In this document: positions 1 through 64,000 of the stretch, one piece after another
Layout: every line of letters begins with the position of its first letter
Position numbering within the stretch: position 1 is the stretch's first letter
Assembly: GCA_024958655.1 (NCBI GenBank)
Contig: JANWUR010000014.1
Coordinates: 1 to 64,000, forward strand
Source of the DNA: Cyanobium sp. FGCU6
Lineage (GTDB): Bacteria; Cyanobacteriota; Cyanobacteriia; PCC-6307; Cyanobiaceae
Direction: 5' to 3'
DNA: 64,000 bases
Notes under the pieces: model-generated
Seen by the model: the letters and a program-made list of their open reading frames with translations, nothing else
What the model was told of the DNA's origin: nothing
Databases searched by the model: none
Position numbers and translations under genes: made by a program

Positions 1-2
1 AG

Positions 3-326
3 CCTTGTCCGGAGCGGGCCTTAAGGGTCGCGGAGCTTTATGCGTAATCAAGTCTTGAGTTGGAGTGGGTGCTGCGAGGGGCTTACAAGCTGCCACGCGA
101 TGCCGTGATTCAGGCGTTTCAAGGGTTGCTGGCGATTCGTCAGCTGCATGTCGAACAGGAAGACCTGGTGCGAAAGGCGCTTGACTGCCACCGCCAAGGT
201 CTGGACTTCGCTGATGCGCTGCATCTGCTGCGCAGTGAAGGATGTTCTGCCCTGCTCAGCTTCGACCGAGCTCTTGCGCGGGGCGCTGCTGAACAGGCTC
301 TGCAGCCGCAGGTGATCAGCCCATGA
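3..326 (+). pseudogene. VapC-like PIN-domain toxin remnant
   Basis: The readable part runs from a TTG at 60 (88 codons) and looks like the C-terminal two thirds of a PIN ribonuclease toxin: LEWVLRGAYKL is the helix with the conserved Glu, and DFADALHLL followed by LLSFDRALA are the last acidic motifs. Upstream, the same frame reads PERALRVAELYA, is stopped by TAA at 45-47 and resumes with SSLELEWVLR. The usual first strand with the catalytic Asp is not visible within the window. The stop and the missing N-terminus suggest an inactive toxin. It overlaps the next gene by 4 bp. The upstream partner would lie outside the window. Confidence 0.6.
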
Positions 327-1273
327 GCCACACCGCCCCCCTGCTCCTCACCGGCGCCAGCGGCTGGTTCGGCCGCACCGCCCTGCATGTCTACGAACAG
401 GAGCACGGGCCCGAGGCGCTGCGCCGCGAGCTGATCCCCTTCGCCTCGCGCGAGCGCTGGGTGGAGTTCGGCAGCCCCCACGGCCCGGTGAAGGGCTACC
501 CGCTGGAGGCGATCCTGGATGTGAGCCAGCCACGGGGCCTGCTGCACCTGGCCTTCCTCACGCGCGACAAGGTGGAGGAGCTCGGCCACGGGCGCTATGT
601 GGCCGCCAACCGGGCGATCACGGCCACGCTGGCGAAGTTGCTGCAGGCCTGGCCGGCCCTGCCGGTGGTGGTCACTTCGTCGGGGGCGGCGGCGGCGCTC
701 GATGGCCTGCCGGCCGATCTGGGGGGCAATCCCTACGCCACCCTCAAACAGGAGGAGGAGGCCCTGCTGGAACGGCAGGCGGCCACGCGCATGGCGGTGG
801 TGTTCCGGGTGTATGCCGCCTCGGGCCGCTTCATGACACGGCCGCAGAAATTCGCCCTGGGGGACCTGATCCTGCAGGGGCTGCGGGGCCAGCCGCTGCG
901 GGTGAAGGCAGCGCATGCGGTATGGCGCAGCTACGGGAGCGTGGAGCAGCTGATGCAGCTGAGCTGGCGGCTGTTGCGGGTGCAGGGCGAGGCGGCCGGA
1001 GCTGGATTTCAACGCCTCGACGCCTGCGCCCCACCCGTGGAGCTGGGGGAGCTGGCGGCAGGGGTGGCGGCCGCTCTGGGGGCCAGCCTGGCTCCGCGCA
1101 CGATCAGCTCCGCTGCCAGCGATCACTACGGGGGCGATGGCGAGGCCTACGAGGCCCTGCTGCATCGCCATGGCCTGGCGCCGCGGAGCCTGCAGGAGCA
1201 GATCGCCGACACCATCGGCGGTCTGCGGCCGCCCGCCACCGCTGGGGGCGCCAGCCTCGGGACGTACGGCTGA
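323..1273 (+). CDS. NAD(P)-dependent epimerase/dehydratase (extended SDR)
   Basis: A 316-residue extended short-chain dehydrogenase/reductase. TGASGWFG near the N-terminus is the Rossmann dinucleotide motif (TGxxGxxG). VVTSSGAAA followed by YATLK gives the Ser and YxxxK catalytic elements. Such enzymes oxidise, epimerise or dehydrate nucleotide sugars in the cytoplasm; the substrate cannot be read from the sequence. The length is normal and the frame intact. The ATG lies in ATGA, overlapping the end of the PIN remnant. Nucleotide-sugar genes at 4.9-6.9 kb make a surface-polysaccharide role plausible, but it is not in an operon with them. Confidence 0.8.
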   Translation: MSHTAPLLLTGASGWFGRTALHVYEQEHGPEALRRELIPFASRERWVEFGSPHGPVKGYPLEAILDVSQPRGLLHLAFLTRDKVEELGHGRYVAANRAITATLAKLLQAWPALPVVVTSSGAAAALDGLPADLGGNPYATLKQEEEALLERQAATRMAVVFRVYAASGRFMTRPQKFALGDLILQGLRGQPLRVKAAHAVWRSYGSVEQLMQLSWRLLRVQGEAAGAGFQRLDACAPPVELGELAAGVAAALGASLAPRTISSAASDHYGGDGEAYEALLHRHGLAPRSLQEQIADTIGGLRPPATAGGASLGTYG

Positions 1274-1377
1274 GGCCTGATCGCAAGCCGTTCGGGCGTC
1301 GCATCCCGGCGGCTCGGACGGCTGTGGGCTGCACGCTCTCGCAAAATGGCGTGAGAAACTCCGTTTCGGCTGCGGAA

Positions 1378-1745
1378 ATGGCGGTTGTGCAGCGATTTCT
1401 GCAGCCTCCCGCCCAGAGCTTCTTTCTCTTCGGCCCGCGCGGCACCGGCAAATCCACCTGGTTGGGGCACGTGTTTCCGGAGGCGTTGCGCCTCGATCTG
1501 CTTGCTCCTGAGGTGGTGCGGGCTTACCAGGCCCAGCCGGAACGGCTGCGGGAGCGCATCGCCGGCGGGATCTGGCCGGCCTCAAGGCCTTCGGTGCCGA
1601 CGATCCCCAGGCCGACCGTCTGCTGCTCTCGCTGGCTCCTGAAGCGCTGCTGATCGACGGCATCCGCTGCGAGCCGCTCGAACCCTGGCTGCGGCGGCTT
1701 TCGCCCAACCACGCTGCCCAGCAAGGGCTCTCCCCCTGCTCCTGA
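1378..1745 (+). pseudogene. AAA ATPase / DUF4143 family remnant with internal deletion
   Basis: The ATG at 1378 opens QRFLQPPAQSFFLFGPRGTGKS, a Walker A (GPRGTGKS) typical of the AAA_14/DUF4143 ATPases. After about 63 codons the homology jumps, in another frame from about 1569, to DLAGLKAFGADDP and LIDGIRCEPLEPWLRRL. That is the normal C-terminus of the same family and ends at TGA 1743-1745. Roughly 250 residues, including Walker B and most of DUF4143, are missing. The two family ends joined out of frame are direct evidence of an internal deletion, so no functional product is expected. Confidence 0.7.
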
Positions 1746-1771
1746 CCCCCTGGCGGCGCCTCCAGCACGGC

Positions 1772-1980
1772 CACCCTGGCTACGATTCAAGGATCCTGTG
1801 GGATGGGTGGCGATGGCCGTGACCAGCAGCCCTGCCGCGGTTGCAGCGCCCTCCGATGCAGAACCCTTCGAGGCCCTGGCACCCCTGCGACTGCCGGCGG
1901 ATCTACGGCTCACGCCCGAGCAGTTCGAGCGGGTGTGCGCCGAGAACCGCGAGGCGGTGCTGGAGCTGGCTGCCGATGGA
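1772..1980 (+). repeat. Direct repeat copy 1 (head of first Uma2 gene)
   Basis: About 209 bp including the upstream stretch and first 56 codons of the Uma2 gene. It recurs almost unchanged at 2682-2890 with a constant offset of 910 bp. The copies differ at only a few positions, while the following coding sequence diverges strongly. Confidence 0.85.
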
Positions 1981-2463
1981 CAGTTCATTGCGATGACACC
2001 TACAGGCGGCGAAACCGGTGCACGGAGTGGCGAGCTGTTCTACCAGCTCAAGCTGTTCGCCAATGGTGCGGGTGGGTGGAAGGCATTTGACAGCTCCACA
2101 GGCTTCCGTCTGCCCGACGGCTCCGTGCTCAGCCCCGATGCCTCCCTGGTCCGCCTGGAGCGCTGGCAGGCCCTCAGCTCTGAGCAGCGCCGCGGCTTTG
2201 CCCCACTCTGCCCCGATCTGGTGGTGGAACTGGCCAGCCCCAGCGATGAGGGTCCCCGGGGGGTGAGCGCCCTGCGCCAGAAGATGGAGAATTATCAGTC
2301 GAATGGCGCCCGCCTTGGCTGGCTGCTGCTGCCCGAGGAGCGCGCCGTGGAGGTGTGGGGTGTCAGTGGCGAGCCCAGCCGCCTGGAGCAGGCCACGGAC
2401 CTGGAGGCCGGCGCCGAGTTCCCCGGGCTCCGTCTCAACCTGCGGGAGATCTGGGAGGAGTGA
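1813..2463 (+). CDS. Uma2 family putative endonuclease (DUF820)
   Basis: A PD-(D/E)xK nuclease-fold protein of the Uma2 family, very common in cyanobacteria and of unproven cellular role. Visible motifs are LRLTPEQFERVC and ENREAVLELAADG at the N-terminus, GFRLPDGSVLSPDASLV, FAPLCPDLVVELASPSD with the Asp and Glu of the active site, then a Lys-containing helix (RQKMENYQ) before ARLGWLLLPEE. The ATG at 1813 is preferred; an in-frame GTG lies at 1798. The length (about 216 residues) is normal. It is the first of a tandem pair; residues about 57-95 differ from the second copy while the ends match. Confidence 0.85.
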   Translation: MAVTSSPAAVAAPSDAEPFEALAPLRLPADLRLTPEQFERVCAENREAVLELAADGQFIAMTPTGGETGARSGELFYQLKLFANGAGGWKAFDSSTGFRLPDGSVLSPDASLVRLERWQALSSEQRRGFAPLCPDLVVELASPSDEGPRGVSALRQKMENYQSNGARLGWLLLPEERAVEVWGVSGEPSRLEQATDLEAGAEFPGLRLNLREIWEE

Positions 2464-2681
2464 GTGGCTGATGGCTGGACCCGGTCGGATCGAGAAGAGC
2501 GATCGGCGGGACCTGCGCCCCACCATCCTGCAATGGGGGCGGGAGGGATGAGAAGGCCCGCCGTGTCAGACCCATCTGGTGCTGGCATCTGAGCTGATGC
2601 TCAGCAAGGCGGCCCATGCCCAGTGGCGCCTGCAGCAGCTCGCTGAGCGCGTGCTGCCCTGAATCCTTCGCAGCCCCTGCA

Positions 2682-2890
2682 GACACCCTGGCTACGATTC
2701 AAGGGTCCTGTGGGATGGGTGGCGATGGCCGTGACCAGCAGCCTTGCCGCGGTTGCAGCGCCCTCCGATGCAGAACCCTTCGAGGCCCTGGCACCCCTGC
2801 GACTGCCGGCGGATCTACGGCTCACGCCCGAGCAGTTCGAGCGGGTGTGCGCCGAGAACCGCGAGGCGGTGCTGGAGCTGGCTGCCGATG
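2682..2890 (+). repeat. Direct repeat copy 2 (head of second Uma2 gene)
   Basis: Second copy of the 209-bp repeat that starts at 1772. It includes about 40 bp of non-coding leader, so the duplication was not limited to the coding region. Confidence 0.85.
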
Positions 2891-3375
2891 GCCGCATCAT
2901 CGCCATGACGCCCACAGGCAGTGAAACCGGTGCCCGGAATTCTCGGCTCGAGATGCGCCTGCTTCTCTGGGCCGACAAGGTGGGGGGATGGAAGGTGTTC
3001 GGCAGTTCCAGTGGCTTCCGCCTGCCCGATGGCTCGGTGCTCAGCCCCGATGCCTCGCTGGTGCGTCTGGAGCGCTGGCAGGCCCTCAGCGCCGAGCAGC
3101 GCCGCGGCTTTGCCCCTCTCTGCCCCGATCTGGTGGTGGAACTGGCAAGCCCCAGCGATGAGGGTCCCCGGGGGGTGAGCGCCCTGCGCCAGAAAATGGC
3201 GAATTATCAGGCCAATGGCGCACGCCTCGGCTGGTTGCTGCTGCCACAGGAGCGGGCCGTGGAGGTGTGGGGCGCCAGCGGCACGGCCAGCCGTCAGGAG
3301 CAGGCCACGGCGCTGGAGGCTGGCGCGGATTTCCCCAGTCTGAGGCTCAACCTGCTGGAGATCTGGGACGCGTGA
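2725..3375 (+). CDS. Uma2 family putative endonuclease (DUF820), tandem copy
   Basis: Second member of the tandem pair, same length and start context (ATG 2725, in-frame GTG 2710). The PD-(D/E)xK elements are preserved: CPDLVVELASPSD and the Lys helix RQKMANYQANG. The stretch after DGRIIAMTPTGSETGARN is replaced by a different sequence (MRLLLWADKVGG) that resembles the minus-strand Uma2 at 11274-11921 more than its neighbour. This points to recombination between paralogues. The 260 bp separating it from copy 1 holds no convincing gene. Function is predicted from fold only. Confidence 0.85.
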   Translation: MAVTSSLAAVAAPSDAEPFEALAPLRLPADLRLTPEQFERVCAENREAVLELAADGRIIAMTPTGSETGARNSRLEMRLLLWADKVGGWKVFGSSSGFRLPDGSVLSPDASLVRLERWQALSAEQRRGFAPLCPDLVVELASPSDEGPRGVSALRQKMANYQANGARLGWLLLPQERAVEVWGASGTASRQEQATALEAGADFPSLRLNLLEIWDA

Positions 3376-3860
3376 GGGATCTGCCCGTAAGCGGTGCACA
3401 GCAGCCTTTGTTGCATTGCGCCAGGAACAGACGCTCAGATGATGGGGCCAAGGCGTTCTGCGTCTGCGGGAGGGTTGCGGCGCGTGCTGCCATCACTGGC
3501 AGCACCACCCGACAGACATGGGCTGTCGTGGCGACGAACCGCGCGTCAGGGAGGCCCATGGCAGCAGGGGGCGAGGCGGATCCTCAGCCAGCAAGGGCAG
3601 GCACAACCGGCAAGGGATCGCCAGGGGTTGGTGCCAGAGTCATCAGCCGCAGCCTGATGCCCGACACTGGGCAGATGCCCCCCCGATCTGATCATCGGCA
3701 GGTGCAGCCTTGCTGTGCAGGGATTGGCGGCTACGGAAACAGCCAGCCTGGTCTTCACGGCGGCAGTGAGCGGTGAGGGCTGAGTAGGCACGCCAGGGCA
3801 CTGGCAGCATGGGAGGACGTGACCCGGCTGCCTGCAGTGGAGTCTGGAGAGGGCCCACCC
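3376..3860. other. Gene-free stretch
   Basis: About 485 bp between the Uma2 pair and the ABC-transporter fragment. Short open frames exist on both strands but show no recognisable domain. I see no repeat, terminator or promoter I would defend. Confidence 0.5.
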
Positions 3861-4721
3861 ATGCAGACACGAAGGCACAGGCAGGTGATGTGGAAGCCCA
3901 GGATCCGGTTGCGGGCCTCCGCTGATTCGCTGGCTGGCCTGTTTCGGCGCCTGTGGGTGGTGCTGCCGAACCGACGGCGGCGGGACGTTGTGATCGCGAT
4001 GCTGTGGATGGTGATCAGCGGGCTGTCGGAACTGGTCACGATGGTGCTGTTGGTGCCGTTTCTGGTGGCCTTGACGGCCCCGGAGCGGCTGCTGCGCATG
4101 GCGGGCGTGCGCTGGCTGGGATCGCTGCTGAGCATCGAGAATCCGCAGCAGTTGTTGCTGCCCCTGACGCTGCTGCTCTGCAGCGCCGCCCTGCTGGGGG
4201 CCCTGCTGCGATCGAATGCCCTGTGGATCAACAGCCGGCTGGCGGCAGATATAGGCCACGACCTCAGTGTCACCACCTACGCCAGCATCCTGAATGCGGA
4301 GCATACTTTTCTGCTGGAGCGCAACAGCAGTGAGCTGATCACGGTGCTGGAGGCCATTGATCAATTCGTCGGTGTTGTATTCAGATCATTGTTGCAGATG
4401 ATCTCATCTCTAATGATCGCAGTGGTGGTGGGTATCGCGCTGATTCTGATCAACCCGGCCTTGGCTCTGATCCTGGCCCTGATTGCCTCGATGATCTATC
4501 TGATCACCTCCCGAGTTGCGAGCAGCCGTCTGCAGGCCGTCAACTCCCGCTTTGCAGCCCTGCAGGAAGACAAGGTGAGGTTGGTGCAGGAGAGTGTGGC
4601 TGGGATCCGCCAGATCCGCATCATGGGGGCGACGGGGTCTTTTGCAGAGCGGTACAGGAATTCTGATGCGCAATCACGCTCTCTTGAGGCCCAGGCCAAC
4701 TTCAGGGCCAACGGCAGCTGA
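3861..4721 (+). pseudogene. ABC transporter transmembrane half, ATPase domain missing
   Basis: The ATG at 3861 (an in-frame upstream start at 3819 is less likely) encodes about 286 residues resembling the membrane domain of MsbA/PglK-type lipid-linked sugar flippases. Predicted hydrophobic helices lie near residues 43-68, 97-115 and 172-215. They are followed by the helix ending in VQESVAGIRQIRIMGA, which normally precedes the linker to the nucleotide-binding domain. The frame stops at 4719, and no Walker A, signature or Walker B sequence follows. The protein cannot power transport alone. Its position before pseB/pseC remnants suggests a former glycan-export locus. Confidence 0.7.
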
Positions 4722-4882
4722 TAGTGCTTTATCGTGCATCAACCGGATCAGCCTTCACATGGCCAGGCCGTTGGCAAAGCACGCATCGGGTGGCTCTCGA
4801 TCTGCCAATGCCTGTCACCATCGGCCCCAGGGCTGCAGCTGGGCTCATGGCGACCATTCACAGCCATGATGGCATAATTGAG

Positions 4883-5913
<1,031 letters not shown>

Positions 5914-5917
<4 letters not shown>

Positions 5918-6867
5918 TGGCGGCGTCCTTCCTCCCCTACGGCCGCCACAGCGTGAGCGAAGCCGACATCGCTGCGGTGGTTGCGGTGCTGCGCAGCCCC
6001 TTCCTAACCCAGGGGCCGGTGGTGCCGGCCATCGAGCAGGCGGTGGCCGCCAAGGTGGGCGCCCGCCATGGGGTGGCGGTGAACAGCACCACCAGCGCCT
6101 TGCACCTCGCCTGCCTGGTCCTGGGGCTGGGGCCAGGCGATCGGCTCTGTACCTCACCGATCACCTTTGTGGCCTCGGCCAATTGCGGCCGCCACTGCGG
6201 TGCCGCTGTCGACTTTGTCGACAGCGCCCCGGCTACGGGACAGATGAGCGTGGCGGCGCTGGCGGCCAAGCTGGAGCAGGCCGAGCGCGAGGGCACCCTG
6301 CTGAAGGTGGTGGTGCCGGTGCATCTGGCGGGCAGCAGCTGCGCCATGGCGGCGATCGGGGCGCTGGCCGAGCGCTACGGCTTTGCGGTGCTGGAGGATG
6401 CCAGCCATGCGATCGGGGGCTGCTACCACGGCGAGCCGGTGGGCAATTGCCGCCACAGCGCCATCACGGTGTTCAGCTTCCACCCGGTGAAGATCATCAC
6501 CAGCGGCGAGGGCGGCCTGGCAACCACCAATGATCCGGAGCTGGCGCAGCGCATGGCGGAACTGCGCAGCCACGGCATCGTGCGCGAGGCCGAGCGCTTC
6601 GAGCGGCCTGCGGCCGGGCCCTGAGTGTATGAACAGCAGCAGCTGGGCTTCAACTACCGGATCACCGACATCCAGGCAGCCCTGGGCCTGAGCCAGCTGC
6701 AGCGGCTGGAGGAGATCGTGGCCGAGCGCAACCGGCAGGTGTTTGTGGGGCTCAGCGAGGGGCAACAGCAACGTGTGGCAGACGCGATCAGGCAGAACGT
6801 GACAATCCTGTGCGCACGCGGAGCAAACCAATGCCAACGATCAGCATGTTTTACGGCATACTTGTAA
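5914..6867 (+). pseudogene. pseC: PseC-like sugar aminotransferase, nonsense codon and internal deletion
   Basis: DegT/DnrJ/EryC1-type PLP aminotransferase. LPYGRHSVSEADIAAV, VNSTTSALHLACLVLGLG and FSFHPVKIITSGEGG (with the PLP lysine) match PseC. TGA at 6622-6624 stands where a Trp codon is expected; reading on in frame gives YEQQQLGFNYRITDIQAALG, so this is a nonsense mutation. After RNRQ (about 6738) the sequence jumps to FVGLSEGQQQRVADAIR, which resembles the extreme C-terminus of this family, so about 100 middle residues are missing. It was translationally coupled to pseB. No other pse genes are visible. Confidence 0.8.
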
Positions 6868-6984
6868 GCATGTATGCCCTTGATACGGATAGGCACCACA
6901 GCCCTCACATCCACGTCTGAGCTGATGGCTGATTGGCTACTCGCCAGCGAGGGGCAGACCCCCTTTAAGATCCTCTGCGTTTAA
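6831..6984 (+). pseudogene. DUF4160 protein with internal deletion
   Basis: The ATG at 6831 opens MPTISMFYGILVSMY and later HHSPHIHV, the characteristic N-terminus and histidine cluster of DUF4160. The frame stops at 6918-6920. From 6919, in the next frame, ELMADWLLASEGQTPFKI reproduces the usual C-terminus of the family and ends at TAA 6982-6984. About 40 residues between the two ends are gone. The intact DUF2442 gene follows 8 bp later; the two families are commonly found as a pair, so half of the pair is broken here. Confidence 0.75.
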
Positions 6985-6992
6985 ATCCAAAA

Positions 6993-7274
6993 ATGACTCC
7001 AGACGTCATCAAGGTCAAGGCTCATCAGGGAACAAAACTTGAACTCGAATTTGCAGACGGCTCAATTCGCCTGTTTGACGTGAAGCCTCTGCTTCACTAT
7101 CCAGCGTTCTCTGATCTGCGTGATTCAAGCCTGTTCATGAAAGCACATGTTCAGAATGGCACTGTTTGCCGGAATGAAGAGATCGATATTTCACCCGACA
7201 CCTTGTACCTCCGCGGTGAAGTTTTGAATGGGGATGAAGCAGCCAAAGCCATCTCAGCGGGCTTCGAATGTTAG
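6993..7274 (+). CDS. DUF2442 domain-containing protein
   Basis: A 93-residue protein that fits DUF2442: VIKVKAHQGTKLELEFADG, then FDVKPLLHYPAFSDLRD, and DISPDTLYLRG near the C-terminus. These small proteins often sit next to DUF4160 partners and have been suggested to act as a toxin-antitoxin-like or regulatory pair; no biochemical role is established. The frame is intact although the partner upstream is deleted. Base composition is lower in GC than most neighbours, hinting at acquisition. Confidence 0.8.
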   Translation: MTPDVIKVKAHQGTKLELEFADGSIRLFDVKPLLHYPAFSDLRDSSLFMKAHVQNGTVCRNEEIDISPDTLYLRGEVLNGDEAAKAISAGFEC

Positions 7275-7528
7275 TGCGCATTCCCGATGGAGATTTCGCA
7301 TCGGATCACTTCCCAGCAAGTAGGTTCGCATCTTTCCCCACAACGGCATCGGAACCCAGGGAACCTCCGGACAACGAGCGCTCAAAGAGGCATCCAGGCC
7401 TTGATTTGTCCCTTATCAGCATTTTCATCGCCGATCAGGCTCCAATCAGCCTGAATTCGCTGATTCCGAGGCTGAATCTCGCTCATTTGGGGCGGTATTT
7501 ACCCCGAATGCCCACACCATGCCCCCAA

Positions 7529-7913
7529 TCATGTCCTGCACAGCAGCTCATGCCGCACCATGTAGAAGTTGGAAAGTGCTGCCAGCACCTTCACCTTGCA
7601 ACGGTTCTAGTGGCTCCGCCACGCTCGGCCGTCGGCCTCGGTAGTTGCATGCCCCGCAGCCGGGTCTTCTGAAAGCCGAACTGCCGTTTGATCACTCGGA
7701 ACGGATGCTCCACCTTGGCGCGGAGGTGCGCCTAATGCAAGCAGAAGCCGTTCCGGCTAGGGCTGTCTCGATCAGATCATCAACCCGCCCCTCGGGGGTG
7801 TCCGGTAAGGCCCGGCGCTTGCCTGGGCGCATGGCAACCCGGAAGCCGATCCCCCGGCCTTGCATCTCCTCGCGCTTCTCAATTCCCTGATAGCCGGCAT
7901 CCGCGTAAACCAC
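7529..7913 (-). pseudogene. IS5-type transposase C-terminal remnant
   Basis: Reading the minus strand from 7913, VYADAGYQGIEKREEM and RVAMRPGKRRALPDTPEGRVDDLIE match IS5/IS1031-type DDE transposases around the conserved Tyr/Arg/Glu region. The frame is then shifted: [20 protein letters not shown] continues in another frame, and a third gives [18 protein letters not shown], the usual C-terminal end, stopping at 7529. The N-terminal half and both IS ends are absent. A short hairpin-rich sequence interrupts it at 7608-7643. Confidence 0.75.
7608..7643. repeat. Short hairpin-rich insertion inside the transposase remnant
   Basis: About 36 bp bounded by TAG...TAG that separates two conserved stretches of the transposase. 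It contains GTGGC TCC GCCAC (7610-7622), a perfect 5-bp stem, followed by GGCC GTC GGCC. The family does not normally have residues here, so it looks inserted. Confidence 0.45.
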
Positions 7914-7960
7914 TGGACCGAATCACCAGCAGATGATGGTTGCCCACGATATGGTGCCGG

Positions 7961-8836
7961 TCAGCTGGATCTCTGCGGGTGACCCGCCAACCAGCTCTCC
8001 AGCCCCTCCCCGAGGAAGGAAAGCCCCAGCACCAGCACGAACATCGCCAGCCCCGGAAACAGGGCCGTCCACCAGATGCCGGTGGGCACCGCGGTGAGCG
8101 CCTGCTGAAGATCACCGCCCCATTCGGGGATCGTTTCCGGCAACCCCAGGCCCAGGAAACCCAGGCCGCCGAGCACCAGCACCGCATCGGCGGCATTGAG
8201 GGTGAGCAGCACCGGTACCGAGGTGATCACGTTGCGCAGCAGGTAGCGGCGCAGGATCCACAGCGGCCCGGCGCCGAGCGAACGGGCGGCCTCCACGAAC
8301 AGTTCGGCCTTCACCTGGGCCGTCTGGTTGCGCACCACCCGGAAGTACTGGGGCACGTACACCACGCACAGGGCCGCGGCCGCATTGGGCAGGCCCCGGC
8401 CGAGCAGGAAGGCCAGCACCACCGAGAGCAGCAGCACCGGCAGGGTGTAGAGGGTGTCCATCAGCAGCACCAGCAGCCGGTCGACACCGCCGCCCAGGTA
8501 GCCGCTCACCATGCCCAGCGGCACGCCGATCACCAGGGCCAGCACCAGGGCGATCGCCACCACCTGCAGCGCCACGCCACTGCCCGCCAGGGTGCGGGTG
8601 CAGACGTCGCGGCCGAGCCGGTCGGTGCCGCACCAGTGGGCCGCTGAGGGGGCGGCGTAGATCGGGTTGTCGAGACCGGCGTTGGGATCCGGCAGCACCC
8701 CCAGGTGCAGCAGCAGCGGCGTGAGCAGCGCCACCAGCGCATACACCGCCACGATCGTGAGGCCCCAGCGCGCCAACCGGCCGGAGAGGGTGGAGGGGAG
8801 AGCGGCCGAAAGCATGGCGGCGGTTGGCGGCGTCAT
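7961..8836 (-). CDS. Dipeptide/oligopeptide-type ABC transporter permease (DppC/OppC-like)
   Basis: A 291-residue inner-membrane permease of the BPD type. After an N-terminal helix (LTIVAVYALVALLTPLLL) comes HWCGTDRLGRDVCTRTLAGS, the motif conserved before the core domain in DppC/OppC. Five more hydrophobic segments follow, with the EAA-like loop EAARSLGAGPLWILRRYLLRN that contacts the ATPase. It would import peptides, nickel or similar with a binding protein, a DppB partner and ATPases, none of which is in this window. The start is the ATG at 8836, giving MTPPTAAML. Length is normal. Confidence 0.85.
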   Translation of the reverse strand: MTPPTAAMLSAALPSTLSGRLARWGLTIVAVYALVALLTPLLLHLGVLPDPNAGLDNPIYAAPSAAHWCGTDRLGRDVCTRTLAGSGVALQVVAIALVLALVIGVPLGMVSGYLGGGVDRLLVLLMDTLYTLPVLLLSVVLAFLLGRGLPNAAAALCVVYVPQYFRVVRNQTAQVKAELFVEAARSLGAGPLWILRRYLLRNVITSVPVLLTLNAADAVLVLGGLGFLGLGLPETIPEWGGDLQQALTAVPTGIWWTALFPGLAMFVLVLGLSFLGEGLESWLAGHPQRSS

Positions 8837-8926
8837 GGCCGTTCCATCCTGATCCCTGACGCCGGTGGGTGGCCGCCCGCACGATTGGCTAGCTTCCCCA
8901 CGAGCAGAGGATGCCAGCCCGGCCTG

Positions 8927-9625
8927 ATGAGCACGTCCCGGCTGCTGATCGTCGACGACGACCCCGAGCTGCGCAGCTTCCTGGCCACCGAGCTGGGGGT
9001 GGAGGGCTACAGCTGTGAACAGGCGGGCAGCGGCCAGGAGGCCCTGGGGCTGATCCGCGGCCAGAGCTGGGATCTGGTGCTGCTCGACTGGGGCCTGCCC
9101 GATTTCAGCGGCGTGGAGGTGTGCCGCCGCATGCGCAGCGGCGGCATCGCCACACCGGTGCTGATGCTCACCGGCCACGATGAGGTGCGCGAGCGGGTGG
9201 AGGCGCTGGATTCGGGGGCCGACGACTACCTCACCAAGCCCTTCTCGATCGAGGAGCTGCTGGCGCGGGTGCGGGCCCGCCTGCGTCGCACCTCCCTGGC
9301 CGATCCGAGCGACGGCTGGCTGCGGCTGGCCGACCTGGCCGTGAATCCCGGCAGCCATGAAGTCACCCGCGCCGGCCAGCCGATCCACCTCACGGCCCGG
9401 GAGTTCGAGCTGCTGCTGCATCTGTTCCGCCAGCCCGGCGTGGTGCAGGAGCGCCGCAGCATCCTCGATGCCCTCTGGGGCGAGGACTGGATGGGCGATG
9501 ACAACCTGCTGGATGTGTACGTGCGCTACCTGCGCCGCAAGCTCGAGCCGCCCGGCCGCCCCACCCTGATCCAGACGGTGCGGGGCGTGGGCTTCATGCT
9601 CAAGGAAGGGCCCACCCGTGGCTGA
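8927..9625 (+). CDS. OmpR/PhoB-family response regulator (first of pair)
   Basis: A 232-residue two-domain regulator. Receiver: IVDDDPELR acidic pocket, DLVLLDWGLPDFSG with the phosphoacceptor Asp near residue 54, and DDYLTKPFS with the conserved Lys. DNA-binding: winged helix with LTAREFELLLHL, NLLDVYVRYLRRKL and TVRGVGFML. The start ATGAGCACG at 8927 is closest to the receiver fold. The next regulator starts 8 bp before this stop, so the two are translationally coupled. The sequence resembles cyanobacterial RppA/NrsR-type regulators. No kinase gene sits in the same operon. Confidence 0.9.
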   Translation: MSTSRLLIVDDDPELRSFLATELGVEGYSCEQAGSGQEALGLIRGQSWDLVLLDWGLPDFSGVEVCRRMRSGGIATPVLMLTGHDEVRERVEALDSGADDYLTKPFSIEELLARVRARLRRTSLADPSDGWLRLADLAVNPGSHEVTRAGQPIHLTAREFELLLHLFRQPGVVQERRSILDALWGEDWMGDDNLLDVYVRYLRRKLEPPGRPTLIQTVRGVGFMLKEGPTRG

Positions 9626-10349
9626 CCTGCAGGCTCTGCCCTCCAGTCCAGCGCCCGCGGCACGGGTGCTGGTGGTGGATGACGACCCCGACCTGCGCGA
9701 GTTTCTGCTGGGGGAGCTGGCGGCCGAGGGCCATGCCTGTGAGGCGGCGGCCAGTGGCCAGGCGGCGCTGCTGGCCCTGCGCCAGCAGGCCTGGGATCTG
9801 GTGCTGCTGGATTGGGGCCTGCCGGATTTCAGTGGTGTGGAGGTGTGCGAGCGGCTGCGGGCGAGCGGCAGCACCACGCCGGTGCTGATGCTCACCGCCC
9901 ACGACGACGTGGCCGAGCGGGTGCGCGCCCTTGATGCCGGCGCCGACGACTACCTCACCAAGCCGTTTTCGATCGCCGAACTGCTGGCGCGGGTGCGCGC
10001 CCAGCTACGTCGCGGCAGCCACAGAAGCGGCGAGGCCAGCTGCTTCAGCCTGGCCGATCTGAGCGTGGACCTGCTGCGCCGCGAGGTGAAGCGCGACGGC
10101 GCCCCGGTGGAGCTGTCGGCGCGGGAATTCGACCTGCTCGCCTACCTGATCCGCGAGCCGGAGCGGGTGCACGGCCGCCAGGCGATCCTCGATGCCGTGT
10201 GGGGCACCCCGTTCATCGGCGACCCCAACCTGCTCGATGTGTATGTGGGCTACCTGCGCCGCAAGATCGAGCGCCCCGGCCTGCCCCAGCTGATCCACAC
10301 CGTGCGCGGCGTGGGCTTCACGCTACGGGTGGGGGCGGCGAAGGGCTGA
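9618..10349 (+). CDS. OmpR/PhoB-family response regulator (second of pair)
   Basis: A 243-residue paralogue of the preceding regulator, with VVDDDPDLREFLLGEL, DLVLLDWGLPDFSG and DDYLTKPFS, then a winged helix ending in [12 protein letters not shown]. It starts with GTG at 9618, overlapping the upstream stop. Its 3' third is nearly identical at DNA level to the frameshifted third regulator at 14582-15308, so one arose from the other recently. It is followed after 50 bp by an Rpn-like nuclease gene on the same strand. Confidence 0.9.
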   Translation: MADLQALPSSPAPAARVLVVDDDPDLREFLLGELAAEGHACEAAASGQAALLALRQQAWDLVLLDWGLPDFSGVEVCERLRASGSTTPVLMLTAHDDVAERVRALDAGADDYLTKPFSIAELLARVRAQLRRGSHRSGEASCFSLADLSVDLLRREVKRDGAPVELSAREFDLLAYLIREPERVHGRQAILDAVWGTPFIGDPNLLDVYVGYLRRKIERPGLPQLIHTVRGVGFTLRVGAAKG

Positions 10350-10399
10350 GGCCGGCGCCGCAGTGGTGGCATCCCTGTGGTTGGGCAGTGGAGGCCGCT

Positions 10400-11266
10400 G
10401 TGAAAACCGATCACTGGTTCTACAGCCTGTTTCAGGACGCGCCAGATCTGATTACCCTGCTGCTGCACGCTGCCGGGCTAGGGATGGCGAGTGCAGCTCC
10501 AAAGCTTGGCCCTGATTCTCCCGGGGACCAGCTCTATCGCTTTGAAGCAGTGGAGTTCAAAGCGGCGAATCACCGCCTTGACGGGGTGCTCTTGCCGCGC
10601 CAAAGCGAGACAGGCACGCCTCAGCATCCGGTGGTGAAGCTGGAGTTGCAAATGCACAGCAAGCCTGGGTTCAAGCACCGGCTTGGAGCTCAGACCCTCC
10701 GCTTTTTGCAGCTGCATCCGCAGGTGCAGTTCCTGGCTGTGGTGGTGGTGGTGCCGCACCGGCGCCTCAACCTCAGCCCAGGCCCGTTACCGCGGCAGTT
10801 GCAGCAGCTTCTCGATGAGGTGATCTGGCTGAGCTTGGAGGAGCTGGGAAGCCAGCCGGACATCGATCCCTTGCTGAATCTGCTCACCCTGTCCGTGCGG
10901 CCTGAGCTCGAAGCGGCGGCCAACGCCCAGCAGATTCTGGAGCGCCGCCCTGATCTGTTGTCCGCCGTTCTACCTATGCTGTTTGAGCGGCTTCCCACAC
11001 TCACCCCCGAGGAGATCATGGTGATCGCCGGCATGCCCACCGAGCAGTTGCGCCACACCCGCGCAGCCCAGATGCTCCTTGATGAGGGCCGCCAGGAAGA
11101 AGCAGCCAATCTTGCTCTGCGCCAGCTCAACCGCCGCTGCGGCCCCCTCAGCGAGGCCACCACTGCCCGTATCCAGGCTTTGCGGCTGGAGGCGCTGGCG
11201 GACGCCCTGCTCGATTTCCGCGACGGCGCAGACCTGGACGCCTGGCTGGCGCAGCACACCGGCTGA
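10400..11266 (+). CDS. Rpn-like (DUF2887) recombination-promoting nuclease/transposase homologue
   Basis: A 288-residue member of the PD-(D/E)xK family annotated as Rpn/DUF2887, plentiful in cyanobacteria. Hallmarks: VKTDHWFYSLFQDAPDLITLL at the start, RFEAVEFKAANHRLDGVLL with the Asp, VVKLELQMH (the E-x-Q element), LRHTRAAQMLLDEG, and the C-terminal NRRCGPLSEATTARI/ADALLDF segment typical of DUF4351. It starts with GTG at 10400. It is the most divergent of the copies here and has DEGRQEE instead of the repeated EGRQ linker of the 22-29 kb copies. The E. coli Rpn proteins promote DNA transfer and recombination; activity here is inferred. Confidence 0.85.
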   Translation: MKTDHWFYSLFQDAPDLITLLLHAAGLGMASAAPKLGPDSPGDQLYRFEAVEFKAANHRLDGVLLPRQSETGTPQHPVVKLELQMHSKPGFKHRLGAQTLRFLQLHPQVQFLAVVVVVPHRRLNLSPGPLPRQLQQLLDEVIWLSLEELGSQPDIDPLLNLLTLSVRPELEAAANAQQILERRPDLLSAVLPMLFERLPTLTPEEIMVIAGMPTEQLRHTRAAQMLLDEGRQEEAANLALRQLNRRCGPLSEATTARIQALRLEALADALLDFRDGADLDAWLAQHTG

Positions 11267-11273
11267 GGCCGCC

Positions 11274-11921
11274 TCAGCCCGCCCAGATCTCCTCCAGGTT
11301 GAGGCTGAGCCCAGGGAACTCGGCGCCACCATCCAGCGTGACGGCCTGGTCCAGGCGCCGTGGCTCCTCGCCGCCGGGCCCCCACACTTCCACAGCCCGT
11401 TCGTGGGGCAGCAGCAGCAACCAGCCGAGGCGGGCACCGTTGGCCTGGTAGGCGGCCATCTTGCGGCGCAGGGCGGACACCCCCCGCGGTCCCTGATCGC
11501 CGGGGCTGGCCAGCTCCACCACCAGATCGGGGCAGAGGGGGGCAAAGCCGCTGCGCGCTTCCGCGCTGAGGGCCTGCCAGCGCTCCAGACGCAGCAGCGA
11601 GGCATCGGGGCTGAGCACCGAGCCATCGGGCAGGCGGAAGCCAGCGGAGCTGTCGAACACCTTCCAACCGCCCTGCTGGTCGGCCCACAGCAGCAGGCGC
11701 ATCACCAGCCGCGAGTTGCGGCCGCTGGTTTCGCTCCCGGATGGCGTCATGGTGATCAGGCGGCCGTCGGCAGCCAGCTCCAGCACCGCCTCGCGGTTTT
11801 CGGCGCACACCCGCTCGCATTGCTCAGGCGTAAGCCGCAGGTCGGGCGGCAGGCGCAATGGCGCCAGGGCGTCGAACGGGCTGGCGGGGGCCGGGGCCGG
11901 TGGCGTGGGTGTGCTGGTCAT
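11274..11921 (-). CDS. Uma2 family putative endonuclease (DUF820)
   Basis: A 215-residue protein, third Uma2 copy, on the minus strand and convergent with the Rpn-like gene (7 bp between stops). LRLPPDLRLTPEQ, ENREAVLELAADG, GFRLPDGSVLSPDASLL, CPDLVVELASPGD and the Lys helix RRKMAAYQANGARLGW are all intact, so the PD-(D/E)xK residues are present. Its middle (NSRLVMRLLLWADQQGGWKVF) matches the second tandem Uma2 at 2725-3375. The cellular role of the family is unknown. Confidence 0.85.
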   Translation of the reverse strand: MTSTPTPPAPAPASPFDALAPLRLPPDLRLTPEQCERVCAENREAVLELAADGRLITMTPSGSETSGRNSRLVMRLLLWADQQGGWKVFDSSAGFRLPDGSVLSPDASLLRLERWQALSAEARSGFAPLCPDLVVELASPGDQGPRGVSALRRKMAAYQANGARLGWLLLLPHERAVEVWGPGGEEPRRLDQAVTLDGGAEFPGLSLNLEEIWAG

Positions 11922-11973
11922 GGCTCAGGCCAGCGGATTGGATCCAGCGTAGGGGCGCTGAACGGTCTGGCTG

Positions 11974-12384
11974 TCAGCTGATCAGGCGGACCTGCAGTCC
12001 TGCCACGCGGCAGAAGTCCGCATCACCGCTGAGCATCACGGCTTGTGGGCCCAGCTGGAGGCAGCTGGCGGCCTGGAGGGCATCGGGAGTGCGCAGCCCG
12101 TGGATGGCACGCAGGTTGGTGGCCAGTTCCACCACGGATGGGCTGAGCTCCACCCAGTGCAGATCCGGCTGCGCAAAAAAATGGTCAAAACGATCCAGGC
12201 TGGCCTGGTCGCCGCGCCGCAAGGGCCCCACCCGGCACTCCAGGGCGCTGAGGCGGCTCAGGGCGAGTTGCAGGTTGGGCTGGGCGATGGCCAGGGCCTG
12301 CAGCTCATGCTTCACCGCAGAGCACCAGGCTGGCTCCCCTTCCAGCAAATAAATCAGCGCACTGGCATCCAGAAACGCAATCAT
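11974..12384 (-). CDS. PIN-domain ribonuclease toxin (VapC family)
   Basis: A 136-residue PIN toxin. FLDASALIYLLEGE carries the first catalytic Asp, SALECRVGPLRRGD the Glu, RTPDALQAASCLQLG the third acidic site and MLSGDADFCRVAG the last Asp. It would cleave RNA unless bound by its antitoxin, encoded just upstream on the same strand (10 bp gap). The start is ATG at 12384. The typical two-gene operon and intact active site suggest a functional pair. Confidence 0.85.
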   Translation of the reverse strand: MIAFLDASALIYLLEGEPAWCSAVKHELQALAIAQPNLQLALSRLSALECRVGPLRRGDQASLDRFDHFFAQPDLHWVELSPSVVELATNLRAIHGLRTPDALQAASCLQLGPQAVMLSGDADFCRVAGLQVRLIS

Positions 12385-12394
12385 GATGGCTTGG

Positions 12395-12694
12395 TCACCA
12401 CGCGCGTTCGGCGGCGAGCTCGGCATCGATCGCTGGCTTGGTGCGCGGCTGCGTGGCTGGTGGTTGCAGGAGCAGCCACTCCAGCGCTGACTGCTGAGGT
12501 GCTGGAGCCTGGGCGGCACGGCGCTGCAGGTCGCGGAAGTGCTGCTCGCTGAGCACCACGGCGGCACAGTGGTTGCGCTTGAGCAGGTGCACCGGACCGT
12601 GCTGCAGCGCCAGCTCGATCGCGGCGATACCGCGGCGCTTCAGTTCCGCAGAGGTGAGCACATTGGCGGGTTCAGGCTCTGGCCGATGGTTCAT
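12395..12694 (-). CDS. Antitoxin of the VapBC-type pair
   Basis: A 99-residue partner of the PIN toxin. The central part (TSAELKRRGIAAIELALQHGP, then VHLLKRNHCAAVVLSEQHF) resembles Phd/YefM-type antitoxins, with an N-terminal DNA-binding fold followed by a toxin-neutralising tail rich in charged residues. The start at 12694 lies 38 bp from a perfect inverted repeat (12732-12745) that probably serves for autoregulation. The family assignment is by pattern only. Confidence 0.7.
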   Translation of the reverse strand: MNHRPEPEPANVLTSAELKRRGIAAIELALQHGPVHLLKRNHCAAVVLSEQHFRDLQRRAAQAPAPQQSALEWLLLQPPATQPRTKPAIDAELAAERAW

Positions 12695-12731
12695 GGGCCC
12701 TCACCGTGGCTTCACTCTGCCCCCAGGTTAG

Positions 12732-12745
12732 TACTGAAATCAGTA
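12732..12745. promoter_or_regulatory. Putative antitoxin operator, TACTGA-AA-TCAGTA
   Basis: A perfect 6-bp inverted repeat with a 2-bp centre, upstream of the minus-strand antitoxin-toxin operon at 12694. Position and symmetry are what is expected of an antitoxin operator; binding is inferred. Confidence 0.45.
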
Positions 12746-12818
12746 TGGGCAGGGATGGCTTTGTGCTCGGTGGCAGCGAATGTTCCAGAGCACGCCGGAT
12801 CCAGGTGCTGGCGCCGGC

Positions 12819-13060
12819 TCAAGTGGGCTGCTCGCTGATCCAGTGATGGGCCACCCCCAGGTGATGCGCCGCCTGGATCAGCGCCTTGTCGGCCAGGAAC
12901 AGCGACAGCAGCACGCAACTGTCCGGATACACCCCCTGCCGGGTGGTCATTCCCGTTCTTCGCGCAGCTCGCGCACCAGAGCCACGGCATCCCCTGGTAA
13001 AGGGGGTTGGTTGGTGTGAAAAAGCCGCAGCCGCTCCGGCCACGACTGGCCAGCACCAGA
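12819..13060 (-). pseudogene. Truncated antitoxin-PIN toxin pair
   Basis: On the minus strand, QPPLPGDAVALVRELREERE ends at a TGA that overlaps an ATG at 12950 (ATGA), the usual coupling of antitoxin tail and toxin start. The toxin reads MTTRQGVYPDSCVLLSLFLA, a PIN first strand and helix with the catalytic Asp, then AALIQAA-like helix sequence and a stop at 12819 after only 43 residues. The remaining two thirds of the PIN domain and the antitoxin N-terminus are missing. A third, broken TA locus between two intact ones. Confidence 0.5.
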
Positions 13061-13083
13061 CAGGCCATGTATCGCTGCTGTGT

Positions 13084-13515
13084 TCACTCGCTTGAGGTCG
13101 CTGGGAAGGGATTGATCAGGCTCAGGCCGGTGTCGCTGAAATGGCGCAGGTTGCGCGTGGCCAACTGGGCCTGGTGGGCGAGCGCGATGCCGGCGATCAA
13201 GGTGTCGCGCAGATCTACTGTTCGCCCCTGGGTTTTTCGTTGGGCTGCCAACAGGGCAGCCTTCTGGGCGGAAGCAGCATCCAAGGAGGCAATGCGCTCC
13301 TGAATCAGCTCGTCGATCAGCCTGTTGAGGTTGTGCTCCAACGTGCGGCGCCGGGTCGCATCCGGGTGCAGGGCTGCTCCGTAGCGCAACTCAAAAACCA
13401 CCACACTGGGCAGCCACACCTGGCGGGGATCCACCTGATCGAGCCAGGCCACAACTGCGGGCTCGGGGCGCTGCAGCATCACCGCCGACACCACATTGGT
13501 ATCGAGCAGGATCAC
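13084..13515 (-). CDS. PIN-domain toxin, FitB-like
   Basis: A 143-residue PIN protein with a FitB-like profile. VILLDTNVVSAVM holds the first Asp, VVVFELRYGAALHP the Glu, VDLRDTLIAGIALAH the third acidic site and LATRNLRHFSDTGL the last motif. The start is GTG at 13515, within GTGA overlapping the antitoxin stop, so the pair is translationally coupled. FitB-type toxins form heterotetramers with a ribbon-helix-helix antitoxin, present immediately upstream. The active-site pattern is complete. Confidence 0.88.
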   Translation of the reverse strand: MILLDTNVVSAVMLQRPEPAVVAWLDQVDPRQVWLPSVVVFELRYGAALHPDATRRRTLEHNLNRLIDELIQERIASLDAASAQKAALLAAQRKTQGRTVDLRDTLIAGIALAHQAQLATRNLRHFSDTGLSLINPFPATSSE

Positions 13516-13769
13516 GGCTCGAAAAGCGCCGGCACGGGCTCCACCCCCCGCCATTCGCTGATCGGCTCCTCCAGTCCAACGTCAGCGAACAGCGCTGCCA
13601 TCCGGCTGCCGAGCCCTGGGGCATCGCTGCTGGATGATTCGTCTCTGGCAACAGCATGGGCCAGGATCACCCGCACCTCCTCTTCCATGCTGCGGCCATG
13701 GCGCTGGGCCCGGCGGCGTAGCGCCTCCTTCACCGCCAGATCCAGCTGACGCACCAGCAACTGGGCCAT
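13512..13769 (-). CDS. Ribbon-helix-helix antitoxin, FitA-like
   Basis: An 85-residue protein: MAQLLVRQLDLAVKEALRRR is the RHH strand and first helix, HGRSMEEEVRVILAHAV the second helix, and the C-terminal tail (LFADVGLEEPI, then EPVPALFEP) is the toxin-binding part. It is encoded first in the operon with the FitB-like toxin. An inverted repeat 17 bp upstream of the start (13787-13800) is a likely binding site for autorepression. Confidence 0.88.
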   Translation of the reverse strand: MAQLLVRQLDLAVKEALRRRAQRHGRSMEEEVRVILAHAVARDESSSSDAPGLGSRMAALFADVGLEEPISEWRGVEPVPALFEP

Positions 13770-13786
13770 CGCACACTCTCTGGAGT

Positions 13787-13800
13787 GCTATCACGATAGC
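13787..13800. promoter_or_regulatory. Putative FitA-type operator, GCTATC-AC-GATAGC
   Basis: A perfect 6-bp inverted repeat directly upstream of the antitoxin start at 13769. The extended half TGCTATCA resembles, from memory, the half-site described for FitA of Neisseria; that match should be checked. Confidence 0.55.
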
Positions 13801-13825
13801 GGCTCTGGCTGCCTGCACCGCCGTT

Positions 13826-14547
13826 CATGGGTTCTACAGCCTGTTCCAGAGCACTCCCGATCTGGTGGCGCTGCTGCTGCAACCGGCCGGGGTTGCAGCC
13901 ACTCCATCGCCCAGCCTGGGCCCCGATTCCCCCGGCGATCACCGCCTCGACGGCGTGCTCTGGCCGCAGCGGGGCCCGGCCGGCATGGCGCGCCGGCCGG
14001 TGGTGAAGCTGGAGCTGCAGATGCAGCGCGATACCAGCTCCATCCCAAGGTGCGGCACTTGCAGGCGGCGCTGGATGAGGTGATCTGGATCAGCCTCGAA
14101 GAGCTTGGCCTACAGGACCAGCTCGACCCGCTGCTCAACCTGCTCAGGCTGCCGGTGCTGCATGAGCCCGCGTTGCAGCCGAGCAGCCAGCAGATCCTGG
14201 AGCGCCGTCCGGATCTGGCTGAGTCTGTTTTCCCTATCCTGATGCAACGGCACCCCAACTTCACCCTGGAGCAGATGATGGTGGTCGTCAAGATTCCCAC
14301 CCAAGAGCTGCGTCACTCCCGGGCTACCCAGGAGCTGATACAGGAGGGGCAGGTCTGCGGCGAAGTGAAGGCCACCCTCCGCCAGCTCAGCAGCCTCTGC
14401 GGCCCCCTCGACGACGTCACGATCGCCCGCATCCAGGCCCTGCCGCTGGAGCGGCTGGAGGCCCTGGGGCTGGCACTGCTCGACTTCAGCGGTGCCGCCG
14501 ACCTTGCGGCTTGGCTGGCAGCAGAATCGGCCCACGCCTGCTGCTGA
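13826..14547 (+). pseudogene. Degraded Rpn-like (DUF2887) copy
   Basis: Homology begins without a start codon at HGFYSLFQSTPDLVALLL, lacking the VKTDHW beginning. SPGD then joins directly to HRLDGVLW, missing about 15 residues seen in other copies. After VVKLELQMQ the frame is lost and about 60 residues are absent. From 14050 the C-terminal half (LQAALDEVIWISLEELG, SSQQILERRPDL, DFSGAADLAAWLA) is readable to 14547. Several deletions plus a frameshift mark it as dead. It is followed at once by the third regulator. Confidence 0.8.
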
Positions 14548-14581
14548 GGCGTCCGTCTCGCCCACGCCTGCCCGCCCGCCG

Positions 14582-15308
14582 ATGGCCAGCCCTGCCCCCA
14601 GCTCAACGGCCGCGGCGCGGGAGTTGGTGGTGGACGACGACCCCGAGCTGCGCGAGTTTCTGCTGGGCGAACTCACGGCCGAGGGCCATGGCTGCGAGGC
14701 GGCGGCCAACGGCCAGGCGGCGCTGCTGGCGCTGCGGCGCCAGAGCTGGGATCTGGTGCTGCTCGACTGGGGCCTGCCCGATTTCAGCGGCGTGGAGGTG
14801 TGCGAGCGGCTGCGGGCCACCGGGGTCACCACGCCGGTGCTGATGCTCACCGCCCACGACGACGTGGCCGAGCGGGTGCGGGCCCTGGATGCCGGGGCCG
14901 TCGATTTCCTCACCAAGCCCTTTTCCATTGCTGAGTTGCTGGCCCGGGTGCGGGTGCAGCTGCGCCGCGGCAGCCGCAGTGCCGGTGAAGCCACCAGCTT
15001 CAGCCTGGCCGACCTGCGCGTCGACCTGCTGCGCCGTGAGGTGAAGCGCGACGGGGTGCTGATCGAGCTGTCGCAGCGGGAATTCGAGCTGCTGGCGTTT
15101 CTGATCCGCGTGCCGGAGGGAGCGGGTGCACGGCCGCCAGTCGATTCTCGACGCCGTGTGGGGCACCCCGTTCATCGGCGACCCCAACCTGCTCGATGTG
15201 TATGTGGGCTACCTGCGCCGCAAGATCGAGCGCCCCGGCCTGCCCCAGCTGATCCACACCGTGCGCGGCGTGGGCTTCACGCTGCGGGTGGGGGCGGTGA
15301 AGGGCTGA
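14582..15308 (+). pseudogene. Third OmpR-type response regulator, frameshifted
   Basis: Receiver domain intact in outline: DDDPELREFLLGEL, DLVLLDWGLPDFSG, FLTKPFS; the conserved DDY before the Lys motif is VDF here. In the DNA-binding domain a tandem GGAG GGAG (15115-15122) adds four bases relative to the paralogue at 9618-10349. After that the correct sequence ([12 protein letters not shown] to [12 protein letters not shown]) continues in another frame to 15308. Translation would give a receiver with a nonsense tail to 15325. The last 32 bp overlap the convergent kinase gene, its likely former partner. Confidence 0.85.
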
Positions 15309-16602
15309 GGGGCAGGCGCAGCTGAAAATCCGCCCCGCCGCCCGCGTGATCGGCCACGGTGGCCGAGCCGCCCATCGCCTCCATCAGCAGCCGCACCAGC
15401 GCCAGCCCCAGGCCGCTGCCGCGCTTGTCGGCCGCCGCCGCCGCGCGGCCGCGTACGAAGCGCTCAAAGATGCGCAGGCGCTCGTCGGGGGCCACGCCGG
15501 GGCCGCGGTCGCGCACATGCCAGGTCACGGCCCGGCCATCGCAGCTCAAGGCCAGCTCCACCGGGCCCGATGGTGCGTAGGCAAGAGCATTTTCCACCAG
15601 GGCCGAGAGACACTGCAGCAGCCGTTCCCGGTCGGCCTGGAGCGATCGCGGCGGCGCGGCGGCGCTGGCGGGCGCAAGCAGCAGGCGCCCGGGCGCCAGG
15701 GGCCGCAGGCGATCAAAGGCCTCCAACACCAGGGCTTCCGGATCGAGGGGCTCCAGCAGCAGCTGCAGCCGGTCGGCGTCCTGGCGGGACAGGTCGAGCA
15801 GCTGGCCCACCAGCAGGCCCATGGAAAGGGCCTCGCGGGCGATGGCCGCCACCGCCTGGCGCTGGGGTTCGGGCAGCGGTTGGCGCAGCAGGCTCTGGGC
15901 GTGGCCGGAGATCAGGGTGATCGGTGTGCGCAGCTCGTGGGCCGCTCCATCGCTGAAGCTGCGCTCCCGCTCCCAGGCCGCCGCCAGCCGCTGCTGCAGC
16001 GCCCCGAAGGCGGCGGCGATCGGCTGCAGCTCGCTGGGCTGCTCCGCAAGCGGCAGCAGGGGCGCGTCGGCCCGGGGGGGCGTGGTGATCGCCTGCAACC
16101 GCTGGCAGAGCGCCTCGATCGGCACCACAAGGCCGAGGCGCAGCACGGGCCGCAGCAGGGCGGAGGTGAACAGACTGGCCAGCCCCGCCGCCGCCAGCAG
16201 CAGCAGCAGCAGCCGCCGCTCCCGCTGCAGCGACTGGCTCACGTTCTGCCGCACCACCAGGCTGAAGACCTGGCCGTTCGCCAGCTTGAGGGGGGTGACG
16301 CTCTGCAGCCAGCGCTGGCTGCCGCTGCCCAGCCGCTGCACGGGCCGGGCCGGCTGGGGCGGCTCCAGCCAGGCCGCGATCCCCAGGGGCCGGTAGCGGG
16401 CCAGGGCCAGCTCGCTTTCGGCGGGGCTGGCGCTGTTGAGGCTGCTCACGAGGGCAGCCACCAGCTGGCTGTGGGCCTGGCGCCGCTCCAGCTCCAGCAG
16501 CCCGGCCCCCACCGCCAGCAGCAGGCCATAGCCCGCCAGCACGGCGATCAGGGTGCTGCTCTGCAGCCAATACCGCAGCGACTGCAGGCGTAGTGGGGGC
16601 AT
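15277..16602 (-). CDS. Sensor histidine kinase
   Basis: A 441-residue membrane kinase. There is one hydrophobic segment near residues 16-35 ([20 protein letters not shown]), a short extracytoplasmic stretch, and a second segment near 130-150 ([21 protein letters not shown]). The H-box [18 protein letters not shown] holds the phosphorylated His. [13 protein letters not shown] is the N-box, [21 protein letters not shown] the D/F boxes and [18 protein letters not shown] the G2 box. It is convergent with the frameshifted regulator, so its current partner may be one of the regulators at 8.9-10.3 kb. Its promoter region is shared with the pilin gene. Confidence 0.9.
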
Positions 16603-16623
16603 CGGCCGCCGAGCCAGGCTTCC

Positions 16624-16637
16624 TAAGAGCGCTCTTA
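16624..16637. promoter_or_regulatory. Perfect 14-bp palindrome TAAGAGCGCTCTTA
   Basis: It lies 22 bp upstream of the kinase start (minus strand) and 77 bp upstream of the pilin start (plus strand), in their shared 111-bp divergent region. The symmetry suggests a dimeric regulator site; the regulator is unknown. Confidence 0.4.
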
Positions 16638-16713
16638 AGACATGCTTAGTATCCGTGGGGTTGGCGAACGGTCAAGCCTTGAAGAAGCTATGAAGGTCCT
16701 TGCCTGCTGAGCC

Positions 16714-17163
16714 ATGCAATCAACTTTCCTCCATAGCCGCCTGCAGCTCGAGCTGCTGAAAAAGCTGCGGCAGAAAAAGAATCCTCTGCAGAAGGGCTTC
16801 ACTCTGGTGGAGCTGATGATTGTGGTGGCTATCGTCGGCATTCTGTCGGCTGTGGCGCTGCCTCAGTTCCTGGGTACTCGGAATGCAGCCGCAGCTGGTG
16901 CAGCCGTGGGCGAAGCACTGGGCATTGCCAAGGAATGCGCCGTGATCGCCGCATCGGAGGTCGGATCGGCTCCAGCTGCAGCAGGATCGACCCAGGTAAC
17001 GTGCGGCGCGACGGGTGGCACGGTGACCGGTACCTGGGCTAACGGAACTGGGGTTGCCGGCGTGAAATGCCTTACCTCAGCAGCTGTCGATGGAAAAACT
17101 GGTGTAAAGGTTAATATCGCTGATAATGGTGGATTGACCTGTGAATTCACCGGCGGATCCTAA
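16714..17163 (+). CDS. Type IV pilin (PilA-like major pilin)
   Basis: A 149-residue prepilin. A basic leader (LLKKLRQKKNPLQKG) is followed by the cleavage site G|FTLVELMIVVAIVGIL with the canonical Glu at +5, then a 20-residue hydrophobic helix and PQFLGTRNAAAAGA. Four Cys in the globular part could form disulfides. PilD-type peptidase would cleave and methylate it, and it would be assembled into type IV pili, which in cyanobacteria serve motility, aggregation and DNA uptake. Its divergent neighbour is a sensor kinase and its 3' neighbour a protein glycosyltransferase-like gene. Confidence 0.9.
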   Translation: MQSTFLHSRLQLELLKKLRQKKNPLQKGFTLVELMIVVAIVGILSAVALPQFLGTRNAAAAGAAVGEALGIAKECAVIAASEVGSAPAAAGSTQVTCGATGGTVTGTWANGTGVAGVKCLTSAAVDGKTGVKVNIADNGGLTCEFTGGS

Positions 17164-17190
17164 ACATAAGCCTCAATCTTCTGCACACTA

Positions 17191-17224
17191 AGCTCACTGG
17201 CTTCAGCGCCGGTGAGCTTTTTCA
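17191..17224 (+). terminator. Rho-independent terminator of the pilin gene
   Basis: AGCTCACTGGC pairs with GCCGGTGAGCT (one mismatch) around a short loop and runs into TTTTT, 28 bp after the pilin stop. The stop codon of the opposite-strand glycosyltransferase lies inside the hairpin, so it may act in both directions. Confidence 0.75.
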
Positions 17225-19425
17225 ATCATCCACGCAAACGCTTGATTTAGATGCAGCGCTAAATCTTTGGCATTGTAGAGCGAGCTGGCCAGCACCTCCT
17301 GCTGAAGCTTGGGCTTCTCTTCACGAAGGGCCTGCCAATGATCGGCAAGGCCCTTCACAATCGCAGCAAACATGTCGGGGCTGCTTGCCTCCCAATGGGG
17401 CCGGCCCAAGCCGCGCACAAGCGAACTGCTCATGCGCGACACCATCGCATCGCCGCGGATCGCCACCAGGGGCACGCCCATGGCCAGTGCATCAAACCCC
17501 GTGGTAGCACTGCTCCATGGGGTTGTATCCAAGGCGAGATCGATCTCGTTGTACGTCGCCAGATGGTCATGCCAGCTGGCATGACGCCCTCTGAAGTCGA
17601 TTCTTTCTTCTGAAATCCCATGGCCTCGCAATTCATCCAGTATGCGGGCGCAGATTCCTGGATCACTAGTGAGCCGATCCTTGATGATTAATCGTGCACT
17701 CGGAACGGCAGTCAAAGCAGCGGCCCAATACGCCAGGGTTTCGGAGCGCACCTTGGCGAGTTGATTAAAGCTGCCCAATACAATATGTCGGCTGGAAGAT
17801 GTGGAATGGGCTAAGGGAAACTTGCCACTTGGCGTGCAGGCGAGCCAAGGGCGCGGTAGACGCCAGAGGGTTTCAACGAACTGCTGCTGAAGATCAGCAG
17901 CTGCAGTATCCTCATCGCCAATAAAATAATCAATCGTATCCAGCGCCAAGGTGGCGTGATAACCAATGTAGTGGCACTGCACGGGCGCACACCGTTCACT
18001 CAACAAACGAAGTGCACTGTTGCGCGTGAAGCCACTGGTTTCCAGGATGAGATCATAGTTACGACCCTTGAGGCGGCGCCGGGCTTCATCATTGGAGACG
18101 TCATACACCTTCAACACGTCTGAAACATGGCGGCGCAGACCCGCCTCCACATCTGAGGAAAGATACACCGGTGTGATGGCTTCCACTTCAAAGGCATCCC
18201 GGTTGTAGTGATGCAAATAAGAATTGAGAAACGTTGTGACGCAGTGGCCGGTGAATTCGGCCGAGAGTATGCCAATGCGCAGTTTCTGCTCCTGCCGCAA
18301 CACCGTGGCAGGTAGCGGCGGCTCCTTGCTGGCGCCGGTAGCCGCCTTGCTGTTGCTTCGGTAGCGGGCCCACCAGGCCTGGCCTTCGTGCAGCATCGTC
18401 TCGGCATAGGCCGAGCCAGCTAGGGAATAGCTGAAGAGTAGGCCATGAATGGCCAGCTCTAGATCGGGCTTCTGATCGAGCAGTTGGCGAAATGTGGCGA
18501 TGCATTCATCAAGCTTGCCCTGGGCTCGATAGGCAGAAGCAAGATTCACCAACACACCAATCGCCTTTGGATCAGATTGAAGAGCCTGCTCGAACAGCGG
18601 TATGGCCAGGTGCGTTCGGCCAAAGTCGGCATGAAGCTGGCCAAGCAGATTGGCCGCCAAGGCACTCTTGGGATTGGCAGCTAAAGCGCGCTCATAGAGA
18701 TCAAAGGCCTCGTCGTAGCAATCCAACTCCGCAAGAACATGGCCATAGATGGTGAGGCCCTCATCGTGCTCCGGATCAATCGAGAGCAGATAGAGAAGCA
18801 CTTCTGCCGCCTGCTGCAGCTCCCCCACCCGATGCAGCGCCATCCCTAGCAGCAGCAACGCATCAAGATGGTCACCGAGAGCGCGGATGCCGGCACGAAA
18901 AACGACGATCGCCGTATGAAAATCCTCCTGCAGAAATAGCTCACGGCCCAACTGGAAAAAAGCTTGCTGGGGATTCTTCAGGCCAAGATCCACGGCCCGC
19001 CGGTAAGCAGCCAGGGCCGCTTCGAGGTCTCCCAGCATGCCCCTGCAGAATCCCAGGCCGGCTTGGGCCAGGGGCTGATTGGCAGCCAGAGCCGCTGCAC
19101 GCGCAAAGCAATCCTGGGCAACCGCATAGTTGGGCTGCTTTGTTAATGCCACGCCCTTGTTGAACCAGGCTGAATAAGAGCTCGCATCGGCGCGAATCGC
19201 TTGATCAAATGCCTCAAGCCGCTCATCGAGGCGCCCGGTGAGGCCGCAGATCACCCCCAGATTGACCCAGGCCTGAGCAATGGAACAGTCGGCGTTGAGG
19301 ATCCGCCGATAGATCTGCTCGGCCTCCTCGTAACGCTCCTCTTTCACAAGCACAGCAGCTTCCGCCATCTGCTGTTGTGCCTGACATTGCTCCACCAATT
19401 TTGCCTGCCATCCAGCGCACTCCAT
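17203..19425 (-). CDS. TPR-repeat GT41 glycosyltransferase (SPINDLY/OGT-like)
   Basis: A 740-residue protein. Residues about 15-345 form at least nine tetratricopeptide repeats (for example AQAWVNLGVICGLTGRLDE and AANLLGQLHADFGRTHLA). From about residue 378 (LRIGILSAEFTGHCVTTFLN) comes the GT41 catalytic region: YDLILETSGFT, CAPVQCHYIGYHATLALDTIDY, VLGSFNQLAKVRSETLAYWA, IDFRGRHASWHDHLATYNEID and PLVAIRGDAMVSRMS. GT41 enzymes put GlcNAc, fucose or glucose on Ser/Thr or Asn of proteins. The position between a pilin and a large methyltransferase suggests modification of a surface protein, perhaps the pilin (inference). Confidence 0.88.
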   Translation of the reverse strand: MECAGWQAKLVEQCQAQQQMAEAAVLVKEERYEEAEQIYRRILNADCSIAQAWVNLGVICGLTGRLDERLEAFDQAIRADASSYSAWFNKGVALTKQPNYAVAQDCFARAAALAANQPLAQAGLGFCRGMLGDLEAALAAYRRAVDLGLKNPQQAFFQLGRELFLQEDFHTAIVVFRAGIRALGDHLDALLLLGMALHRVGELQQAAEVLLYLLSIDPEHDEGLTIYGHVLAELDCYDEAFDLYERALAANPKSALAANLLGQLHADFGRTHLAIPLFEQALQSDPKAIGVLVNLASAYRAQGKLDECIATFRQLLDQKPDLELAIHGLLFSYSLAGSAYAETMLHEGQAWWARYRSNSKAATGASKEPPLPATVLRQEQKLRIGILSAEFTGHCVTTFLNSYLHHYNRDAFEVEAITPVYLSSDVEAGLRRHVSDVLKVYDVSNDEARRRLKGRNYDLILETSGFTRNSALRLLSERCAPVQCHYIGYHATLALDTIDYFIGDEDTAAADLQQQFVETLWRLPRPWLACTPSGKFPLAHSTSSSRHIVLGSFNQLAKVRSETLAYWAAALTAVPSARLIIKDRLTSDPGICARILDELRGHGISEERIDFRGRHASWHDHLATYNEIDLALDTTPWSSATTGFDALAMGVPLVAIRGDAMVSRMSSSLVRGLGRPHWEASSPDMFAAIVKGLADHWQALREEKPKLQQEVLASSLYNAKDLALHLNQAFAWMIEKAHRR

Positions 19426-19529
19426 CCTAGATCAACTGCCGTGATGTGCTAACCCGATTTGTTGTGTGACCAAGGCCTTGAAAACGGCAAGGCCGGCTTA
19501 GACTTCACCATCTGCCTTCGACCCGAACA

Positions 19530-21755
19530 ATGGCGGCGCGCAAACTGCACATCGGTGGCACCTGCGCTTGCGAGGGCTGGGAAATTTTGAACATTCAGCC
19601 CGGCGCATGGGTGGATCATGTGGGCCAGGCCGACGACCTCTCCCGCTTCGCAGACCAGACTTTTACCGCTCTCTACGCATCCCATGTGCTGGAGCATCTC
19701 GACTACCAGTCTTCCCTGCCCCGCGCCTTGGCTGAGTGGCATCGCGTGCTCACCCCGGGGGGGCAACTTCACCTGAGCGTGCCAGACCTGGATATTCTCT
19801 GCCAACTCTTCCTCAATCGCGATGAACTAAATAGCCAGGAGCGTTTCCAGGTGATGCGCATGATGTTTGGTGGTCATATCGATGCTCACGACTTCCATCA
19901 AACAGGCTTGAATGAAGACATCCTCAGCACTTACCTGCGGGAGGCCGGCTTTGGTGGCATTGAGCGCGTAGCCAGCTTTGACCTGTTCGACGACACCAGC
20001 ACTTTCGTGTTCAAAGGCAGGTTGATCAGCCTCAACCTGCTAGCCCAGAAAGCTGGAGTTTGCGCAGAGGCGCCATCCCATCCGCCAACCATCGGCAACG
20101 CCGTGCCGGCAGCGAGTCCCACAGCCGCTAAGGCCAAACAACGGCCTGTGGGTACATCAGCCGCATGGGGGCAGGGCTACTGCACAGCCACCACCTATGG
20201 GGGCTACTCCTTTCGGGAACTGGCCCCCAACTGGATCGACTATGCCCTGCTCGGCCAGCGCCAGCGGTCGCCGCGGCAGCAGGAAGGAAGTGCCTTCTCC
20301 TACCTCGAATTGGGCAGTGGCATGGGCGTGGGGCTCTGCCTGCTGGCAGCTGCGTATCCAGAAGGCCAGTTTGTGGGTATCGACTTTCACCCATCCCACA
20401 TTGCCCACAGCCAATGGTTGGCCGAAGCTCTTCAGCTGGCCAACATCACCTTTCACGAGGGCGATTTCCTGCAGCTTGCCAAGGATGGGAACGCCTTCCC
20501 CAGCGAACACGCGCAACAGTTCGACTATGCGGTTGCCCACGGCATTCTCAGCTGGATTAGCGAACCGGTTCGCCAGGCCCTGTTCAACCTTGCAGCCTCC
20601 CAATTGAGGTCTGGCGGTGTCTTCTATTGCTCCTACAATTGCTTTCCAGGCTGGCTGGAGCGCACGGCATTCAAAGCCTTGGCCGATCTGGAACGTCAAC
20701 GCATGGGGCCTGATGGGCTGATGGCGGCCCTGGGCCGAGCCAATCACACACTCAGCAACCTGCTCATGCCGGATGCCCCTGGCCAGGCCGCCCTGGCCCG
20801 CAGCCTTCCAGGGCTCGCCACACAATTGCGTGAGATTCAGAAACTGAATAAGGTTGATTACCTATGCGGCGAATACGGATCGGAGAACTGGCAACCCTTC
20901 TATGTAGGCCAAGTTCATCAGCTTGCGGCAGTACACAAACTGAGTTTTGTGGCCTCCGCCAGCATGCCCGAAAATCACCCGTTATTACTGCCAAAGCATC
21001 TTTCTGAATTGATCACGAATGAACCAGATGGGCTGATTCGGCAAGCCCTGTTTGATTTAACCATCAATCAGAGTTTCCGGCGTGATCTTTTTGTGAAAGG
21101 CCCGATTACCCTCAGCCGTACGGCCCAGGAGCAATTGTTGGCGCACCAGAGCCTGCGCCTTGCCACATCACCAGCCCTCGATCCAGAAGCGATCAACAAG
21201 GCAACACAGATTCAAACATCCATGGGAACCGTTGGTGTGAGCGGAAGCCATTTCCAAATCATGGAAACTCTGCTTGGCAGTGAGGCGGTCTCCCTGGCAG
21301 ACCTTCACCAGGGCCTGGGAATCTCAGTCAGCGAACTCACCCAGATGATCAGTCTGCTGCTGCACGCGGGACGCTTGGGCCTGGATCGAGGTGCGGCAGG
21401 GGAAGCCGCCAAAGCCCCCTGCCGTGCGGTCAATCAACGCCTGATGGAGTTGATGACGACTGGACACAACCTCAATTATTTGGCCGCTCCCGCCATCGGC
21501 CATGGTGCCCAACCCTTCTCAATGCTCGACGCCTTTGTGCTTGCCGGCATCGAGCAGGGTCTCGATGGTGAGGTGCTCAGCAGCTGTGTGTGGATGGGCA
21601 TGGAGGCCGCCGCCGTGGAGATGCGCGGCGCCGATGGCCAACTGCTCACCGACCCCCAACAATGCCTGCAGCAGATCAGCCAGCACATCGACACCTTTCG
21701 CAGCACCACCCTGCCCCGCTTGGTGCGCCTCGGCATTGTTGACCACGCATGTTGA
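19530..21755 (+). CDS. Two-domain SAM-dependent methyltransferase with regulatory domain
   Basis: A 741-residue fusion. Residues 1-175 resemble a small class I methyltransferase common in glycan clusters (LHIGGTCACEGWEILNIQPG, ALYASHVLEHLDY, LTPGGQLHLSVPDL). From about 213 a second complete methyltransferase begins (YGGYSFRELAPNWIDYALLG) with the SAM-binding motif YLELGSGMGVGLCLLAAAYP near 258 and DYAVAHGILSWI. About residue 430 onward fits the methyltransferase regulatory domain (VDYLCGEYGSENWQPFYV) with a long helical C-terminus. It is divergent from the GT41 gene with 104 bp between starts. The substrate is unknown; a glycan or protein is likely. Confidence 0.85.
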   Translation: MAARKLHIGGTCACEGWEILNIQPGAWVDHVGQADDLSRFADQTFTALYASHVLEHLDYQSSLPRALAEWHRVLTPGGQLHLSVPDLDILCQLFLNRDELNSQERFQVMRMMFGGHIDAHDFHQTGLNEDILSTYLREAGFGGIERVASFDLFDDTSTFVFKGRLISLNLLAQKAGVCAEAPSHPPTIGNAVPAASPTAAKAKQRPVGTSAAWGQGYCTATTYGGYSFRELAPNWIDYALLGQRQRSPRQQEGSAFSYLELGSGMGVGLCLLAAAYPEGQFVGIDFHPSHIAHSQWLAEALQLANITFHEGDFLQLAKDGNAFPSEHAQQFDYAVAHGILSWISEPVRQALFNLAASQLRSGGVFYCSYNCFPGWLERTAFKALADLERQRMGPDGLMAALGRANHTLSNLLMPDAPGQAALARSLPGLATQLREIQKLNKVDYLCGEYGSENWQPFYVGQVHQLAAVHKLSFVASASMPENHPLLLPKHLSELITNEPDGLIRQALFDLTINQSFRRDLFVKGPITLSRTAQEQLLAHQSLRLATSPALDPEAINKATQIQTSMGTVGVSGSHFQIMETLLGSEAVSLADLHQGLGISVSELTQMISLLLHAGRLGLDRGAAGEAAKAPCRAVNQRLMELMTTGHNLNYLAAPAIGHGAQPFSMLDAFVLAGIEQGLDGEVLSSCVWMGMEAAAVEMRGADGQLLTDPQQCLQQISQHIDTFRSTTLPRLVRLGIVDHAC

Positions 21756-22080
21756 TCCGAGCTGATGAGACTGCACTAGCAGAGTAGTTGTCGATTGCTC
21801 CATATGCCTTGGCTAATCAATGCGGTTTCAACAGTCTCTGTGATTTCGAGAGCCAAGAGCATGCAGGGGCTTTGCGATAATCCATGTTTCTGTGGATATA
21901 CTGATATAACCCTTGAATGGCTGACTTTCAGTTGGTGTTGGCGGGTGGGGCCAGGCCAGGGCTTACGAGGCATCCCGTGACAACACGGAAGCCGTGGGTA
22001 GTGGTACGGGCGCACTATGAGTTAATTGGGCTGGAGGGCTGAGCTTTGCCGGGTGGTTGTTTGCTGCGCGTTGCTGAACC
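21756..22080. other. Intergenic region with a kinase-tail scrap and conserved leader
   Basis: No gene. Around 21918-21966 the sequence matches the last codons of the kinase remnants further on (ADFQLVLAGG). It is followed by the same roughly 100-bp leader that precedes the Rpn-like copies at 23414 and 25112, including a CCGTG...CACGG inverted repeat. Confidence 0.6.
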
Positions 22081-22993
22081 GTGAAAACGGATCACTGGTT
22101 CTACGGGCTGTTCCAGAGCGCGCCGGATCTGGTCGCCTTGTTGTTGCCGCAAGGTGCCTCTGCAGCACCCTCGCTCGGGCCCGTAGCCGCAGGCTTCTCG
22201 CGAAGCGAGTTGCGCCTGGTGATGCCCTCTATCGCTTTGAGGCGCCGGAGCTGAAGGCGGCGAACCATCGCCTTGATGGGGCGTTCTGGCCTCGTTCAGC
22301 AGATACGGGCACAGCGGAACAGCCGGTGGTGCTGCTGGAGGTGCAGATGCACGGCAAGCCGGGGTTCAAGATCGGCTCGGCGCTCAGAGCCTTCGCTTAC
22401 TGCAGCTCCACCCGCAGGTGCAGCACCTGGCCGTGGTGGTGCTGGTGCCGCACTCGCGCCTCAACCTCGGCCCAGCCAGGCTGCCCCAGCAGCTGCAGGC
22501 GTTCGTGGATGGCGTGCTTTGGCTGAGCCTGGAAGAGCTGGGCCAGCAGGCCGATCTCGATCCGCTGCTCAGCCTGCTCACGCTGCCGGTGCGGCCGGAG
22601 GCCGAGCTGCAGGCCAGCTCCCAGCAGATCCTGGAACGCCGGCCGGATCTGCTTTCTGCCGTTCAAACTATCCTTCTGGAGCGGCTTCCCCTACTCACTC
22701 GCGAGGACCTCATGGAGTTCGCCACCATTCCCGCCAAAGACCTGCGCCACACCCGCGTCGCCCAGGAGTGGATTGAGGAAGGCCGGCAAGAGGGCCGGCA
22801 GGAGGGGCGGCTGGAAGGCGAAGCCAAAGTGGCCCTTCGCCAGCTGGACCGTCGCTGTGGCCCCCTCAGTAACGCCACCACGACCCGCATTCAGGCACTG
22901 CCGCTGGGGCAGCTGGAAGCCCTGGCGGAGGCACTGCTCGATTTCAGCGGCCCAGCCGACCTGGCCGCCTGGCTGGCCGAGCACGGCGGCTGA
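22081..22993 (+). pseudogene. Rpn-like (DUF2887) copy A, two frameshifts
   Basis: It starts as VKTDHWFYGLFQSAPDLVALLL at GTG 22081. At 22184 a 28-nt hairpin sequence replaces two bases of the intact copies (net +26), breaking the frame. It then reads correctly (APGDALYRFEAPELKAANHRLDG, VVLLEVQMH) until TTCAAG-ATCGG near 22369, where one C is missing. From 22418 the third frame gives an undamaged C-terminal half to DFSGPADLAAWLAEHGG. The last 400 bp are almost identical to copies B and C. Function is unlikely. Confidence 0.85.
22184..22211. repeat. 28-nt hairpin insertion in Rpn-like copy A
   Basis: Alignment to copies B and C leaves this stretch unmatched. It contains GCTTC TCGC GAAGC (22193-22206), a perfect stem with a 4-nt loop, and begins with TAG like the element at 7608. 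Confidence 0.6.
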
Positions 22994-23116
22994 AGCGCAA
23001 GCTCTGGCAGGGCTGCAGGTCGTGAGGTCCTGACCAGCTCAGAACGTCGATGGGGACAGCAGCCCCAACACTCTCGTCAGGCGCCTGCCCCTGCTGGCTC
23101 CGAGCGGAGTCCCGCT

Positions 23117-23253
23117 TAATTCGCCACCGCGTCAGCGGCATCGGCCTCTCGTTGGTGCGCCTGCTGATCGAGGCCATGGGCGGCCGCGTGCAGGTGGCTG
23201 ATGCCCCCGGTGGCGGGGCTGACTTTCAGTTGGTGTTGGCGGGTGTGGGGTGA
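23117..23253 (+). pseudogene. Histidine kinase C-terminal scrap
   Basis: HRVSGIGLSLVRLLIEAMGG, then [22 protein letters not shown]: this is the G2 box and terminal strand of a HATPase domain without anything before it. It is the tail of the same kinase whose larger remnants lie at 24440-24996 and 27960-28256. It precedes Rpn-like copy B by 160 bp, the same arrangement as the next unit. Confidence 0.8.
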
Positions 23254-23413
23254 TGGCGTGCAGGTCGGCTCCACGGGGCCACGGGGTCCAGCGTCTGGGT
23301 TGGTCAACCGTGAAAACACGGAAGCCTTGGATGATGGTACGGGAGTACTATGAGTTGGTTGGGTTGCAGGGCTGGCCTGTGTCGGTTGGTTGTTTGCTGC
23401 GCGTTGGCAAACC

Positions 23414-24325
23414 GTGAAAACGGATCACTGGTTCTACGGGCTGTTCCAGAGCGCGCCGGATCTGGTCGCCTTGCTGTTGCCGCAAGGTGCCTCTGCAGCA
23501 CCCTCGCTGGGGCCTGATGCGCCTGGGGATGCGCTGTACCGCTTTGATGCGCCGGAGCTGAAAGCGACGAACCATCGCCTCGATGGGGCGTTCTGGCCCA
23601 GAAGCGGAGATGTCGGCACGCCGGATCGGCCCGTGGTGCTGCTGGAGGTGCAGATGCATGCCAAACCGGGCTTCAAGCATCGGCTCGGCGCTCAGAGCTT
23701 TCGCTTTCTGCAGTTGCACCCTCAGGTGCAGCACCTGGCTGTGGTGGTGCTGGTGCCGCACCGGCGCCTCAACCTCGGCCCAGCCAGGCTGCCCCAGCAG
23801 CTGCAGGCGTTCGTGGATGGCGTGCTTTGGCTGAGCCTGGAAGAGCTGGGCCAGCAGGCCGATCTCGATCCGCTGCTCAGCCTGCTCACGCTGCCGGTGC
23901 GGCCGGAGGCCGAGCTGCAGGCCAGCTCCCAGCAGATCCTGGAACGCCGGCCGGATCTGCTTTCTGCCGTTCAAACTATCCTTCTGGAGCGGCTTCCCCT
24001 ACTCACTCGCGAGGACCTCATGGAGTTCGCCACCATTCCCGCCAAAGACCTGCGCCACACCCGCGTCGCCCAGGAGTGGATTGAGGAAGGCCGGCAAGAG
24101 GGGCGGCAGGAGGGGCGGCTGGAAGGCGAAGCTCGTGGCCGTGCCGCTGAGGCTGCTGTCGTTACCTTGCGCCTGCTGAACCGCCGCTGCGGCCCCCTCA
24201 GCAACGCCACCACGGCCCGCATCCAGGCACTGCAACTTGAGCGGCTGGAAGTCCTGGCCGAGGCACTGCTCGATTTCAGCGGCCCCGCCGACCTGGCCGC
24301 CTGGCTGGCCGAGCACAGCGGCTGA
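23414..24325 (+). CDS. Rpn-like (DUF2887) copy B, intact
   Basis: A 303-residue protein starting at GTG 23414 within CCGTGAAAACGG. The PD-(D/E)xK elements are intact: RFDAPELKATNHRLDGAFW (Asp) and VVLLEVQMH (Glu-x-Gln). Then come LDPLLSLLTLPVRPEAELQ, LRHTRVAQEWIEEG and a linker of three EGRQ/EGRL units. It has an extra ARGRAAEAAVVTLR insert before NRRCGPLSNATTARI that copies A and C lack. It is the longest copy and, with C, one of two apparently functional ones in the array. The predicted role is a DNA endonuclease that promotes recombination. Confidence 0.85.
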   Translation: MKTDHWFYGLFQSAPDLVALLLPQGASAAPSLGPDAPGDALYRFDAPELKATNHRLDGAFWPRSGDVGTPDRPVVLLEVQMHAKPGFKHRLGAQSFRFLQLHPQVQHLAVVVLVPHRRLNLGPARLPQQLQAFVDGVLWLSLEELGQQADLDPLLSLLTLPVRPEAELQASSQQILERRPDLLSAVQTILLERLPLLTREDLMEFATIPAKDLRHTRVAQEWIEEGRQEGRQEGRLEGEARGRAAEAAVVTLRLLNRRCGPLSNATTARIQALQLERLEVLAEALLDFSGPADLAAWLAEHSG

Positions 24326-24439
24326 AGCGCAAGCTCTGGCAGGGCTGCAGGTCGTGGAGAGCCCGCTGGTTCAGCGGGATCCAGGCTTCTATTGGCCCAA
24401 CCCCCTCGCCAGGCTCAATCCCCTGCCGGCCGCGAGCGG

Positions 24440-24996
24440 AGCCCCGCCGAATCCTCCACCACGAACTGCAGCGCCGCGGCCCCCAGCCGCCCGCCCTGCA
24501 GCTGATCCAGCAGGAGGCCGAGCGCATGGGCACCCTGGTGAGCGACCTGCTCGACCTGGCCCGCAACGATTCCGGCCGCCTGCACCTGCGCTGCCGCCCC
24601 CTCCATGCCGACGACGTGCTGCTCGAACTGCACGAGCGTCTCGCCGTTCAGGCCGCCGGCCGCCTGCAGCAGTGCCTCACCGCCCTGGTGGACAACGCCC
24701 TGCTTTACACCGACGGCCCGGTGATTCTCAGCGCCAGCAGTGGCCCAGCCGGTGAGCTGGTGCTGCACGTGATCGACCGCGGCCCCGGCGTACTGCCATC
24801 CGAGCGCGAGGCGATCTTCCGGCGGTTCGTGCGCGGCAGCGCCGGCCTGGCCAGCCCCCACCGCGGCAGCGGCATCGGCCTGTCGGTGGTGCGCCTGCTG
24901 ATCGAGGCGATGGGCGGCCGCGTGCAGGTGGCCGACCACCCCGGCGGCGGGGCGGATTTTCAGCTGGTGTTGGCGGGTGGGGCAGGCCAGGGCTGA
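24440..24996 (+). pseudogene. Histidine kinase remnant without sensor or H-box
   Basis: An open frame reads RRILHHELQRRG then LQLIQQEAERMGTLVSDLLD, the second half of a HisKA domain. It continues through LTALVDNALLYTDG (N-box), VIDRGPGVLPSEREAIFRRF (D/F boxes) and GSGIGLSVVRLLIEAMGG to a stop at 24996. The membrane sensor and phosphorylatable His are missing, and about 40 residues before the N-box seem deleted (AVQAAG joins RLQQCL). An ATG at 24526 could give a 156-residue orphan ATPase domain. It resembles RppB/NrsS-type kinases, not the intact kinase at 15277. Confidence 0.8.
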
Positions 24997-25111
24997 CGAG
25001 GCAACCCGTGAAAACACGGAAGTCGTGCAGGATGGTACGGGCGTACTATGAGCTGGTTGGGCTGGAGGTCTGGCCGGTGTCGGGTGTTTGTTTGCTGCGC
25101 GTTGCTGAGCC

Positions 25112-25987
25112 GTGAAAACGGATCACTGGTTCTACGGGCTGTTCCAGAGCGCGCCGGATCTGGTCGCCTTGCTGTTGCCGCAAGGTGCCTCTGCAGCACC
25201 CTCGCTCGGGCCCGACGCGCCTGGTGATGCCCTCTATCGCTTTGATGCGCTGGAGCTGAAGGCGGCGAACCATCGCCTTGATGGGGCGTTCTGGCCTCGT
25301 TCAGCAGATACGGGCACAGCGGAACAGCCGGTGGTGCTGCTGGAGGTGCAGATGCATGCCAAACCGGGGTTCAAGCATCGGCTCGGCGCTCAGAGCTTTC
25401 GCTTTCTGCAGTTGCACCCGCAGGTGCAGCACCTGGCCGTGGTGGTGCTGGTGCCGCATCGGCGCCTCAACCTCGGCCCAGCCTTGTTGCCGCAGCAGCT
25501 GCAGGCGTTTGTGGATGGCGTGCAGTGGCTGAGCCTGGAGGAGCTGGGCTCCCAGCCGCAGCTCGATCCCCTGCTGAATCTGCTCACGCTGCCGGTGCGG
25601 CCGGAGGCCGAGCTGCAGGCCAGCTCCCAGCAGATCCTGGAACGCCGGCCGGATCTGCTTTCTGCCGTTCAAACTATCCTTCTGGAGCGGCTTCCCCTAC
25701 TCACTCGCGAGGACCTCATGGAGTTCGCCACCATTCCCGCCAAAGACCTGCGCCACACCCGCGTCGCCCAGGAGTGGATTGAGGAGGGCCGGCAGGAGGG
25801 GCGGCTGGAAGGCGAAGCCAAAGTGGCCCTTCGCCAGCTGGACCGTCGCTGTGGCCCCCTCAGTAACGCCACCACGGCCCGCATCCAGGCACTGCAACTT
25901 GAGCAGCTGGAAGCCCTTGCCGAGGCACTGCTCGATTTCAGCGGCCCCGCCGATCTGGCCGCCTGGCTGGCCGAGCACACCGGCTGA
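25112..25987 (+). CDS. Rpn-like (DUF2887) copy C, intact
   Basis: A 291-residue protein from GTG 25112, 115 bp after the kinase remnant. It has the same architecture as copy B: VKTDHWFYGLFQSAPDL, HRLDGAFW, VVLLEVQMH, VQWLSLEELGSQPQLDPLLN, LRHTRVAQEWIEEG, RRCGPLSNATTARI. The linker has two EGRQ/EGRL units instead of three and lacks the extra insert of copy B. Long blocks (about 200 bp around QASSQQILERRPDL) are identical to copies A and B, consistent with recent gene conversion. Confidence 0.85.
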   Translation: MKTDHWFYGLFQSAPDLVALLLPQGASAAPSLGPDAPGDALYRFDALELKAANHRLDGAFWPRSADTGTAEQPVVLLEVQMHAKPGFKHRLGAQSFRFLQLHPQVQHLAVVVLVPHRRLNLGPALLPQQLQAFVDGVQWLSLEELGSQPQLDPLLNLLTLPVRPEAELQASSQQILERRPDLLSAVQTILLERLPLLTREDLMEFATIPAKDLRHTRVAQEWIEEGRQEGRLEGEAKVALRQLDRRCGPLSNATTARIQALQLEQLEALAEALLDFSGPADLAAWLAEHTG

Positions 25988-26189
25988 AGCGCAAGCCCTG
26001 GCAGGGCTGCAGGTCGTGAGGCCCTGTCCAGCTCCGCAAGCCGATGGCCACAACAGCCCCAACGCGCTCGGCAGGCGCCGGCCCCTGCTGGCCGCCCAGC
26101 TCTGCACAAACGGCCCTGCCCGGTGATCCTCGCCGCCCGCGGCGGACTGACGGCGAGCTCATGATGACCCGGGCAAGGGCTGGGCGTTT

Positions 26190-26400
26190 GCGCGATAGCG
26201 GCAGGTATCCGGCAGGGTCGAGCGACACGTAGGAGGGGCCATGGAGATGGTTGGCCACCAGGGGCAGACAGACGGGCGTGGACCGCAGCGGCGCTCCCGC
26301 GAGATACCGGCCCCGTCGCAGCGACTGCAGGGCTCCCTCCCGTAGCCATTCGCTCACGTTGTCGTTGGGGCGCCGATGGTGGCGGAGCGCCGCAACGTTG
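26190..26400 (-). pseudogene. AbiEi/DUF6088-type antitoxin remnant
   Basis: On the minus strand, RPNDNVSEWLREGALQSLRRG followed by LVANHLHGPSYVSLD (about 26375 to 26220) matches the winged-helix N-terminus of AbiEi-like type IV antitoxins (LxxGxLxRLxRGxY ... LANxLxGPSYVSLE). The frame has no convincing start, and the conserved sequence ends abruptly after VSLD. No nucleotidyltransferase toxin (AbiEii) is visible next to it. Confidence 0.5.
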
Positions 26401-26527
26401 GCTCCGATGGGGTGAAACGTATCGCCGGCCTCGCCCTTCTGGCGCGCGCCATCCTGGCGCAAAGCACAGCAGCTGAACCGTGCACCAGGATCGACCCTAC
26501 CCTGGAGCAGACCAACGGCCTGGTGTG

Positions 26528-27169
26528 ATGACCATCTCTGCCAGCCCACTCACATCCGATTCATCCACTCGCTTCCATGCTTTGGTGCCGCTGCGGTTTC
26601 CCTCCGACATGCGGCTCACGCCCGTGCAGTTTGCCCTCCTGTGTGCCGAGAACCGTGACGCGGTGCTTGAACTCGCCTCCGATGGCCAGGTGCGGGAAAT
26701 GACGCCCACCGGAAGCGAAACCGGCGGCCGCAACATCGAACTGGCATTCCAGCTGCAGCGCTTCGCCCGATCAGGCACCACCTGGAAAGCGTTTGACAGT
26801 TCCACGGGTTTCCGTCTGCCCGACGACTCCGTGCTCAGCCCCGATGCCTCCCTGGTGCGTCTCGATCGCTGGCAAGCCCTCACCTCCGAGCAGCGCCGCG
26901 GTTTCGCCCCCCTCTGCCCCGATCTGGTGGTCGAACTGGCCAGCCCCAGCGACGAAGGCCCCCGCGCCCTTCCGTCCCTGCGCAGCAAGCTGGCCGCCTA
27001 CCAGGCCAACGGTGCCCGCCTCGGCTGGTTGCTGATTCCCCACCAGCAGGCTGTGGAGGTCTGGCCCACCAGCGGCGCCCCCCAGCGCTTCGAAGGCCTG
27101 AAGGTGTTGGAAGCCGGCCCGGAATTCCCCGGTCTACAGCTGCAGCTTGCAGAGATCTGGGGGGGGTGA
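26528..27169 (+). CDS. Uma2 family putative endonuclease (DUF820)
   Basis: A 213-residue protein, fourth Uma2 copy. MRLTPVQFALLCAENRDAVLE, GFRLPDDSVLSPDASLV, CPDLVVELASPSDEG and the Lys helix LRSKLAAYQANGARLGW are intact. It is more divergent from the other three copies than they are from each other, and its 5' flank is unrelated. The start is ATG 26528, after a TGGTG stretch. It is convergent with a small membrane-protein fragment 4 bp downstream. Confidence 0.85.
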   Translation: MTISASPLTSDSSTRFHALVPLRFPSDMRLTPVQFALLCAENRDAVLELASDGQVREMTPTGSETGGRNIELAFQLQRFARSGTTWKAFDSSTGFRLPDDSVLSPDASLVRLDRWQALTSEQRRGFAPLCPDLVVELASPSDEGPRALPSLRSKLAAYQANGARLGWLLIPHQQAVEVWPTSGAPQRFEGLKVLEAGPEFPGLQLQLAEIWGG

Positions 27170-27173
27170 GGCC

Positions 27174-27312
27174 TCATCGCCTCCCCACCACCAGAGCGAT
27201 CACCGCGCCGGTCAGCGTCAGAGCGGTGTGATCCAGCCGGTTGCGGAACAGCGCCACGAAAGGTCCCAGCGGATAGGCCAGCCAGAACAACGCCGGCCCC
27301 AGGAGCGTGAAC
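27174..27312 (-). pseudogene. C-terminal fragment of a membrane protein
   Basis: On the minus strand, FTLLGPALFWLAYPLGPFVA and TALTLTGAVIALVVGRR form two hydrophobic segments ending at a stop at 27174. The upstream side runs directly into Rpn-like copy D sequence of the other strand at about 27312, so the rest has been lost. I cannot name the family. Confidence 0.4.
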
Positions 27313-27822
27313 AGGAGGTGCAGATGCACGGCAAGGGTGGGTTCAAGTTGCACGCGCAGGTGCAGCACCTGGCCGTGGTGATGCTGGTGCCGCACCGGCG
27401 CCTCAACCTCAGTCCCGCCCTGTTGCCGAAGCCGCTGCAGGCCAGCTCGCAACAGATCCTGGCGCGCCTGCTAGATCTGTTTTCTGCCGTTCAAACGATC
27501 CTTTTGGAGCGGCTTCCCCCACTCACTAGCACTCCATCGTGAGGAACGAATCATGGAGTTCGCCACCATTCCCGCCAAAGACCTGCGCCACACCCGCGTC
27601 GCCCAGGAGTGGATTGAGGAAGGCCGGCTGGAGGGTCGCCAGGAAGGCGAAGCCAAAGTGGCCCTTCGCCTGCTCAACCGTCGCTGCGGCCCTCTCAGTG
27701 ACGCCACGACAGCCCGGATCAAGACGCTGCCGCTGGCGCAACTGGAAGCCCTGGCGGAGGCACTGCTCGATTTCAGCGGCCCCGCCGACCTGGCCGCCGG
27801 GCTGGCCGAGCACGGCGGCTGA
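27310..27822 (+). pseudogene. Rpn-like (DUF2887) copy D, truncated
   Basis: Begins inside the family at EVQMHGKGGFK, skips to HAQVQHLAVVMLVPHRRLNL and then from PKPLQ directly to ASSQQILARLLDLFSAVQ, so three blocks are missing. A frame change near 27540 separates it from MEFATIPAKDLRHTRVAQEW, which runs intact to 27822 with the linker EGRLEGRQEG. N-terminus and active-site Asp are absent. The kinase remnant at 27960 follows. Confidence 0.8.
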
Positions 27823-27959
27823 AGCGCAAGCTCTGCCAGGGCTGCAGGTCGTGCAGAACCCGCTGCTTCAGCGGGATCCAGGCTTCTCTTGGCCCAACCC
27901 CCTCGCCAGGCTCAGTCCCCTGCCGGCCGCGAGCGGAGTGCCGCCGAATCCCCCACCGC

Positions 27960-28256
27960 GGCCCCCAGCCCCCCGCCCTGCAGCTGATCCAGCAGGAGGC
28001 CGAGCGCATGGGCACGTTGGTGAGCGACCTGCTCGATCTGGCCCGCAACGATTCCGGCCGCCTGCAGCTCCAGCTGGCCGCCACCCTTGAGCCGCCCGTC
28101 GCCCTCGCCGACCCCCACCGCCTGCAGCAGTGCCTCACCGCCCTGGTGGACAACGCCCTGCTCTATACCGACGGCTCGGTGGTCCTCACCGCCAGCAGCG
28201 GCGCCGACTTCCAGCTGCTGCTGCCGCCGGTGAAGCCGTTGGGGCCGATAAGCTGA
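27960..28256 (+). pseudogene. Second histidine kinase remnant
   Basis: The open frame from ATG 28008 reads MGTLVSDLLDLARNDSGRLQ and LTALVDNALLYTDGSVVLTA, then jumps straight to SGADFQLLLPPV. The HisKA tail, N-box and last strand remain, but the D/F/G boxes are deleted. The preceding 50 bp match the HisKA part of the remnant at 24440. The terminal codons overlap the palindrome in front of the AbrB-type antitoxin gene. Confidence 0.75.
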
Positions 28257-28273
28257 AGTTCGGAATTTCAGCT
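28251..28273. promoter_or_regulatory. Putative operator AGCTGAA-N9-TTCAGCT
   Basis: A perfect 7-bp inverted repeat with a 9-bp spacer, 11 bp upstream of the AbrB-type antitoxin start. Position and symmetry suggest antitoxin autoregulation. Confidence 0.5.
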
Positions 28274-28284
28274 TCCTTGGGCGA

Positions 28285-28545
28285 ATGGGCGACCTCCGGC
28301 GAGACGTGCTCACGGTTTCCAGCAGGGGGCAGATCACCCTGCCTGCTGGGATGCGCAAGCATCTGGGCATTGCTCCTGGCAGTGCTTTGATCGTTGAAGA
28401 ACTCGAGGGCGAGCTGCGCCTCAAGCCAGCTGCTGTGATTGAGGTTGAGCTTTACAGCGATGCGCAGATCACGGAGTGGGACCGTGCCGATGTGCTCACG
28501 CCATCCGACCGCGACGCGATTCTCCAGCGCATCAGTAAACGGTGA
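28285..28545 (+). CDS. AbrB/SpoVT-type antitoxin
   Basis: An 86-residue protein with a swapped-hairpin AbrB fold: LTVSSRGQITLPAGMRKHLG, then APGSALIVEELEGELRLKPA. A charged C-terminal tail (DRADVLTPSDRDAILQRIS) would wrap the toxin. Its stop overlaps the PIN toxin start region (GTGATG), a normal translationally coupled VapBC layout. The inverted repeat at 28251 is the probable operator. Confidence 0.85.
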   Translation: MGDLRRDVLTVSSRGQITLPAGMRKHLGIAPGSALIVEELEGELRLKPAAVIEVELYSDAQITEWDRADVLTPSDRDAILQRISKR

Positions 28546-28946
28546 TGCGTCTGTTTCTTGACGCCAATGTGATATTCACCGCTGCCCACAATCCCAATGG
28601 CAAAGCAGCCTTCTTGATCAGCCTGGCTGCTGACGCAGGCCTGCAGTTCATCACGAGTGACTACGCATTGGAGGAGGCAAGACGCAATCTCTCCCGCAAG
28701 GCTCCCGATGCTCTTCACTCACTCGATGCCATGGTCGACGCCTTTCGTGTGGTGCCTGACTATCCCGCCCTGCCCTGTCCTGATGCTCTGCCCGAAAAGG
28801 ATCGCCCCATCTTCCGTGCAGCAAGGGCCTCTGCCGATGTCTTGCTAACTGGTGATTTGCGTGATTTTGGTCCCTTGATGAATGCCCCTGATCGCACCGA
28901 TGGGTTGCTGATTCAGACCGTCGCTGAGTTCCTGAATCGCCTCTGA
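28545..28946 (+). CDS. PIN-domain toxin (VapC family)
   Basis: A 133-residue PIN protein. RLFLDANVIFTAAHNPNG has the first Asp, ITSDYALEEARRNL the Glu, PEKDRPIFRAARASADVLL and TGDLRDFGPL the last acidic sites. ATG 28545 is chosen over the overlapping GTG 28542. The active-site set looks complete, and it is paired with the AbrB-type antitoxin just upstream. Confidence 0.85.
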   Translation: MRLFLDANVIFTAAHNPNGKAAFLISLAADAGLQFITSDYALEEARRNLSRKAPDALHSLDAMVDAFRVVPDYPALPCPDALPEKDRPIFRAARASADVLLTGDLRDFGPLMNAPDRTDGLLIQTVAEFLNRL

Positions 28947-29005
28947 CCTGCTCACCCCCGCGGTGGGCCCTCCTTGAGCATCAAGCCCACGCCGCGCATC
29001 GTCCG

Positions 29006-29398
29006 GTGCGGCCGGAGGCCGAGCTGCAGGCCAGCTCGCAACAGATCCTGGCGCGCCGGCCGGATCTGCTTTCAGCCGTTCAAACTATCCTTCTGGAGCG
29101 GCTTCCCTTACTCACTCGCGAGGACCTCATGGAGTTCGCCACCATTCCCGCCAAAGACCTGCGCCACACCCGCGTCGCCCAGGAGTGGATTGAGGAGGGC
29201 CGGCAGGAGGGCGAAGCTCGTGGCGAGGTCAAGGTGATCCTTCGCCTGCTCAACCGTCGCTGCGGCCCCCTCAGCAACGCCACCGCAGCCCGGATCAAGG
29301 CGCTGCCGCTGGAGCAGCTGGAGGCCCTGGCCGAGGCACTGCTCGATTTCAGCGGCCCCACCGACCTGGCCGCCTGGCTGGCCGAGCACAGCGGCTGA
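29006..29398 (+). pseudogene. Rpn-like (DUF2887) copy E, 3' fragment
   Basis: Only the C-terminal 130 residues survive: VRPEAELQASSQQILARRPD, LRHTRVAQEWIEEGRQEGEA, NRRCGPLSNATAARI and DFSGPTDLAAWLAEHSG. The nuclease core is absent, since similarity starts abruptly at about 29006. DNA identity to copies A-C over the first 200 bp is nearly complete. It closes the 22-29.4 kb array. Confidence 0.85.
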
Positions 29399-29737
29399 TG
29401 CGCAAGCTCTGGCAGGGCTGCAGGTCGTGAGGCCCTGTCCAGCTCCGAAAGCCGATGGCGACAACAGACCCAACGCGCCCGCCCGGCACAGCAACATGGG
29501 CAAAGCCCTGGGTTTGATTCAGCCAAATGATGTATCGGCACTGGCTTCGGGAAGCCTGGCTTTCGGGGGGCCCATGCGCATCATCGCTACCCACAGCAGT
29601 GGAAAGGAGGCTGAATCAATCGTGAGAGTGAAGAGTTGCGTTCCCCAGGAAGCCGAGAGTGGCTAGGTGGACAGCTGATTAGGGTAATAGCAAGGCTCTG
29701 GTCCCCTCCCCCCGAGCGTGTCACCTGATGGCGTCAG
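29399..29737. other. Gene-free stretch before the pilin locus
   Basis: The first 60 bp are the common 3' flank of Rpn-like copies (also found after 22993 and 25987). The rest shows no gene on either strand. The promoter for the first minor-pilin operon should lie here, but I see no clear -10/-35 pair. Confidence 0.5.
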
Positions 29738-31564
29738 ATGCGTGGCATGTCCCCCAAAAGCTGGTTGTCGAGGATCCCGCGATCCCGGCCTGAACACCCC
29801 GAGCAGGGCTTCGCCCTGGCCCTGGTGGTGCTGGCCGCCCTGATGCTCACGGCCGGTGGGCTGGCACTGGCGAACCGCTCCAGCCAGGGGCTGCTGGGAT
29901 CGGTGTTTCTGTTGTTTGGCCAGCAGGCCCGCGAGGCCGCCGAGATCGGCGCCACACGCATCGTCACCGAACTCAACAAGCCTCAGAACCGGGGGCTGCT
30001 GCGGGCCCGCGGCAGCAGCATCGAAACCACCCCCTGGCAGGTGGCCGATGTGGGCACCTTCTACAGGTCCAAGTGCCCGGGTGCCGGCGGTTCGGATCTG
30101 GCCACCAACGTCAACATCGGTGCCCCCAGCAGCGGCACCACCTACAGCCGCGTGTTCCTGTTCGCCGATGGTTCGGTGCACAGCAGCCGCATCCGCAACG
30201 GCGAGGCCGCCACCCGCGCCTATCGGCTGATTTCGGTGAGCCGGCGGCCGGAACCTCAGCTCACGATCTTCCAGCCCATCACCCCGCCCAACGGCGAGCT
30301 GGGGCTCGAGGTGGAAGGGGTGGCCCTGCGGCCGGATGGCAGCGTGATCTCCCAGATCCGCCTCAGGAAAGACTTCCAGGTGGTGCCCAAGTGCTGTGGC
30401 GTTTCCTTCGGCGGCAGCCACGGCAACGTGAGCTACGCCACCAACGCCACCACCTCCGCCAACGCCTGCCTCAACGAGAACACCATGCTGGGGCTGGGGT
30501 TCCTCGGCGGCACCGGCGACAGCACCGGCACGATCGAGCTGGGCGGCTCCTCCACGGTGACACAGCAGAGCAGCAGCACCGTGCCGGTCTATATCCCCAC
30601 GATCTTCTGCCTCGCCGATGCCAATGGCGGCTGCAACGCCTCCAACGTGTCGTCGTCGCAGCAGCAGATCTCCGTGAGCCTGATCCATCCGCGACCAACA
30701 GATTTTCCGGTGGCCAAGGAGTTTCCCGCGGCCCTGGTGAACCAGCTGCAGATGAACAACGTGCCCGGAATCCTGAGCCGGCCCAACTGGAACGCCAGCA
30801 CCAACCAGTTCATCGGCTGCTTTCGTGATGCCCTCGCCGATGCCAACGACCCCGATCCCAGCACGGTGGGATCGAACGGCAGGAAGTGCCGCGTCTGGAT
30901 GATCAACGCCAACGCCAACAATCTTCCTGGCTACTGCGCCCGTGATCCGCTCACCGCGGAAACCCACTGCGTGGTGGGGCGCATCACCCTGAAGTCATCC
31001 GACCTGGTGGTGATCACGGGCACCAGCAGGCTGCGGCTGTACTTCAGCCAGCCCAGCACCAGCGCCAGCGACTACCTCATCGACGGCTTCCAGGGCAGCA
31101 ATGCCATCTACCACTGCCGCGCGGCGGGATTCGATGAGAACGCCGGCCGGCCCCTGTGCACCGTGCCCGCCGCCAGCACCAGAGACCTGGCCCTGTTCGG
31201 CTGCAACGTCACCCACAGTGATGGCAGCAGCCACCCCGCCGGCACCTACCCCTACCCCGACTGCGCCGCCCCCGGCACGCAGAACATTCGCCTGGTGGGC
31301 GATGCCGGCGGCCTGAACATGTTCGCCTACTTCCCCAACGGCCACGTGGAGTTCTACGGCAACACCTTCTTCGAGGGGGTGGTGTGGGCCAACACCATCA
31401 CCGCCACGGGCAGTGTGCAGTGGGTCGTGCCCGGATCGGGCCTCAGCGATGTGATGGTGTACATGGGATTGCTGCCGGGCAGCGACACCACCACCAGCCG
31501 CAATCCGATCCTGTTCGATGCCATCGCCCGCTCCAGCAATCGCTTCCGCTGGGTGGGCCGGTGA
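29738..31564 (+). CDS. Large PilX-like minor pilin/pilus-tip protein (module 1)
   Basis: A 608-residue protein with a short basic leader and one hydrophobic N-terminal helix (GFALALVVLAALMLTAGGLALA), like PilX/GspK-type pilin-like proteins but much larger. After AREAAEIGATRIVTELNKP comes a long Ser/Thr/Asn-rich, Cys-containing extracellular part with PKCCGVSFGG near residue 217. Its end (FYGNTFFEGVVWANTITATG) is shared in pattern with the paralogue at 34360. It probably caps or decorates a type IV pilus. It is first gene of an operon whose next three genes each overlap the preceding one. Confidence 0.75.
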   Translation: MRGMSPKSWLSRIPRSRPEHPEQGFALALVVLAALMLTAGGLALANRSSQGLLGSVFLLFGQQAREAAEIGATRIVTELNKPQNRGLLRARGSSIETTPWQVADVGTFYRSKCPGAGGSDLATNVNIGAPSSGTTYSRVFLFADGSVHSSRIRNGEAATRAYRLISVSRRPEPQLTIFQPITPPNGELGLEVEGVALRPDGSVISQIRLRKDFQVVPKCCGVSFGGSHGNVSYATNATTSANACLNENTMLGLGFLGGTGDSTGTIELGGSSTVTQQSSSTVPVYIPTIFCLADANGGCNASNVSSSQQQISVSLIHPRPTDFPVAKEFPAALVNQLQMNNVPGILSRPNWNASTNQFIGCFRDALADANDPDPSTVGSNGRKCRVWMINANANNLPGYCARDPLTAETHCVVGRITLKSSDLVVITGTSRLRLYFSQPSTSASDYLIDGFQGSNAIYHCRAAGFDENAGRPLCTVPAASTRDLALFGCNVTHSDGSSHPAGTYPYPDCAAPGTQNIRLVGDAGGLNMFAYFPNGHVEFYGNTFFEGVVWANTITATGSVQWVVPGSGLSDVMVYMGLLPGSDTTTSRNPILFDAIARSSNRFRWVGR

Positions 31565-32109
31565 CGCGCCCCCGCCCACCGGCAGCGGCCGGCTACAGCC
31601 TCACGGAACTGCTGGTGAGCGCCATGCTGTTCGCGATCATCGGCACCGGCAGCGTCACCCTGTTCAGTCTCACGGTGCGGCAGCAGACCCGCACCGAGGG
31701 CGTGCAGGCCGAACAGTTCGCCATCAGCATCGATGAAGCCAACCTCCAGCGGATGAACGATCGCTTCACCTGCCAGTCGGGCACCTGCGTGATCAAGACG
31801 GGCACCGCTCCCAACCAGAACCAGTACTACCCGCTGGTGGGCAGCGCGGCCGAAACCACCTTCCTCGGCCTCTGCAGGCCCGCCAGCGGCAGCGCCGCAG
31901 CCCTGGCCGATCCCCTGGTGACCCTGATCAACGCCGTCCCCGCCACCGCCCAGATGGCCCAGCTGGGCATCAGCCGCCAGGCGGTGCGGGAAGCCGAAAC
32001 CATCGGCCAGCCCTTCAGCCATCGCTACACGATCACCTGGCGCTCGAGCGACAACACGATCCTGCGCCAGAACACCCTGGTGCCCACCACGGCAGGCTGG
32101 TGCCCATGA
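31561..32109 (+). CDS. Prepilin-like minor pilin ending in WCP (module 1)
   Basis: A 182-residue protein starting at GTG 31561 (GTGA overlap). Leader VTRPRPPAAAG| then YSLTELLVSAMLFAIIGTGS, with Glu at +5: a class III signal peptide. The globular domain has FTCQSGTCV and a C-terminal TAGWCP. The paralogue at 36161 has the same length class and the same WCP ending. The likely role is an initiating or tip minor pilin, PilV/PilI-like in position. Confidence 0.85.
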   Translation: MTRPRPPAAAGYSLTELLVSAMLFAIIGTGSVTLFSLTVRQQTRTEGVQAEQFAISIDEANLQRMNDRFTCQSGTCVIKTGTAPNQNQYYPLVGSAAETTFLGLCRPASGSAAALADPLVTLINAVPATAQMAQLGISRQAVREAETIGQPFSHRYTITWRSSDNTILRQNTLVPTTAGWCP

Positions 32110-32642
32110 GAGGGCCGTCCGGCTACAGCCTCACCGAGCTGATGGTGGTGGTGGCCATCCTCGGCCTGATCGGTGTCACCAGCATCACCGGGGCCCTCGA
32201 GCAGTGGCGCACCGAACAGTCGAGTGCGGTGGCCAATGAACTCTCCGGCTGGCTTGGCAGCGTCCATCGGGCCGCCCTGCGGGGTAAGCGCTGCGAAATC
32301 ACCATCGCCCCCGACACCTCCCCTGATCCCCTCACCGGCAATGCGGTGGCCGCCACGGCCCGGGAGGTCGACGACACCGACCCGATCGACAACGGCTGCC
32401 TGGCCCACTCGCCGCTGGTGATCCATGCGGTGTCCAGCGGCACCAGCTTCACCCTCACCCCCCGCAACACCACCTTCTCCTTCACCCCCAGGGGCACGGT
32501 GGCGGAGGCCAGCCTCAACCCGCTCGAGTTCCGCATCGCCATCACCACCGGCGGTGCCATTCACTGCGTGCGCCTGATGGGCCTGCTCGGGCTGGTGAAG
32601 ATCGGCCACGTGGCCGCCGGCAGCTGCCACTACCGCTCATGA
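32106..32642 (+). CDS. FimT/GspH-like minor pilin (module 1)
   Basis: A 178-residue prepilin. MRGPSG| is the leader, then YSLTELMVVVAILGLIGVTS with Glu +5. WLGSVHRAALRGKRCEI and FTLTPRNTTFSFTPRGTVAE are characteristic of GspH/FimT pseudopilins, and CVRLMGLLGLVKIG closes the fold. ATG 32106 overlaps the preceding stop (ATGA). FimT-like pilins in other bacteria contribute to pilus assembly and DNA binding; here the function is by family only. Confidence 0.85.
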   Translation: MRGPSGYSLTELMVVVAILGLIGVTSITGALEQWRTEQSSAVANELSGWLGSVHRAALRGKRCEITIAPDTSPDPLTGNAVAATAREVDDTDPIDNGCLAHSPLVIHAVSSGTSFTLTPRNTTFSFTPRGTVAEASLNPLEFRIAITTGGAIHCVRLMGLLGLVKIGHVAAGSCHYRS

Positions 32643-33163
32643 AGCGCCGCCGCCGCCCGGGCTTCACGCTGCCCGAACTGCTGATCGCCACCGTGCTGGC
32701 CTGCCTGCTGATGGCCGCCCTGGTGGCGGTGGTGGTGGGCCATGTGCGCTCCCGCGGCAGGATGGAAGCCGTGATGAAACTGCAGGACGACTGGACCCGC
32801 GTTCAGTTCCTGCTCGATCAGGACATCGAGGAATCGATCGCCAGCAGCAACGCCAGCGGCTGCGCGGCTTCCGGCACCCGGCTCACGCTCACCGTGGCCG
32901 GCACGAACCAGCCGATCACCTACTACCTCGATGGCACCAACCTCCGCCGCTGCGGCCCCGCCATCACCGTGACCGGCGAACTCAGCCCCACCCTCACCAG
33001 CGACGACCTGGTGGCCGAGCGTGTCACCAGCTTCGAGGTGGATCTCAGCGATCCGCAGCGCCCCTTCTACACGCTCACCCTCACCGACCCCACCGGGGTG
33101 GTGTACACCAACGGCACCCAGCCCACCGGCGCGATGATGCGCAGCCGCCGGATCACGAACTGA
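32639..33163 (+). CDS. PilW-like minor pilin (module 1)
   Basis: A 174-residue prepilin. MKRRRRPG| leader, then FTLPELLIATVLACLLMAAL with Glu +5. MEAVMKLQDDWTRVQFLLDQDIEE is typical of the long helix in PilW/PilJ-type pilins, followed by YYLDGTNLRRCGPAI. Overlaps the previous stop as ATGA. It is the last pilin of module 1; the next gene, a lipoprotein, starts on its stop codon. Confidence 0.85.
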   Translation: MKRRRRPGFTLPELLIATVLACLLMAALVAVVVGHVRSRGRMEAVMKLQDDWTRVQFLLDQDIEESIASSNASGCAASGTRLTLTVAGTNQPITYYLDGTNLRRCGPAITVTGELSPTLTSDDLVAERVTSFEVDLSDPQRPFYTLTLTDPTGVVYTNGTQPTGAMMRSRRITN

Positions 33164-33702
33164 TGGGGCGAGGCATCGCCCCACGCCGCTGCCTGCTCGC
33201 GGTGCTGCTGCTGCTCGCCGGCGGCTGCGGCCCCGCTGCCGAAAGGGCGCCGCAGGCGGTGAGCGGTCACGGCGAACGGCTCTGCCGCGAACGCCAGGCC
33301 GACCTCCCCCCCGGCACCAGCGCCCTGCAGGCCAGGGGGGTGTACGCGGCCTGCCTGCACACGATCGATCGCGAACTGGCCAGCGGCTCCGCCGCCATCA
33401 GCGCCGACACACCGCCGCCCGCAGGGCTGGCCAGCGCCGAGCAGCGCTACCTGCACTGCCGCCTGCGCCGCGAGGAGATCGCCAGGGCCTACGACGCCTA
33501 CACCCGCGCCGCCTCCGAGTGGACCCACGCCGACAGCGTCTATCCCGACGACGACCCCCGCCACCGGGCCGCCCGCCTGGCCCATCAGCAGGCCGTGGCC
33601 GAGGTGGAGCGCCTGATCCCGCCGGTGCTGCACGGCAGCGAGCCCCTGCTCCCCGACGCCCTCAACCGCTTCCGCCGCTGCGAACGCGAAGCCTTCCACT
33701 AA
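33163..33702 (+). CDS. Putative lipoprotein associated with minor pilins
   Basis: A 179-residue protein. A basic start and hydrophobic segment (CLLAVLLLLAGGCG) end in a lipobox-like LAGGC, though the residue at -3 is Ala rather than the usual Leu. The mature part is charged and rich in Cys-containing helices (RYLHCRLRRE, FRRCEREAFH) with no known domain. The ATG overlaps the preceding stop by one base, so it is transcribed with module 1. It may help pilus assembly at the envelope, but I do not recognise the family. Its stop overlaps the stop of the opposite-strand pilin. Confidence 0.6.
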   Translation: MGRGIAPRRCLLAVLLLLAGGCGPAAERAPQAVSGHGERLCRERQADLPPGTSALQARGVYAACLHTIDRELASGSAAISADTPPPAGLASAEQRYLHCRLRREEIARAYDAYTRAASEWTHADSVYPDDDPRHRAARLAHQQAVAEVERLIPPVLHGSEPLLPDALNRFRRCEREAFH

Positions 33703-34259
33703 GGGCTTCCATGGGCGAGCTCCACGCTGGTGAGCAGCGGCGGCCCCTCGCCGGCGGCACCCTCCAGATGCAGCTGCAGCCTTCCGCCAGCGGCAACCTC
33801 CGCCCGGAAGCCATCCGGAGTCAGCTGGTCCAGCACCACCCGGTTCTGCGCGGCGCCGCTGCTCGGCTGCCCATCGAGGCCATAGGCCGGCCCGCAGCGC
33901 ATCAACACCAAGGGCCGCCAGATGGCACTGGGAGGTGACCCCAGGCTGTAGGTGATCGGTCCGGTGGGCAGCTGCAGCTGCAGCACCGGCGTGCGGCCGC
34001 CCATGGCACAGGCCGCCCCAGGGGCCGCCCCCAGCGTGACCCCTTCGGCGCGCAGCAGTTCGCTGCGCAGCAGCTCGATCAGGCGCCGCTGCAGCAGCGC
34101 CACCCGCTGACGCCGCACCAACCGCTGCAGGCCCTGGCCATCGGCCGCCAGGGCCTGCACCACCACCCCGCAGAGCAGCAACCCCAGCACCAGGGCCAGC
34201 AGCAGCTCGATCAGGCTGAAGCCGCCGCCCCTCCGGAACCGGCCATGCGCACATGTCAT
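33699..34259 (-). CDS. PilW-like minor pilin on the minus strand
   Basis: A 186-residue prepilin. Leader MTCAHGRFRRGG|, then GFSLIELLLALVLGLLLCGV with a Glu in the cleavage-site context. The helix continues (RRQRVALLQRRLIELLRSEL) as in PilW-like proteins, followed by PITYSLGSPPSAIWRPLVLMRCGPAYGLDG. The CGP motif also occurs in the PilW-like members of modules 1 and 2. ATG 34259 is chosen because it gives a normal short leader. It is divergent from module 2 (100 bp) and may be the stranded last gene of the minus-strand module at 38-39.4 kb. Confidence 0.75.
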   Translation of the reverse strand: MTCAHGRFRRGGGFSLIELLLALVLGLLLCGVVVQALAADGQGLQRLVRRQRVALLQRRLIELLRSELLRAEGVTLGAAPGAACAMGGRTPVLQLQLPTGPITYSLGSPPSAIWRPLVLMRCGPAYGLDGQPSSGAAQNRVVLDQLTPDGFRAEVAAGGRLQLHLEGAAGEGPPLLTSVELAHGSP

Positions 34260-34359
34260 CGGGCCCTGCTGCCGCGGATCGTTCGCAGGGTTCCCCCACC
34301 CCGCCGGCGGGATGAAACTTGGCAGAATGAAGCAATGGTGAGAGTAAGGGAGGAAGCGG

Positions 34360-36156
34360 ATGGGGCGTCGAACCGATCCGCGGCTATGGGTGCTGCTGCT
34401 GCTACACACGGGCCGGAGCCGCACCCTCCGCCAGCGTGGTTTCTCGATGGCGGTGGTGCTGCTTGTTCTGCTGGTGGCCGTGGTGGGTGCGGGCAGCCTG
34501 GCCCTGCGCAGCGCTTCGAGCGAATCCGGCGGCCTGAGGCTGAGCGCGAGGCGTCAGGCCCAGGAAACGGCCGAATCGGGAGCCACGGCCATCATCGGCG
34601 AACTCAACAAACCCAGAAACCGAAAACTGCTGGTCTCGGCCACGGCGCCGGAATCATGGGGATCCCAGACCGACACCATTCAGCAGAACCCCTGTGAGCA
34701 GCTGGGTTCCACCGCTGCCGTTCCCCCACTCCCCAGCGCCGCTGCTGCCGGCAGCAATCAGTGGCAAACAGCCTGGCAAGACGGCGGAGCCACCGGCCAG
34801 TACATCCTGCGCGGCGTGCGCCACTCCAACCGCACCCGCAGCGCCACCAGCACCATCAGCTACACCACGGCTGGATCAGGCGGATCCACCCGTACCGACA
34901 GTGGCTATGACCCTGCTGCGTCGAACTTCAGCAGCCTGGTGAACCTCGCTCCAGTTGCTTCTGTTAATCAGGAGAACACCGGCTTCATCCAGCTGGAAAT
35001 ACAGGGCAGGGTGCAGCGCAACAATCAAACCGTGGCCACCGCCACCGTGGTGAAAGAATACGAGGTGATTCCCAAATGCTGCAAACGCTCGTTTTCCGGG
35101 CCGGCCAACAGCGCCGATGGCACGCCTCTGTCCAGCCTGGGTAACGATCTGCGCGCCTGCGATGGCACGGCTGATCTCGGGCTGGTGTTCGGCTTCAACG
35201 GCGGCAGCATCTCCGTGAGTGGCAGTGCGGGTGCTCTCCAGGAGGTGGTGGTGGACTCCTCTGGCGCTTTAGTTCCTGACTACACCAACAGCATCGGCTC
35301 GGTGCTGTGTGTCACCACCTCCTCCACGGCGAGTAACTGCATTGAGCCAGCCAGCACCAACCCGATCCCAGTTCAGGGAGCTGATTCGGTACCGGTGATC
35401 CCCACCATCTTCTCCCCCGACCCTCCGCCCACGATCGGGGCCACCATCGCCACCGCGGGCTCCATCACCACGGGCTACTACCGAGTTAACCCCACCAACA
35501 CCAACGTGATGCAGCGGTGCACTGCATCAGCACCCAGCGGGACCATCACACTGAGTTCGTGCAATACTGTGAATTTCTGTACGCGGGTCACAGGCAGTTC
35601 AATAGCAGATTTTCATTGCCGCGTGACCAATATCTCGTTCAACAGCGGTAGACTTTACTTCGATACCAGCCTCGCCACGATGGCGATCTTCCTTAACGAA
35701 ACCGCTCCATCCAATAATAGTGGCAATATCGGGGATGTGCGCATTGGTGGTTCAGGCGAGCTTCTCCATCGCTTCTGCTCCCCAGCCCCCACTGGTGCTA
35801 ACGGCTGCATCACAGCCGCACCGATTGGCCAGTTCACCCGTCTTTCCTTCCTGGGCAGCCAGACCACCAACGACTTCCAATTTCGTGGCGGAGCAGAGGG
35901 CACCGCCATGTTCATCTACTTGTCGCGTGGAACGGTGCAGATCTCGGGCAACTCAACCGCCCTCGGCACGATTTGGACCAACAATCTCACCATGAACGGC
36001 AATTTCACATCCGGAGCTCCGGCCACCAACTGTGTCATCGCCGCCAATGGGTTCTGCTACATCGTGCGGGGTTCCCTTTCCGGAGGCACAGGCGGCGCCA
36101 CCGCCTTCGTGTTCGACTGGGTGGCCCGTAGCCCGGTCACCACCAGGGTGTACTGA
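34360..36156 (+). CDS. Large PilX-like minor pilin/pilus-tip protein (module 2)
   Basis: A 598-residue paralogue of the protein at 29738, with a Shine-Dalgarno-like GGGAGG 8 bases before ATG 34360. The N-terminal helix FSMAVVLLVLLVAVVGAGSL follows a basic leader. AQETAESGATAIIGELNKPRN matches module 1 almost residue for residue. YEVIPKCCKRSFSG keeps the Cys-Cys pair, and the end (ISGNSTALGTIWTNNLTMNG) is equivalent. The middle is divergent and Ser/Thr/Asn-rich. Codon use is less GC-extreme than in module 1. It is presumably an exported pilus component; the ligand is unknown. Confidence 0.75.
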   Translation: MGRRTDPRLWVLLLLHTGRSRTLRQRGFSMAVVLLVLLVAVVGAGSLALRSASSESGGLRLSARRQAQETAESGATAIIGELNKPRNRKLLVSATAPESWGSQTDTIQQNPCEQLGSTAAVPPLPSAAAAGSNQWQTAWQDGGATGQYILRGVRHSNRTRSATSTISYTTAGSGGSTRTDSGYDPAASNFSSLVNLAPVASVNQENTGFIQLEIQGRVQRNNQTVATATVVKEYEVIPKCCKRSFSGPANSADGTPLSSLGNDLRACDGTADLGLVFGFNGGSISVSGSAGALQEVVVDSSGALVPDYTNSIGSVLCVTTSSTASNCIEPASTNPIPVQGADSVPVIPTIFSPDPPPTIGATIATAGSITTGYYRVNPTNTNVMQRCTASAPSGTITLSSCNTVNFCTRVTGSSIADFHCRVTNISFNSGRLYFDTSLATMAIFLNETAPSNNSGNIGDVRIGGSGELLHRFCSPAPTGANGCITAAPIGQFTRLSFLGSQTTNDFQFRGGAEGTAMFIYLSRGTVQISGNSTALGTIWTNNLTMNGNFTSGAPATNCVIAANGFCYIVRGSLSGGTGGATAFVFDWVARSPVTTRVY

Positions 36157-36160
36157 AGTC

Positions 36161-36808
36161 ATGGGCCTCCACTGGCGATATCAGCTGGATTGCCAACGCC
36201 GAACCAACGCGGGCGGTCAGCGCACTGCTTCGGTCACCGGCTTCACCCTCGTGGAGATGGTGCTGGCCAGCGTTCTGATGGCGGTGATCCTCGGTGGGGC
36301 CGCCGCCACCCTGCTCGTGGCCAACCGCTCCTCCGGCAGGCAAGGGGGGCTGAACGAGCTGGAATCGCTGATCGATCGGGATCTTGCCGCGATCCAGGCC
36401 CTCGACCGTCGCTTCAGCTGCTGCACCGGCAGCCCCTGCACCGCTGACGCCGCCACGATCGCGGCCGCCACCACCTGCCGGGATGCCATCGGAACCGGAA
36501 CCGCCCGGCCGCCCGGCAACGAGAACTTCTACTCCCCGCGGCAGAGCGCCATCCCCACCACCGCCGAAAACTCCGCCTGGACCACCTTCCGCACTGCCTG
36601 TGGCAACGGCACCATCGCCTCCACGTTCCAGGGGCTGCTGCCCACCCTTCCCTCTGCCCAGGCGCCTGCGACCCTGAACCGCGTCTCCGCAGTCACCGAC
36701 AACGCGGCCAACCGACTGCAGCTCACCTACACCGGGTCCAATCAGGGCAGCGTCGTCACCACGCGGGTGGTGAACCTGATCCCCACCGCAGCCAACTGGT
36801 GCCCATGA
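36161..36808 (+). CDS. Prepilin-like minor pilin ending in WCP (module 2)
   Basis: A 215-residue protein from ATG 36161, 4 bp after the PilX-like stop. A long basic leader (QRRTNAGGQRTASVTG|) precedes FTLVEMVLASVLMAVILGGA with Glu +5. DRRFSCCTGSPCTADAA carries several Cys, and the protein ends in LIPTAANWCP, as does its module 1 counterpart (PTTAGWCP). Its stop overlaps the next start as ATGA inside the same TGCCCATGA context in both modules. Confidence 0.85.
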   Translation: MGLHWRYQLDCQRRTNAGGQRTASVTGFTLVEMVLASVLMAVILGGAAATLLVANRSSGRQGGLNELESLIDRDLAAIQALDRRFSCCTGSPCTADAATIAAATTCRDAIGTGTARPPGNENFYSPRQSAIPTTAENSAWTTFRTACGNGTIASTFQGLLPTLPSAQAPATLNRVSAVTDNAANRLQLTYTGSNQGSVVTTRVVNLIPTAANWCP

Positions 36809-37377
36809 TCCGCCAGCGCCTCCCCCGGCAGGGGCGTCATCGCCCTCCCGCGGGTTTCACCCTCACCGAGCTGATGGTGATCATTGCGATCATCGGCATC
36901 CTCAGCGGCATCACGATCAGCAATTCCCTCTCCACCTGGCGTGATGCGCAGGTGAGCGATCTGGCTCTCCAGCTCGCCGGCTGGCTGGAGCAGGTGAGCC
37001 GCTCGCCCGAATCCAGCGGCGGCAGCTGCACCGTCACCTTCGCCAACGGCATCACCGGGGGGATCACCCTCAACAACGGCGCCCAGCTGGCCAGCGTCTC
37101 ACCCGCCTCCTGCTCACCCCAGCCCAGCTTCACCGTGCCCACCCGCTTCGGCAACCAGCAGATCGCCGCAGGGGCTTCAGCGGCCAGCGTGGTGTTCACA
37201 CCGCGCAACGCCATCACCGCCAGCACCGACATCCAGGTGCGCCTCGCCCTGCTGAACCAGGCGCCCGTGCGCTGTGTGCGGCTCTCAGCTGTCCTCGGCC
37301 TGATCCGGTTGGGCCGCAACGACGCCAGTTCCTCCGCCACCACCGCCTGCCCTGACGCCAGCTTCGAGACCATCTGA
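36805..37377 (+). CDS. FimT/GspH-like minor pilin (module 2)
   Basis: A 190-residue prepilin. Leader RQGRHRPPAG|, then FTLTELMVIIAIIGILSGIT with Glu +5. LAGWLEQVSRSPESSGGSC and VVFTPRNAITASTDIQ correspond to WLGSVHRAALRGKRC and FSFTPRGT in module 1, and CVRLSAVLGLIRLG to CVRLMGLLGLVKIG. The shared FTPR and CVRL motifs show they are paralogues at the same operon position. Confidence 0.85.
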   Translation: MIRQRLPRQGRHRPPAGFTLTELMVIIAIIGILSGITISNSLSTWRDAQVSDLALQLAGWLEQVSRSPESSGGSCTVTFANGITGGITLNNGAQLASVSPASCSPQPSFTVPTRFGNQQIAAGASAASVVFTPRNAITASTDIQVRLALLNQAPVRCVRLSAVLGLIRLGRNDASSSATTACPDASFETI

Positions 37378-37380
37378 AGA

Positions 37381-37977
37381 ATGCCCGTCCCTTCTGCCCG
37401 TCACCCCCAGCGCGCGCCAAGCCGCGGCTACACCCTGCTGGAGCTGCTGATCGTGGTGGTGCTGGGTGGGCTGGTGCTGGCGGCCATCACCACGGTGATC
37501 ACCTCCCAGGTGCGGCTGAGCCGTGCCCAGCTGCTCGCCCAGCAACGCCGCAGCGACTGGAGCCGCTTCACCTATTTCCTGGCCAATGAAGTGGGGGAAG
37601 GTCGCCTGGTGCGCACCGACACCCCCGCGCCCACCCTCACCGCCGATGGTTGCACGCTCCCATCCGGCGGCGCGCTGCTGTTCAGCGTCTCGGTGCCGAT
37701 CGCCACCGACACAGGCAACCCTGAGGAACGCAACGTGCACTTCTACACCACCGGCACCGGCACCAACACGGCAATCTTCCGCTGCGGTCCGCCGATCCAG
37801 ACCAGCGGTCGCCTGAACAGCGCCACCACCACCTTCACCCCGGCCCGGCTGCTCGCAGGCATTCCAATCACAGCCGCCGTCGACGCCAACAACGTGTCGG
37901 TCACCCTGACCCCATCGATCACAGGCGCCAACATCGTCCCCTTCGCGGTGCGCACCCGCTCGATCCTGATTCCCTGA
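37381..37977 (+). CDS. PilW-like minor pilin (module 2)
   Basis: A 198-residue prepilin starting 3 bp after the FimT-like stop. Leader ending in APSRG|, then YTLLELLIVVVLGGLVLAAI with Glu +5. RRSDWSRFTYFLANEVGEG and FRCGPPIQTSG parallel DDWTRVQFLLDQDIEE and RRCGPAI of module 1. It ends 6 bp from the convergent stop of the minus-strand FimT-like pilin, so transcripts from both sides meet here; no terminator is evident. Confidence 0.85.
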   Translation: MPVPSARHPQRAPSRGYTLLELLIVVVLGGLVLAAITTVITSQVRLSRAQLLAQQRRSDWSRFTYFLANEVGEGRLVRTDTPAPTLTADGCTLPSGGALLFSVSVPIATDTGNPEERNVHFYTTGTGTNTAIFRCGPPIQTSGRLNSATTTFTPARLLAGIPITAAVDANNVSVTLTPSITGANIVPFAVRTRSILIP

Positions 37978-37982
37978 GTGCT

Positions 37983-38507
37983 TCACAGCAGCGGATCGGG
38001 CTCACAGCCCGCCGGCCCCTGCCGGCCCACCCGCGTGACCCCCAGCGGCAGCGACACCACCACGCAGCGCACCAGCGCCTCACCGCTCACCTGCAGCTGC
38101 ACGCTGCCGCCATCAAGCACCAGGCCGTTGCTGGTGAACCGCACCGCCGCCGGCAGGTTGTGGGCGATCGCGATCCCGCCCGGCAGCACGCCCTCATCCA
38201 GGGCCAGCTCCACCCCCTCACAGGCCGGCAGCCCGCTGCCTTCGGGTGCCCGCCAGCCGGTCTCCGCCAGCGCCAGCGCACAGGGGGCACCCGTGCGCTG
38301 GGCGGCGCTGCGGCCCAGTTCCAGTCCCAGCAGCACCCGCCGGGTGGCATTCTCCAGCCGCAGCAGGGCCAGCCCCCGGCCGCCGGCCCCGATCGCCAAC
38401 GACGCCAGCAACGCCAGGATCACCGCCGCCAGCAGCAGCTCCGCCAGGCTGAAGCCCGCCGCTTCCCGCCGGCGCGCCGCTCCCCGCCGCCGCTCAGGTC
38501 GCGCCAT
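37983..38507 (-). CDS. FimT/GspH-like minor pilin (minus-strand module)
   Basis: A 174-residue prepilin. Leader RRREAAG|, then FSLAELLLAAVILALLASLA with Glu +5. LENATRRVLLGLELGRSAAQ, CALALAETGW and AVRFTSNGLVLDGG fit FimT/GspH, and LPLGVTRVG corresponds to the conserved C-terminal strand. It overlaps the upstream pilin gene by 14 bp. In the other two modules the gene after FimT is PilW-like; here that place is taken by the convergent module 2. Confidence 0.85.
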   Translation of the reverse strand: MARPERRRGAARRREAAGFSLAELLLAAVILALLASLAIGAGGRGLALLRLENATRRVLLGLELGRSAAQRTGAPCALALAETGWRAPEGSGLPACEGVELALDEGVLPGGIAIAHNLPAAVRFTSNGLVLDGGSVQLQVSGEALVRCVVVSLPLGVTRVGRQGPAGCEPDPLL

Positions 38508-38898
38508 CCGCCCCTCCGCTGCAGAACCCCAGGGCCGCCGGGCTGAACCAGCGCCGGCGATCCTCCGCCTGCCCGTCCACGGCCACCGTCACCCACACCC
38601 CTTCGCCGTTGCCATCCGGCACCACCTGCCGCACCACTCCCTCGCCCGCAGGGATGGCTTCCACCATCTCCTCCAGGGTGTGCAGAGCGCTGGCGCAGTC
38701 GCCCCCCGCAGGCGACTGCGCTCCCTCCGCCCGCAGGCGCAGATCCACCGCATTGAGTTCGGCATCGATCCGATCCAGGCTGCGCTCCTGGGCGGCCCGG
38801 CGCACCTCCGCCGTCAGTCCCAGCGACCAGATCCCGAGCGACGCCGTGGCCACCATGGCGAACAGCAGGCTGGCCACCACGCTCTCCAGCAGGGTCAT
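38494..38898 (-). CDS. Minor pilin without a visible leader peptide
   Basis: A 134-residue protein. The only credible start, ATG 38898 (ATGA overlap with the upstream stop), begins directly at MTLLESVVASLLFAMVATAS, which is where a mature pilin would begin (Glu at position 5). No basic leader precedes it; upstream codons in frame (RTGSAGGDA) have no start codon. The pilin-type helix and downstream acidic domain (LDRIDAELNAVDLRL, DGQAEDRRRWFSPAA) are otherwise normal. It may be an unprocessed pilin-like protein or may use an unusual start. It is equivalent in position to the WCP pilins. Confidence 0.7.
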   Translation of the reverse strand: MTLLESVVASLLFAMVATASLGIWSLGLTAEVRRAAQERSLDRIDAELNAVDLRLRAEGAQSPAGGDCASALHTLEEMVEAIPAGEGVVRQVVPDGNGEGVWVTVAVDGQAEDRRRWFSPAALGFCSGGADGAT

Positions 38899-39413
38899 GG
38901 CGTCACCCCCCGCAGACCCAGTCCGCGCAGATCGGCCGCACGCAGCGGATCTCCGGTCAGCGTGAGCGCGAAGGCCGCCCGGCGCGGCGGTTCCTCGGGC
39001 GGAACGGATCCCGCCGGCGCCTGGGCCTCCAGCAGCAGGTCCGCTCCCAGCCCACCATCGGCCCCGGCTGGTCCGGGCTGCCAATCGATCAGCCGTACCA
39101 GCCCCTCAGGTCCCAGGCTCTCCAGCAGCTGGGCCAGCTCCGCAGGATCCGCACACGCAAGGCCCGCCGTGGACCAGCTGGCCAGGGGCAAGGCCAGCAG
39201 GCAGCCATGCTGCCGGCTGATCGTGCCCACCAGCCGATGGGCCGCCGAGGCCAGCCGATCCTCCGCCTGCCGCAGCCGCAGCACCACCGCCGTCTGCTGC
39301 CGCGCCGCCAGCCCCACCGTCTGCAACGCCAGGCTGCCCAGCAGCAGCCCGAACGCCCCCAACAACGCCAGCGGCAGGGCAAACCCGGCCGACTGTTTCT
39401 GCATCCTTGCCAT
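38895..39413 (-). CDS. PilX-like minor pilin (minus-strand module, first gene)
   Basis: A 172-residue protein. MARMQKQSAG precedes FALPLALLGAFGLLLGSLAL, a hydrophobic helix without the pilin Glu+5, as in the PilX-like proteins of modules 1 and 2 (GFALALVVLAALML). Unlike those it is short and lacks the long extracellular part. AEDRLASAAHRLVGTISRQH recalls AREAAEIGATRIVTEL at the same position. It is the first gene of a minus-strand set with the same order as the other modules. An ATG at 39404 is an alternative start. Confidence 0.7.
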   Translation of the reverse strand: MARMQKQSAGFALPLALLGAFGLLLGSLALQTVGLAARQQTAVVLRLRQAEDRLASAAHRLVGTISRQHGCLLALPLASWSTAGLACADPAELAQLLESLGPEGLVRLIDWQPGPAGADGGLGADLLLEAQAPAGSVPPEEPPRRAAFALTLTGDPLRAADLRGLGLRGVTP

Positions 39414-39465
39414 GGCTCATTCGCGTTCGGCCCCGCCAGGATTCCCACGGGCGGGCGGCTGGGGT

Positions 39466-39701
39466 CATGGCCCAGGTCCTGATCCGGCAGCTCGACGGAT
39501 CAGGTGGTGGAGGCGCTCAGGGCGCGCGCCCGGGCCCAGGGGCTCTCCCTCGAGCAGAGCCTGCGCGATCTGCTCATCGCGGCCGCCCGGCAAGGCGAAT
39601 CCCTGCGCGACGATCTGGCGCGTGTGCGGGCCACCACACCGCTCGCCGGTCGCAGCCTCGATGTGGCGGCCCTGATCCGCGCCGATCGCGATGGCCGCTG
39701 A
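39466..39701 (+). pseudogene. FitA-like antitoxin with frameshift
   Basis: ATG 39466 reads MAQVLIRQLD, the ribbon strand of a FitA-type antitoxin. An extra G near 39497 then shifts the frame. Removing it gives DQVVEALRARARAQGLSLEQ followed by SLRDLLIAAARQG, a full RHH antitoxin ending at 39701. As it stands only a start inside the domain (GTG 39504) could be used, without the DNA-binding strand. Confidence 0.7.
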
Positions 39702-39996
39702 GCCCGGCACCTGGGTGGTGGATGCCTCGGTGGCCTTCGGCTGGTTTGCCGCCGTGCCCGGCTCCGATCAGGCCGTGCGTCTGCTCGACGGCGGACCGAC
39801 CACCGTGCTGCTGGCGCCGGATCTCGTGCTGGTGGAACTCCTCAATGCCGCCTGGAAGAGCCTGCGCCAGGGAGCCATCCCTGGTGCCTGGAGCTCGATC
39901 ACCCGGCCTATCACTGCCTCTATGTCGCCCTGGCCGAACGGGAACGGGCCACGCTGATCACGGCGGATGAGCATTGCCAAATGGCCGCGCTAAGAT
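39691..39996 (+). pseudogene. PIN toxin with internal deletion
   Basis: The ATG at 39691 overlaps the antitoxin. WVVDASVAFGWFAAVPGSDQ has the first Asp, and LVLVELLNAAWKSLRQGAI the Glu helix. Then the sequence jumps, in another frame, to LELDHPAYHCLYVALAERER and ATLITADEH, the normal PIN C-terminus. About 40 residues are gone and the frame is lost (stop at 39955). Together with the shifted antitoxin this is a dead FitAB-like locus. Confidence 0.75.
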
Positions 39997-40002
39997 TGCC
40001 TT

Positions 40003-40455
40003 ATGGTGCTTCCCGCCACATCGGCTGCAAGCCACTCCTCTCCTCCCCTGGGAGCCGAGAGCATCGTTTTGCCTCTCCAGGCAGGCAGCCCCTCCCAGCT
40101 TCGCGATGCCGTTCGCCAAGGCCTGCCGTTCTCGGCCTTCGAGGCTCTTGCCAAGCAACTGCAGCTCACCCAGCAGCAGGTGACGGCTGTCCTGGGCATT
40201 CCTCCTCGCACACTCGCTCGCAGGAAGGCGTCCCGGCAACTCACTCCTCAGGAATCCGACAGGGTCTATCGGGTGGCAAGGGCGATCGACCAGGCCGCCG
40301 ATTGCCTGGGCTCCGTAGACAAAGCCCATCAGTGGCTCAAGTCGCCCAACCGTGCCCTCGCTGGTGAGATCCCGCTCGATTTGCTCGACACCGAGATCGG
40401 CGCAAGGCAGGTTGAGGAGGTGTTGCTGCGTCTCAACTACGGCATCTACAGCTGA
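40003..40455 (+). CDS. Xre/MbcA/ParS-type antitoxin (RES partner)
   Basis: A 150-residue DUF2384-type antitoxin. An N-terminal HTH-like region (LPFSAFEALAKQLQLTQQQV) continues as LGIPPRTLARRKASRQLTPQ. The ESDRVYRVARAIDQAADCLG helix and QWLKSPNRALAGEIPLDLLD are the toxin-binding domain hallmark of this family. It neutralises and autoregulates the RES toxin encoded next. A short inverted repeat (TAAG-ATTGC-CTTA) overlaps the start region. Confidence 0.9.
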   Translation: MVLPATSAASHSSPPLGAESIVLPLQAGSPSQLRDAVRQGLPFSAFEALAKQLQLTQQQVTAVLGIPPRTLARRKASRQLTPQESDRVYRVARAIDQAADCLGSVDKAHQWLKSPNRALAGEIPLDLLDTEIGARQVEEVLLRLNYGIYS

Positions 40456-40916
40456 TGCGGCTCTGGCGGATCTGCCGCAAGCCATACACCCCCTCCGCGC
40501 TCGATGGCATCGGCGGCCTCTACACCTCCGGGCGCTGGCACCGAAAGGGCCGTCCGATTGTCTACACCGCCACGTCGGCATCTCTGGCGGCGCTCGAAGT
40601 TCTCGTCCACGTCGACCCGCTCACCGCTCCGGACGACCTGCGTTTGATCTCCATCGAGATCCCCGATGATCTGGCCATCGAAGCTCTCGAGCCCTCGGAA
40701 CTTCCAGAAGGCTGGAATGCGGTTCCAGCACCACCAGAACTCCAGGCTCTGGGGGAATCGTGGCTCCTCAGTGGCCGCAGTGCAGCGCTGATCGTGCCTT
40801 CAGCCGTGATCACGATCGAACGGAATGTTCTGCTCAATCCCCTGCATCACCACGCGAAGCGGATCAGCATCCTCAGCGAGGACGACTTCAGCTTCGACCC
40901 AAGACTCCTGGCCTAG
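40455..40916 (+). CDS. RES-domain toxin
   Basis: A 153-residue RES toxin. LWRICRKPYTPSALDGIGGL with the conserved Arg, GRWHRKGRPIVYTATSASLA with the second Arg and Tyr, and ESWLLSGRSAALIVPSAVI with the Ser match the R-E-S residues of the family. LNPLHHHAKRISILSEDDFSFDPRL is the typical C-terminus. RES toxins degrade or modify NAD+ and stop growth. The start overlaps the antitoxin stop (TGATG). Its last 117 bp are antisense to the NTase-like ORF that follows on the minus strand. Confidence 0.9.
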   Translation: MRLWRICRKPYTPSALDGIGGLYTSGRWHRKGRPIVYTATSASLAALEVLVHVDPLTAPDDLRLISIEIPDDLAIEALEPSELPEGWNAVPAPPELQALGESWLLSGRSAALIVPSAVITIERNVLLNPLHHHAKRISILSEDDFSFDPRLLA

Positions 40917-41369
40917 CCACAGCCAGCGAAGATCGCGCTGCAGCGCGGCCGCGAAGGTGGGATTCCACTCCGGCAGCATGTCCCATTCCTGGCGGCTGTA
41001 GACCAGCAGGTCTGTGGCCAGGGGTAGCGCGGAGGTGTCCCAGGGGCGCAGTCGCTCCCAGACAGGCAGGTCGCATTCGCTCAGAACCAACACCAGATCC
41101 AGGTCGCTGCCCACCCCGGCATCACCACGGCCGTAGGAGTCAAACACCCCCACCGCCTCCACCTCCGGATGGCCTTCGGCCTGACGCCGGGCCCACTCGC
41201 CAGCCTGCTCCAGCACGTCCTCAGCGCTCGGCCAGCGCAGCACGGACCCACTCGATGATGGCGGTGGCATGGGCGAAGACCACTCATGCCGATCAGCCTC
41301 CATCGAGGCCTCAGCCTGCTCCAGGTCGCGCAGCGCCTGATTCAGCCAGTCGGCGGAACGTTCGGCCAT
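40800..41369 (-). CDS. Chimeric HEPN fragment + MNT nucleotidyltransferase
   Basis: One frame of 189 residues. MAERSADWLNQALRDLEQAE and DRHEW are the start of a HEPN-domain protein, cut after about 30 residues. At internal Met 34 (ATG 41270) a normal MNT-type nucleotidyltransferase begins: SSGSVLRWPSAEDVLEQAGE, then VGVFDSYGRGDAGVGSDLDL with the GSYGRG-like and D-x-D catalytic motifs, and LLVYSRQEWDMLPEWNPTFA. HEPN (RNase toxin) and MNT (antitoxin) usually are separate genes; the HEPN active site RxxxxH is absent, so this is probably an inactivated pair. The last 35 codons overlap the RES gene antisense. Confidence 0.7.
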   Translation of the reverse strand: MAERSADWLNQALRDLEQAEASMEADRHEWSSPMPPPSSSGSVLRWPSAEDVLEQAGEWARRQAEGHPEVEAVGVFDSYGRGDAGVGSDLDLVLVLSECDLPVWERLRPWDTSALPLATDLLVYSRQEWDMLPEWNPTFAAALQRDLRWLWLGQESWVEAEVVLAEDADPLRVVMQGIEQNIPFDRDHG

Positions 41370-41435
41370 GGAGCCAGTTTGACGACAACGCCTCCCGCTG
41401 TCGCAGACCGACCGCAACAGAGACTGCCCCCTAGA

Positions 41436-41452
41436 GTAGTGAGATCCACTAC
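41436..41452. promoter_or_regulatory. Putative operator GTAGTG-N5-CACTAC
   Basis: A perfect 6-bp inverted repeat with a 5-bp spacer, overlapping the GTG start of the Phd-type antitoxin. It is probably an autoregulatory site. Confidence 0.4.
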
Positions 41453-41714
41453 CTTTGCGACTTTGGCTGAACCCGGAGCTGTCGTCGTCAGTGCGTCCGA
41501 GGCCAATCGCTCCTTCTCCAGCCTGCTGCGGCAGGTGGCTCAGGGACGGAGCTTCACCGTGCTCTCCCACGGCCGCCCCGTCGCCACGATCGGCCCCGCC
41601 GAGGAGGCCACGGCCTCCCGAGGTTCCTCGCGCGGCGCCCTGCTGGCCAGGCTGGCAAATCAGCCCGCGACCGGTGCCCCCCGCAGCTGGCGGCGCGATG
41701 ACCTGTACGACTGA
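41439..41714 (+). CDS. Phd/YefM-type antitoxin
   Basis: A 91-residue antitoxin. VVVSASEANRSFSSLLRQVA is the Phd DNA-binding fold and GRSFTVLSHGRPVATIGPAE its second half; the tail (SRGALLARLANQPATGAP, then WRRDDLYD) binds the toxin. The GTG at 41439 is the best start, although the inverted repeat overlaps it; TTG 41463 is an alternative. The PIN toxin starts 25 bp downstream. Confidence 0.85.
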   Translation: MRSTTFATLAEPGAVVVSASEANRSFSSLLRQVAQGRSFTVLSHGRPVATIGPAEEATASRGSSRGALLARLANQPATGAPRSWRRDDLYD

Positions 41715-41739
41715 GCCATTCTCCTGAGGGTTCCAGCTG

Positions 41740-42309
41740 ATGCGGGCCGCGCTTGACACCAATCTGCTGGTCTATGCCGAAGGCTTCGGGGATGAAGCAC
41801 GGGTCAGCGCCATCCGCCTGCTGCTGGATCGGCTGAGGGCAGCTGACCTCGTGGTGCCGCTGCAGTGCCTCGGCGAGCTGTACCGAGTGCTCACCGGCAA
41901 GGCCGGTCGCCCGGCCCGACAGGTTCAGGAGGCGGTGCTCGCCTGGATGGATGCCTACCCCGTTGTGGAGAGCACTGAGGCCGCCTGGCGCGGCGCCATG
42001 GATCTGTGCGTCGCCCACCAGCTGGGCAGCTGGGATGCCCTGGTGCTCAATGTGGCGGCGGAGGGGGGTGCCCGCCTCCTGCTCACGGAAGACCTGCAGA
42101 CGGGCTTCAGCTGGCGCGGCGTGCAGACGGATCCTGGGTCACCATCAATCCATGGCCAACCTCACCCTCGCCCTCGAAGACGCGCTGCTCCAGCGAGCAC
42201 GCGAGGCTGCCCTGCGCGAGAACACATCGGTCAACGCCCTGGTCCGGGACTTTCTCACGCGCTACGTGGCAGCCCGGAGTCGGCGGCTGGAGGCTCTCTC
42301 CCGTTTTGA
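41740..42309 (+). CDS. PIN-domain toxin (VapC) with read-through C-terminus
   Basis: A PIN toxin: RAALDTNLLVYAEGFGDEAR with the first Asp, LQCLGELYRVLTGKAGR with the Glu, GSWDALVLNVAAEGGARLLL and TEDLQTGFSWRGV for the remaining acidic sites. Members of the family end shortly after this, often with INP. Here the INP-like sequence (WVTINPWP) is in another frame, and the open frame continues for about 55 residues of low-complexity sequence through the next antitoxin gene to 42309. The catalytic domain should fold; the extended tail is odd and may reflect a small indel near 42125. Confidence 0.8.
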   Translation: MRAALDTNLLVYAEGFGDEARVSAIRLLLDRLRAADLVVPLQCLGELYRVLTGKAGRPARQVQEAVLAWMDAYPVVESTEAAWRGAMDLCVAHQLGSWDALVLNVAAEGGARLLLTEDLQTGFSWRGVQTDPGSPSIHGQPHPRPRRRAAPASTRGCPAREHIGQRPGPGLSHALRGSPESAAGGSLPF

Positions 42310-42382
42310 AGCCGTCGCCGCCACCAGCCAGAGCAGAAGCGAAGCTCCCTGGAGCCGTGACTCGCTCCATGAACGCTCCTGA
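42152..42382 (+). CDS. Antitoxin, RHH-type
   Basis: A 76-residue protein. MANLTLALEDALLQRAREAA and LRENTSVNALVRDFLTRYVA form a ribbon-helix-helix domain. The tail (SRFEAVAATSQSRSEAPWSR, ending RDSLHERS) should cover the toxin. It starts inside the extended tail of the upstream VapC and ends overlapping the next toxin reading frame (CTGA). Confidence 0.8.
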   Translation: MANLTLALEDALLQRAREAALRENTSVNALVRDFLTRYVAARSRRLEALSRFEAVAATSQSRSEAPWSRDSLHERS

Positions 42383-42855
42383 TACGCGTCTTCATCGACA
42401 CAAATCTGTGGGCTTATCGGCTCGACCAGCGGGAGCCCGAAAAGTCCAGGAGCATGTCCACCTGGCTGGCCGACATCACCCAGGATCACGAGGTCGTGAT
42501 CAGCACCCAGGTGTTGATTGAACTGCGGTCCGTTGCCACCCGCAAGCTGCGGCCGGCGCTCAGTGAGCGGCAGATCAGCGCCTTGCTGGAGGCCCTAAGC
42601 GGATTCGAGGTGGTGAGTACCGACTCAACTCTTGTTCTCGACGCCCATCAATTGGCGATCAACGAACAGCTCAGCTGGTTTGATGCCTTGATCATCGAAG
42701 CCGCGATGCGTAGCCGCTGTGATGTGCTCTTCTCAGAAGATCTGAGCCACGGAGCCAGGATCTCTGGGATCCGATTGGTCAAACCATTCCTGAAAGAAAA
42801 GCCAGACCCCCCTCAGGGGATGGGCCCTACTGATTCAACTTCAGCACCGCCATGA
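42379..42855 (+). CDS. PIN-domain toxin (VapC), non-canonical start
   Basis: A PIN toxin: [20 protein letters not shown] has the first Asp, [17 protein letters not shown] the Glu, [14 protein letters not shown] and [17 protein letters not shown] the last acidic sites and typical ending. The codon where a start is expected, overlapping the antitoxin stop, is CTG (42379) followed by ATA. The first in-frame ATG (42454) would remove the catalytic Asp. Either CTG is used or the toxin has lost its start. The final 20 codons run into the 3' end of lepA on the other strand. Confidence 0.75.
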
Positions 42856-44635
42856 AGGCCTCCTGGGGCACCTCCACCTTGCCCATCGCCTTCATCCGCT
42901 TCTTGCCCTTGGCCTGCTTCTGCAGCAGTTTCTTCTTGCGGCTGATGTCGCCGCCGTAGCACTTGGCGAGCACATCCTTGCGCATAGCGCTGATGCTTTC
43001 GCTGGCGATCACGCGGCTGCCGATCGAGGCCTGGATCGGGATCTTGAACTGCTGGCGCGGGATCAGCTCCTTCAGCTTTTCCACCAGCCCCTTGCCCACC
43101 CCGTAGGCCTTGTCGCGGTGCACGATCGTGGTGAGCGGATCGGCCTTCTCGCCGTTGATCAGCACATCCAGCCGCACCAGTTCGTTGCGGCGGTAGCCGA
43201 TCAGGTGATATTCCATCGACGCATAACCCTTGGTGCGGCTCTTCATCTGATCGAAGAAATCGGTGACCACCTCCGCCAGCGGCATCTCGTAGTGCAGCGT
43301 GACGCGGTCGGTGGTGATGTACTTCATGTCGATGAATTCGCCGCGCCGCTCCTGGCACAGCTCCATCAGGGTGCCGTTATAGCTGTTGGGCGTGTAGATC
43401 TCGAGCTTCACATAGGGTTCCTCGATCGATTCGCGCTTCTGCGGATCCGGCAAGGTGGCCGGGTTGTCGATCATCTCGGTGCTGCCGTCGATCATGTTCA
43501 CCCGATAGATCACCGAAGGTGCCGTCACGATCAGGTCGAGGTCGTACTCGCGCTCCAGCCGCTCCTGCACGATCTCCATGTGCAGCAGACCCAGGAAGCC
43601 GCAGCGGAAGCCGAAGCCCATGGCGCTGCTCGTTTCCGGCTCGTACTGCAGCGCCGCATCCGAGAGCCGCAGCTTGTCGAGCGCCTCGCGCAGATCCGGG
43701 TACTGGTCGGCGTCGGTGGGGAACAAGCCGCAGAACACCATCGGCTTGGCCTCGGTGTAGCCCGGCAGCGGTGCTTCGGCCGGCGCCGCTGCCAGGGTGA
43801 TGGTGTCGCCCACCCGCGCATCGGCCACCGCCTTGATCGACGCCGCCAGATAACCCACCTCGCCGGCATGCAGGCTGTCCACCTGCCGCTGGTCCGGCGC
43901 CATCACCCCCACTTCATCGAGTTCATAGGTTTTGCCGCTGGCCATCAGCAGCACCTTGTCGCGGCGGGCGATCGTGCCGCTGATCACCCGGAAATACACG
44001 ATCACGCCGCGGTAAGCGTCGTAGTACGAGTCGAAGATCAGGGCCCGCAGCGGCTCCTCCAGCCGATCCGGCGGCGGCGGCACGCGATCCACCACCGCCT
44101 GCAGGATCTCCGGCACCCCCAGCCCCGTCTTGGCGGAGCAGGGGATGGCGTTGCTGGTATCCAGGCCGATGATCGCCTCGATCTCCTCGCCGATCCGCTC
44201 GGGATCGGCGCCCGGCAGATCGATCTTGTTCAGCACCGGGATGATCTCGAGATCGTTCTCCAGCGCCAGATACACGTTCGCCAGCGTCTGCGCCTCCACC
44301 CCCTGGCTGGCATCCACCACCAGCAGCGCCCCCTCGCAGGCCTGCAGCGAGCGGCTCACCTCGTAGGAGAAATCCACGTGCCCGGGCGTGTCGATCAGGT
44401 TGAGGATGTAGGTGTGACCATCGGCGGCCCTGTATTCCATCCGCGCCGCCTGCAGCTTGATCGTGATGCCGCGTTCGCGCTCCAGTTCCATGTTGTCGAG
44501 GAACTGCTCCTGCATGTCGCGCGCCGCCACCGTGCCGGTGTCCTGCAGCAGCCGGTCGGCCAGGGTGGATTTGCCGTGGTCGATGTGGGCGATGATGCAG
44601 AAGTTGCGGATCCGGGAAACGGGAACGTCGGTCAT
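42827..44635 (-). CDS. lepA: Elongation factor 4 (LepA)
   Basis: A 602-residue translational GTPase that acts on the ribosome, back-translocating or aiding stalled elongation and initiation. G-domain: [15 protein letters not shown] (P-loop), RERGITIK (switch I), [16 protein letters not shown] (G3), NKIDLPGAD (G4). Domain II and the EF-G-like domains follow ([16 protein letters not shown]), then the LepA-specific C-terminus ([26 protein letters not shown]). Full normal length. Start is ATG 44635; 194 bp separate it from the divergent NifU-like gene. Confidence 0.97.
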
Positions 44636-44829
44636 CGGGCAGGGTCAGGGCGCGGCGGACGTCGCGACGCGCCGGGAGTGAGGCGATCCTAGGGAGCGGG
44701 GCCGGTACCGCCCCGGCGACGACGCGCTCCTGATCGCCCAGCTTCTCCACCACTACGGAGAAAGGCGGTGGCCCTCCCGTCATCCCCGCGAACCGCTTTC
44801 TAAGCTCAGCGCAACGCCAGGCCTTCGCC

Positions 44830-45105
44830 ATGACCACCGAAACCGCCACCACCGCTCCCGAGGCCTCCGATCCCCGCGCCCTCACGATCGAGAACGTGGA
44901 GCGCACCCTCGATGAGCTCCGCCCTTACCTCATGGCCGACGGCGGCAACGTGGAAGTGGTGGAGATCGACGGGCCGATCGTGAAGGTGCGCCTGCAGGGG
45001 GCCTGCGGCTCCTGCCCCAGCAGCACCATGACCCTCAAGATGGGCATCGAGCGCAAGCTGCGCGAGGCCATCCCCGAGGTGAGCGAAGTGGTGCAGGTGC
45101 TCTGA
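44830..45105 (+). CDS. NifU-like Fe-S scaffold (Nfu C-terminal domain)
   Basis: A 91-residue protein consisting of one NifU C-terminal domain: [20 protein letters not shown] then [20 protein letters not shown] with the cluster-binding CGSC motif, and [19 protein letters not shown]. Such single-domain Nfu proteins are the main Fe-S scaffold in cyanobacteria and chloroplasts, delivering clusters for photosystem I. It stands alone, divergent from lepA. Expression is expected to be constitutive; no Isc/Suf-type regulator site is evident. Confidence 0.92.
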
Positions 45106-45212
45106 GCCCACACCAGTGCCGCAGCCAGCACTGTTCCAACAGGTGGCACTGATGAGAGGGGCAGCATGGCTGCTTCCCATCGGTGCCTTTGCTGTAGGGA
45201 TGTGCTGCCGCT

Positions 45213-46085
45213 GTGATCGACGATTTCTGCAAACGGCTGGTGGCCAGCCACCCCGCCAGCGTGAGCCGCTGGGTTCTCAGCCTCACCGCACCCAACACCG
45301 CAGCGCCACCTCCGAGCGCTCCATGGCGGCTGCTGGATCGTGAGCTCAGCAGCGAACCCCTCCGTGCCGATGCGGTGATCCTGCTGCCGCAGGTCCCGGC
45401 CCCGATCCTGCACCTGGAGTTCCAGACGCGTCCGGATCCCGCCATGGCCGAGCGGATGCTGGCGTACTGGATCCGCCTGCATCAGCGCTTTCATCGACCG
45501 ATTCAGCAGGTGGTGATCCACCTCAGGCCCACCGCCAGCCCCCTGGCCCGCATCGACCATCTGGCGATCGGTCGCACCCGGCATCACTTCCACTGCCTCC
45601 GCCTCTGGGAACAGGATGCGGCGCCTCTGCTGGCCGACCCTGCCCTGCTGCCCCTCGCCGTGCTGGCCCGATCGGCCGAGCCACGGCCGGAGCAACTTCT
45701 TCTGCGGGTGCAGCAGCGGCTGCAGACCATCACCGATCCCGATCAGCGCCGCCGCACCACCACCGGTTGCCAGCTGCTGGCCGGCCTAACCTTCGACCCT
45801 GACGTGATCCAGCGTCTTCTCGCCATGAGCATCCTCGAGGATTCCTCCGTCTACCAACTGATCGTCAGAAAAGGCCTCGAGGAAGGCCGCCAGCTGGGCA
45901 TGGAACAGGGCCGCCAGGAGGAGGCGGCCAGGCTTCTGCTTCATCAGTTGGCACGCCGCTGCGGTCCGCTCTCCGAGGCCCAGTGCGCCTCCATCCGCGC
46001 GCTCGATCTGCAGCGTCTTGAGCAGCTCGCGGATGCTGTGCTCGATTTCCATGGGCCCGCCGACCTCATCGCCTGGCTGGGCTGA
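45213..46085 (+). CDS. Rpn-like / DUF4351 domain nuclease
   Basis: A 290-residue protein starting at GTG 45213. MIDDFCKRLVASHPASVSRW is a cyanobacterial N-terminal form. LRADAVILLPQ and ILHLEFQTRPDPAMAERMLA contain the D...ExQ signature of the PD-(D/E)xK core. After EEGRQLGMEQGRQEEAARLL comes the DUF4351 segment RRCGPLSEAQCASIRALDLQ. It is related to the Rpn-like copies at 10-29 kb mainly in the C-terminal third, and it lies in otherwise housekeeping surroundings just upstream of serS. Function is predicted only. Confidence 0.8.
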   Translation: MIDDFCKRLVASHPASVSRWVLSLTAPNTAAPPPSAPWRLLDRELSSEPLRADAVILLPQVPAPILHLEFQTRPDPAMAERMLAYWIRLHQRFHRPIQQVVIHLRPTASPLARIDHLAIGRTRHHFHCLRLWEQDAAPLLADPALLPLAVLARSAEPRPEQLLLRVQQRLQTITDPDQRRRTTTGCQLLAGLTFDPDVIQRLLAMSILEDSSVYQLIVRKGLEEGRQLGMEQGRQEEAARLLLHQLARRCGPLSEAQCASIRALDLQRLEQLADAVLDFHGPADLIAWLG

Positions 46086-46124
46086 AACCTCGCCCCGTAG
46101 GCTCGCCCCACCTGCCCTCGGCCC

Positions 46125-47414
46125 GTGCTGGATCAGCGCCTGCTGCGCGAGAACCCCGACCTGATCGCCACCCAGCTTGCCCGCCGCGGCATCAGCCTCG
46201 ATCTCGGTGAGCTGCAGCAGCTGGCGCAGCAGGCCCGCGACCTCGGGGAGCAGCGCAGCGGTCTCCAGGCCGAGGGCAACCGCATCGGCAAGGAGGTGGG
46301 CAGCCTGATCAAGGGCGGCGCCGCGCAGGGCGGGCCCGAGGTGGCCGCCCTGCGGGACCAGGGCAATCGCATCAAGCAGCAGGTGGCCGCCCTCGAGGAG
46401 GAGGAGAAGGGCCTCGAAGCCCGGCTCCAGGAGCAGCTGCTCGGCCTGCCCAACCTTCCCTCCGCCCTGGCGCCCGAGGGCCGCAGCGAGGCGGAGAACG
46501 TGGAGGTGAAGCGCTGGGGCGAACCGCGCCTTCCTGGCCCGGGCGAAAGCCTTGAGGAGCACTGGCAGATCGCCGAACGGCTGGCTCTGGTCGACACCGA
46601 ACGCTCGGTGCGGATCGCCCAGAGCCGCTTCGTCACCCTGCTCGGCGACGGCGCCCGGCTCGAGCGCGCCCTGATCGCCTTCATGCTCGATCTCCACGGC
46701 CGGCGCGGCTACACGGAGGTGCTGCCGCCGATCCTGGTGAACACCGCCAGCCTCACCGGCTCCGGCCAGCTGCCCAAGTTCGCCGAGGAGAGCTTCCGCT
46801 GCGACAGCGACGACCTCTGGCTCACCCCCACCGCCGAGGTGCCGCTCACCTCCCTCCACCGCGATGAGGTGATCGCCGCCGACCAGCTGCCGCTGCGCTA
46901 CTGCGCCTACACCCCCTGCTTCCGCCGCGAGGCCGGTTCCTACGGCCGCGACACCCGCGGCCTGATCCGCCTGCATCAGTTCAACAAGGTGGAGCTCTAC
47001 TGGTTCAGCCGCCCCGAAGACTCCGAAGCCGCCCACGAGCAGCTCACCCGCGATGCCGAGGCGGTGCTCGAGGCCCTCGCGCTCCCCTACCGCCGCATCG
47101 AGCTCTGCACCGGTGATCTCGGCTTCTCCGCCGCCCGCACCTACGACCTGGAGGTGTGGCTCGCCGGCGCCGGCACCTACCGCGAGATCTCCAGCTGCAG
47201 CACCTGCGGCGATTTCCAGGCCCGCCGCGCCTCGATCCGCTGCAAGGAGGGCAAGGGCACCCGCCTGCTGCACACCCTCAACGGCAGCGGCCTGGCGATC
47301 GGCCGCACCATGGCCGCCCTGCTGGAGCACGGCCAGCAGGGCGATGGCAGCGTGCGCCTGCCGGCGGCCCTGGTGCCCTACTTCGGCCGCGATCGGCTCA
47401 CTCCAGAGGCCTGA
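46125..47414 (+). CDS. serS: Seryl-tRNA synthetase
   Basis: A 429-residue class II synthetase that charges tRNA-Ser (and tRNA-Sec where present). The N-terminal coiled-coil arm (RLLRENPDLIATQLARRG to AALEEEEKGLEARLQEQLL) binds the tRNA long arm. The catalytic core includes TAEVPLTSLHRDEV, motif 2 FRREAGSYGRDTRGLIRLHQ and motif 3 LNGSGLAIGRTMAALLEHGQ. The start is GTG 46125 in a normal family position. It precedes rseP by 62 bp on the same strand, as in other picocyanobacteria. Confidence 0.97.
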   Translation: MLDQRLLRENPDLIATQLARRGISLDLGELQQLAQQARDLGEQRSGLQAEGNRIGKEVGSLIKGGAAQGGPEVAALRDQGNRIKQQVAALEEEEKGLEARLQEQLLGLPNLPSALAPEGRSEAENVEVKRWGEPRLPGPGESLEEHWQIAERLALVDTERSVRIAQSRFVTLLGDGARLERALIAFMLDLHGRRGYTEVLPPILVNTASLTGSGQLPKFAEESFRCDSDDLWLTPTAEVPLTSLHRDEVIAADQLPLRYCAYTPCFRREAGSYGRDTRGLIRLHQFNKVELYWFSRPEDSEAAHEQLTRDAEAVLEALALPYRRIELCTGDLGFSAARTYDLEVWLAGAGTYREISSCSTCGDFQARRASIRCKEGKGTRLLHTLNGSGLAIGRTMAALLEHGQQGDGSVRLPAALVPYFGRDRLTPEA

Positions 47415-47476
47415 GGTCCCGGGGACTCACCGCCAGCCCCCAGAATGTTGCGATTGATGGAAGGGAAGGATCCGGC

Positions 47477-48565
47477 ATGGGTGTGCTCATCGCACTGGCG
47501 ATCCTGGCGGGGTTGATCGTGGTGCACGAGGCCGGCCACTTCCTCGCCGCCACGCTCCAGGGCATCCGCGTCAGCGGCTTCTCGATCGGCTTCGGGCCGG
47601 TGCTGCTGCAGCGCCGCCACCGCGGCGTGCTGTTCGCCCTGCGCGCCCTGCCCCTCGGCGGCTACGTCGCCTTCCCCGACGACGACGAGGACAGCCCCAT
47701 CCCCGCCGACGACCCCGACCTGCTGCGCAACCGCCCCCTGCCCCAGCGGGCGCTGGTGATCGCCGCCGGCGTGATCGCCAACCTGCTGCTCGCCTGGGCC
47801 GTGCTGGTGGCCCAGGGGGTGGTGATGGGCATCCCCGACGGCTTCAGCGCCAGCCCCGGCGTGCTCGTGTCGGGCGTGCAGGCCGGCCAGCCGGCGGCCG
47901 AGGCGGGCCTGCGCAGCGGTGATCGCCTCCTCGGCGTGAACGGTGCCCGGCTGGCCGGCGGCCAGGAGGCGGTGACCGAGCTGGTGGAGCGCATCCGCCA
48001 GTCCCCGGGCCTGGGCCTGGCCCTGGAGGCCGAGCGCGACGGCAAGCCCCTGCAGTTGCGTCTCACCCCCGCCGATCAGGGCGGGATCGGCCGCATCGGC
48101 GCCCAGCTGCAGCCCAACGGCGCCGAGCACTTCCGCGCCCCCCGCGGCCCGCTCGAACCCATCCGCCGCGCCAACCGCGACCTCACCCTGCTGCTCGGCC
48201 GCACCATCGACGGCTTCGCCACCCTGCTCACCCACTTCGGCGAAACTGCGCCGCAGGTGTCGGGTCCGGTGAAGATCGTGGAGATGGGCGCCTCGCTCGC
48301 CCACCAGGGCGGCGGCAGCCTGTTCCTGTTCACCGCCCTGATCTCGATCAACCTGGCGGTGCTCAACGCCCTGCCCCTGCCGCTGCTCGACGGCGGGCAG
48401 TTCGTGCTGCTGCTGCTCGAGGGCCTGCGGGGCCGGCCCCTGCCCGAGCGCTTCCAGGCCGCCTTCCTGCAGTCGGGCTTCGTGTTCCTGGTGGGCCTCA
48501 GCCTCGTGCTGATCGTGAAGGACACCAGCCAGCTGCCGGCGATCCAGCAGTGGCTCGGGCGCTGA
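47477..48565 (+). CDS. rseP: RIP metalloprotease RseP (site-2 protease)
   Basis: A 362-residue membrane-embedded zinc protease. [11 protein letters not shown] is the HExxH zinc motif at the N-terminus. [20 protein letters not shown] and LPLGGYVAF follow. A PDZ domain spans about residues 115-195 ([32 protein letters not shown]). [14 protein letters not shown] is the second active-site LDG motif. Helices at the N-terminus, near 95-115 and in the C-terminal third anchor it. It processes membrane-bound anti-sigma factors or signal-peptide remnants. The start is ATG 47477. Confidence 0.95.
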
Positions 48566-48636
48566 AGGCGTCACCGCTCCCACCTCCACCCCGACAGGTA
48601 GGATCGGAAACTCCTGTTTGTCCGCCCTCCAGCCGC

Positions 48637-48939
48637 ATGGCGAAGAAGTCGATGATCGCGCGCGATGTGAAGCGCAAGAAGATGGTGGAGCGCTTCGCCG
48701 CCAGGCGTGCCGCCCTCAAGGCGGCCTTCGAGGCCGCGGCCGATCCGATGGAGCGCCTGGAGATCCACCGCAGGATCCAGAACCTTCCCCGCAACAGCGC
48801 CCCCAACCGTGTGCGCAACCGCTGCTGGGCCACCGGCAAACCCCGCGGTGTGTACCGCGATTTCGGCCTCTGCCGCAACCAGCTGCGCGAGCGCGCCCAC
48901 AAGGGCGAACTGCCCGGCGTGGTCAAGTCCAGCTGGTGA
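48637..48939 (+). CDS. rpsN: 30S ribosomal protein S14
   Basis: A 100-residue cyanobacterial-type S14 without zinc-binding Cys: [40 protein letters not shown] and [20 protein letters not shown] are diagnostic. It binds 16S rRNA in the small-subunit head. Start ATG 48637, normal length. It is transcribed ahead of pnp, with an intervening strong terminator, an order typical of picocyanobacteria. Confidence 0.97.
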
Positions 48940-48977
48940 GTCCGCCGGGGGATTCCCCCGGAGCGCTCCCTTCGCAA

Positions 48978-49024
48978 GCCGCTGTCGGTGGTCCCCCGGA
49001 CCAGCCGGTGGCGGCTTTCTTTTG
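48978..49024 (+). terminator. Rho-independent terminator after rpsN
   Basis: GCCGCTGTCGGTGGTCC and GGACCAGCCGGTGGCGGC form a long GC-rich stem (few mismatches) with a CCC loop, followed by TTTCTTTT. A smaller hairpin CCGGGGG-ATT-CCCCCGG lies just upstream at 48945-48961. Confidence 0.8.
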
Positions 49025-49091
49025 GCGGGTTTTCACAGCGGCGAAGGCCGGATGGCAGGATGGATCAGACAAAAAACGGACATAAAGCCCA

Positions 49092-51221
49092 GTGCAAGGA
49101 CAAACGCAGTCGATCTCCTTCGATGGTCGGGAGATCCGGCTGACCACCGGTCGTTTCGCCCCCCAGGCCGGGGGCTCGGTGCTTGTTGAATGCGGTGACA
49201 CGGCGGTGCTGGTCACCGCCACCCGCTCGAACCCCCGCGAAGGCATCGATTTCCTGCCCCTGATCTGCGACTACGAGGAGCGGCTCTACGCCGCCGGTCG
49301 CATCCCCGGCAGCTTCATGCGGCGCGAGAGCCGCCCCCCCGAGCGAGCCACCCTGATCGCCCGCCTGATCGACCGCCCGATGCGGCCCCTGTTCCCCGCC
49401 TGGATGCGCGACGACCTGCAGATCGTCGCCACCTGCCTCTCCCTTGATGAGCGGGTTCCGCCCGATGTGCTGGCGGTCACCGGCGCCTCGATGGCCACCC
49501 TGCTGGCGAAGATCCCCTTCCACGGCCCGATGGCCGCCGTGCGCGTGGGCCTGCTCGGCGACGACTTCGTGCTCAACCCCAGCTACCGCGAGATCGAGCG
49601 CTCCGACCTCGACCTGGTGGTGGCCGGCACCCCCGAGGGCGTGATCATGGTGGAAGCCGGCGGCAACCAGCTGCCCGAGCAGGACATGATCGAGGCGATC
49701 GACTTCGGCTACGAGGCCGTGAGCGAGCTGATCAAGGCCCAGCTCAACCTGATCAAGGAGCTCGGCATCGAGCAGGTGCTGCCCGAGCCCCGGGTCGAGG
49801 AGTCTGCCCTGCCGGCGTTCCTGGAGAAGGAATGCGCCAAGGCGATCGGTGAGGTGCTCAAGCAGTTCGCGCAGACGAAACCCGAGCGCGACGAGAAGCT
49901 CGACGCCATCAAGGCCGCCGCCGCCGAGAAGATCGCCGCCCTCAAGGACGACGACGCCGTGAAGGTGGCCGTCAGCAGCAACGGCAAGGCTCTGGGCAAC
50001 ACCTACAAGAGCCTCACCAAGAAGCTCATGCGCCAGCAGATCCTCAAGGAGGGCAAGCGCGTCGACGGCCGCAAACTCGACGAGGTGCGCCCCATCCAGG
50101 CCGCCGCCGGCGTACTGCCCCGCCGCGTGCACGGTTCCGGCCTGTTCCAGCGCGGCCTCACCCAGGTGCTCTCCTGCGCCACCCTCGGCACCCCGAGCGA
50201 CGCCCAGGAGATGGACGACCTCAACCCGTCCAACGAAAAAACCTACCTGCACCACTACAACTTCCCCCCCTATTCGGTGGGCGAAACCCGGCCGATGCGC
50301 TCCCCCGGCCGCCGCGAGATCGGCCACGGCGCCCTGGCCGAACGGGCCCTGGTGCCGGTGCTGCCCAGCAAGGAATCCTTCCCCTACGTGCTGCGCGTGG
50401 TGTCGGAGTGCCTCAGCTCCAACGGCTCCACCTCCATGGGCTCGGTGTGCGGCAGCACCCTGGCGCTGATGGATGCCGGCGTGCCCCTCAAGGCGCCGGT
50501 GAGCGGCGCCGCCATGGGCCTCATCAAGGAGGGCGACGAGGTGCGCATCCTCACCGACATCCAGGGCATCGAAGACTTCCTCGGCGACATGGACTTCAAG
50601 GTGGCCGGCACCGAGAAGGGCATCACCGCCCTGCAGATGGACATGAAGATCACCGGCCTGGCCGTCAAAACGGTGGCCGAGGCGATCAACCAGGCCCGTC
50701 CCGCCCGCCTGCACATCCTCGAGAAGATGCTCGAGGCGATCGACAAGCCCCGCGACACCCTCTCCCCCCACGCCCCGCGTCTGCTCAGCTTCCGCATCGA
50801 TCCGGAACTGATCGGCACCGTGATCGGCCCCGGCGGCCGCACGATCAAGGGCATCACCGAGCGCACCAACACCAAGATCGACATCGAGGACGGCGGCATC
50901 GTCACGATCGCCAGCCACGACGGGGCCGCCGCTGAGGAGGCGCAGCGGATCATCGAGGGCCTCACCCGCCGCGTCAGCGAAGGCGAGGTGTTCAGCGGTG
51001 CCGTCACCCGCGTGATCCCGATCGGCGCCTTCGTGGAGATCCTCCCCGGCAAGGAGGGCATGATCCACATCTCCCAGCTCTCGGAAGCGCGGGTGGATAA
51101 GGTGGAAGACGTGGTGAACGTGGGCGATCAGGTGACGGTGCGGGTGCGCGAGATCGACAACCGCGGCCGCATCAACCTCACCCTCCGCGGCGTGCCCCAG
51201 CAGGAGCCGGCCCCCGTCTGA
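49092..51221 (+). CDS. pnp: Polyribonucleotide nucleotidyltransferase (PNPase)
   Basis: A 709-residue 3'-5' phosphorolytic exoribonuclease and RNA polymerase of the degradosome. First RNase PH domain: [20 protein letters not shown]-like start through [20 protein letters not shown]; helical linker; second RNase PH domain with the active site [19 protein letters not shown] and [19 protein letters not shown] domain [20 protein letters not shown] and S1 domain [18 protein letters not shown] complete it. GTG 49092 is the start; no upstream alternative fits the family. In cyanobacteria it also makes poly(A)-rich tails. Confidence 0.97.
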
Positions 51222-51233
51222 GGCCGGGGCCGC

Positions 51234-52163
51234 TCAGAGCGCAAAGCCCGGGTCGATCGTGGCCATGGCTGCCGCGGCCCGGGCACACAGCTCGGCGTGG
51301 GCGGGCCCATGGCTGGCGATCAGACAACCCGCCTGGCGCACATCGCCGCTGTTGTAGATGAGGCGGCGGCCGTCGGCATGGCTGAAGGCCCCGCCGGCGG
51401 CCCGCAACACCGCTTCCGGTGCCGCCATGTCCCAGTCCTTCGGGGCGCTGCGCCCGGAAAGGGAGATGTAGAGATCACTCTCCCCCCGCAGGATCGAGGC
51501 CACCTTGCCGCCCACACTGCCCATCGCCGTGGTGCGGCCCAGCTGCAGCGCCGCCAGCAGCTGCTCCAGGCGCTCGTCGCGATGGCTGCGGCTGGCCACC
51601 AGCACCAGCGCATCCAGCGCCCGCCGGCCGCTGAGGGCCGGCGCGAAGCGTTCACCGCCGCGGTTCTCGCGCCAGGCCTCACCCTCGCGGCCCGCACCCA
51701 GCCAGCCGAACCACAGCTCCTCCAGCTCCGGCAGCAGCACCACACCCAGCACCGGCCCGCCCCTGTGCACCAGGGCCAGGTGCACGGCGTATTCACCGGT
51801 GCCCTGCAGGAAGTCCCTGGTGCCATCGAGGGGATCGAGGATCCACAGCCAGTCCGCCGCCAGCGGTTCGCCGGCCGTGAGCTGCTCCTTGGCGCTCTCC
51901 TCGCTCAGCAGCGTCCAATCCGCCGCGGGGAACGCCTGGCCGAGCCCATCCAGCAGCCAGCGGTTCACCGCCAGATCGGCCGCGCTCACCGGCCCCTCGC
52001 CGCCGTCGTCCACGCTCAGGGCCGCGGGAAAGCCATGGGGGGGCTCCTCGCCGCGGGCGTAGGCCCGCAGGATGTCAGCCGCTCCCCAGGCCAACCGCCT
52101 CAGCTCCGCCAGCAGAACGTCCCGGTCGACACCGGCGGGCAGAAGAGGGGCAGCCGCCATCAT
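51234..52163 (-). CDS. cysQ: 3'(2'),5'-bisphosphate nucleotidase CysQ / inositol monophosphatase family
   Basis: A 309-residue Li+-sensitive, Mg2+-dependent phosphatase. Motifs: LLSEESAKEQLTAGEPLAAD, WILDPLDGTRDFLQGTGEYA (the D-x-x-D-G-T metal site) and WDMAAPEAVLRAAGGAFSHA. It removes the 3'-phosphate of PAP produced by sulfate assimilation; some relatives also act on inositol phosphates. Minus strand, 22 bp from the divergent rsmI start, 12 bp from the convergent pnp stop. Two adjacent ATGs (52163, 52160) can start it. Confidence 0.9.
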   Translation of the reverse strand: MMAAAPLLPAGVDRDVLLAELRRLAWGAADILRAYARGEEPPHGFPAALSVDDGGEGPVSAADLAVNRWLLDGLGQAFPAADWTLLSEESAKEQLTAGEPLAADWLWILDPLDGTRDFLQGTGEYAVHLALVHRGGPVLGVVLLPELEELWFGWLGAGREGEAWRENRGGERFAPALSGRRALDALVLVASRSHRDERLEQLLAALQLGRTTAMGSVGGKVASILRGESDLYISLSGRSAPKDWDMAAPEAVLRAAGGAFSHADGRRLIYNSGDVRQAGCLIASHGPAHAELCARAAAAMATIDPGFAL

Positions 52164-52184
52164 GGGAGCAGGCAAACGAGCATT

Positions 52185-53087
52185 GTGCAGGAGCCGCCCC
52201 CGCCGTACACACCGGCCCCCGGGCCCGAACCGGCCGCGGGCGTGCTCTATCTGGTGGGCACCCCGATCGGCAACCGCGACGACCTCTCGCCGCGGGCCCG
52301 TCGGGTGCTGGAAGGCGTCGATCGCATCGCCTGCGAAGACACCCGCCGCAGCGGCCTGCTGCTGCACGGCCTGGGCATCCGCGGCCGGCTGGTGAGCTTC
52401 CATCAGCACAACCAGAGCGCCCGCGAACCCCAGCTGCTGGCGGCGCTGGCGGCCGGCGAGGCGGTGGCCGTGATCAGCGACGCCGGCCTGCCCGGGATCT
52501 CCGATCCCGGCGAATCGCTGGTGGCCGCCGCCCGGGCCGCCGGCCATCCGGTGATCTGCGTGCCGGGGCCGTGCGCCGTGACCACGGCGCTGGTGAGCAG
52601 CGGCCTGCCCACCGCCCGCTTCTGCTTCGAGGGCTTCCTGCCGCCCCGCCCCGCCGCCCGCCGCCGCGCCCTGGCGGAGCTGGCGGGCGAGCAGCGCACG
52701 ATCGTGCTGTTCGAGGCACCCCACCGGCTGGTGGCCCTGCTCGAGGATCTGCTGGCGGTGCTGGGCGATCGGCCCCTGCAGGTGGCCCGCGAGCTCACCA
52801 AGCGCCATGAGCAGCAGGTGGGTCCCACGGTGGCGGCTGCCCTGGCCCATTTCCGCGCCACCCCTCCCCAGGGGGAATGCACCCTGGTGCTGGACGGTGC
52901 TCCAGCGGCGGCTGCACCGGTGTGGGAGGAGGCCGACCTGCGGGCGGAACTGCGGGCGCTGCTGGCCTCGGGGCTCAGCAGCAAGGAGGCCGCCCGGGAG
53001 CTGGCCGGCCGCAGCGGCCACAGCCGCCGCGAGCTCTACGCCCTGCTGCATGCCGCTGAACCCACCGCCGATGGCACGGCAGACTGA
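52185..53087 (+). CDS. rsmI: 16S rRNA (cytidine1402-2'-O)-methyltransferase
   Basis: A 300-residue SPOUT-unrelated tetrapyrrole-methylase-fold enzyme that methylates C1402 of 16S rRNA. LYLVGTPIGNRDDLSPRARR, IACEDTRRSGLLLHGLGI, VISDAGLPGISDPGESLVAA and VPGPCAVTTALVSSGLPT are diagnostic of Rsm[21 protein letters not shown] and ARELTKRHEQQ follow. GTG 52185 is the only start that preserves the N-terminus. The C-terminal SGLSSKEAARELAGRSGHSR resembles a small helix-turn-helix tail found in RsmI. Confidence 0.93.
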   Translation: MQEPPPPYTPAPGPEPAAGVLYLVGTPIGNRDDLSPRARRVLEGVDRIACEDTRRSGLLLHGLGIRGRLVSFHQHNQSAREPQLLAALAAGEAVAVISDAGLPGISDPGESLVAAARAAGHPVICVPGPCAVTTALVSSGLPTARFCFEGFLPPRPAARRRALAELAGEQRTIVLFEAPHRLVALLEDLLAVLGDRPLQVARELTKRHEQQVGPTVAAALAHFRATPPQGECTLVLDGAPAAAAPVWEEADLRAELRALLASGLSSKEAARELAGRSGHSRRELYALLHAAEPTADGTAD

Positions 53088-53343
53088 AAACTCCTCAGCC
53101 AACGCCATGCTGCTGCGCCTGCGTCTCGTTCTGGGCAGCCTGGCGGGAGCTTCCCTGTTGCTGGTGGCTCTTTGTCTGGGTGCCCAGAACCTCTCCGACC
53201 GGCCCCGTCTCCAGCTGGGCTTCGGCACCAGCGCCCCGCTGCCGAGCGGCTTCCTTGTGGGGCTGGCCCTGGCCCTGGGGGTGGTGAGCGGCGGCAGCGC
53301 CGTGGCCCTGCTGGCGGGCCGCAGCACAGACGAGGACGCCTGA
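53071..53343 (+). CDS. Small two-helix membrane protein
   Basis: A 90-residue protein beginning at ATG 53071, overlapping rsmI by 17 bp; ATG 53107 is a shorter alternative. Two hydrophobic segments, VLGSLAGASLLLVALCLGAQ and GFLVGLALALGVVSGGSAVA, flank a short loop (SDRPRLQLGFG). The pattern resembles LapA/DUF1049-like envelope proteins of cyanobacteria, but similarity is weak. No function can be assigned. Confidence 0.65.
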   Translation: MARQTENSSANAMLLRLRLVLGSLAGASLLLVALCLGAQNLSDRPRLQLGFGTSAPLPSGFLVGLALALGVVSGGSAVALLAGRSTDEDA

Positions 53344-53351
53344 AGCCGGCC

Positions 53352-54002
53352 TCAGCCCAGGGCCTGGCGCAACGAGAACAGTCCGAAGACCAGGAACAGG
53401 CCGCCGCTCAGCTGGTAAAGCAGGCGCTCACTGAGGCGGCCACCGATCCAGCGGCCGGCCCCCACCGCCAGCCAGGTGACCAGCGCGTGGCCCAGCAGGG
53501 TTCCCGCCAGCAGGCCCGCAAAGGTGAAGGCTGGCGCGGTGGCCAGAAAGATGGTGGCGAACTGGGTGCGATCGCCCAGTTCCGCCAGGAACACCAGCAC
53601 GAAGGCCTCGCGCATCACCTGCTGCGGTGTGCGCACCCGGGCGCGGCTCTCGGCCAGGTTCACGGTTTCCTCAGCTTCGGCAGCCTCCTCGGTGGCCGCA
53701 TCCGGGCGCAGCCGCTGCGCCTCAAGCAACAACCGCACCCCGAACCCCACAAACAGCACGGTGCCCAGCCAGAGCATCACGTTGGTGGGCAGCAGTTCCC
53801 TGAGGCCATAGCCGAGGCCGAGGGAAATCAGCGTCACCGCCGCCAGGGCGGCAAAGGAGCCGATGAACACCCAGCGCGGACGATGGCGCGTCGCCAGGAT
53901 CAGCGCCATGAAGAAGGTCTTGTCGCCCAGTTCCGCCAGAGTGATGGCCGTGAGGCTGGAGCCGAAGGCCGCAAGCCCTCCGTCAGCGGGGAGTGAGGTC
54001 AT
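53352..54002 (-). CDS. TMEM165/GDT1 family Mn2+ (Ca2+) exporter
   Basis: A 216-residue UPF0016 protein with two repeated halves, each carrying the cation motif: LAELGDKTFFMALILATRH and LAELGDRTQFATIFLATAPA. Six hydrophobic segments are visible, separated after the third by an acidic linker (ATEEAAEAEETVNLAES). Cyanobacterial homologues (Mnx) export manganese from the cytoplasm into thylakoid lumen or periplasm, protecting and supplying photosystem II. Start ATG 54002. Its role is by family. Confidence 0.9.
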   Translation of the reverse strand: MTSLPADGGLAAFGSSLTAITLAELGDKTFFMALILATRHRPRWVFIGSFAALAAVTLISLGLGYGLRELLPTNVMLWLGTVLFVGFGVRLLLEAQRLRPDAATEEAAEAEETVNLAESRARVRTPQQVMREAFVLVFLAELGDRTQFATIFLATAPAFTFAGLLAGTLLGHALVTWLAVGAGRWIGGRLSERLLYQLSGGLFLVFGLFSLRQALG

Positions 54003-54069
54003 GGCCGTGATTTACCCCAACCTGGGTGAAGATGTCGTCAACGCGCAACGGCACAACAACCGTGCCCGT

Positions 54070-54924
54070 TCAGGAACCGGGCAGGGCATAAAGCGCCCCT
54101 TCGATCACCACGCGGCTGATGCCCTGGGCCAGCAGGTAAGGGGCGGTGCGCTCCAGCAGGCTGGGATCGGGCAGCTTGATCACCCGCTGGGTGCGGCCGC
54201 ACTGCCGTTTGGCCTGTCGCGGGTTCACGTACACCACCAGCGCCTGGCGGGCCTCCTCCCCGGGGGGCAGGCGCCCGAGTTCCAGCAACTCGCTCAGGGG
54301 GCGGGCCTGCAGCTCCACCGTCTTGTCCACCAGCATGTAAGCGCTGGCGGGCAGGGTGGCACCCACCAGCGGCCGCGCCTCATGCAGCGTGTGGTCGTCA
54401 AGAGCGAGGGCCACCGGAATCGGCATGAAACTCTCACCGTCCGCCCCGTCGTCTTCGGCGAAGTCGTCGTCGTCGTCGTCGCCGAAGTCATCGGCATCAT
54501 CGATGGCCAGCACCCCGCCAGAGTCGGGGAGGCCGTCGTCGTCGGGATCCTGCTCGCGGCGGTTCTCGGGAACAGCGGGGGCGGGCGGGGAGTGCTCCGG
54601 CTCCGGAGCTGCCACCGGCTCCGGGCGCGTGTCCGGCGGAATGGCGATGGCCTCCGGCGCTGGCTCAGCCTCCGGAGTGGTTGCCGGCTCCTCGCTGGCC
54701 CGGCTACGGCGCCCACGCTGCGCCTTCAGTCGCTCATACTCTTCGCCGGAGAGAACTCCCTTCACCACCCTGGTGATGGTGGCCGCACTGCAGTCAAAGG
54801 CAGCGGCCAGATCCTGACTGCTCTCTCCCTCGCGGAAGCGGGCCACTATCTGGCTCTTCTGGCCCTCGCTCAGCCGGGTGGCCGCCATGGCGTCGCTTTC
54901 CGCACGATTCGCCACTGTAGGCAC
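54070..54924 (-). CDS. HTH protein with long acidic linker, cyanobacterial
   Basis: A 284-residue protein in three parts. Residues about 15-65 (LSEGQKSQIVARFREGESSQ, DLAAAFDCSAATITRVVKGV) form a resolvase/transposase-like helix-turn-helix. Residues 70-165 are a Pro/Ala/Glu-rich linker with a run of Asp (ADDFGDDDDDDFAEDDGADG). Residues 170-284 (ARPLVGATLPASAYMLVDKT, RTQRVIKLPDPSLLERTAPY) form a compact domain of unknown function. ATG 54924 or 54888 may start it. I believe relatives occur in other picocyanobacteria as predicted regulators, but I cannot name a target. Confidence 0.7.
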   Translation of the reverse strand: MPTVANRAESDAMAATRLSEGQKSQIVARFREGESSQDLAAAFDCSAATITRVVKGVLSGEEYERLKAQRGRRSRASEEPATTPEAEPAPEAIAIPPDTRPEPVAAPEPEHSPPAPAVPENRREQDPDDDGLPDSGGVLAIDDADDFGDDDDDDFAEDDGADGESFMPIPVALALDDHTLHEARPLVGATLPASAYMLVDKTVELQARPLSELLELGRLPPGEEARQALVVYVNPRQAKRQCGRTQRVIKLPDPSLLERTAPYLLAQGISRVVIEGALYALPGS

Positions 54925-54999
54925 CCCTCCCCACCCCTAGGTCCGGAACCCGTTCGGTGGCACGCCATCATGGGAGTCTGGGGCTCCTCGGCCCCGCAG

Positions 55000-55073
55000 G
55001 CTCCCTTAGCTCAGCCGGATAGAGCAGCTGCCTTCTAAGCAGCCGGTCGATGGTTCGAATCCATCAGGGGGCG
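55000..55073 (+). tRNA. tRNA-Arg (anticodon TCT)
   Basis: A 74-nt cloverleaf: acceptor GCTCCCT/AGGGGGC (one G-T pair), D-arm GCTC...GAGC, anticodon stem GCTGC/GCAGC with loop CTTCTAA (anticodon TCT), and T-arm ATGGTTCGAATCCAT. CCA is not encoded. The 3' end from the anticodon loop onward is repeated at 59390, marking it as an integration target. Confidence 0.95.
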
Positions 55074-55155
55074 TTTCAGTCAGAGCCTGATTCTTCAGCC
55101 AAGAAGCCTTGCTGCAACAGGCTTTCGGGCTGACAGGCTTTGCCGGGGTCTGCTC
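55031..55155 (+). repeat. Direct repeat, left copy (tRNA-Arg 3' end plus flank)
   Basis: About 125 bp covering the tRNA anticodon loop to its 3' end and 82 bp beyond. It recurs at 59390-59512 with a few differences. It is the expected structure of an attachment site plus the conserved island end. Confidence 0.85.
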
Positions 55156-55318
55156 GCCGGTGCCAGGCTGTGAGAAGGACCTTCTCACATACCTTCTCCC
55201 ATGCCAGCGGTCCCGGAATGGGATGTTTTGCTCCGTGGTGGCGTCCTGCGGGCCCTCGGCCAGAGGGGCTGCAGAAGCGGCTGGACGGTCTCGAATTTCA
55301 GGGGTCGGGCCCGGCTTC

Positions 55319-55741
55319 ACCTCTCGCGGCAAAACCAAGCCGAGGCCACTGCGATTGCTGCCTTGTGACCAATGGGCCACGGACTGGCAGCTCCTCGAGA
55401 CCTTTGATCCGGCAAAGCTGCCGCCCATGCGAGCTGGCTTCGGCTCGGATTCGTTCAGCCGCTACCTGCTGCGGCGTGATCACTGGCAACACCTGCGCCA
55501 GCAGTACGAAGCACAGGGAGAAAAGCTTGTGCTCTACTCCTGCCGGCACGGCTACGCCCACCGGGCCCACGTGATCTGCGACCTGCCGCCCAAGGTGGTG
55601 GCCGCGGCGATGGGTCACAGCGTGCAGACCCACCTGGCGGCCTACAGCCGCTGGTGCGGCGATGACGTGGTGGATGACGCCTTCGCCAAGGCGGGACAAC
55701 GGCTGGGCCAGGGGATACGCGCTCAGAGCTCAGCGGCGTAG
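55319..55741 (+). pseudogene. Site-specific tyrosine recombinase, C-terminal remnant
   Basis: From about 55319 the frame reads PRPLRLLPCDQWATDWQLLE, then LRQQYEAQGEKLVLYSCRHG with the catalytic Arg, AHRAH, and AAAMGHSVQTHLAAYSRWCG with the H-x-x-...-Tyr nucleophile region, ending at 55741. It corresponds to the last 140 residues of cyanobacterial tRNA-targeting integrases. The N-terminal arm-binding and core domains are missing, although the frame is open back to 55109 with unrelated residues. Position right next to the tRNA attachment site fits its former role. Confidence 0.8.
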
Positions 55742-56292
55742 TGCCGCACGGCCTGCGAGAACCTGCTCAGCCCTTGTCCCTCCAGGGTTGCCAGGTACTC
55801 CTCGACCGTCTTGGGTGGGTTCCTGAGGCTGGCTCGGTGCTGCCGCATCGCCAGGCAGACCCGCTCGGCATCCAGGTTCAGCTGATCCACCAGAAACGGA
55901 TCGGGATGGCAGGCGCCAAGGCCGTAGCTCGCCAGGGCCTGCTCCGGGAAATCATCCAGGTTGAAGGTGAGGATCAGATCGGCTCCGCACTGGATGGCGG
56001 CGGCCAGAACATGGCGGTCATCCGGGTCCGGTAACTCCAGGGCTGGAATCAGGGGCTGATGGCCCTCCACCAGCGCATCACGCACATGGGCATTCATCAG
56101 TGAGCGGGTGCGCTCCAGCTGGGCTCTGGAGAGATCAGGCCGGTTCCGCAGGACGGCGTTGATCCACTCCTCATGAATCTGGTCGCTCCAGCGGGCCCGG
56201 TAGAGATCCGTGAGCGCTAGGCGCATCAGCAGATCGCGTAGTGGAGCGGGATAGAGAACGCAGGCGTCGTAGATGACGGTGAAGCGATTCAC
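55723..56292 (-). CDS. PIN-domain protein (toxin of PIN/HTH pair)
   Basis: A 189-residue PIN protein, longer than VapC. FTVIYDACVLYPAPLRDLLM has the first Asp, IHEEWINAVLRNRPDLSRAQ the Glu, PDPDDRHVLAAAIQCGADLI and TFNLDDFPEQALASYGLG the other acidic residues. GTG 56292 is the start, directly after the stop of the HTH gene. Long-PIN plus excisionase-type HTH pairs are a recognised toxin-antitoxin arrangement in bacteria. A scrap of a second copy lies outside the island at 59521-59665. Confidence 0.85.
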   Translation of the reverse strand: MNRFTVIYDACVLYPAPLRDLLMRLALTDLYRARWSDQIHEEWINAVLRNRPDLSRAQLERTRSLMNAHVRDALVEGHQPLIPALELPDPDDRHVLAAAIQCGADLILTFNLDDFPEQALASYGLGACHPDPFLVDQLNLDAERVCLAMRQHRASLRNPPKTVEEYLATLEGQGLSRFSQAVRHYAAEL

Positions 56293-56293
56293 C

Positions 56294-56767
56294 TCAGTAG
56301 CCCATGCCCAGCTCCTGGGCCTGGGCCGCCAGCTCATCGAGGGCTGCGGCACGCTGCTGATCAATGGCGTGCTTGTAGGCCATCAGGTCGGCCAGGCGGA
56401 TGCGCCGGTGGGTGCCGACCTTGCGGAAGGGGATCTCCCCTTGCTCCAACCGCTCGATCAGGAAGGGCCGCGACACGTTCAGCAGATCAGCGGCCTGCTG
56501 AGTGGTCAGCTCGGCGTGCACCGGCACCAGCGTGACGGCATTGCCCTGGGCCATCTGCACCAGGATTCCCTGCAGCAACTCCAACACCGCGGCTGGGATG
56601 GGAACGGATACGTGCTGGCCACCTTCCAGATCGAGGGAGAGGCTGGCTTGCCGCAGGCCATGGCTGGCCCGGAAGCCGGCGAGATGGCGCAAGCTCGCCC
56701 CTGCGGCCTCAGCCGCCTCAGCCGTGGGGATCACGGGCTCAATGGAGCCGGGGAGAGCGACGGCCAT
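56294..56767 (-). CDS. Excisionase-type HTH antitoxin
   Basis: A 157-residue protein. [20 protein letters not shown] precedes a MerR/excisionase-like helix-turn-helix: [40 protein letters not shown] and [20 protein letters not shown]. It pairs with the PIN gene 1 bp downstream and is the predicted antitoxin and autoregulator. ATG 56767 is chosen; the frame stays open to 56908, so a longer form is possible. Confidence 0.8.
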
Positions 56768-56914
56768 GGGCAACGGGGGAGGGGCCACTTGCACAGTAAT
56801 CGAAATAATCGCAGCCACCGCAGCTTCCGCAAGGGTGTCGAGGCAGTGCGGGCGCTGCCTGCAGAGGCCCAGGCCTGCTCCGGTGGGCTGCACATCCATT
56901 GCGGTCACTGACCC

Positions 56915-57073
56915 CTACAGGTGCCGCCGGCTCCAGCCGGTGATGGTGGCCTCCACGTTTTCGAGGTGCCACTGCAGTGGCCCACGGCCCTGGGTGCAGC
57001 CCCAGCGGCGGTAATGCTTGCCGGGGGCGAGCACCCCCCGCAGCCGCAGCTGGGGGAGGGTTTCGCGGCTCAT
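56915..57073 (-). CDS. Short excisionase-like protein
   Basis: A 52-residue frame from ATG 57073: MSRETLPQLRLRGVLAPGKH then YRRWGCTQGRGPLQWHLENV and EATITGW. This is the wing and recognition helix pattern of small phage/island excisionases (H-Y-R-R ... W-H-x-E-x-V). In the same frame, upstream codons QACAALG would complete the helix-turn-helix but are cut off by a TGA, so a small deletion may have removed the true start (GTGACGACG just beyond). Excisionase would steer integrase towards excision. Confidence 0.5.
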   Translation of the reverse strand: MSRETLPQLRLRGVLAPGKHYRRWGCTQGRGPLQWHLENVEATITGWSRRHL

Positions 57074-57151
57074 CCCGAGAGCAGCGCAGGCTTGCCGTCG
57101 TCACCCAGACCCGGTGACGTCCAGATGCGAGTGGGGGCGACTGGTTCTCCA

Positions 57152-57921
57152 TCAGGCCAGCTCCCGCAGCACATCGACCACATCGGGATTCCAGAGGATC
57201 TGGTAGCCGCTGTGGCCATGCCGGCAGTAAGGCATGGCCTCTGCCCACTCCTGACCCCGCTTCGTCAGCTCCCACTCGTCGCGGGCATTGCGGGTCTGCA
57301 GCCCGCATGCCGCCAGGTGCTGGTTCATCACCCTGGCCGACATACCCACCTTTCGACCCAGTTGAGTGGCATTCAGAGAGCAGATGGGCTCCTCGGCAGC
57401 CGGCAAGGCACGACGCAGGGTCTCCACTACCAGGCCGGTGTTTTCCTGGATGCAGTTCAGGGTGGCAGCCATGGCAATGCCGGCCTTCACGCCAGGGAGC
57501 CGTGCGATGGCTTGACCGATCAACAGAAGAGCACCGACGCTGTCTTGCTTCTCTGAGGGCAAGGATGCCGGAGCAGGCAGGGCACCTGGGACGGTGTAGG
57601 CCCTGTCTGCCGGATTGCCGGTAACACCTCGTGAGTGACCCAGCGCTTGAACCGGTGAGCCTCCTTCTTGCGGCTACCCAGCACCAGGTTGTACATCCCT
57701 GGCTCATTCACGATCGTCATGGCCTGCTCGCCCCCAGGGGTGTGAATTGAACTCACACCCTTCTCGTCGTCATCAAGCCGCTCCAAGGCCTTGCGGTCGA
57801 GGCCGAGCGAGGCAAGCAGATCAGCTGCCACGAACCAAGGATCACCCACCTCATCGCTGATGATGCGGATCTGGCGGCCCTCGTACTCAAAGGGCACGAG
57901 GGAATAAGTGTTGTTGTTCAT
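57152..57921 (-). pseudogene. BRO-family antirepressor, frameshifted
   Basis: ATG 57921 opens MNNNTYSLVPFEYEGRQIRI. The BRO-N fold follows (DPWFVAADLLASLGLDRKAL, TIVNEPGMYNLVLGSRKKEA, FKRWVTHEVLPAIRQTG). Near 57608 one base is missing; the next frame continues as YTVPGALPAPASLPSEKQDS and then a C-terminal domain (SLNATQLGRKVGMSARVMNQ, NPDVVDVLRELA) ending at 57152. Phage antirepressors of this build regulate lysogeny genes. Here the two domains are separated by the shift. Confidence 0.8.
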
Positions 57922-58211
57922 CGGCCTGAAATCGGTACGGCGGTGATGGGCCTGTTGAGGGCCGAGTTGAGATCGGGATCGAGTTGGAAGTGGTCCGTGA
58001 CAGTGCCCGGTGACAACCGCGGCGGCACGGGGCCAGCGAGGATCAGGAGCAGGGTGCTGAGCTGGAGGGCCACTCCCAGCAGGACAAGCAGGCGCAAGCT
58101 GGCGATGCTGCTGGCCGTGACCGTGACGACTGGCCGGCGGCTCCGGCAGAAGGCAGGCAACTGGGGACGGGGCCCGGCGGTCCCGTTTTTGCGGACGTGT
58201 GGCGAGGCCAT
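57918..58211 (-). CDS. Small island protein with one membrane segment
   Basis: A 97-residue frame whose stop overlaps the BRO start (ATGA) and whose ATG overlaps the upstream stop, so it sits in an operon. It has one hydrophobic stretch, IASLRLLVLLGVALQLSTLL, between basic and polar parts. No recognised family. The coupling on both sides is the main evidence that it is real. Confidence 0.45.
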   Translation of the reverse strand: MASPHVRKNGTAGPRPQLPAFCRSRRPVVTVTASSIASLRLLVLLGVALQLSTLLLILAGPVPPRLSPGTVTDHFQLDPDLNSALNRPITAVPISGR

Positions 58212-58480
58212 CAGAAGGGGGCCTCGTCGTCGTCATCAACAGCCCAGCCTGTTGTGCTGTCGGACTCGGCAGCACAACCGGTGGTGTAGCCATCCAGCTC
58301 GTCGAAGCCGTCCGTGGGGTCAACCTGCTCGTAGGGCACGAACTCCACGACCTGGACGGCGCGGGGCTGGAAGGTCATGCCGCAGCCGTTCTCGCCGTCC
58401 CAGTCGTAGATATCGAAGGCAACGATCACCTTCGAGCCGTTGCCGATGGCGTCCACCCGTCCCCAGGCTGACCAGATACA
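58211..58480 (-). pseudogene. Phage single-strand-binding-like protein, 3' part
   Basis: On the minus strand WGRVDAIGNGSKVIVAFDIY, MTFQPRAVQVVEFVPYEQVD and the acidic end AVDDDDEAPF resemble phage DNA-binding proteins of the DUF2815/gp2.5-like kind, with an acidic C-terminal tail. No start codon belongs to this homology, because it merges at about 58480 with the 3' end of the HigA gene. It looks truncated on its 5' side. Confidence 0.45.
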
Positions 58481-58484
58481 GGCT

Positions 58485-58850
58485 CTACGCCTCGACCAAT
58501 GACTGTTTCTTCTTGCCAGTGCGCGACTTGGCGGGCTTACCGGACAGAGACGAAAAGGTGCTGATCTCAATGGCTCGGTCGGGAAACACAGCCCTGACTT
58601 CGAGGTCACCACCCATGGCCTGGACGAAGTTGCGCAGAGTGCTCATCAGCATGTCGGCCCGGTTCTCGATCTTGGAGATCTCGGCCTGCTTGACGTTGAG
58701 GTTCTTGGCCAGCGTGTCCTGGGTGAGGGAAAAAGCCTTGCGCAGTTCCGCCAGGGTCATTTCCTGCCGCAGCTGCTCTTTGCGCTGCTCGATGCGCTCC
58801 CGGCGCTCAGGGCTGAAGTCCTTGGTGAGTTCAGAGAAAGAGCGGGTCAT
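58485..58850 (-). CDS. HigA-type XRE antitoxin
   Basis: A 121-residue protein starting at ATG 58850. RSFSELTKDFSPERRERIEQ, then EMTLAELRKAFSLTQDTLAK and NVKQAEISKIENRADMLMST form the XRE helix-turn-helix; LRNFVQAMGGDLEVRAVFPD completes the family pattern. It would bind and repress its own promoter and neutralise a HigB/RelE toxin. The toxin gene just upstream is only a fragment and reads in frame into this gene. Confidence 0.8.
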   Translation of the reverse strand: MTRSFSELTKDFSPERRERIEQRKEQLRQEMTLAELRKAFSLTQDTLAKNLNVKQAEISKIENRADMLMSTLRNFVQAMGGDLEVRAVFPDRAIEISTFSSLSGKPAKSRTGKKKQSLVEA

Positions 58851-58997
58851 GGCTTGGGTTGGGTGTTCAGGCTGTTGAGGTGTTCGAGGCCCCTTCTCTG
58901 CCAGGAGCTCAACGACGGCTGTCACATCGTCCTGCTCCTGCTCGCTGAGCTCGCACCACCAGTCCTCGAAGACAGCGGTCTGGCAGACATCCCACAT
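58851..58997 (-). pseudogene. HigB toxin fragment fused in frame to HigA
   Basis: MWDVCQTAVFEDWWCELSEQ EQDDVTAVVELLAEKGPR is the first third of a HigB/RelE-type toxin. About 75 residues carrying the active site are missing, and the remaining frame (TPQQPEHPTQA) runs without stop into the HigA start. Translation from 58997 would give a single 170-residue hybrid. Confidence 0.7.
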
Positions 58998-59389
58998 CCA
59001 GTATTCCCTCCACGGAATACTCTAGGCGGCTTTGGTGCTGCTGTGAAGCCCGGCCACCAAGGGGCCGCCCGGGCGACGAATGCCCAGGAGAGCGCAGCCA
59101 GGCTGCGGCGCAGCGCTCACGCCATGAGCAGGGCATGACCGGCCTGAGCTCCGCTGAGCACGGTCCAAAGCCCCAGGCAATCGACGGGTTTCAGCGGGCC
59201 CGGGAAACCACCGCCGAGCGGCTCCTTGGCGCTCGCGCCGACCTCGAGCCCCAGCTCCAACAGCCCCTGATAGCAAGGCATGGCAGGGGTCCAAATCCGG
59301 CGAACTGCTCACACTTCTGCTCACACCTGGCGACTCCGGAGCCGATAAACCCAGTCAGGACAAAGGCTTGCAAGCCAACGACCGCAATT
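58998..59389. other. Gene-free right end of the island
   Basis: About 390 bp with no convincing gene on either strand. It ends at the duplicated tRNA sequence. I see no repeats or terminator. Confidence 0.5.
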
Positions 59390-59512
59390 CTTCTAAGCAG
59401 CCGGTCGTTGGTTCGAATCCAGCAGGGGGCGTTTCAGTCAGAGCCTGGTTTTCAGCCGAGAAGCCTTGCTGCAACAGGCATTCGGGCTGACAGGCTCTGC
59501 CGGGACCTGCTC
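59390..59512 (+). repeat. Direct repeat, right copy (attachment site, tRNA-Arg fragment)
   Basis: 59390-59431 repeats the tRNA-Arg anticodon loop to 3' end (two changes in the T-arm region); the next 80 bp repeat the flank found after the intact tRNA. No 5' half is present, so it is not a tRNA gene. It delimits the 4.3-kb island. Confidence 0.85.
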
Positions 59513-59520
59513 CGTGGCAG

Positions 59521-59665
59521 GGTCCAGCGGGCCCGGTAGAGATCCGTGAGCGCCAGGCGCATCAGCAGATCGCACAGTGGAGCGGGGTAGAGAACGCAGG
59601 CGGCGTCGACGACGGTGAAGCGATTCACCTCAGCAGCCCATGACCAGCTCCTGGGCCTGCCCACC
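59521..59665 (-). pseudogene. Remnant of a second PIN/HTH pair
   Basis: About 145 bp nearly identical to 56189-56333: the end of an HTH gene and the first 33 codons of the PIN gene (FTVVDAACVLYPAPLCDLLM, RLALTDLYRARW). Joined directly to the right attachment repeat, it is what is left of a second island of the same type. Confidence 0.8.
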
Positions 59666-59687
59666 CATTCCGCTCCGCCCAGCAAGA

Positions 59688-59717
59688 AGTGGCCACACGT
59701 CGTTTAATGTGGCCACA
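59688..59717. promoter_or_regulatory. Two GTGGCCAC palindromes flanking a -10-like TTTAAT
   Basis: GTGGCCAC occurs at 59689-59696 and 59709-59716, exactly 20 bp apart, with TTTAAT (59703-59708) between them, 14 bp before the antitoxin start. This fits a cooperative antitoxin operator across a promoter. Confidence 0.6.
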
Positions 59718-59730
59718 GAGCATTGCCAGC

Positions 59731-60018
59731 ATGCAGGTCGCTGTCCGCGAGTTCAAGAACCGGCTCTCCGAGCTGCTCAGGCGAGCTGAAGCTGGCGAGG
59801 AGATCGTCGTGACCTCCCACGGTCGTCCCGTCGCGCGGCTCGGTCCGGCTGCACCCTGCGCCCCGGCTGATCCCGTGGAATCTCTGCGGCGTCTGCGCAG
59901 CCAGCCCTGGCTGCGCCCCAGCGACGGCCAACCGATCCTTGCCGCCGCACAGCCCATACCCTCCGTGCCAGAAGGAGAACCCCTGTTGAGCGATCTGATG
60001 CTGGCGGATCGGGAGTGA
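59731..60018 (+). CDS. Phd/YefM-type antitoxin
   Basis: A 95-residue antitoxin. MQVAVREFKNRLSELLRRAE and GEEIVVTSHGRPVARLGPAA are the Phd DNA-binding fold; the C-terminal half (SLRRLRSQPWLRPSDGQPIL and LLSDLMLADRE) is the toxin-binding tail. It starts with ATG 59731 just after two palindromes. Its stop overlaps the VapC start (GTGA). Confidence 0.9.
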   Translation: MQVAVREFKNRLSELLRRAEAGEEIVVTSHGRPVARLGPAAPCAPADPVESLRRLRSQPWLRPSDGQPILAAAQPIPSVPEGEPLLSDLMLADRE

Positions 60019-60485
60019 TCCTTTATCTCGACACCTCCGCGCTTGCCAAGCTGTTCATCTCCGAGCCGGGCTCGGAAGCCGTCGCCGCCGCCGTGGCCTC
60101 CGCCCTGGCCGTGGCCACCCACCGGATCGCCTACGTGGAGATGCACGCCACCCTGGGAAGGGCAGTGCGCATGAACCGGATCCCTGCCTCCTCCCTGGAG
60201 TCGCGGCTGGGGGAGTTCGAAAGCCGCTGGACCTCCCTCGATGTGGTGGATCTCACCGACTCCATGGCCCGACGCGCGGCTGAGCTGGCGATCCGCTACG
60301 GGTTGCGCGGTTATGACAGCGTTCACCTGGCCGCTGCCCTGGCGGTTCACGACGCCTTGGCTGGTTCGGAGCCCGTGACCTTTGGAGCCTCGGATCTGCG
60401 CCTCACGGAAGCCGCGACGTTGGCGGGGCTGAGTCTGCTGCCCTTGTCAGGAACGACTCAGCCGCCCAGCCGGCCTCGGAACTGA
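60015..60485 (+). CDS. PIN-domain toxin (VapC family)
   Basis: A 156-residue toxin: LYLDTSALAKLFISEPGSEA with the first Asp, HRIAYVEMHATLGRAVRM with the Glu, RYGLRGYDSVHLAAALAVHD with the third acidic residue and VTFGASDLRLTEAATLAGLS at the end. GTG 60015 is the start, coupled to the Phd-type antitoxin. The active-site pattern is complete. The 3' end meets a truncated PIN gene on the other strand. Confidence 0.88.
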   Translation: MILYLDTSALAKLFISEPGSEAVAAAVASALAVATHRIAYVEMHATLGRAVRMNRIPASSLESRLGEFESRWTSLDVVDLTDSMARRAAELAIRYGLRGYDSVHLAAALAVHDALAGSEPVTFGASDLRLTEAATLAGLSLLPLSGTTQPPSRPRN

Positions 60486-60651
60486 GGCCATGATGGCGCT
60501 GCTTGATTCCCAGGGCGCTGCGAGTCTCGGTGATCAGCCAATCGCTGCTGATCAGGGGTTCGCGAGATTGCGCAAACCAGTCGAGGGCCTGGGCACTGCG
60601 TTCTTCCGGGGTCAGCAGAGCCACCACCCCGCTGGTGTCGAGATCGATCAT
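60478..60651 (-). pseudogene. N-terminal PIN toxin fragment
   Basis: From ATG 60651 the minus strand reads MIDLDTSGVVALLTPEERSA and SSDWLITETRSALGIKQR, the first Asp and the Glu helix of a PIN domain. It is then cut off where it meets the VapC gene at about 60485. The preceding codons LAYR-stop look like an antitoxin end overlapping the start. The remaining two thirds are absent. Confidence 0.65.
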
Positions 60652-60893
60652 CGATAGGCCAGCATCACCAGCGTTCACCGCCGCGGCATTCCTCAATCAC
60701 CGAAGGCCCCCGCCGCGCCGCGGCCGCAGGCCAGGCGGAGCTTGAAAAGGCGCTTGAAGTCGATGGTGGGGGGCATCAGGGGGAGATGACTTCAGGAAGG
60801 AGGCGGATCAGCGATGGACAGGACGCGGGCCGCCAAGGGTGCTCCGCTTGAGTGGATTGTGCCCGTGCCGGGCTGCGAGCAGTGGCGCGGCCA

Positions 60894-62183
60894 TCATTCC
60901 TCCACCTGCGGGTCCAGCTCCAATCCCGGGTAGAGGAAGGCGCGGCTGAGTCGCTGGCAGTCGCCGGGGCTCACCGAGGCTTCGCGCAGGGTGGCCTCCC
61001 AGCTGCTCGCCACCGTGGTGAAGATCCGCGTGGCGATCGCTTCGGCTTCCGCCGGCTGCAGCAGAAAGCGGCCCGCCGCGGCCAGGATCGCCCGGCGGTT
61101 GGCCCAGCGGCTGGGGCTGCGGTCCGCCAGGCCGCAGGCCATGGCCAGGTCGCGGCGGGTCTCGGCCTGCATGGGTGCTGGCGTGAGGTCGTAGGCGGGG
61201 CTGAGCTGCCAGTTGCGGGAGCGGGCCAGCAGCGCATGGTTGCGGGGATGGTCGTCGATGTTCGAGACCGCCGCGTTGAAGCAGATCCGGCCAAATAGCT
61301 CCCGCAGGTCTGCCGCCGGCTGAGCGCTGACGCGGCGCAGCTCATCGGCCAGCAGCAGATACGACCACCGGCCCCGATCGGTGGCGCTGTCTTCCGCCTG
61401 GAGCAGGGTGAGGGCGCTCACCATCCGATGGCGCCTGTATCCGGCCTCGCTCCAGTCGCGATCGAAGCGCTTCACCAACAGCACATCGGCATCGCCCACG
61501 CGCGTGATGCGACTGTCCGCCCCCTGCAGCCCGCAGCGCCGGGCCAACAGCAGCAAGCCATGCTCCACGCGCGGCTGGTTCCAGCTGTCGGAAGGCGCCG
61601 GGAACTTGGCCAGCCAAAGGGCCTGATCGGCCTCCACGGTGGTCTTGGGACGGGCGCCGCCCATGGACGTGCCGGCCTGGCCGATCAGCTCCTCCACCTG
61701 CTCCAGGGCCGAGCCTGCCCGGTGGGGTTCCTCGCGGAGGATCGCATCGGCCGCCTGCTTGATCCGCTCCAGATCGAGGGTGCGGTGGAAACGACGCTGC
61801 GGCGCAGGTGGTTCCACACCGCGGCCAAAGCCCACCGCACCGCAGCGGTCATCCGGCCCGAGCAGCAGCAGATCGAAATCACTGGGCTCCCCCAGACCGC
61901 CATGGCGAGCGATCACCCGGCGCCCCCAGTGATCCGGCAGGGCATCGCGCAGCGCCCCGAAGAAGCCACCCAGACGGGCGGTCTCGAAGGGGCCCTGGCG
62001 CAGCCTCAGTTGCACGGGATCGAGCTCCACCGCGTCGGCGCGCTCTCGGTAGCGGCGGCCATAGACGAACGTGCCCACCGGTTGGCCCTGCCGATCGCGG
62101 TTCTGCGAAAACCTGCCCGCCGTGACGAACTCCGTGCCGCCCGGTGGGACCACGTAGACGTAGCACTCGAGATCCGATGGCAT
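60894..62183 (-). CDS. hipA: HipA-type serine/threonine kinase toxin
   Basis: A 429-residue HipA-family kinase. ECYVYVVPPGGTEFVTAGRF and GTFVYGRRYRERADAVELDP form the N-terminal subdomain. GGARPKTTVEADQALWLAKF includes the ATP-binding loop and Lys. ISNIDDHPRNHALLARSRN-type sequence (NIDDHPRNHALL) contains the catalytic Asp/Asn, and LSPAYDLTPAP the DFG-like metal site. HipA kinases phosphorylate glutamyl-tRNA synthetase or other targets and induce dormancy. The antitoxin HipB is 45 bp upstream. Length normal, frame intact. Confidence 0.92.
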   Translation of the reverse strand: MPSDLECYVYVVPPGGTEFVTAGRFSQNRDRQGQPVGTFVYGRRYRERADAVELDPVQLRLRQGPFETARLGGFFGALRDALPDHWGRRVIARHGGLGEPSDFDLLLLGPDDRCGAVGFGRGVEPPAPQRRFHRTLDLERIKQAADAILREEPHRAGSALEQVEELIGQAGTSMGGARPKTTVEADQALWLAKFPAPSDSWNQPRVEHGLLLLARRCGLQGADSRITRVGDADVLLVKRFDRDWSEAGYRRHRMVSALTLLQAEDSATDRGRWSYLLLADELRRVSAQPAADLRELFGRICFNAAVSNIDDHPRNHALLARSRNWQLSPAYDLTPAPMQAETRRDLAMACGLADRSPSRWANRRAILAAAGRFLLQPAEAEAIATRIFTTVASSWEATLREASVSPGDCQRLSRAFLYPGLELDPQVEE

Positions 62184-62228
62184 GACAGGCGAGCGCCAGG
62201 GCTGGGCGAGGGGAATGGACGAGGAGGA

Positions 62229-62570
62229 TCAGAAGTCGTCGTCGAAACGCCGGCGGCGGGGGGCCTGGCCCGGTTGGCGGGACGCCTCGAGGGCCTTGCC
62301 CTCCTCATCCCGATCGGGATCGGCCACCGCCTCCAGCTGATCGAGCAGCCCCAGCACCCAGAGCGCACCGAGATAGGCGGCGATCGAGGTGCCGGGCTTG
62401 CCGCGTTCCACATCGGCCACGGTGAAGCGGCTCACGCCCATCCGCTCGGCCACATCCTCCAGCCGCCAGCGGCGCCGCAGCCGGGCGGTGCGGATGTTGC
62501 GCCCCAGCCGCTGCAGGGCCTGCTCCAGGGCCGCCGGGGGCTGTTGAACGAGGGGACTGAGCTGGGGCAA
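62229..62570 (-). CDS. hipB: HipB-type XRE antitoxin
   Basis: A 113-residue DNA-binding antitoxin. LGRNIRTARLRRRWRLEDVA and ERMGVSRFTVADVERGKPGT make the XRE helix-turn-helix, followed by YLGALWVLGLLDQLEAVADP, typical of HipB. The C-terminal tail is basic (APRRRRFDDDF). It represses the hipBA operon together with HipA. A palindrome at 62627-62642 upstream is a candidate operator. Confidence 0.88.
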   Translation of the reverse strand: MPQLSPLVQQPPAALEQALQRLGRNIRTARLRRRWRLEDVAERMGVSRFTVADVERGKPGTSIAAYLGALWVLGLLDQLEAVADPDRDEEGKALEASRQPGQAPRRRRFDDDF

Positions 62571-62626
62571 CCGGGTGAATGGAGTACGCAGGTGGATGAT
62601 GACAGCTTAAACGGCTTATGGGTTGC

Positions 62627-62642
62627 CTCATGGCAGCATGAG
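62627..62642. promoter_or_regulatory. Putative hipBA operator CTCATG-GCAG-CATGAG
   Basis: A perfect 6-bp inverted repeat with a 4-bp centre, 57 bp upstream of hipB. Candidate regulatory site by position only. Confidence 0.35.
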
Positions 62643-62759
62643 TTGCCACGCCAGTGTGAGGCCGGGCCCTTGTGCTGGGGTGCTGGGCATCGCGTCTGGC
62701 CGTGCCGTTCCAGTCGTCCCGATCGGCCAGGCTGGGGTTACGTTCCGCGGCCCCCATCG

Positions 62760-64000
62760 GTGCCTCGTTCCCCCGCCCTGACCAGCAAGACCCTGATCGC
62801 CCTGGGCCCCGACTGCCTGGCGGAGCTGCTGCTGGAGCTGGCCGGCAGTGACCCGGCGATCAAGCGCCGCATCCGCCTGGCTGTGGCCAACGCCACCAGT
62901 CCCCAGGACGCCGCCGCGCAGGTGCGCCAGCGCCTGGCCACCATCGCCCGTTCGCGGAGCTTCCTGGAGCGGGAGCAGCGCCGGGCGGTGCTCAAGGAGT
63001 TGACCCTGCAGCTGGAGGCGATCACCGGCCCGATCGCCCAGGCGGAACCCGCGGCCGCCCGGGAGTTGCTGTGGCAGTTCCTGGAGCTGGGCAACAACGT
63101 GCTGGGCCGCTGCGATGACAGCAGTGGGCTGCTGGGCGATGTGTTTCGCCAGGCGATGGGCCAGCTTGGCCGGCTCACCGAGGCGGCACCACCTGACGCC
63201 GCCACCTTGGCGGAGCAGGTGTTCGAGGCCTTCTGTGACAACGGCTACGGCGTCTTCGACGGGGTGATCGGGCAGCTGAAGCAGGCGCTCGGGCCTGAGG
63301 GTCTGGCCTTGCTCAAGTCGCGGTTCGAGCAGCTGGCCCAGCAGCCTGTTCCCGTGCCGCCGCGGCAGGAGTGGCAGCAGGTGGGCTGGGGCTCCGGCGG
63401 CCCCACCTACGCCCATGAGCGCGAGGCTGATTCACGCCAGTGGACCGTGAAGCTGGGCCTTCAGGACGTGGCCACGGCGATGGGCGATGTCGATGCCTAC
63501 ATCGCCCAGTACACGCCGGAGCAGCAGCGCTTCCCGCGCATTGCCACCGGCATCGCCCGGCGACTGCTGGCTGTCGGGCGGCCTGAAGATGCGCTGGCAT
63601 TCCTCACCCGAGCGACGCCGGATCGCCGTCGCTGGCCGGAGATGGAGTGGGAGGACACCCACATCGAAACTCTGGAAGCCCTGGCCCGGCAGGACGAGGC
63701 CCAGGCCGCCCGATGGAGCTTGTTCACGCGCTGCCTGCGCTCGGATGTGCTGCGGGCCTACCTGGATCGCCTTCCGGCCTTTGAGGATGGGCCTGCCGAG
63801 CAGCGGGCGATCGAGCAGGCCCTGGCGCACCCTTCGGTGGCTCAGGCGCTGAGCTTCCTGATCCATTGGCCCTCCAGCCTCGGTCGCGCCTCCGAGCTCG
63901 TGCTCAAGCGCCGCAGCCAGCTGGACGGAGACCACTACACCCTGCTGGGGGCCGCCGCCGAAAAGCTGAGCCAGGCGCATCCACTGGCGGCCACCATCGC
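62760..64000 (+). CDS. DUF6880 family protein (partial, runs off the window)
   Basis: An open frame from GTG 62760 to the window end (413 codons, no stop). TSKTLIALGPDCLAELLLEL and SDPAIKRRIRLAVANATSP are the characteristic start of DUF6880. Later RFPRIATGIARRLLAVGRPE and DALAFLTRATPD suggest a helical-repeat (TPR/HEAT-like) body. Function of the family is unknown; members occur scattered in bacteria, often near mobile or defence genes. It is divergent from hipBA across 189 bp. The C-terminus lies outside. Confidence 0.75.
   Translation, partial: MPRSPALTSKTLIALGPDCLAELLLELAGSDPAIKRRIRLAVANATSPQDAAAQVRQRLATIARSRSFLEREQRRAVLKELTLQLEAITGPIAQAEPAAARELLWQFLELGNNVLGRCDDSSGLLGDVFRQAMGQLGRLTEAAPPDAATLAEQVFEAFCDNGYGVFDGVIGQLKQALGPEGLALLKSRFEQLAQQPVPVPPRQEWQQVGWGSGGPTYAHEREADSRQWTVKLGLQDVATAMGDVDAYIAQYTPEQQRFPRIATGIARRLLAVGRPEDALAFLTRATPDRRRWPEMEWEDTHIETLEALARQDEAQAARWSLFTRCLRSDVLRAYLDRLPAFEDGPAEQRAIEQALAHPSVAQALSFLIHWPSSLGRASELVLKRRSQLDGDHYTLLGAAAEKLSQAHPLAATI

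Follow-up and report, generated by a model that had tools for sequence, protein, structure and literature searches.

The window, by which we mean the whole 64,000-nucleotide stretch of the Cyanobium sp. FGCU6 contig analyzed here, contains between positions 22057 and 29395 (plus strand) an array of Rpn-like (DUF2887/DUF4351) gene copies, several of which are partial; such an array is also present at G000:C67. One of the Rpn-like copies has 22 matches in the source genome and matches in 27 of 42 genomes of the genus. Copy A is interrupted by a short sequence, element A, and its intact sibling, copy B (23390–24325), has Pfam matches to both DUF2887 and DUF4351. Comparison of the copies reveals the limits of the insertion: the filled site reads GGGCCCG[TAGCCGCAGGCTTCTCGCGAAGCGAG]TTGCGCC, and the empty sites read GGGCCTGATGCGCC in copy B and GGGCCCGACGCGCC in the copy at 25207. 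The T at position 22210, directly after element A, forms the junction, and the empty copies have an A there. Relative to both empty siblings in the window, copy A has a net gain of 26 bases at element A, and the Rpn-like reading frame is therefore lost. A hairpin insertion breaking copy A had been predicted at 22184–22211; it is present, with the insert proper occupying the segment shown in Table 1.

Table 1. Short insertions in the window, the genes that they interrupt, and an empty counterpart
Feature	Coordinates	Strand	Description
Element A, family A1	22184–22209	+	TA-GCC-GCA-GGC-TT-CTCGC-GAA-GCGAG; second hairpin 5 bp
Rpn-like copy A, broken by element A	22057–22990	+	intact sibling: copy B
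Empty counterpart of element A site, third Rpn-like copy	25207–25223	+	70/72 flank bases alike
Element B (subfamily B1) with edge bases	7607–7645	-	hairpins GGCC-GAC-GGCC and GTGGC-GGA-GCCAC, adjacent
Third short insert (CTAGCCGGAACGGCTTCTGCTTGCATTA)	7733–7760	-	net +26, at Lys AAG codon of remnant
IS5-like transposase, C-terminal remnant, interrupted by element B and third insert	7532–7892	-	

A second interruption predicted at 7608–7643, which splits a transposase remnant, is also present and corresponds to element B on the minus strand; the remnant is additionally interrupted by a third insert. When read on the minus strand, element B has a covariance match (7645–7607) of 62.2 bits, and it adds a net 35 bases between the residues RGM and NRC. 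The IS5-like designation of the remnant rests on its intact relatives (DUF772, DDE_Tnp_1). The third insert is probably a decayed relative of family A, as suggested by the common sequence TAGCC...GGCTTCTGC. Elements A and B had been described as both beginning with TAG, and this is so for element A, but element B on its own strand begins with CTACC and ends with CACTAG, so that the shared TAG start is partly a strand effect. There is no second copy of element A or element B within 3 mismatches in the window (and none in shuffles), and Rfam searches at gathering thresholds of the window and three loci returned a tRNA only. A tRNA gene lies in the window at 55000–55073 (plus strand).

Element B is clearly not unique, as the family B pattern (2 mismatches allowed) has 5 copies in the source genome. 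There are 23 copies in 11 of 60 related genomes, all of one genus, and none in the reversed control. A search of the GTDB collection with B patterns yields 35 stretches, of which 28 are cyanobacterial: 18 bear the names Cyanobium or Synechococcus (including WH 5701 and the complete SynAce01 genome) and 10 are from cyanobacterial MAGs. The other seven derive from unrelated bacteria and were taken as chance and left out of later counts; their second hairpin is unpaired in four cases. No match to the B pattern was found in viral contigs. A covariance search of the 42 genus genomes identifies 62 B matches (E≤1e-5) in 24 genomes, and a few of these matches have probably arisen by chance. The search also brought out a subfamily, B2, whose first stem is shorter. 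A covariance scan across the phylum gives a B match (E≤1e-4) in 4 of 292 genomes, namely the source genome, one more of the same genus, one of the same family, and a weak match (7.9e-5) in another family.

The structure proposed for family B combines a short outer stem with two hairpins next to each other, and across an alignment of 32 distinct elements 87.3% of it is paired. This alignment has 20 double-sided changes compared with 5.4 in shuffles (none of 500 as high); the search patterns fixed part of the second hairpin, with its two compensating positions left independent. A tandem G-A mismatch is located beside the first hairpin in 25 of the 32 elements, and standard pairs are found there in the remaining seven. 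Both hairpins are clear in 50 distinct B elements; C-GNA-G forms the second loop in every one of these, as the search patterns partly demanded, and the first loop in 35.

The exact sequence of element A occurs once in mismatch-only searches, and the element B covariance model does not recognize it. A family appears, with 12 matches in the source genome, when the second hairpin is allowed to vary, and element A as a lone sequence can therefore be rejected. The search pattern used, TAGCCGNAGGCN{0,7}GCGNAGC, has 109 matches in 38 of the 42 genus genomes, compared with 23 in the reversed control, and the family consensus is TAGCC-GNA-GGC-(TT)-CYGC-GNA-GCRG. Ten of the 109 matches are one motif, TAGCCGAAGGCGGCGTAGC, which looks like part of a conserved gene, the seven examined copies lying in similar flanks; when this motif is set aside, family A is present in 33 of the 42 genomes. 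Of 75 distinct A matches in the examined loci (TAGCCGAAGGCGGCGTAGC included), 59 possess a second hairpin of 4 bp or more, as do 2 of the 121 matches listed from viral contigs, where there are at least 121 matches and the A pattern is not specific. In 55 of the 59 the spacing is 2 or 4, in 55 the next base is T, and 35 read TAG; among the 59, TAG is preceded by G in 43, by C in 13, by A in two and by T in one. Pairing is maintained in the stem variants CTGC/GCAG, CCGC/GCGG and CGGC/GCCG, and in CTCGC/GCGAG of the window. Part of the likeness among elements in the loop and second hairpin was set by the search patterns.

The original prediction that the two insertions belong to a mobile small repeat family is supported as to mobile repeats, but the elements represent two related families of one design, A and B. 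We give next to no credence to chance hairpins or assembly noise, to which the single occurrence of the exact element A sequence could be attributed, given the recurrence in independent genomes, the controls, and the empty sites described below.

RNA and DNA folding of single element sequences gives structures no more stable than those of shuffles, and the evidence for element structure is thus comparative and not energetic. GNA loops, such as that of d(GCGAAGC), are unusually stable in DNA. A scan for double-GNA hairpins in a 363-kb sample of the source genome shows no excess (3, versus 0–16 for other loop types), and generic k-mer and hairpin enrichment in that sample gave no clear signal for families A and B. 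In the same sample, overlapping 14-mers present in ~17–21 copies resemble a single CRISPR-type repeat.

Empty sites are seen in intact transposases of the type that bears elements, and comparisons of this kind locate the insertion points. There are 97 flank-distinct B places, and some weak covariance matches among them are probably chance; an empty match was found for 41 of the 96 tested, the other 55 having none in the DNA examined. The net gain is 33, 35 or 36 bases, except in one copy, L169 (G000:C45:6646–6697), a B2 element in which part of the hairpin unit is tandemly duplicated and the net gain is 48 bases. The insertion point is at AA in 31 of the 41 empty sites, three of which (in a recombinase) come from a weak match (54/72), and at GAG rather than AAG in the other 10, which are B2 places in one HNH gene family. 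The cleanest pair, L046 and L119, has 72 of 72 flank bases alike, with CTC-AAG-AACC at the empty site and CTC-[CTACC...CACT]-AG-AACC at the filled one.

For family A, 34 of 68 tested places have an empty match and 34 have none in the DNA examined. The net gains are 24 bases in 20 places, 22 in seven, 25 in three, 23 in three, and 26 in one. At the insertion point the host has an A in 32 of the 34 (three of them placed with a shift of one) and a T in two; this host A is followed by A or T in 26 places, by G in four and by C in two. Filled copies mostly read T at the replaced host base, and L089 keeps the A. A split-protein scan of IS5-like and Rpn genes, in which insert sequence was not used, brought to light additional inserts that share this design. 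At six loci TAGACGNAGTC is accompanied by a hairpin of the GGCC type (net +23), and at one locus the insert (net +22) is closely related to element A.

Families A and B share an insertion rule, in which the element abuts, on the 5' side, a host A preceded by C or G; the target is often the Lys codon AAG and the host A is usually replaced. Exceptions to the rule are the ten B2 places with GAG and the family A places at which the host A precedes G (four) or C (two) or at which the host has a T (two). The target duplications suggested earlier as a sign of mobility are not seen at the empty/filled pairs, where the host A is replaced instead, and nothing points to an Rpn-like gene or the broken transposase as the source of mobility, both being hosts.

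Pfam searches with representative host pieces, which name the hosts and give no share of each type, identify DUF772/DDE_Tnp_1 transposases, Transposase_mut, IstB_IS21, HTH_Tnp_1, Phage_integrase, DUF3427 and HNH; an IS630-like piece has a DDE_3 match below its cut-off, and two other pieces have no Pfam match. The transposase gene G010:C144 contains two inserts and is otherwise open, in three pieces. A run of related HNH genes is located at L164 (G015:C49:42500–51800), in which, at the same places, some genes have a B2 insert, some an A1 insert, and some are empty. At L161, L147, L163, L193 and similar loci in several genomes, B2 elements are situated at a similar place in integrase-type genes, adjoining the ATHL part of the active-site region.

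Four compared places in G020 carry the same insert within a ~1.4 kb stretch that is 99–99.9% identical, and six places in this genome carry an identical A match; the near-identity of the insert-bearing stretches indicates that elements are also copied as passengers. It could be argued from these copies, and from the filling of the same HNH site in several genomes, that the elements are passengers only, ancient insertions copied along with IS elements and gene families and with no present mobility. This seems unlikely, as one element family occupies at least five different positions in one transposase type as well as unrelated genes, and in one pair a filled and an empty copy are identical at all 72 flank bases.

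A separate question is whether the elements are in-frame protein inserts, tolerated or used by the host proteins, as with the Rickettsia palindromic elements, which are longer and in frame. These resemble the elements described here in being palindromic DNA inside coding genes, sometimes in frame, and A1 (24 nt) and B2 (33 nt) are multiples of three, with some HNH genes carrying them in frame and without a stop codon. Of 43 A1 places subjected to a frame test, two have short flanks and 20 gave weak calls; the 21 confident places include eight that are in frame and open, five in frame with a stop, four that are shifted, and four with flanks on different strands. In-frame tolerance of A1 inserts thus exists but is not the rule, and family A1 appears to differ in this from the Rickettsia elements. 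Because B1, A2, and the A and B elements of the window either break the gene or are not multiples of three, we consider a general role as in-frame inserts highly improbable. Ribosome bypassing of the inserts was also considered and rejected, as the codons before and after the insert differ between sites and elements are present in both orientations.

The reading that we favor, at a probability of about 75%, is that these inserts are members of picocyanobacterial families of mobile elements that are very small and non-autonomous and work like the small dispersed repeats (SDRs) of Nostoc. As judged from the sequence comparisons, the unit is ~22–36 nt long and begins with a few bases, usually TA, continues with a pair of neighboring hairpins that have mostly C-GNA-G loops on one strand of the unit, and closes with a T. 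Its point of insertion is immediately 5' of an A that C or G precedes, most often the A that opens a Lys AAG codon, and this A is usually replaced. Insertion may proceed as a folded single strand, either DNA or RNA, perhaps with the help of a trans-acting factor other than a RAYT, and copies would survive chiefly in mobile and accessory genes that the cell can spare, to be carried with the host gene whenever that gene is itself copied. A more tentative and rather doubtful suggestion is that double C-GNA-G mini-hairpins spread by direct folded single-strand insertion 5' of A with base replacement, needing neither target duplication nor a known transposase, and that SDRs may share this mobility; to our knowledge there is no described mechanism for direct folded-strand insertion of this type.

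If the favored reading is correct, a widespread group of photosynthetic bacteria would harbor some of the smallest known mobile DNAs, and the filled and empty sites would fix the insertion point of these elements almost to the base. SDR-like mobility would become directly testable, with the target rule, the strand-specific loops and the A-to-T junction as exact predictions, and the insertions would constitute a simple recurrent way of switching off transposases and other accessory genes.

We found no description of these elements in picocyanobacteria in the open-licence literature searched, and the available text of two picocyanobacterial genome papers (PMC6337551, PMC9361551) mentions only CRISPR, tandem repeats and ISs. 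Families A and B resemble REPs and REPINs, palindromic units of 20–40 nt with compensatory stem changes according to the accessible portions of PMC3733652, PMC3116915 and PMC6006769, and GTAG-tagged REPs from some cyanobacteria are mentioned in the excerpted text of PMC3733652. Movement of the elements as REPs or REPINs by a RAYT (Y1 family) would fit with their size, their hairpin design and the many A copies that read GTAGCC (G before TAG in 43 of 59). However, a search for RAYT (PF01797) gave no match in the source genome and matches in 6 of the 42 genus genomes, and it is present in 3 of the 11 genomes with family B pattern matches. Because there is no Y1/RAYT in the source genome, mobility of the REP type is improbable. 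Wherever an empty site is known, the G that precedes TAG belongs to the host, the AG of TAG in family A pairs within or borders the first hairpin so that there is no free GTAG foot, and the elements differ from GTAG-tagged REPs and REPINs also in being intragenic.

The SDRs of Nostoc and its relatives (reportedly those of Elhai et al. 2008) are said to be very short, folded and dispersed. Families A and B are likewise very short and folded, and are dispersed in genes and other DNA. According to the available text of PMC4390886, SDR5 has its precise point of entry between bases three and four of GCGATCGC, immediately 5' of an A preceded by CG, as at the family A and B sites. Families A and B differ in that their target is mostly C/G-A-A/T and lies in picocyanobacterial accessory genes, and their likeness to SDRs is one of description. 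They have in common with SDRs a size of some tens of nucleotides, a dispersed occurrence, a conserved structure with compensatory changes, and precise insertion, which naturally empty sites show for families A and B.

Follow-up and report, generated by a model that had tools for sequence, protein, structure and literature searches.

Three complete core minor-pilin sets lie together in the genome of Cyanobium sp. FGCU6 (Cyanobiaceae) and probably act as alternative tip complexes for the single type IV pilus machine of this cell. The window in which they are found, that is, the whole stretch of DNA analysed (64,000 nt of contig JANWUR010000014.1, assembly GCA_024958655.1), contains twelve pilin-like genes, as an earlier note on this DNA had estimated, and these form three A-B-C-D quartets in which type A is a tip pilin without glutamate at position 5 (Glu5), B is PilV/GspI-like, C is FimT/GspH-like and D is PilW/GspJ-like. 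The locus is a real, well-conserved variant of known minor-pilin systems, laid out as follows:

A1, 29738..31564, plus strand: 608 aa, large tip-pilin-like protein; pilin alpha-1 and a predicted beta-solenoid before the last strand; no Glu5
B1, 31561..32109, plus strand: PilV/GspI-like prepilin; C-terminal WCP; start overlaps the A1 stop
C1, 32106..32642, plus strand: FimT/GspH-like prepilin; FTPR and CVRL motifs
D1, 32639..33163, plus strand: PilW/GspJ-like prepilin; CGP motif
E, 33163..33702, plus strand: lipoprotein with lipobox LAGGC; accompanies type-1 modules
D3, 33699..34259, minus strand: PilW/GspJ-like prepilin of the core module 3; parted from C3 by module 2
GCGGATCG, 34274..34281, no strand: D3-side copy of an 8-nt direct repeat around module 2
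Stretch missing at the C3/D3 junction of relatives, 34282..37990, no strand: module 2 and its upstream region; ends uncertain by tens of bases
A2, 34360..36156, plus strand: 598 aa, large tip-pilin-like protein; GC3 0.73, the minimum of the locus
B2, 36161..36808, plus strand: PilV/GspI-like prepilin; C-terminal WCP
C2, 36805..37377, plus strand: FimT/GspH-like prepilin; FTPR and CVRL motifs
D2, 37381..37977, plus strand: PilW/GspJ-like prepilin; CGP motif; stop 5 nt from the C3 stop
C3, 37983..38507, minus strand: core module 3 prepilin of the GspH family; scores 31.8 bits with Pfam GspH (cut-off 21)
GCGGATCG, 37991..37998, no strand: C3-side copy of the 8-nt direct repeat
B3, 38494..38898, minus strand: leaderless pilin; ATG at mature +1, overlapping the A3 stop (ATGA)
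A3, 38895..39413, minus strand: 172 aa, short tip-pilin-like protein; no Glu5; too short for a solenoid

Coordinates and frames bear out what the earlier note had read from the letters, namely that module 1 (29738-33163) and module 2 (34360-37977) share one gene order, that FTPR and CVRL recur in C1 and C2 and CGP in D1 and D2 (and also in D3), and that the junctions of the second and third genes are alike, both B/C junctions reading TGCCCATGA, where WCP-stop overlaps the ATG of C. Other parts of its description hold for modules 1 and 2 but not for module 3: the WCP ending is present in B1 and B2 and absent from B3, and the size of about 600 residues is that of A1 and A2, not of A3. The third set that it placed on the minus strand does have a homologous order according to profiles, but it is not contiguous, D3 lying beyond module 2. 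Searches for sigma-70-like promoters and terminators returned none exceeding chance, and there were no PHROGs matches.

Judging from their proteins, the three sets are homologous in gene order. Within the locus, the best BLASTP match of each module-1 gene is its positional partner in module 2 (E values of 3e-16 for A, 2e-10 for B, 7e-22 for C and 3e-7 for D). Module 3 is joined to these families by profile-profile comparison, with probabilities of 96.5% for B/B3 (E 9.7e-10, 132 columns), 98.9% for C/C3, 98.5% for D/D3 and 93.8% for A/A3, the last over the N-terminal 88 columns; profile-profile cross-matches between non-corresponding types were shorter or weaker. Curated families are less informative. 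None recognises A1 or A2, and for the B, C and D proteins the matches lie mostly at the prepilin N-terminus, with weak ones to GspH, ComGF or HpsC models, C3 passing the Pfam GspH cut-off and C1 falling below it. The NCBIfam cut-offs for the hormogonium pseudopilins HpsB and HpsC were not reached (19.6 bits for D1 against HpsC, for a cut-off of 200).

Even so, we assign A, B, C and D to the four core minor pilin types (K, I, H and J, respectively). The A-B-C-D order with a large A is also found in other cyanobacterial families (large-A quartets in six sampled genomes), where one large A has a weak GspK match and the B, C and D proteins resemble PilV/HpsB, GspH/ComGD and HpsC/ComGF, respectively. 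Each operon has the four pilin genes expected of core minor pilins, overlapping or nearly so, module 3 being split in this genome only. A class III leader ending in Gly or Ala before a hydrophobic helix is present in 11 of the 12 pilins, the exception being B3. Among the homologues in which residue +5 could be read (46 of A, 10 of A3), none has Glu and one has Asp there. The lack of Glu5 is a mark of the tip cap (PMC10191384), and the A and A3 proteins thus fit such a role.

The structural model of A1, built from 24 sequences and of moderate confidence (mean pLDDT 63.6), points in the same direction. It consists of an alpha-1 helix (residues 25-79) and pilin-like strands (160-219 and 593-607) with a beta-solenoid between them. 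Thermus ComZ was its sole Foldseek match under 0.001 (E 3.8e-6, probability 0.97, the next best having 0.06). In VIA-align, residues 250-571 matched an ice-binding protein (Z 11.7, 187 residues, rmsd 3.2) and residues 57-608 matched ComZ (Z 9.5), the high rmsd of the latter alignment (10.8) meaning that domain orientation is not matched. We regard A1, with moderate confidence, as a ComZ-like tip pilin whose pilin domain has a beta-solenoid inserted ahead of its last strand. The ComZ solenoid is itself ice-binding-protein-like and interrupts a GspK-like pilin at that point, before the final strand; its authors argue that ComZ, which binds DNA and PilA2, sits at the pilus tip (PMC6561018). No sequence similarity to solved chains accompanies this likeness, a profile search of PDB chains with A1 and A3 having found nothing relevant. 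Like A1 as modelled, ComZ is a large solenoid pilin adjoining three small minor pilins (PilA1-PilA3 of Thermus thermophilus, PMC6561018), but a single locus is described there, with DNA binding seen in vitro. ComZ-like tips would be new in cyanobacteria.

To follow the quartets through other genomes, C3 was used as query, since the large-A alignment was too divergent for a scan of the collection. The scan gave 80 loci, apparently all from Cyanobiaceae (Cyanobium, Synechococcus, Vulcanococcus and other cyanobacterial bins) except for two evidently mislabelled bins. Module 3 is nearly always complete and contiguous in these loci, about half of which have large-A quartets nearby. Fifty complete A-B-C-D quartets could be built from 73 A genes, the remaining A genes being mostly explained by contig-end cuts or joining errors. 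The search for such quartets proposed in the earlier note finds the same order in Cyanobiaceae as well as in the six genomes of other families. In the 36 quartets with a complete large A, all six pairwise distance correlations (A-B, A-C, A-D, B-C, B-D and C-D) were strong (Mantel rank r 0.73-0.82, the highest of 999 permutations being 0.42), which indicates that the quartets evolve as units. The module idea of that note is upheld by this co-divergence together with the recurrent order, the lack of Glu5 in A and the ComZ-like model of A1. A free mixing of subunits between quartets, which would make them a pool of parts rather than separate tips, is improbable: a common pilin architecture and a single assembly machine would allow it, but the correlated distances speak against it, as do the single-gene trees, which part the relatives of module 1 from those of module 2 alike.

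In a tree of concatenated proteins, module 1 falls in a clade with a support of 1.0, and module 2 groups with a module of another genome (G069; support 0.998) that also has a type-1 module. Since modules 1 and 2 are each joined to modules of other genomes, their split is older than these genera, and the trees mark them as old paralogues. A recent tandem duplication is rejected, neither module grouping with its neighbour. Having several quartets is not as unusual as the earlier note supposed, as quartets near the core one are common in the genus: 14 of the 30 A-bearing genus genomes, this one included, have at least 2 A genes, and the extra A genes often lie within 25 kb of the core quartet. 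The lipoprotein gene E follows most type-1 modules, and in Cyanobium FGCU52 its product is 72% identical, above the pilins there. In one locus of the same genus (L062, 12106-15494, genome G062), the type-1 A is seen as two frames about 1.1 kb apart, possibly an insertion or a broken gene.

This distribution bears on whether only module 3 is a working tip set, modules 1 and 2 being expendable paralogues, rarely or never used and kept by chance or being lost. Module 3 is near-universal (D3 is present in 33 of 33 good genus genomes) and A-type genes are patchy (only 23-24 of 33), type-1 proteins diverge faster than C3 and D3, and the GC3 of A2 is lower. On the other hand, all eight frames of modules 1 and 2 are intact and tightly packed, and co-divergence of four genes over old splits implies selection. 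We consider this possibility unlikely, if the least so of the alternatives weighed here.

Module 2 lies reversed between C3 and D3, genes that are direct neighbours in all 79 loci showing both and in 28 further genus loci that have the two. As these two sets share some genomes, the total of about 107 counts loci and not genomes; among them, the split is unique to the window. FGCU52 (locus L081) provides the corresponding empty site: its DNA matches C3 (window 38456-37993), continues for 43 bp and then matches D3-E (34223-33103), the same C3-to-D3 interval being 3.77 kb in the window. On the plus strand of 29000-40000, the octamer GCGGATCG occurs only at 34274 and 37991, on either side of module 2, and its D3-side copy has about the position of the C3 tail in FGCU52, which is what a target duplication would give. 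Such an octamer match has a chance of about 5% between random stretches, and is thus a lead rather than a proof. Neither terminal inverted repeats nor a transposase were seen by eye in the insert. In FGCU52, a further type-2-like quartet adjoins A3 on its upstream side, with a C protein 40% identical to C2. The uniqueness of the nesting among about 107 loci and the draft state of the genome (69 contigs) could suggest an assembly error, but this is very unlikely: the DNA on either side is colinear with that of FGCU52 as far as C3 and D3, no gene is cut and the spacing is clean. The nesting is new, and it shows that such kits can relocate whole.

The other peculiarity of module 3 is B3. In 76 of 79 distinct loci, its start codon (ATG or GTG) is placed at mature +1 on the stop codon of A3, the overlaps being ATGA or GTGA in 65 cases and TGATG in 11 (one locus, L131, could not be parsed and is outside this count). 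Two of the three exceptions have a doubtful A3 call, and the third (L141) keeps an ordinary leader, in which G precedes FGLTE. The residue at position 5 is Glu in 77 of the 79 loci and Asp in 2. In most loci, the 15 codons preceding B3 include no start codon. That B3 generally gains a leader through a frameshift fusing it with A3, or from a non-standard start further upstream, is unlikely, because in six loci a stop lies in frame 1-6 codons before B3; where no such stop closes the frame, as in the window, a non-standard upstream start is possible. In the model of B3 (pLDDT 92.8), one helix (3-61) is accompanied by another and by three strands. Foldseek found no significant match for it, and the top rows of a second structural comparison include pilins (PilX 2ope, Z 6.9; an XcpGHIJK chain, Z 5.3), with scores under 8 being weak; unrelated pantothenate synthetases score similarly, so that no pilin neighbour is decisive.

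We give about even chances to B3 being a true leaderless pilin, translated directly as the mature protein when ribosomes reinitiate at the stop codon of A3, without cleavage by prepilin peptidase, and forming a fixed tip pair with the A3 cap. This would break the rule that defines pilins by a cleaved class III leader, and a family-wide leaderless pilin would test the need for leader cleavage in a subunit entering the pilus. It would also be new: the phrase 'leaderless pilin' was not met in the papers listed by a literature search, which is weak evidence of novelty. B3 above all deserves follow-up, as does the nested module.

The genome encodes one secretin, an adjacent PilB/PilT pair and another ATPase, one prepilin peptidase and ComEC. 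With one secretin and one prepilin peptidase beside the PilB/PilT ATPases, the quartets have a machine in common, and the economical reading is that they are three alternative tip sets for it. We infer that each set probably assembles by itself in the inner membrane and that the resulting tip complex primes the filament; in this complex A, lacking Glu5, would cap the tip, B would pack against A, and C and D would connect A to the shaft. The ComZ-like beta-solenoid of the cap in modules 1 and 2 (modelled for A1) may be an exposed receptor or adhesin, and the family-conserved module 3 would provide a minimal cap with a B3 made directly in mature form. The set expressed would then decide which one caps the pilus, giving alternative pilus tips. 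Module 2 came later between C3 and D3, which leaves D3 dependent for its expression on the 100-bp gap between it and the divergent A2. The extra sets could also be silent or serve a different filament. It is most unlikely that any of the quartets forms part of a secretion pseudopilus instead of a pilus tip: the best recognisable relatives are GspH/GspK-like and HpsB/HpsC-like, but the genome has only one secretin, the cap is ComZ-like by its model, and the HpsB and HpsC scores are far under their cut-offs.

Alternative tips of this kind are plausible and not a new idea. Myxococcus xanthus also has three paralogous four-pilin sets (FimU, PilV, PilW and PilX, with PilY1), amounting to twelve minor pilins on one machine, and either cluster 1 or cluster 3 alone is enough for pili (PMC7541494). 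Unlike those clusters, the Cyanobium sets lie together, with one nested, and have a solenoid in the A1 model. A search for PilY1 gave matches in 0 of 42 genus genomes, where the control set was equally silent. B3 shows no leader, whereas a type III signal peptide is present in every minor pilin of M. xanthus (PMC7541494). The interchangeable Tips of the M. xanthus Kil pilus also come from several paralogous minor-pilin clusters with variable domains, but that pilus is Tad-type, has three-gene tips and serves predation (PMC12075869).

Among cyanobacteria, marine Synechococcus WH7803 carries an A3-B3-C3-D3 quartet and, next to short pilins, one quartet with a large A (locus L158), and C3-D3 are probably its PilA3-PilW. 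The cluster was published as three pairs, PilA1-PilE, PilA2-PilV and PilA3-PilW, and the available portions of that account describe neither the A genes nor a leaderless B3 (PMC7994388). A putative link of the competence pilins PilA3-PilW and RntA-RntB of S. elongatus to module 3 runs only through PMC7994388 and PMC7125226. Synechocystis has several minor-pilin sets, likened here by description (the pilA9-slr2019 operon and pilA5-pilA6; PMC6755745, PMC12288463), and different tip complexes have been hypothesised for it in a 2025 review, which counts the roles of different minor pilins as unresolved (PMC12288463). In cyanobacteria, it is still an open matter how a single pilus machine can be used for adhesion, motility and DNA uptake alike; the quartets are named candidate tip kits in abundant picocyanobacteria, with the A1 solenoid as a modelled candidate for an exposed receptor.

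Toxin-antitoxin genes are dense around the pilin locus (28542-28946 and 40003-42855):

PIN, 28542-28946
Xre-RES pair, 40003-40916
Phd-like antitoxin and PIN, 41286-42309
Another PIN, 42454-42855

Between A3 and the Xre-RES pair, 39440-39970 contains an apparent broken antitoxin/PIN pair in several frames, the one frame checked having no Pfam match. Directly upstream of module 1 (22000-29500) are five tandem, partly decayed DUF2887/DUF4351 copies, spaced by 1.3-1.8 kb and with segments up to 99% identical, and a further DUF4351 gene is found at 45213-46085.
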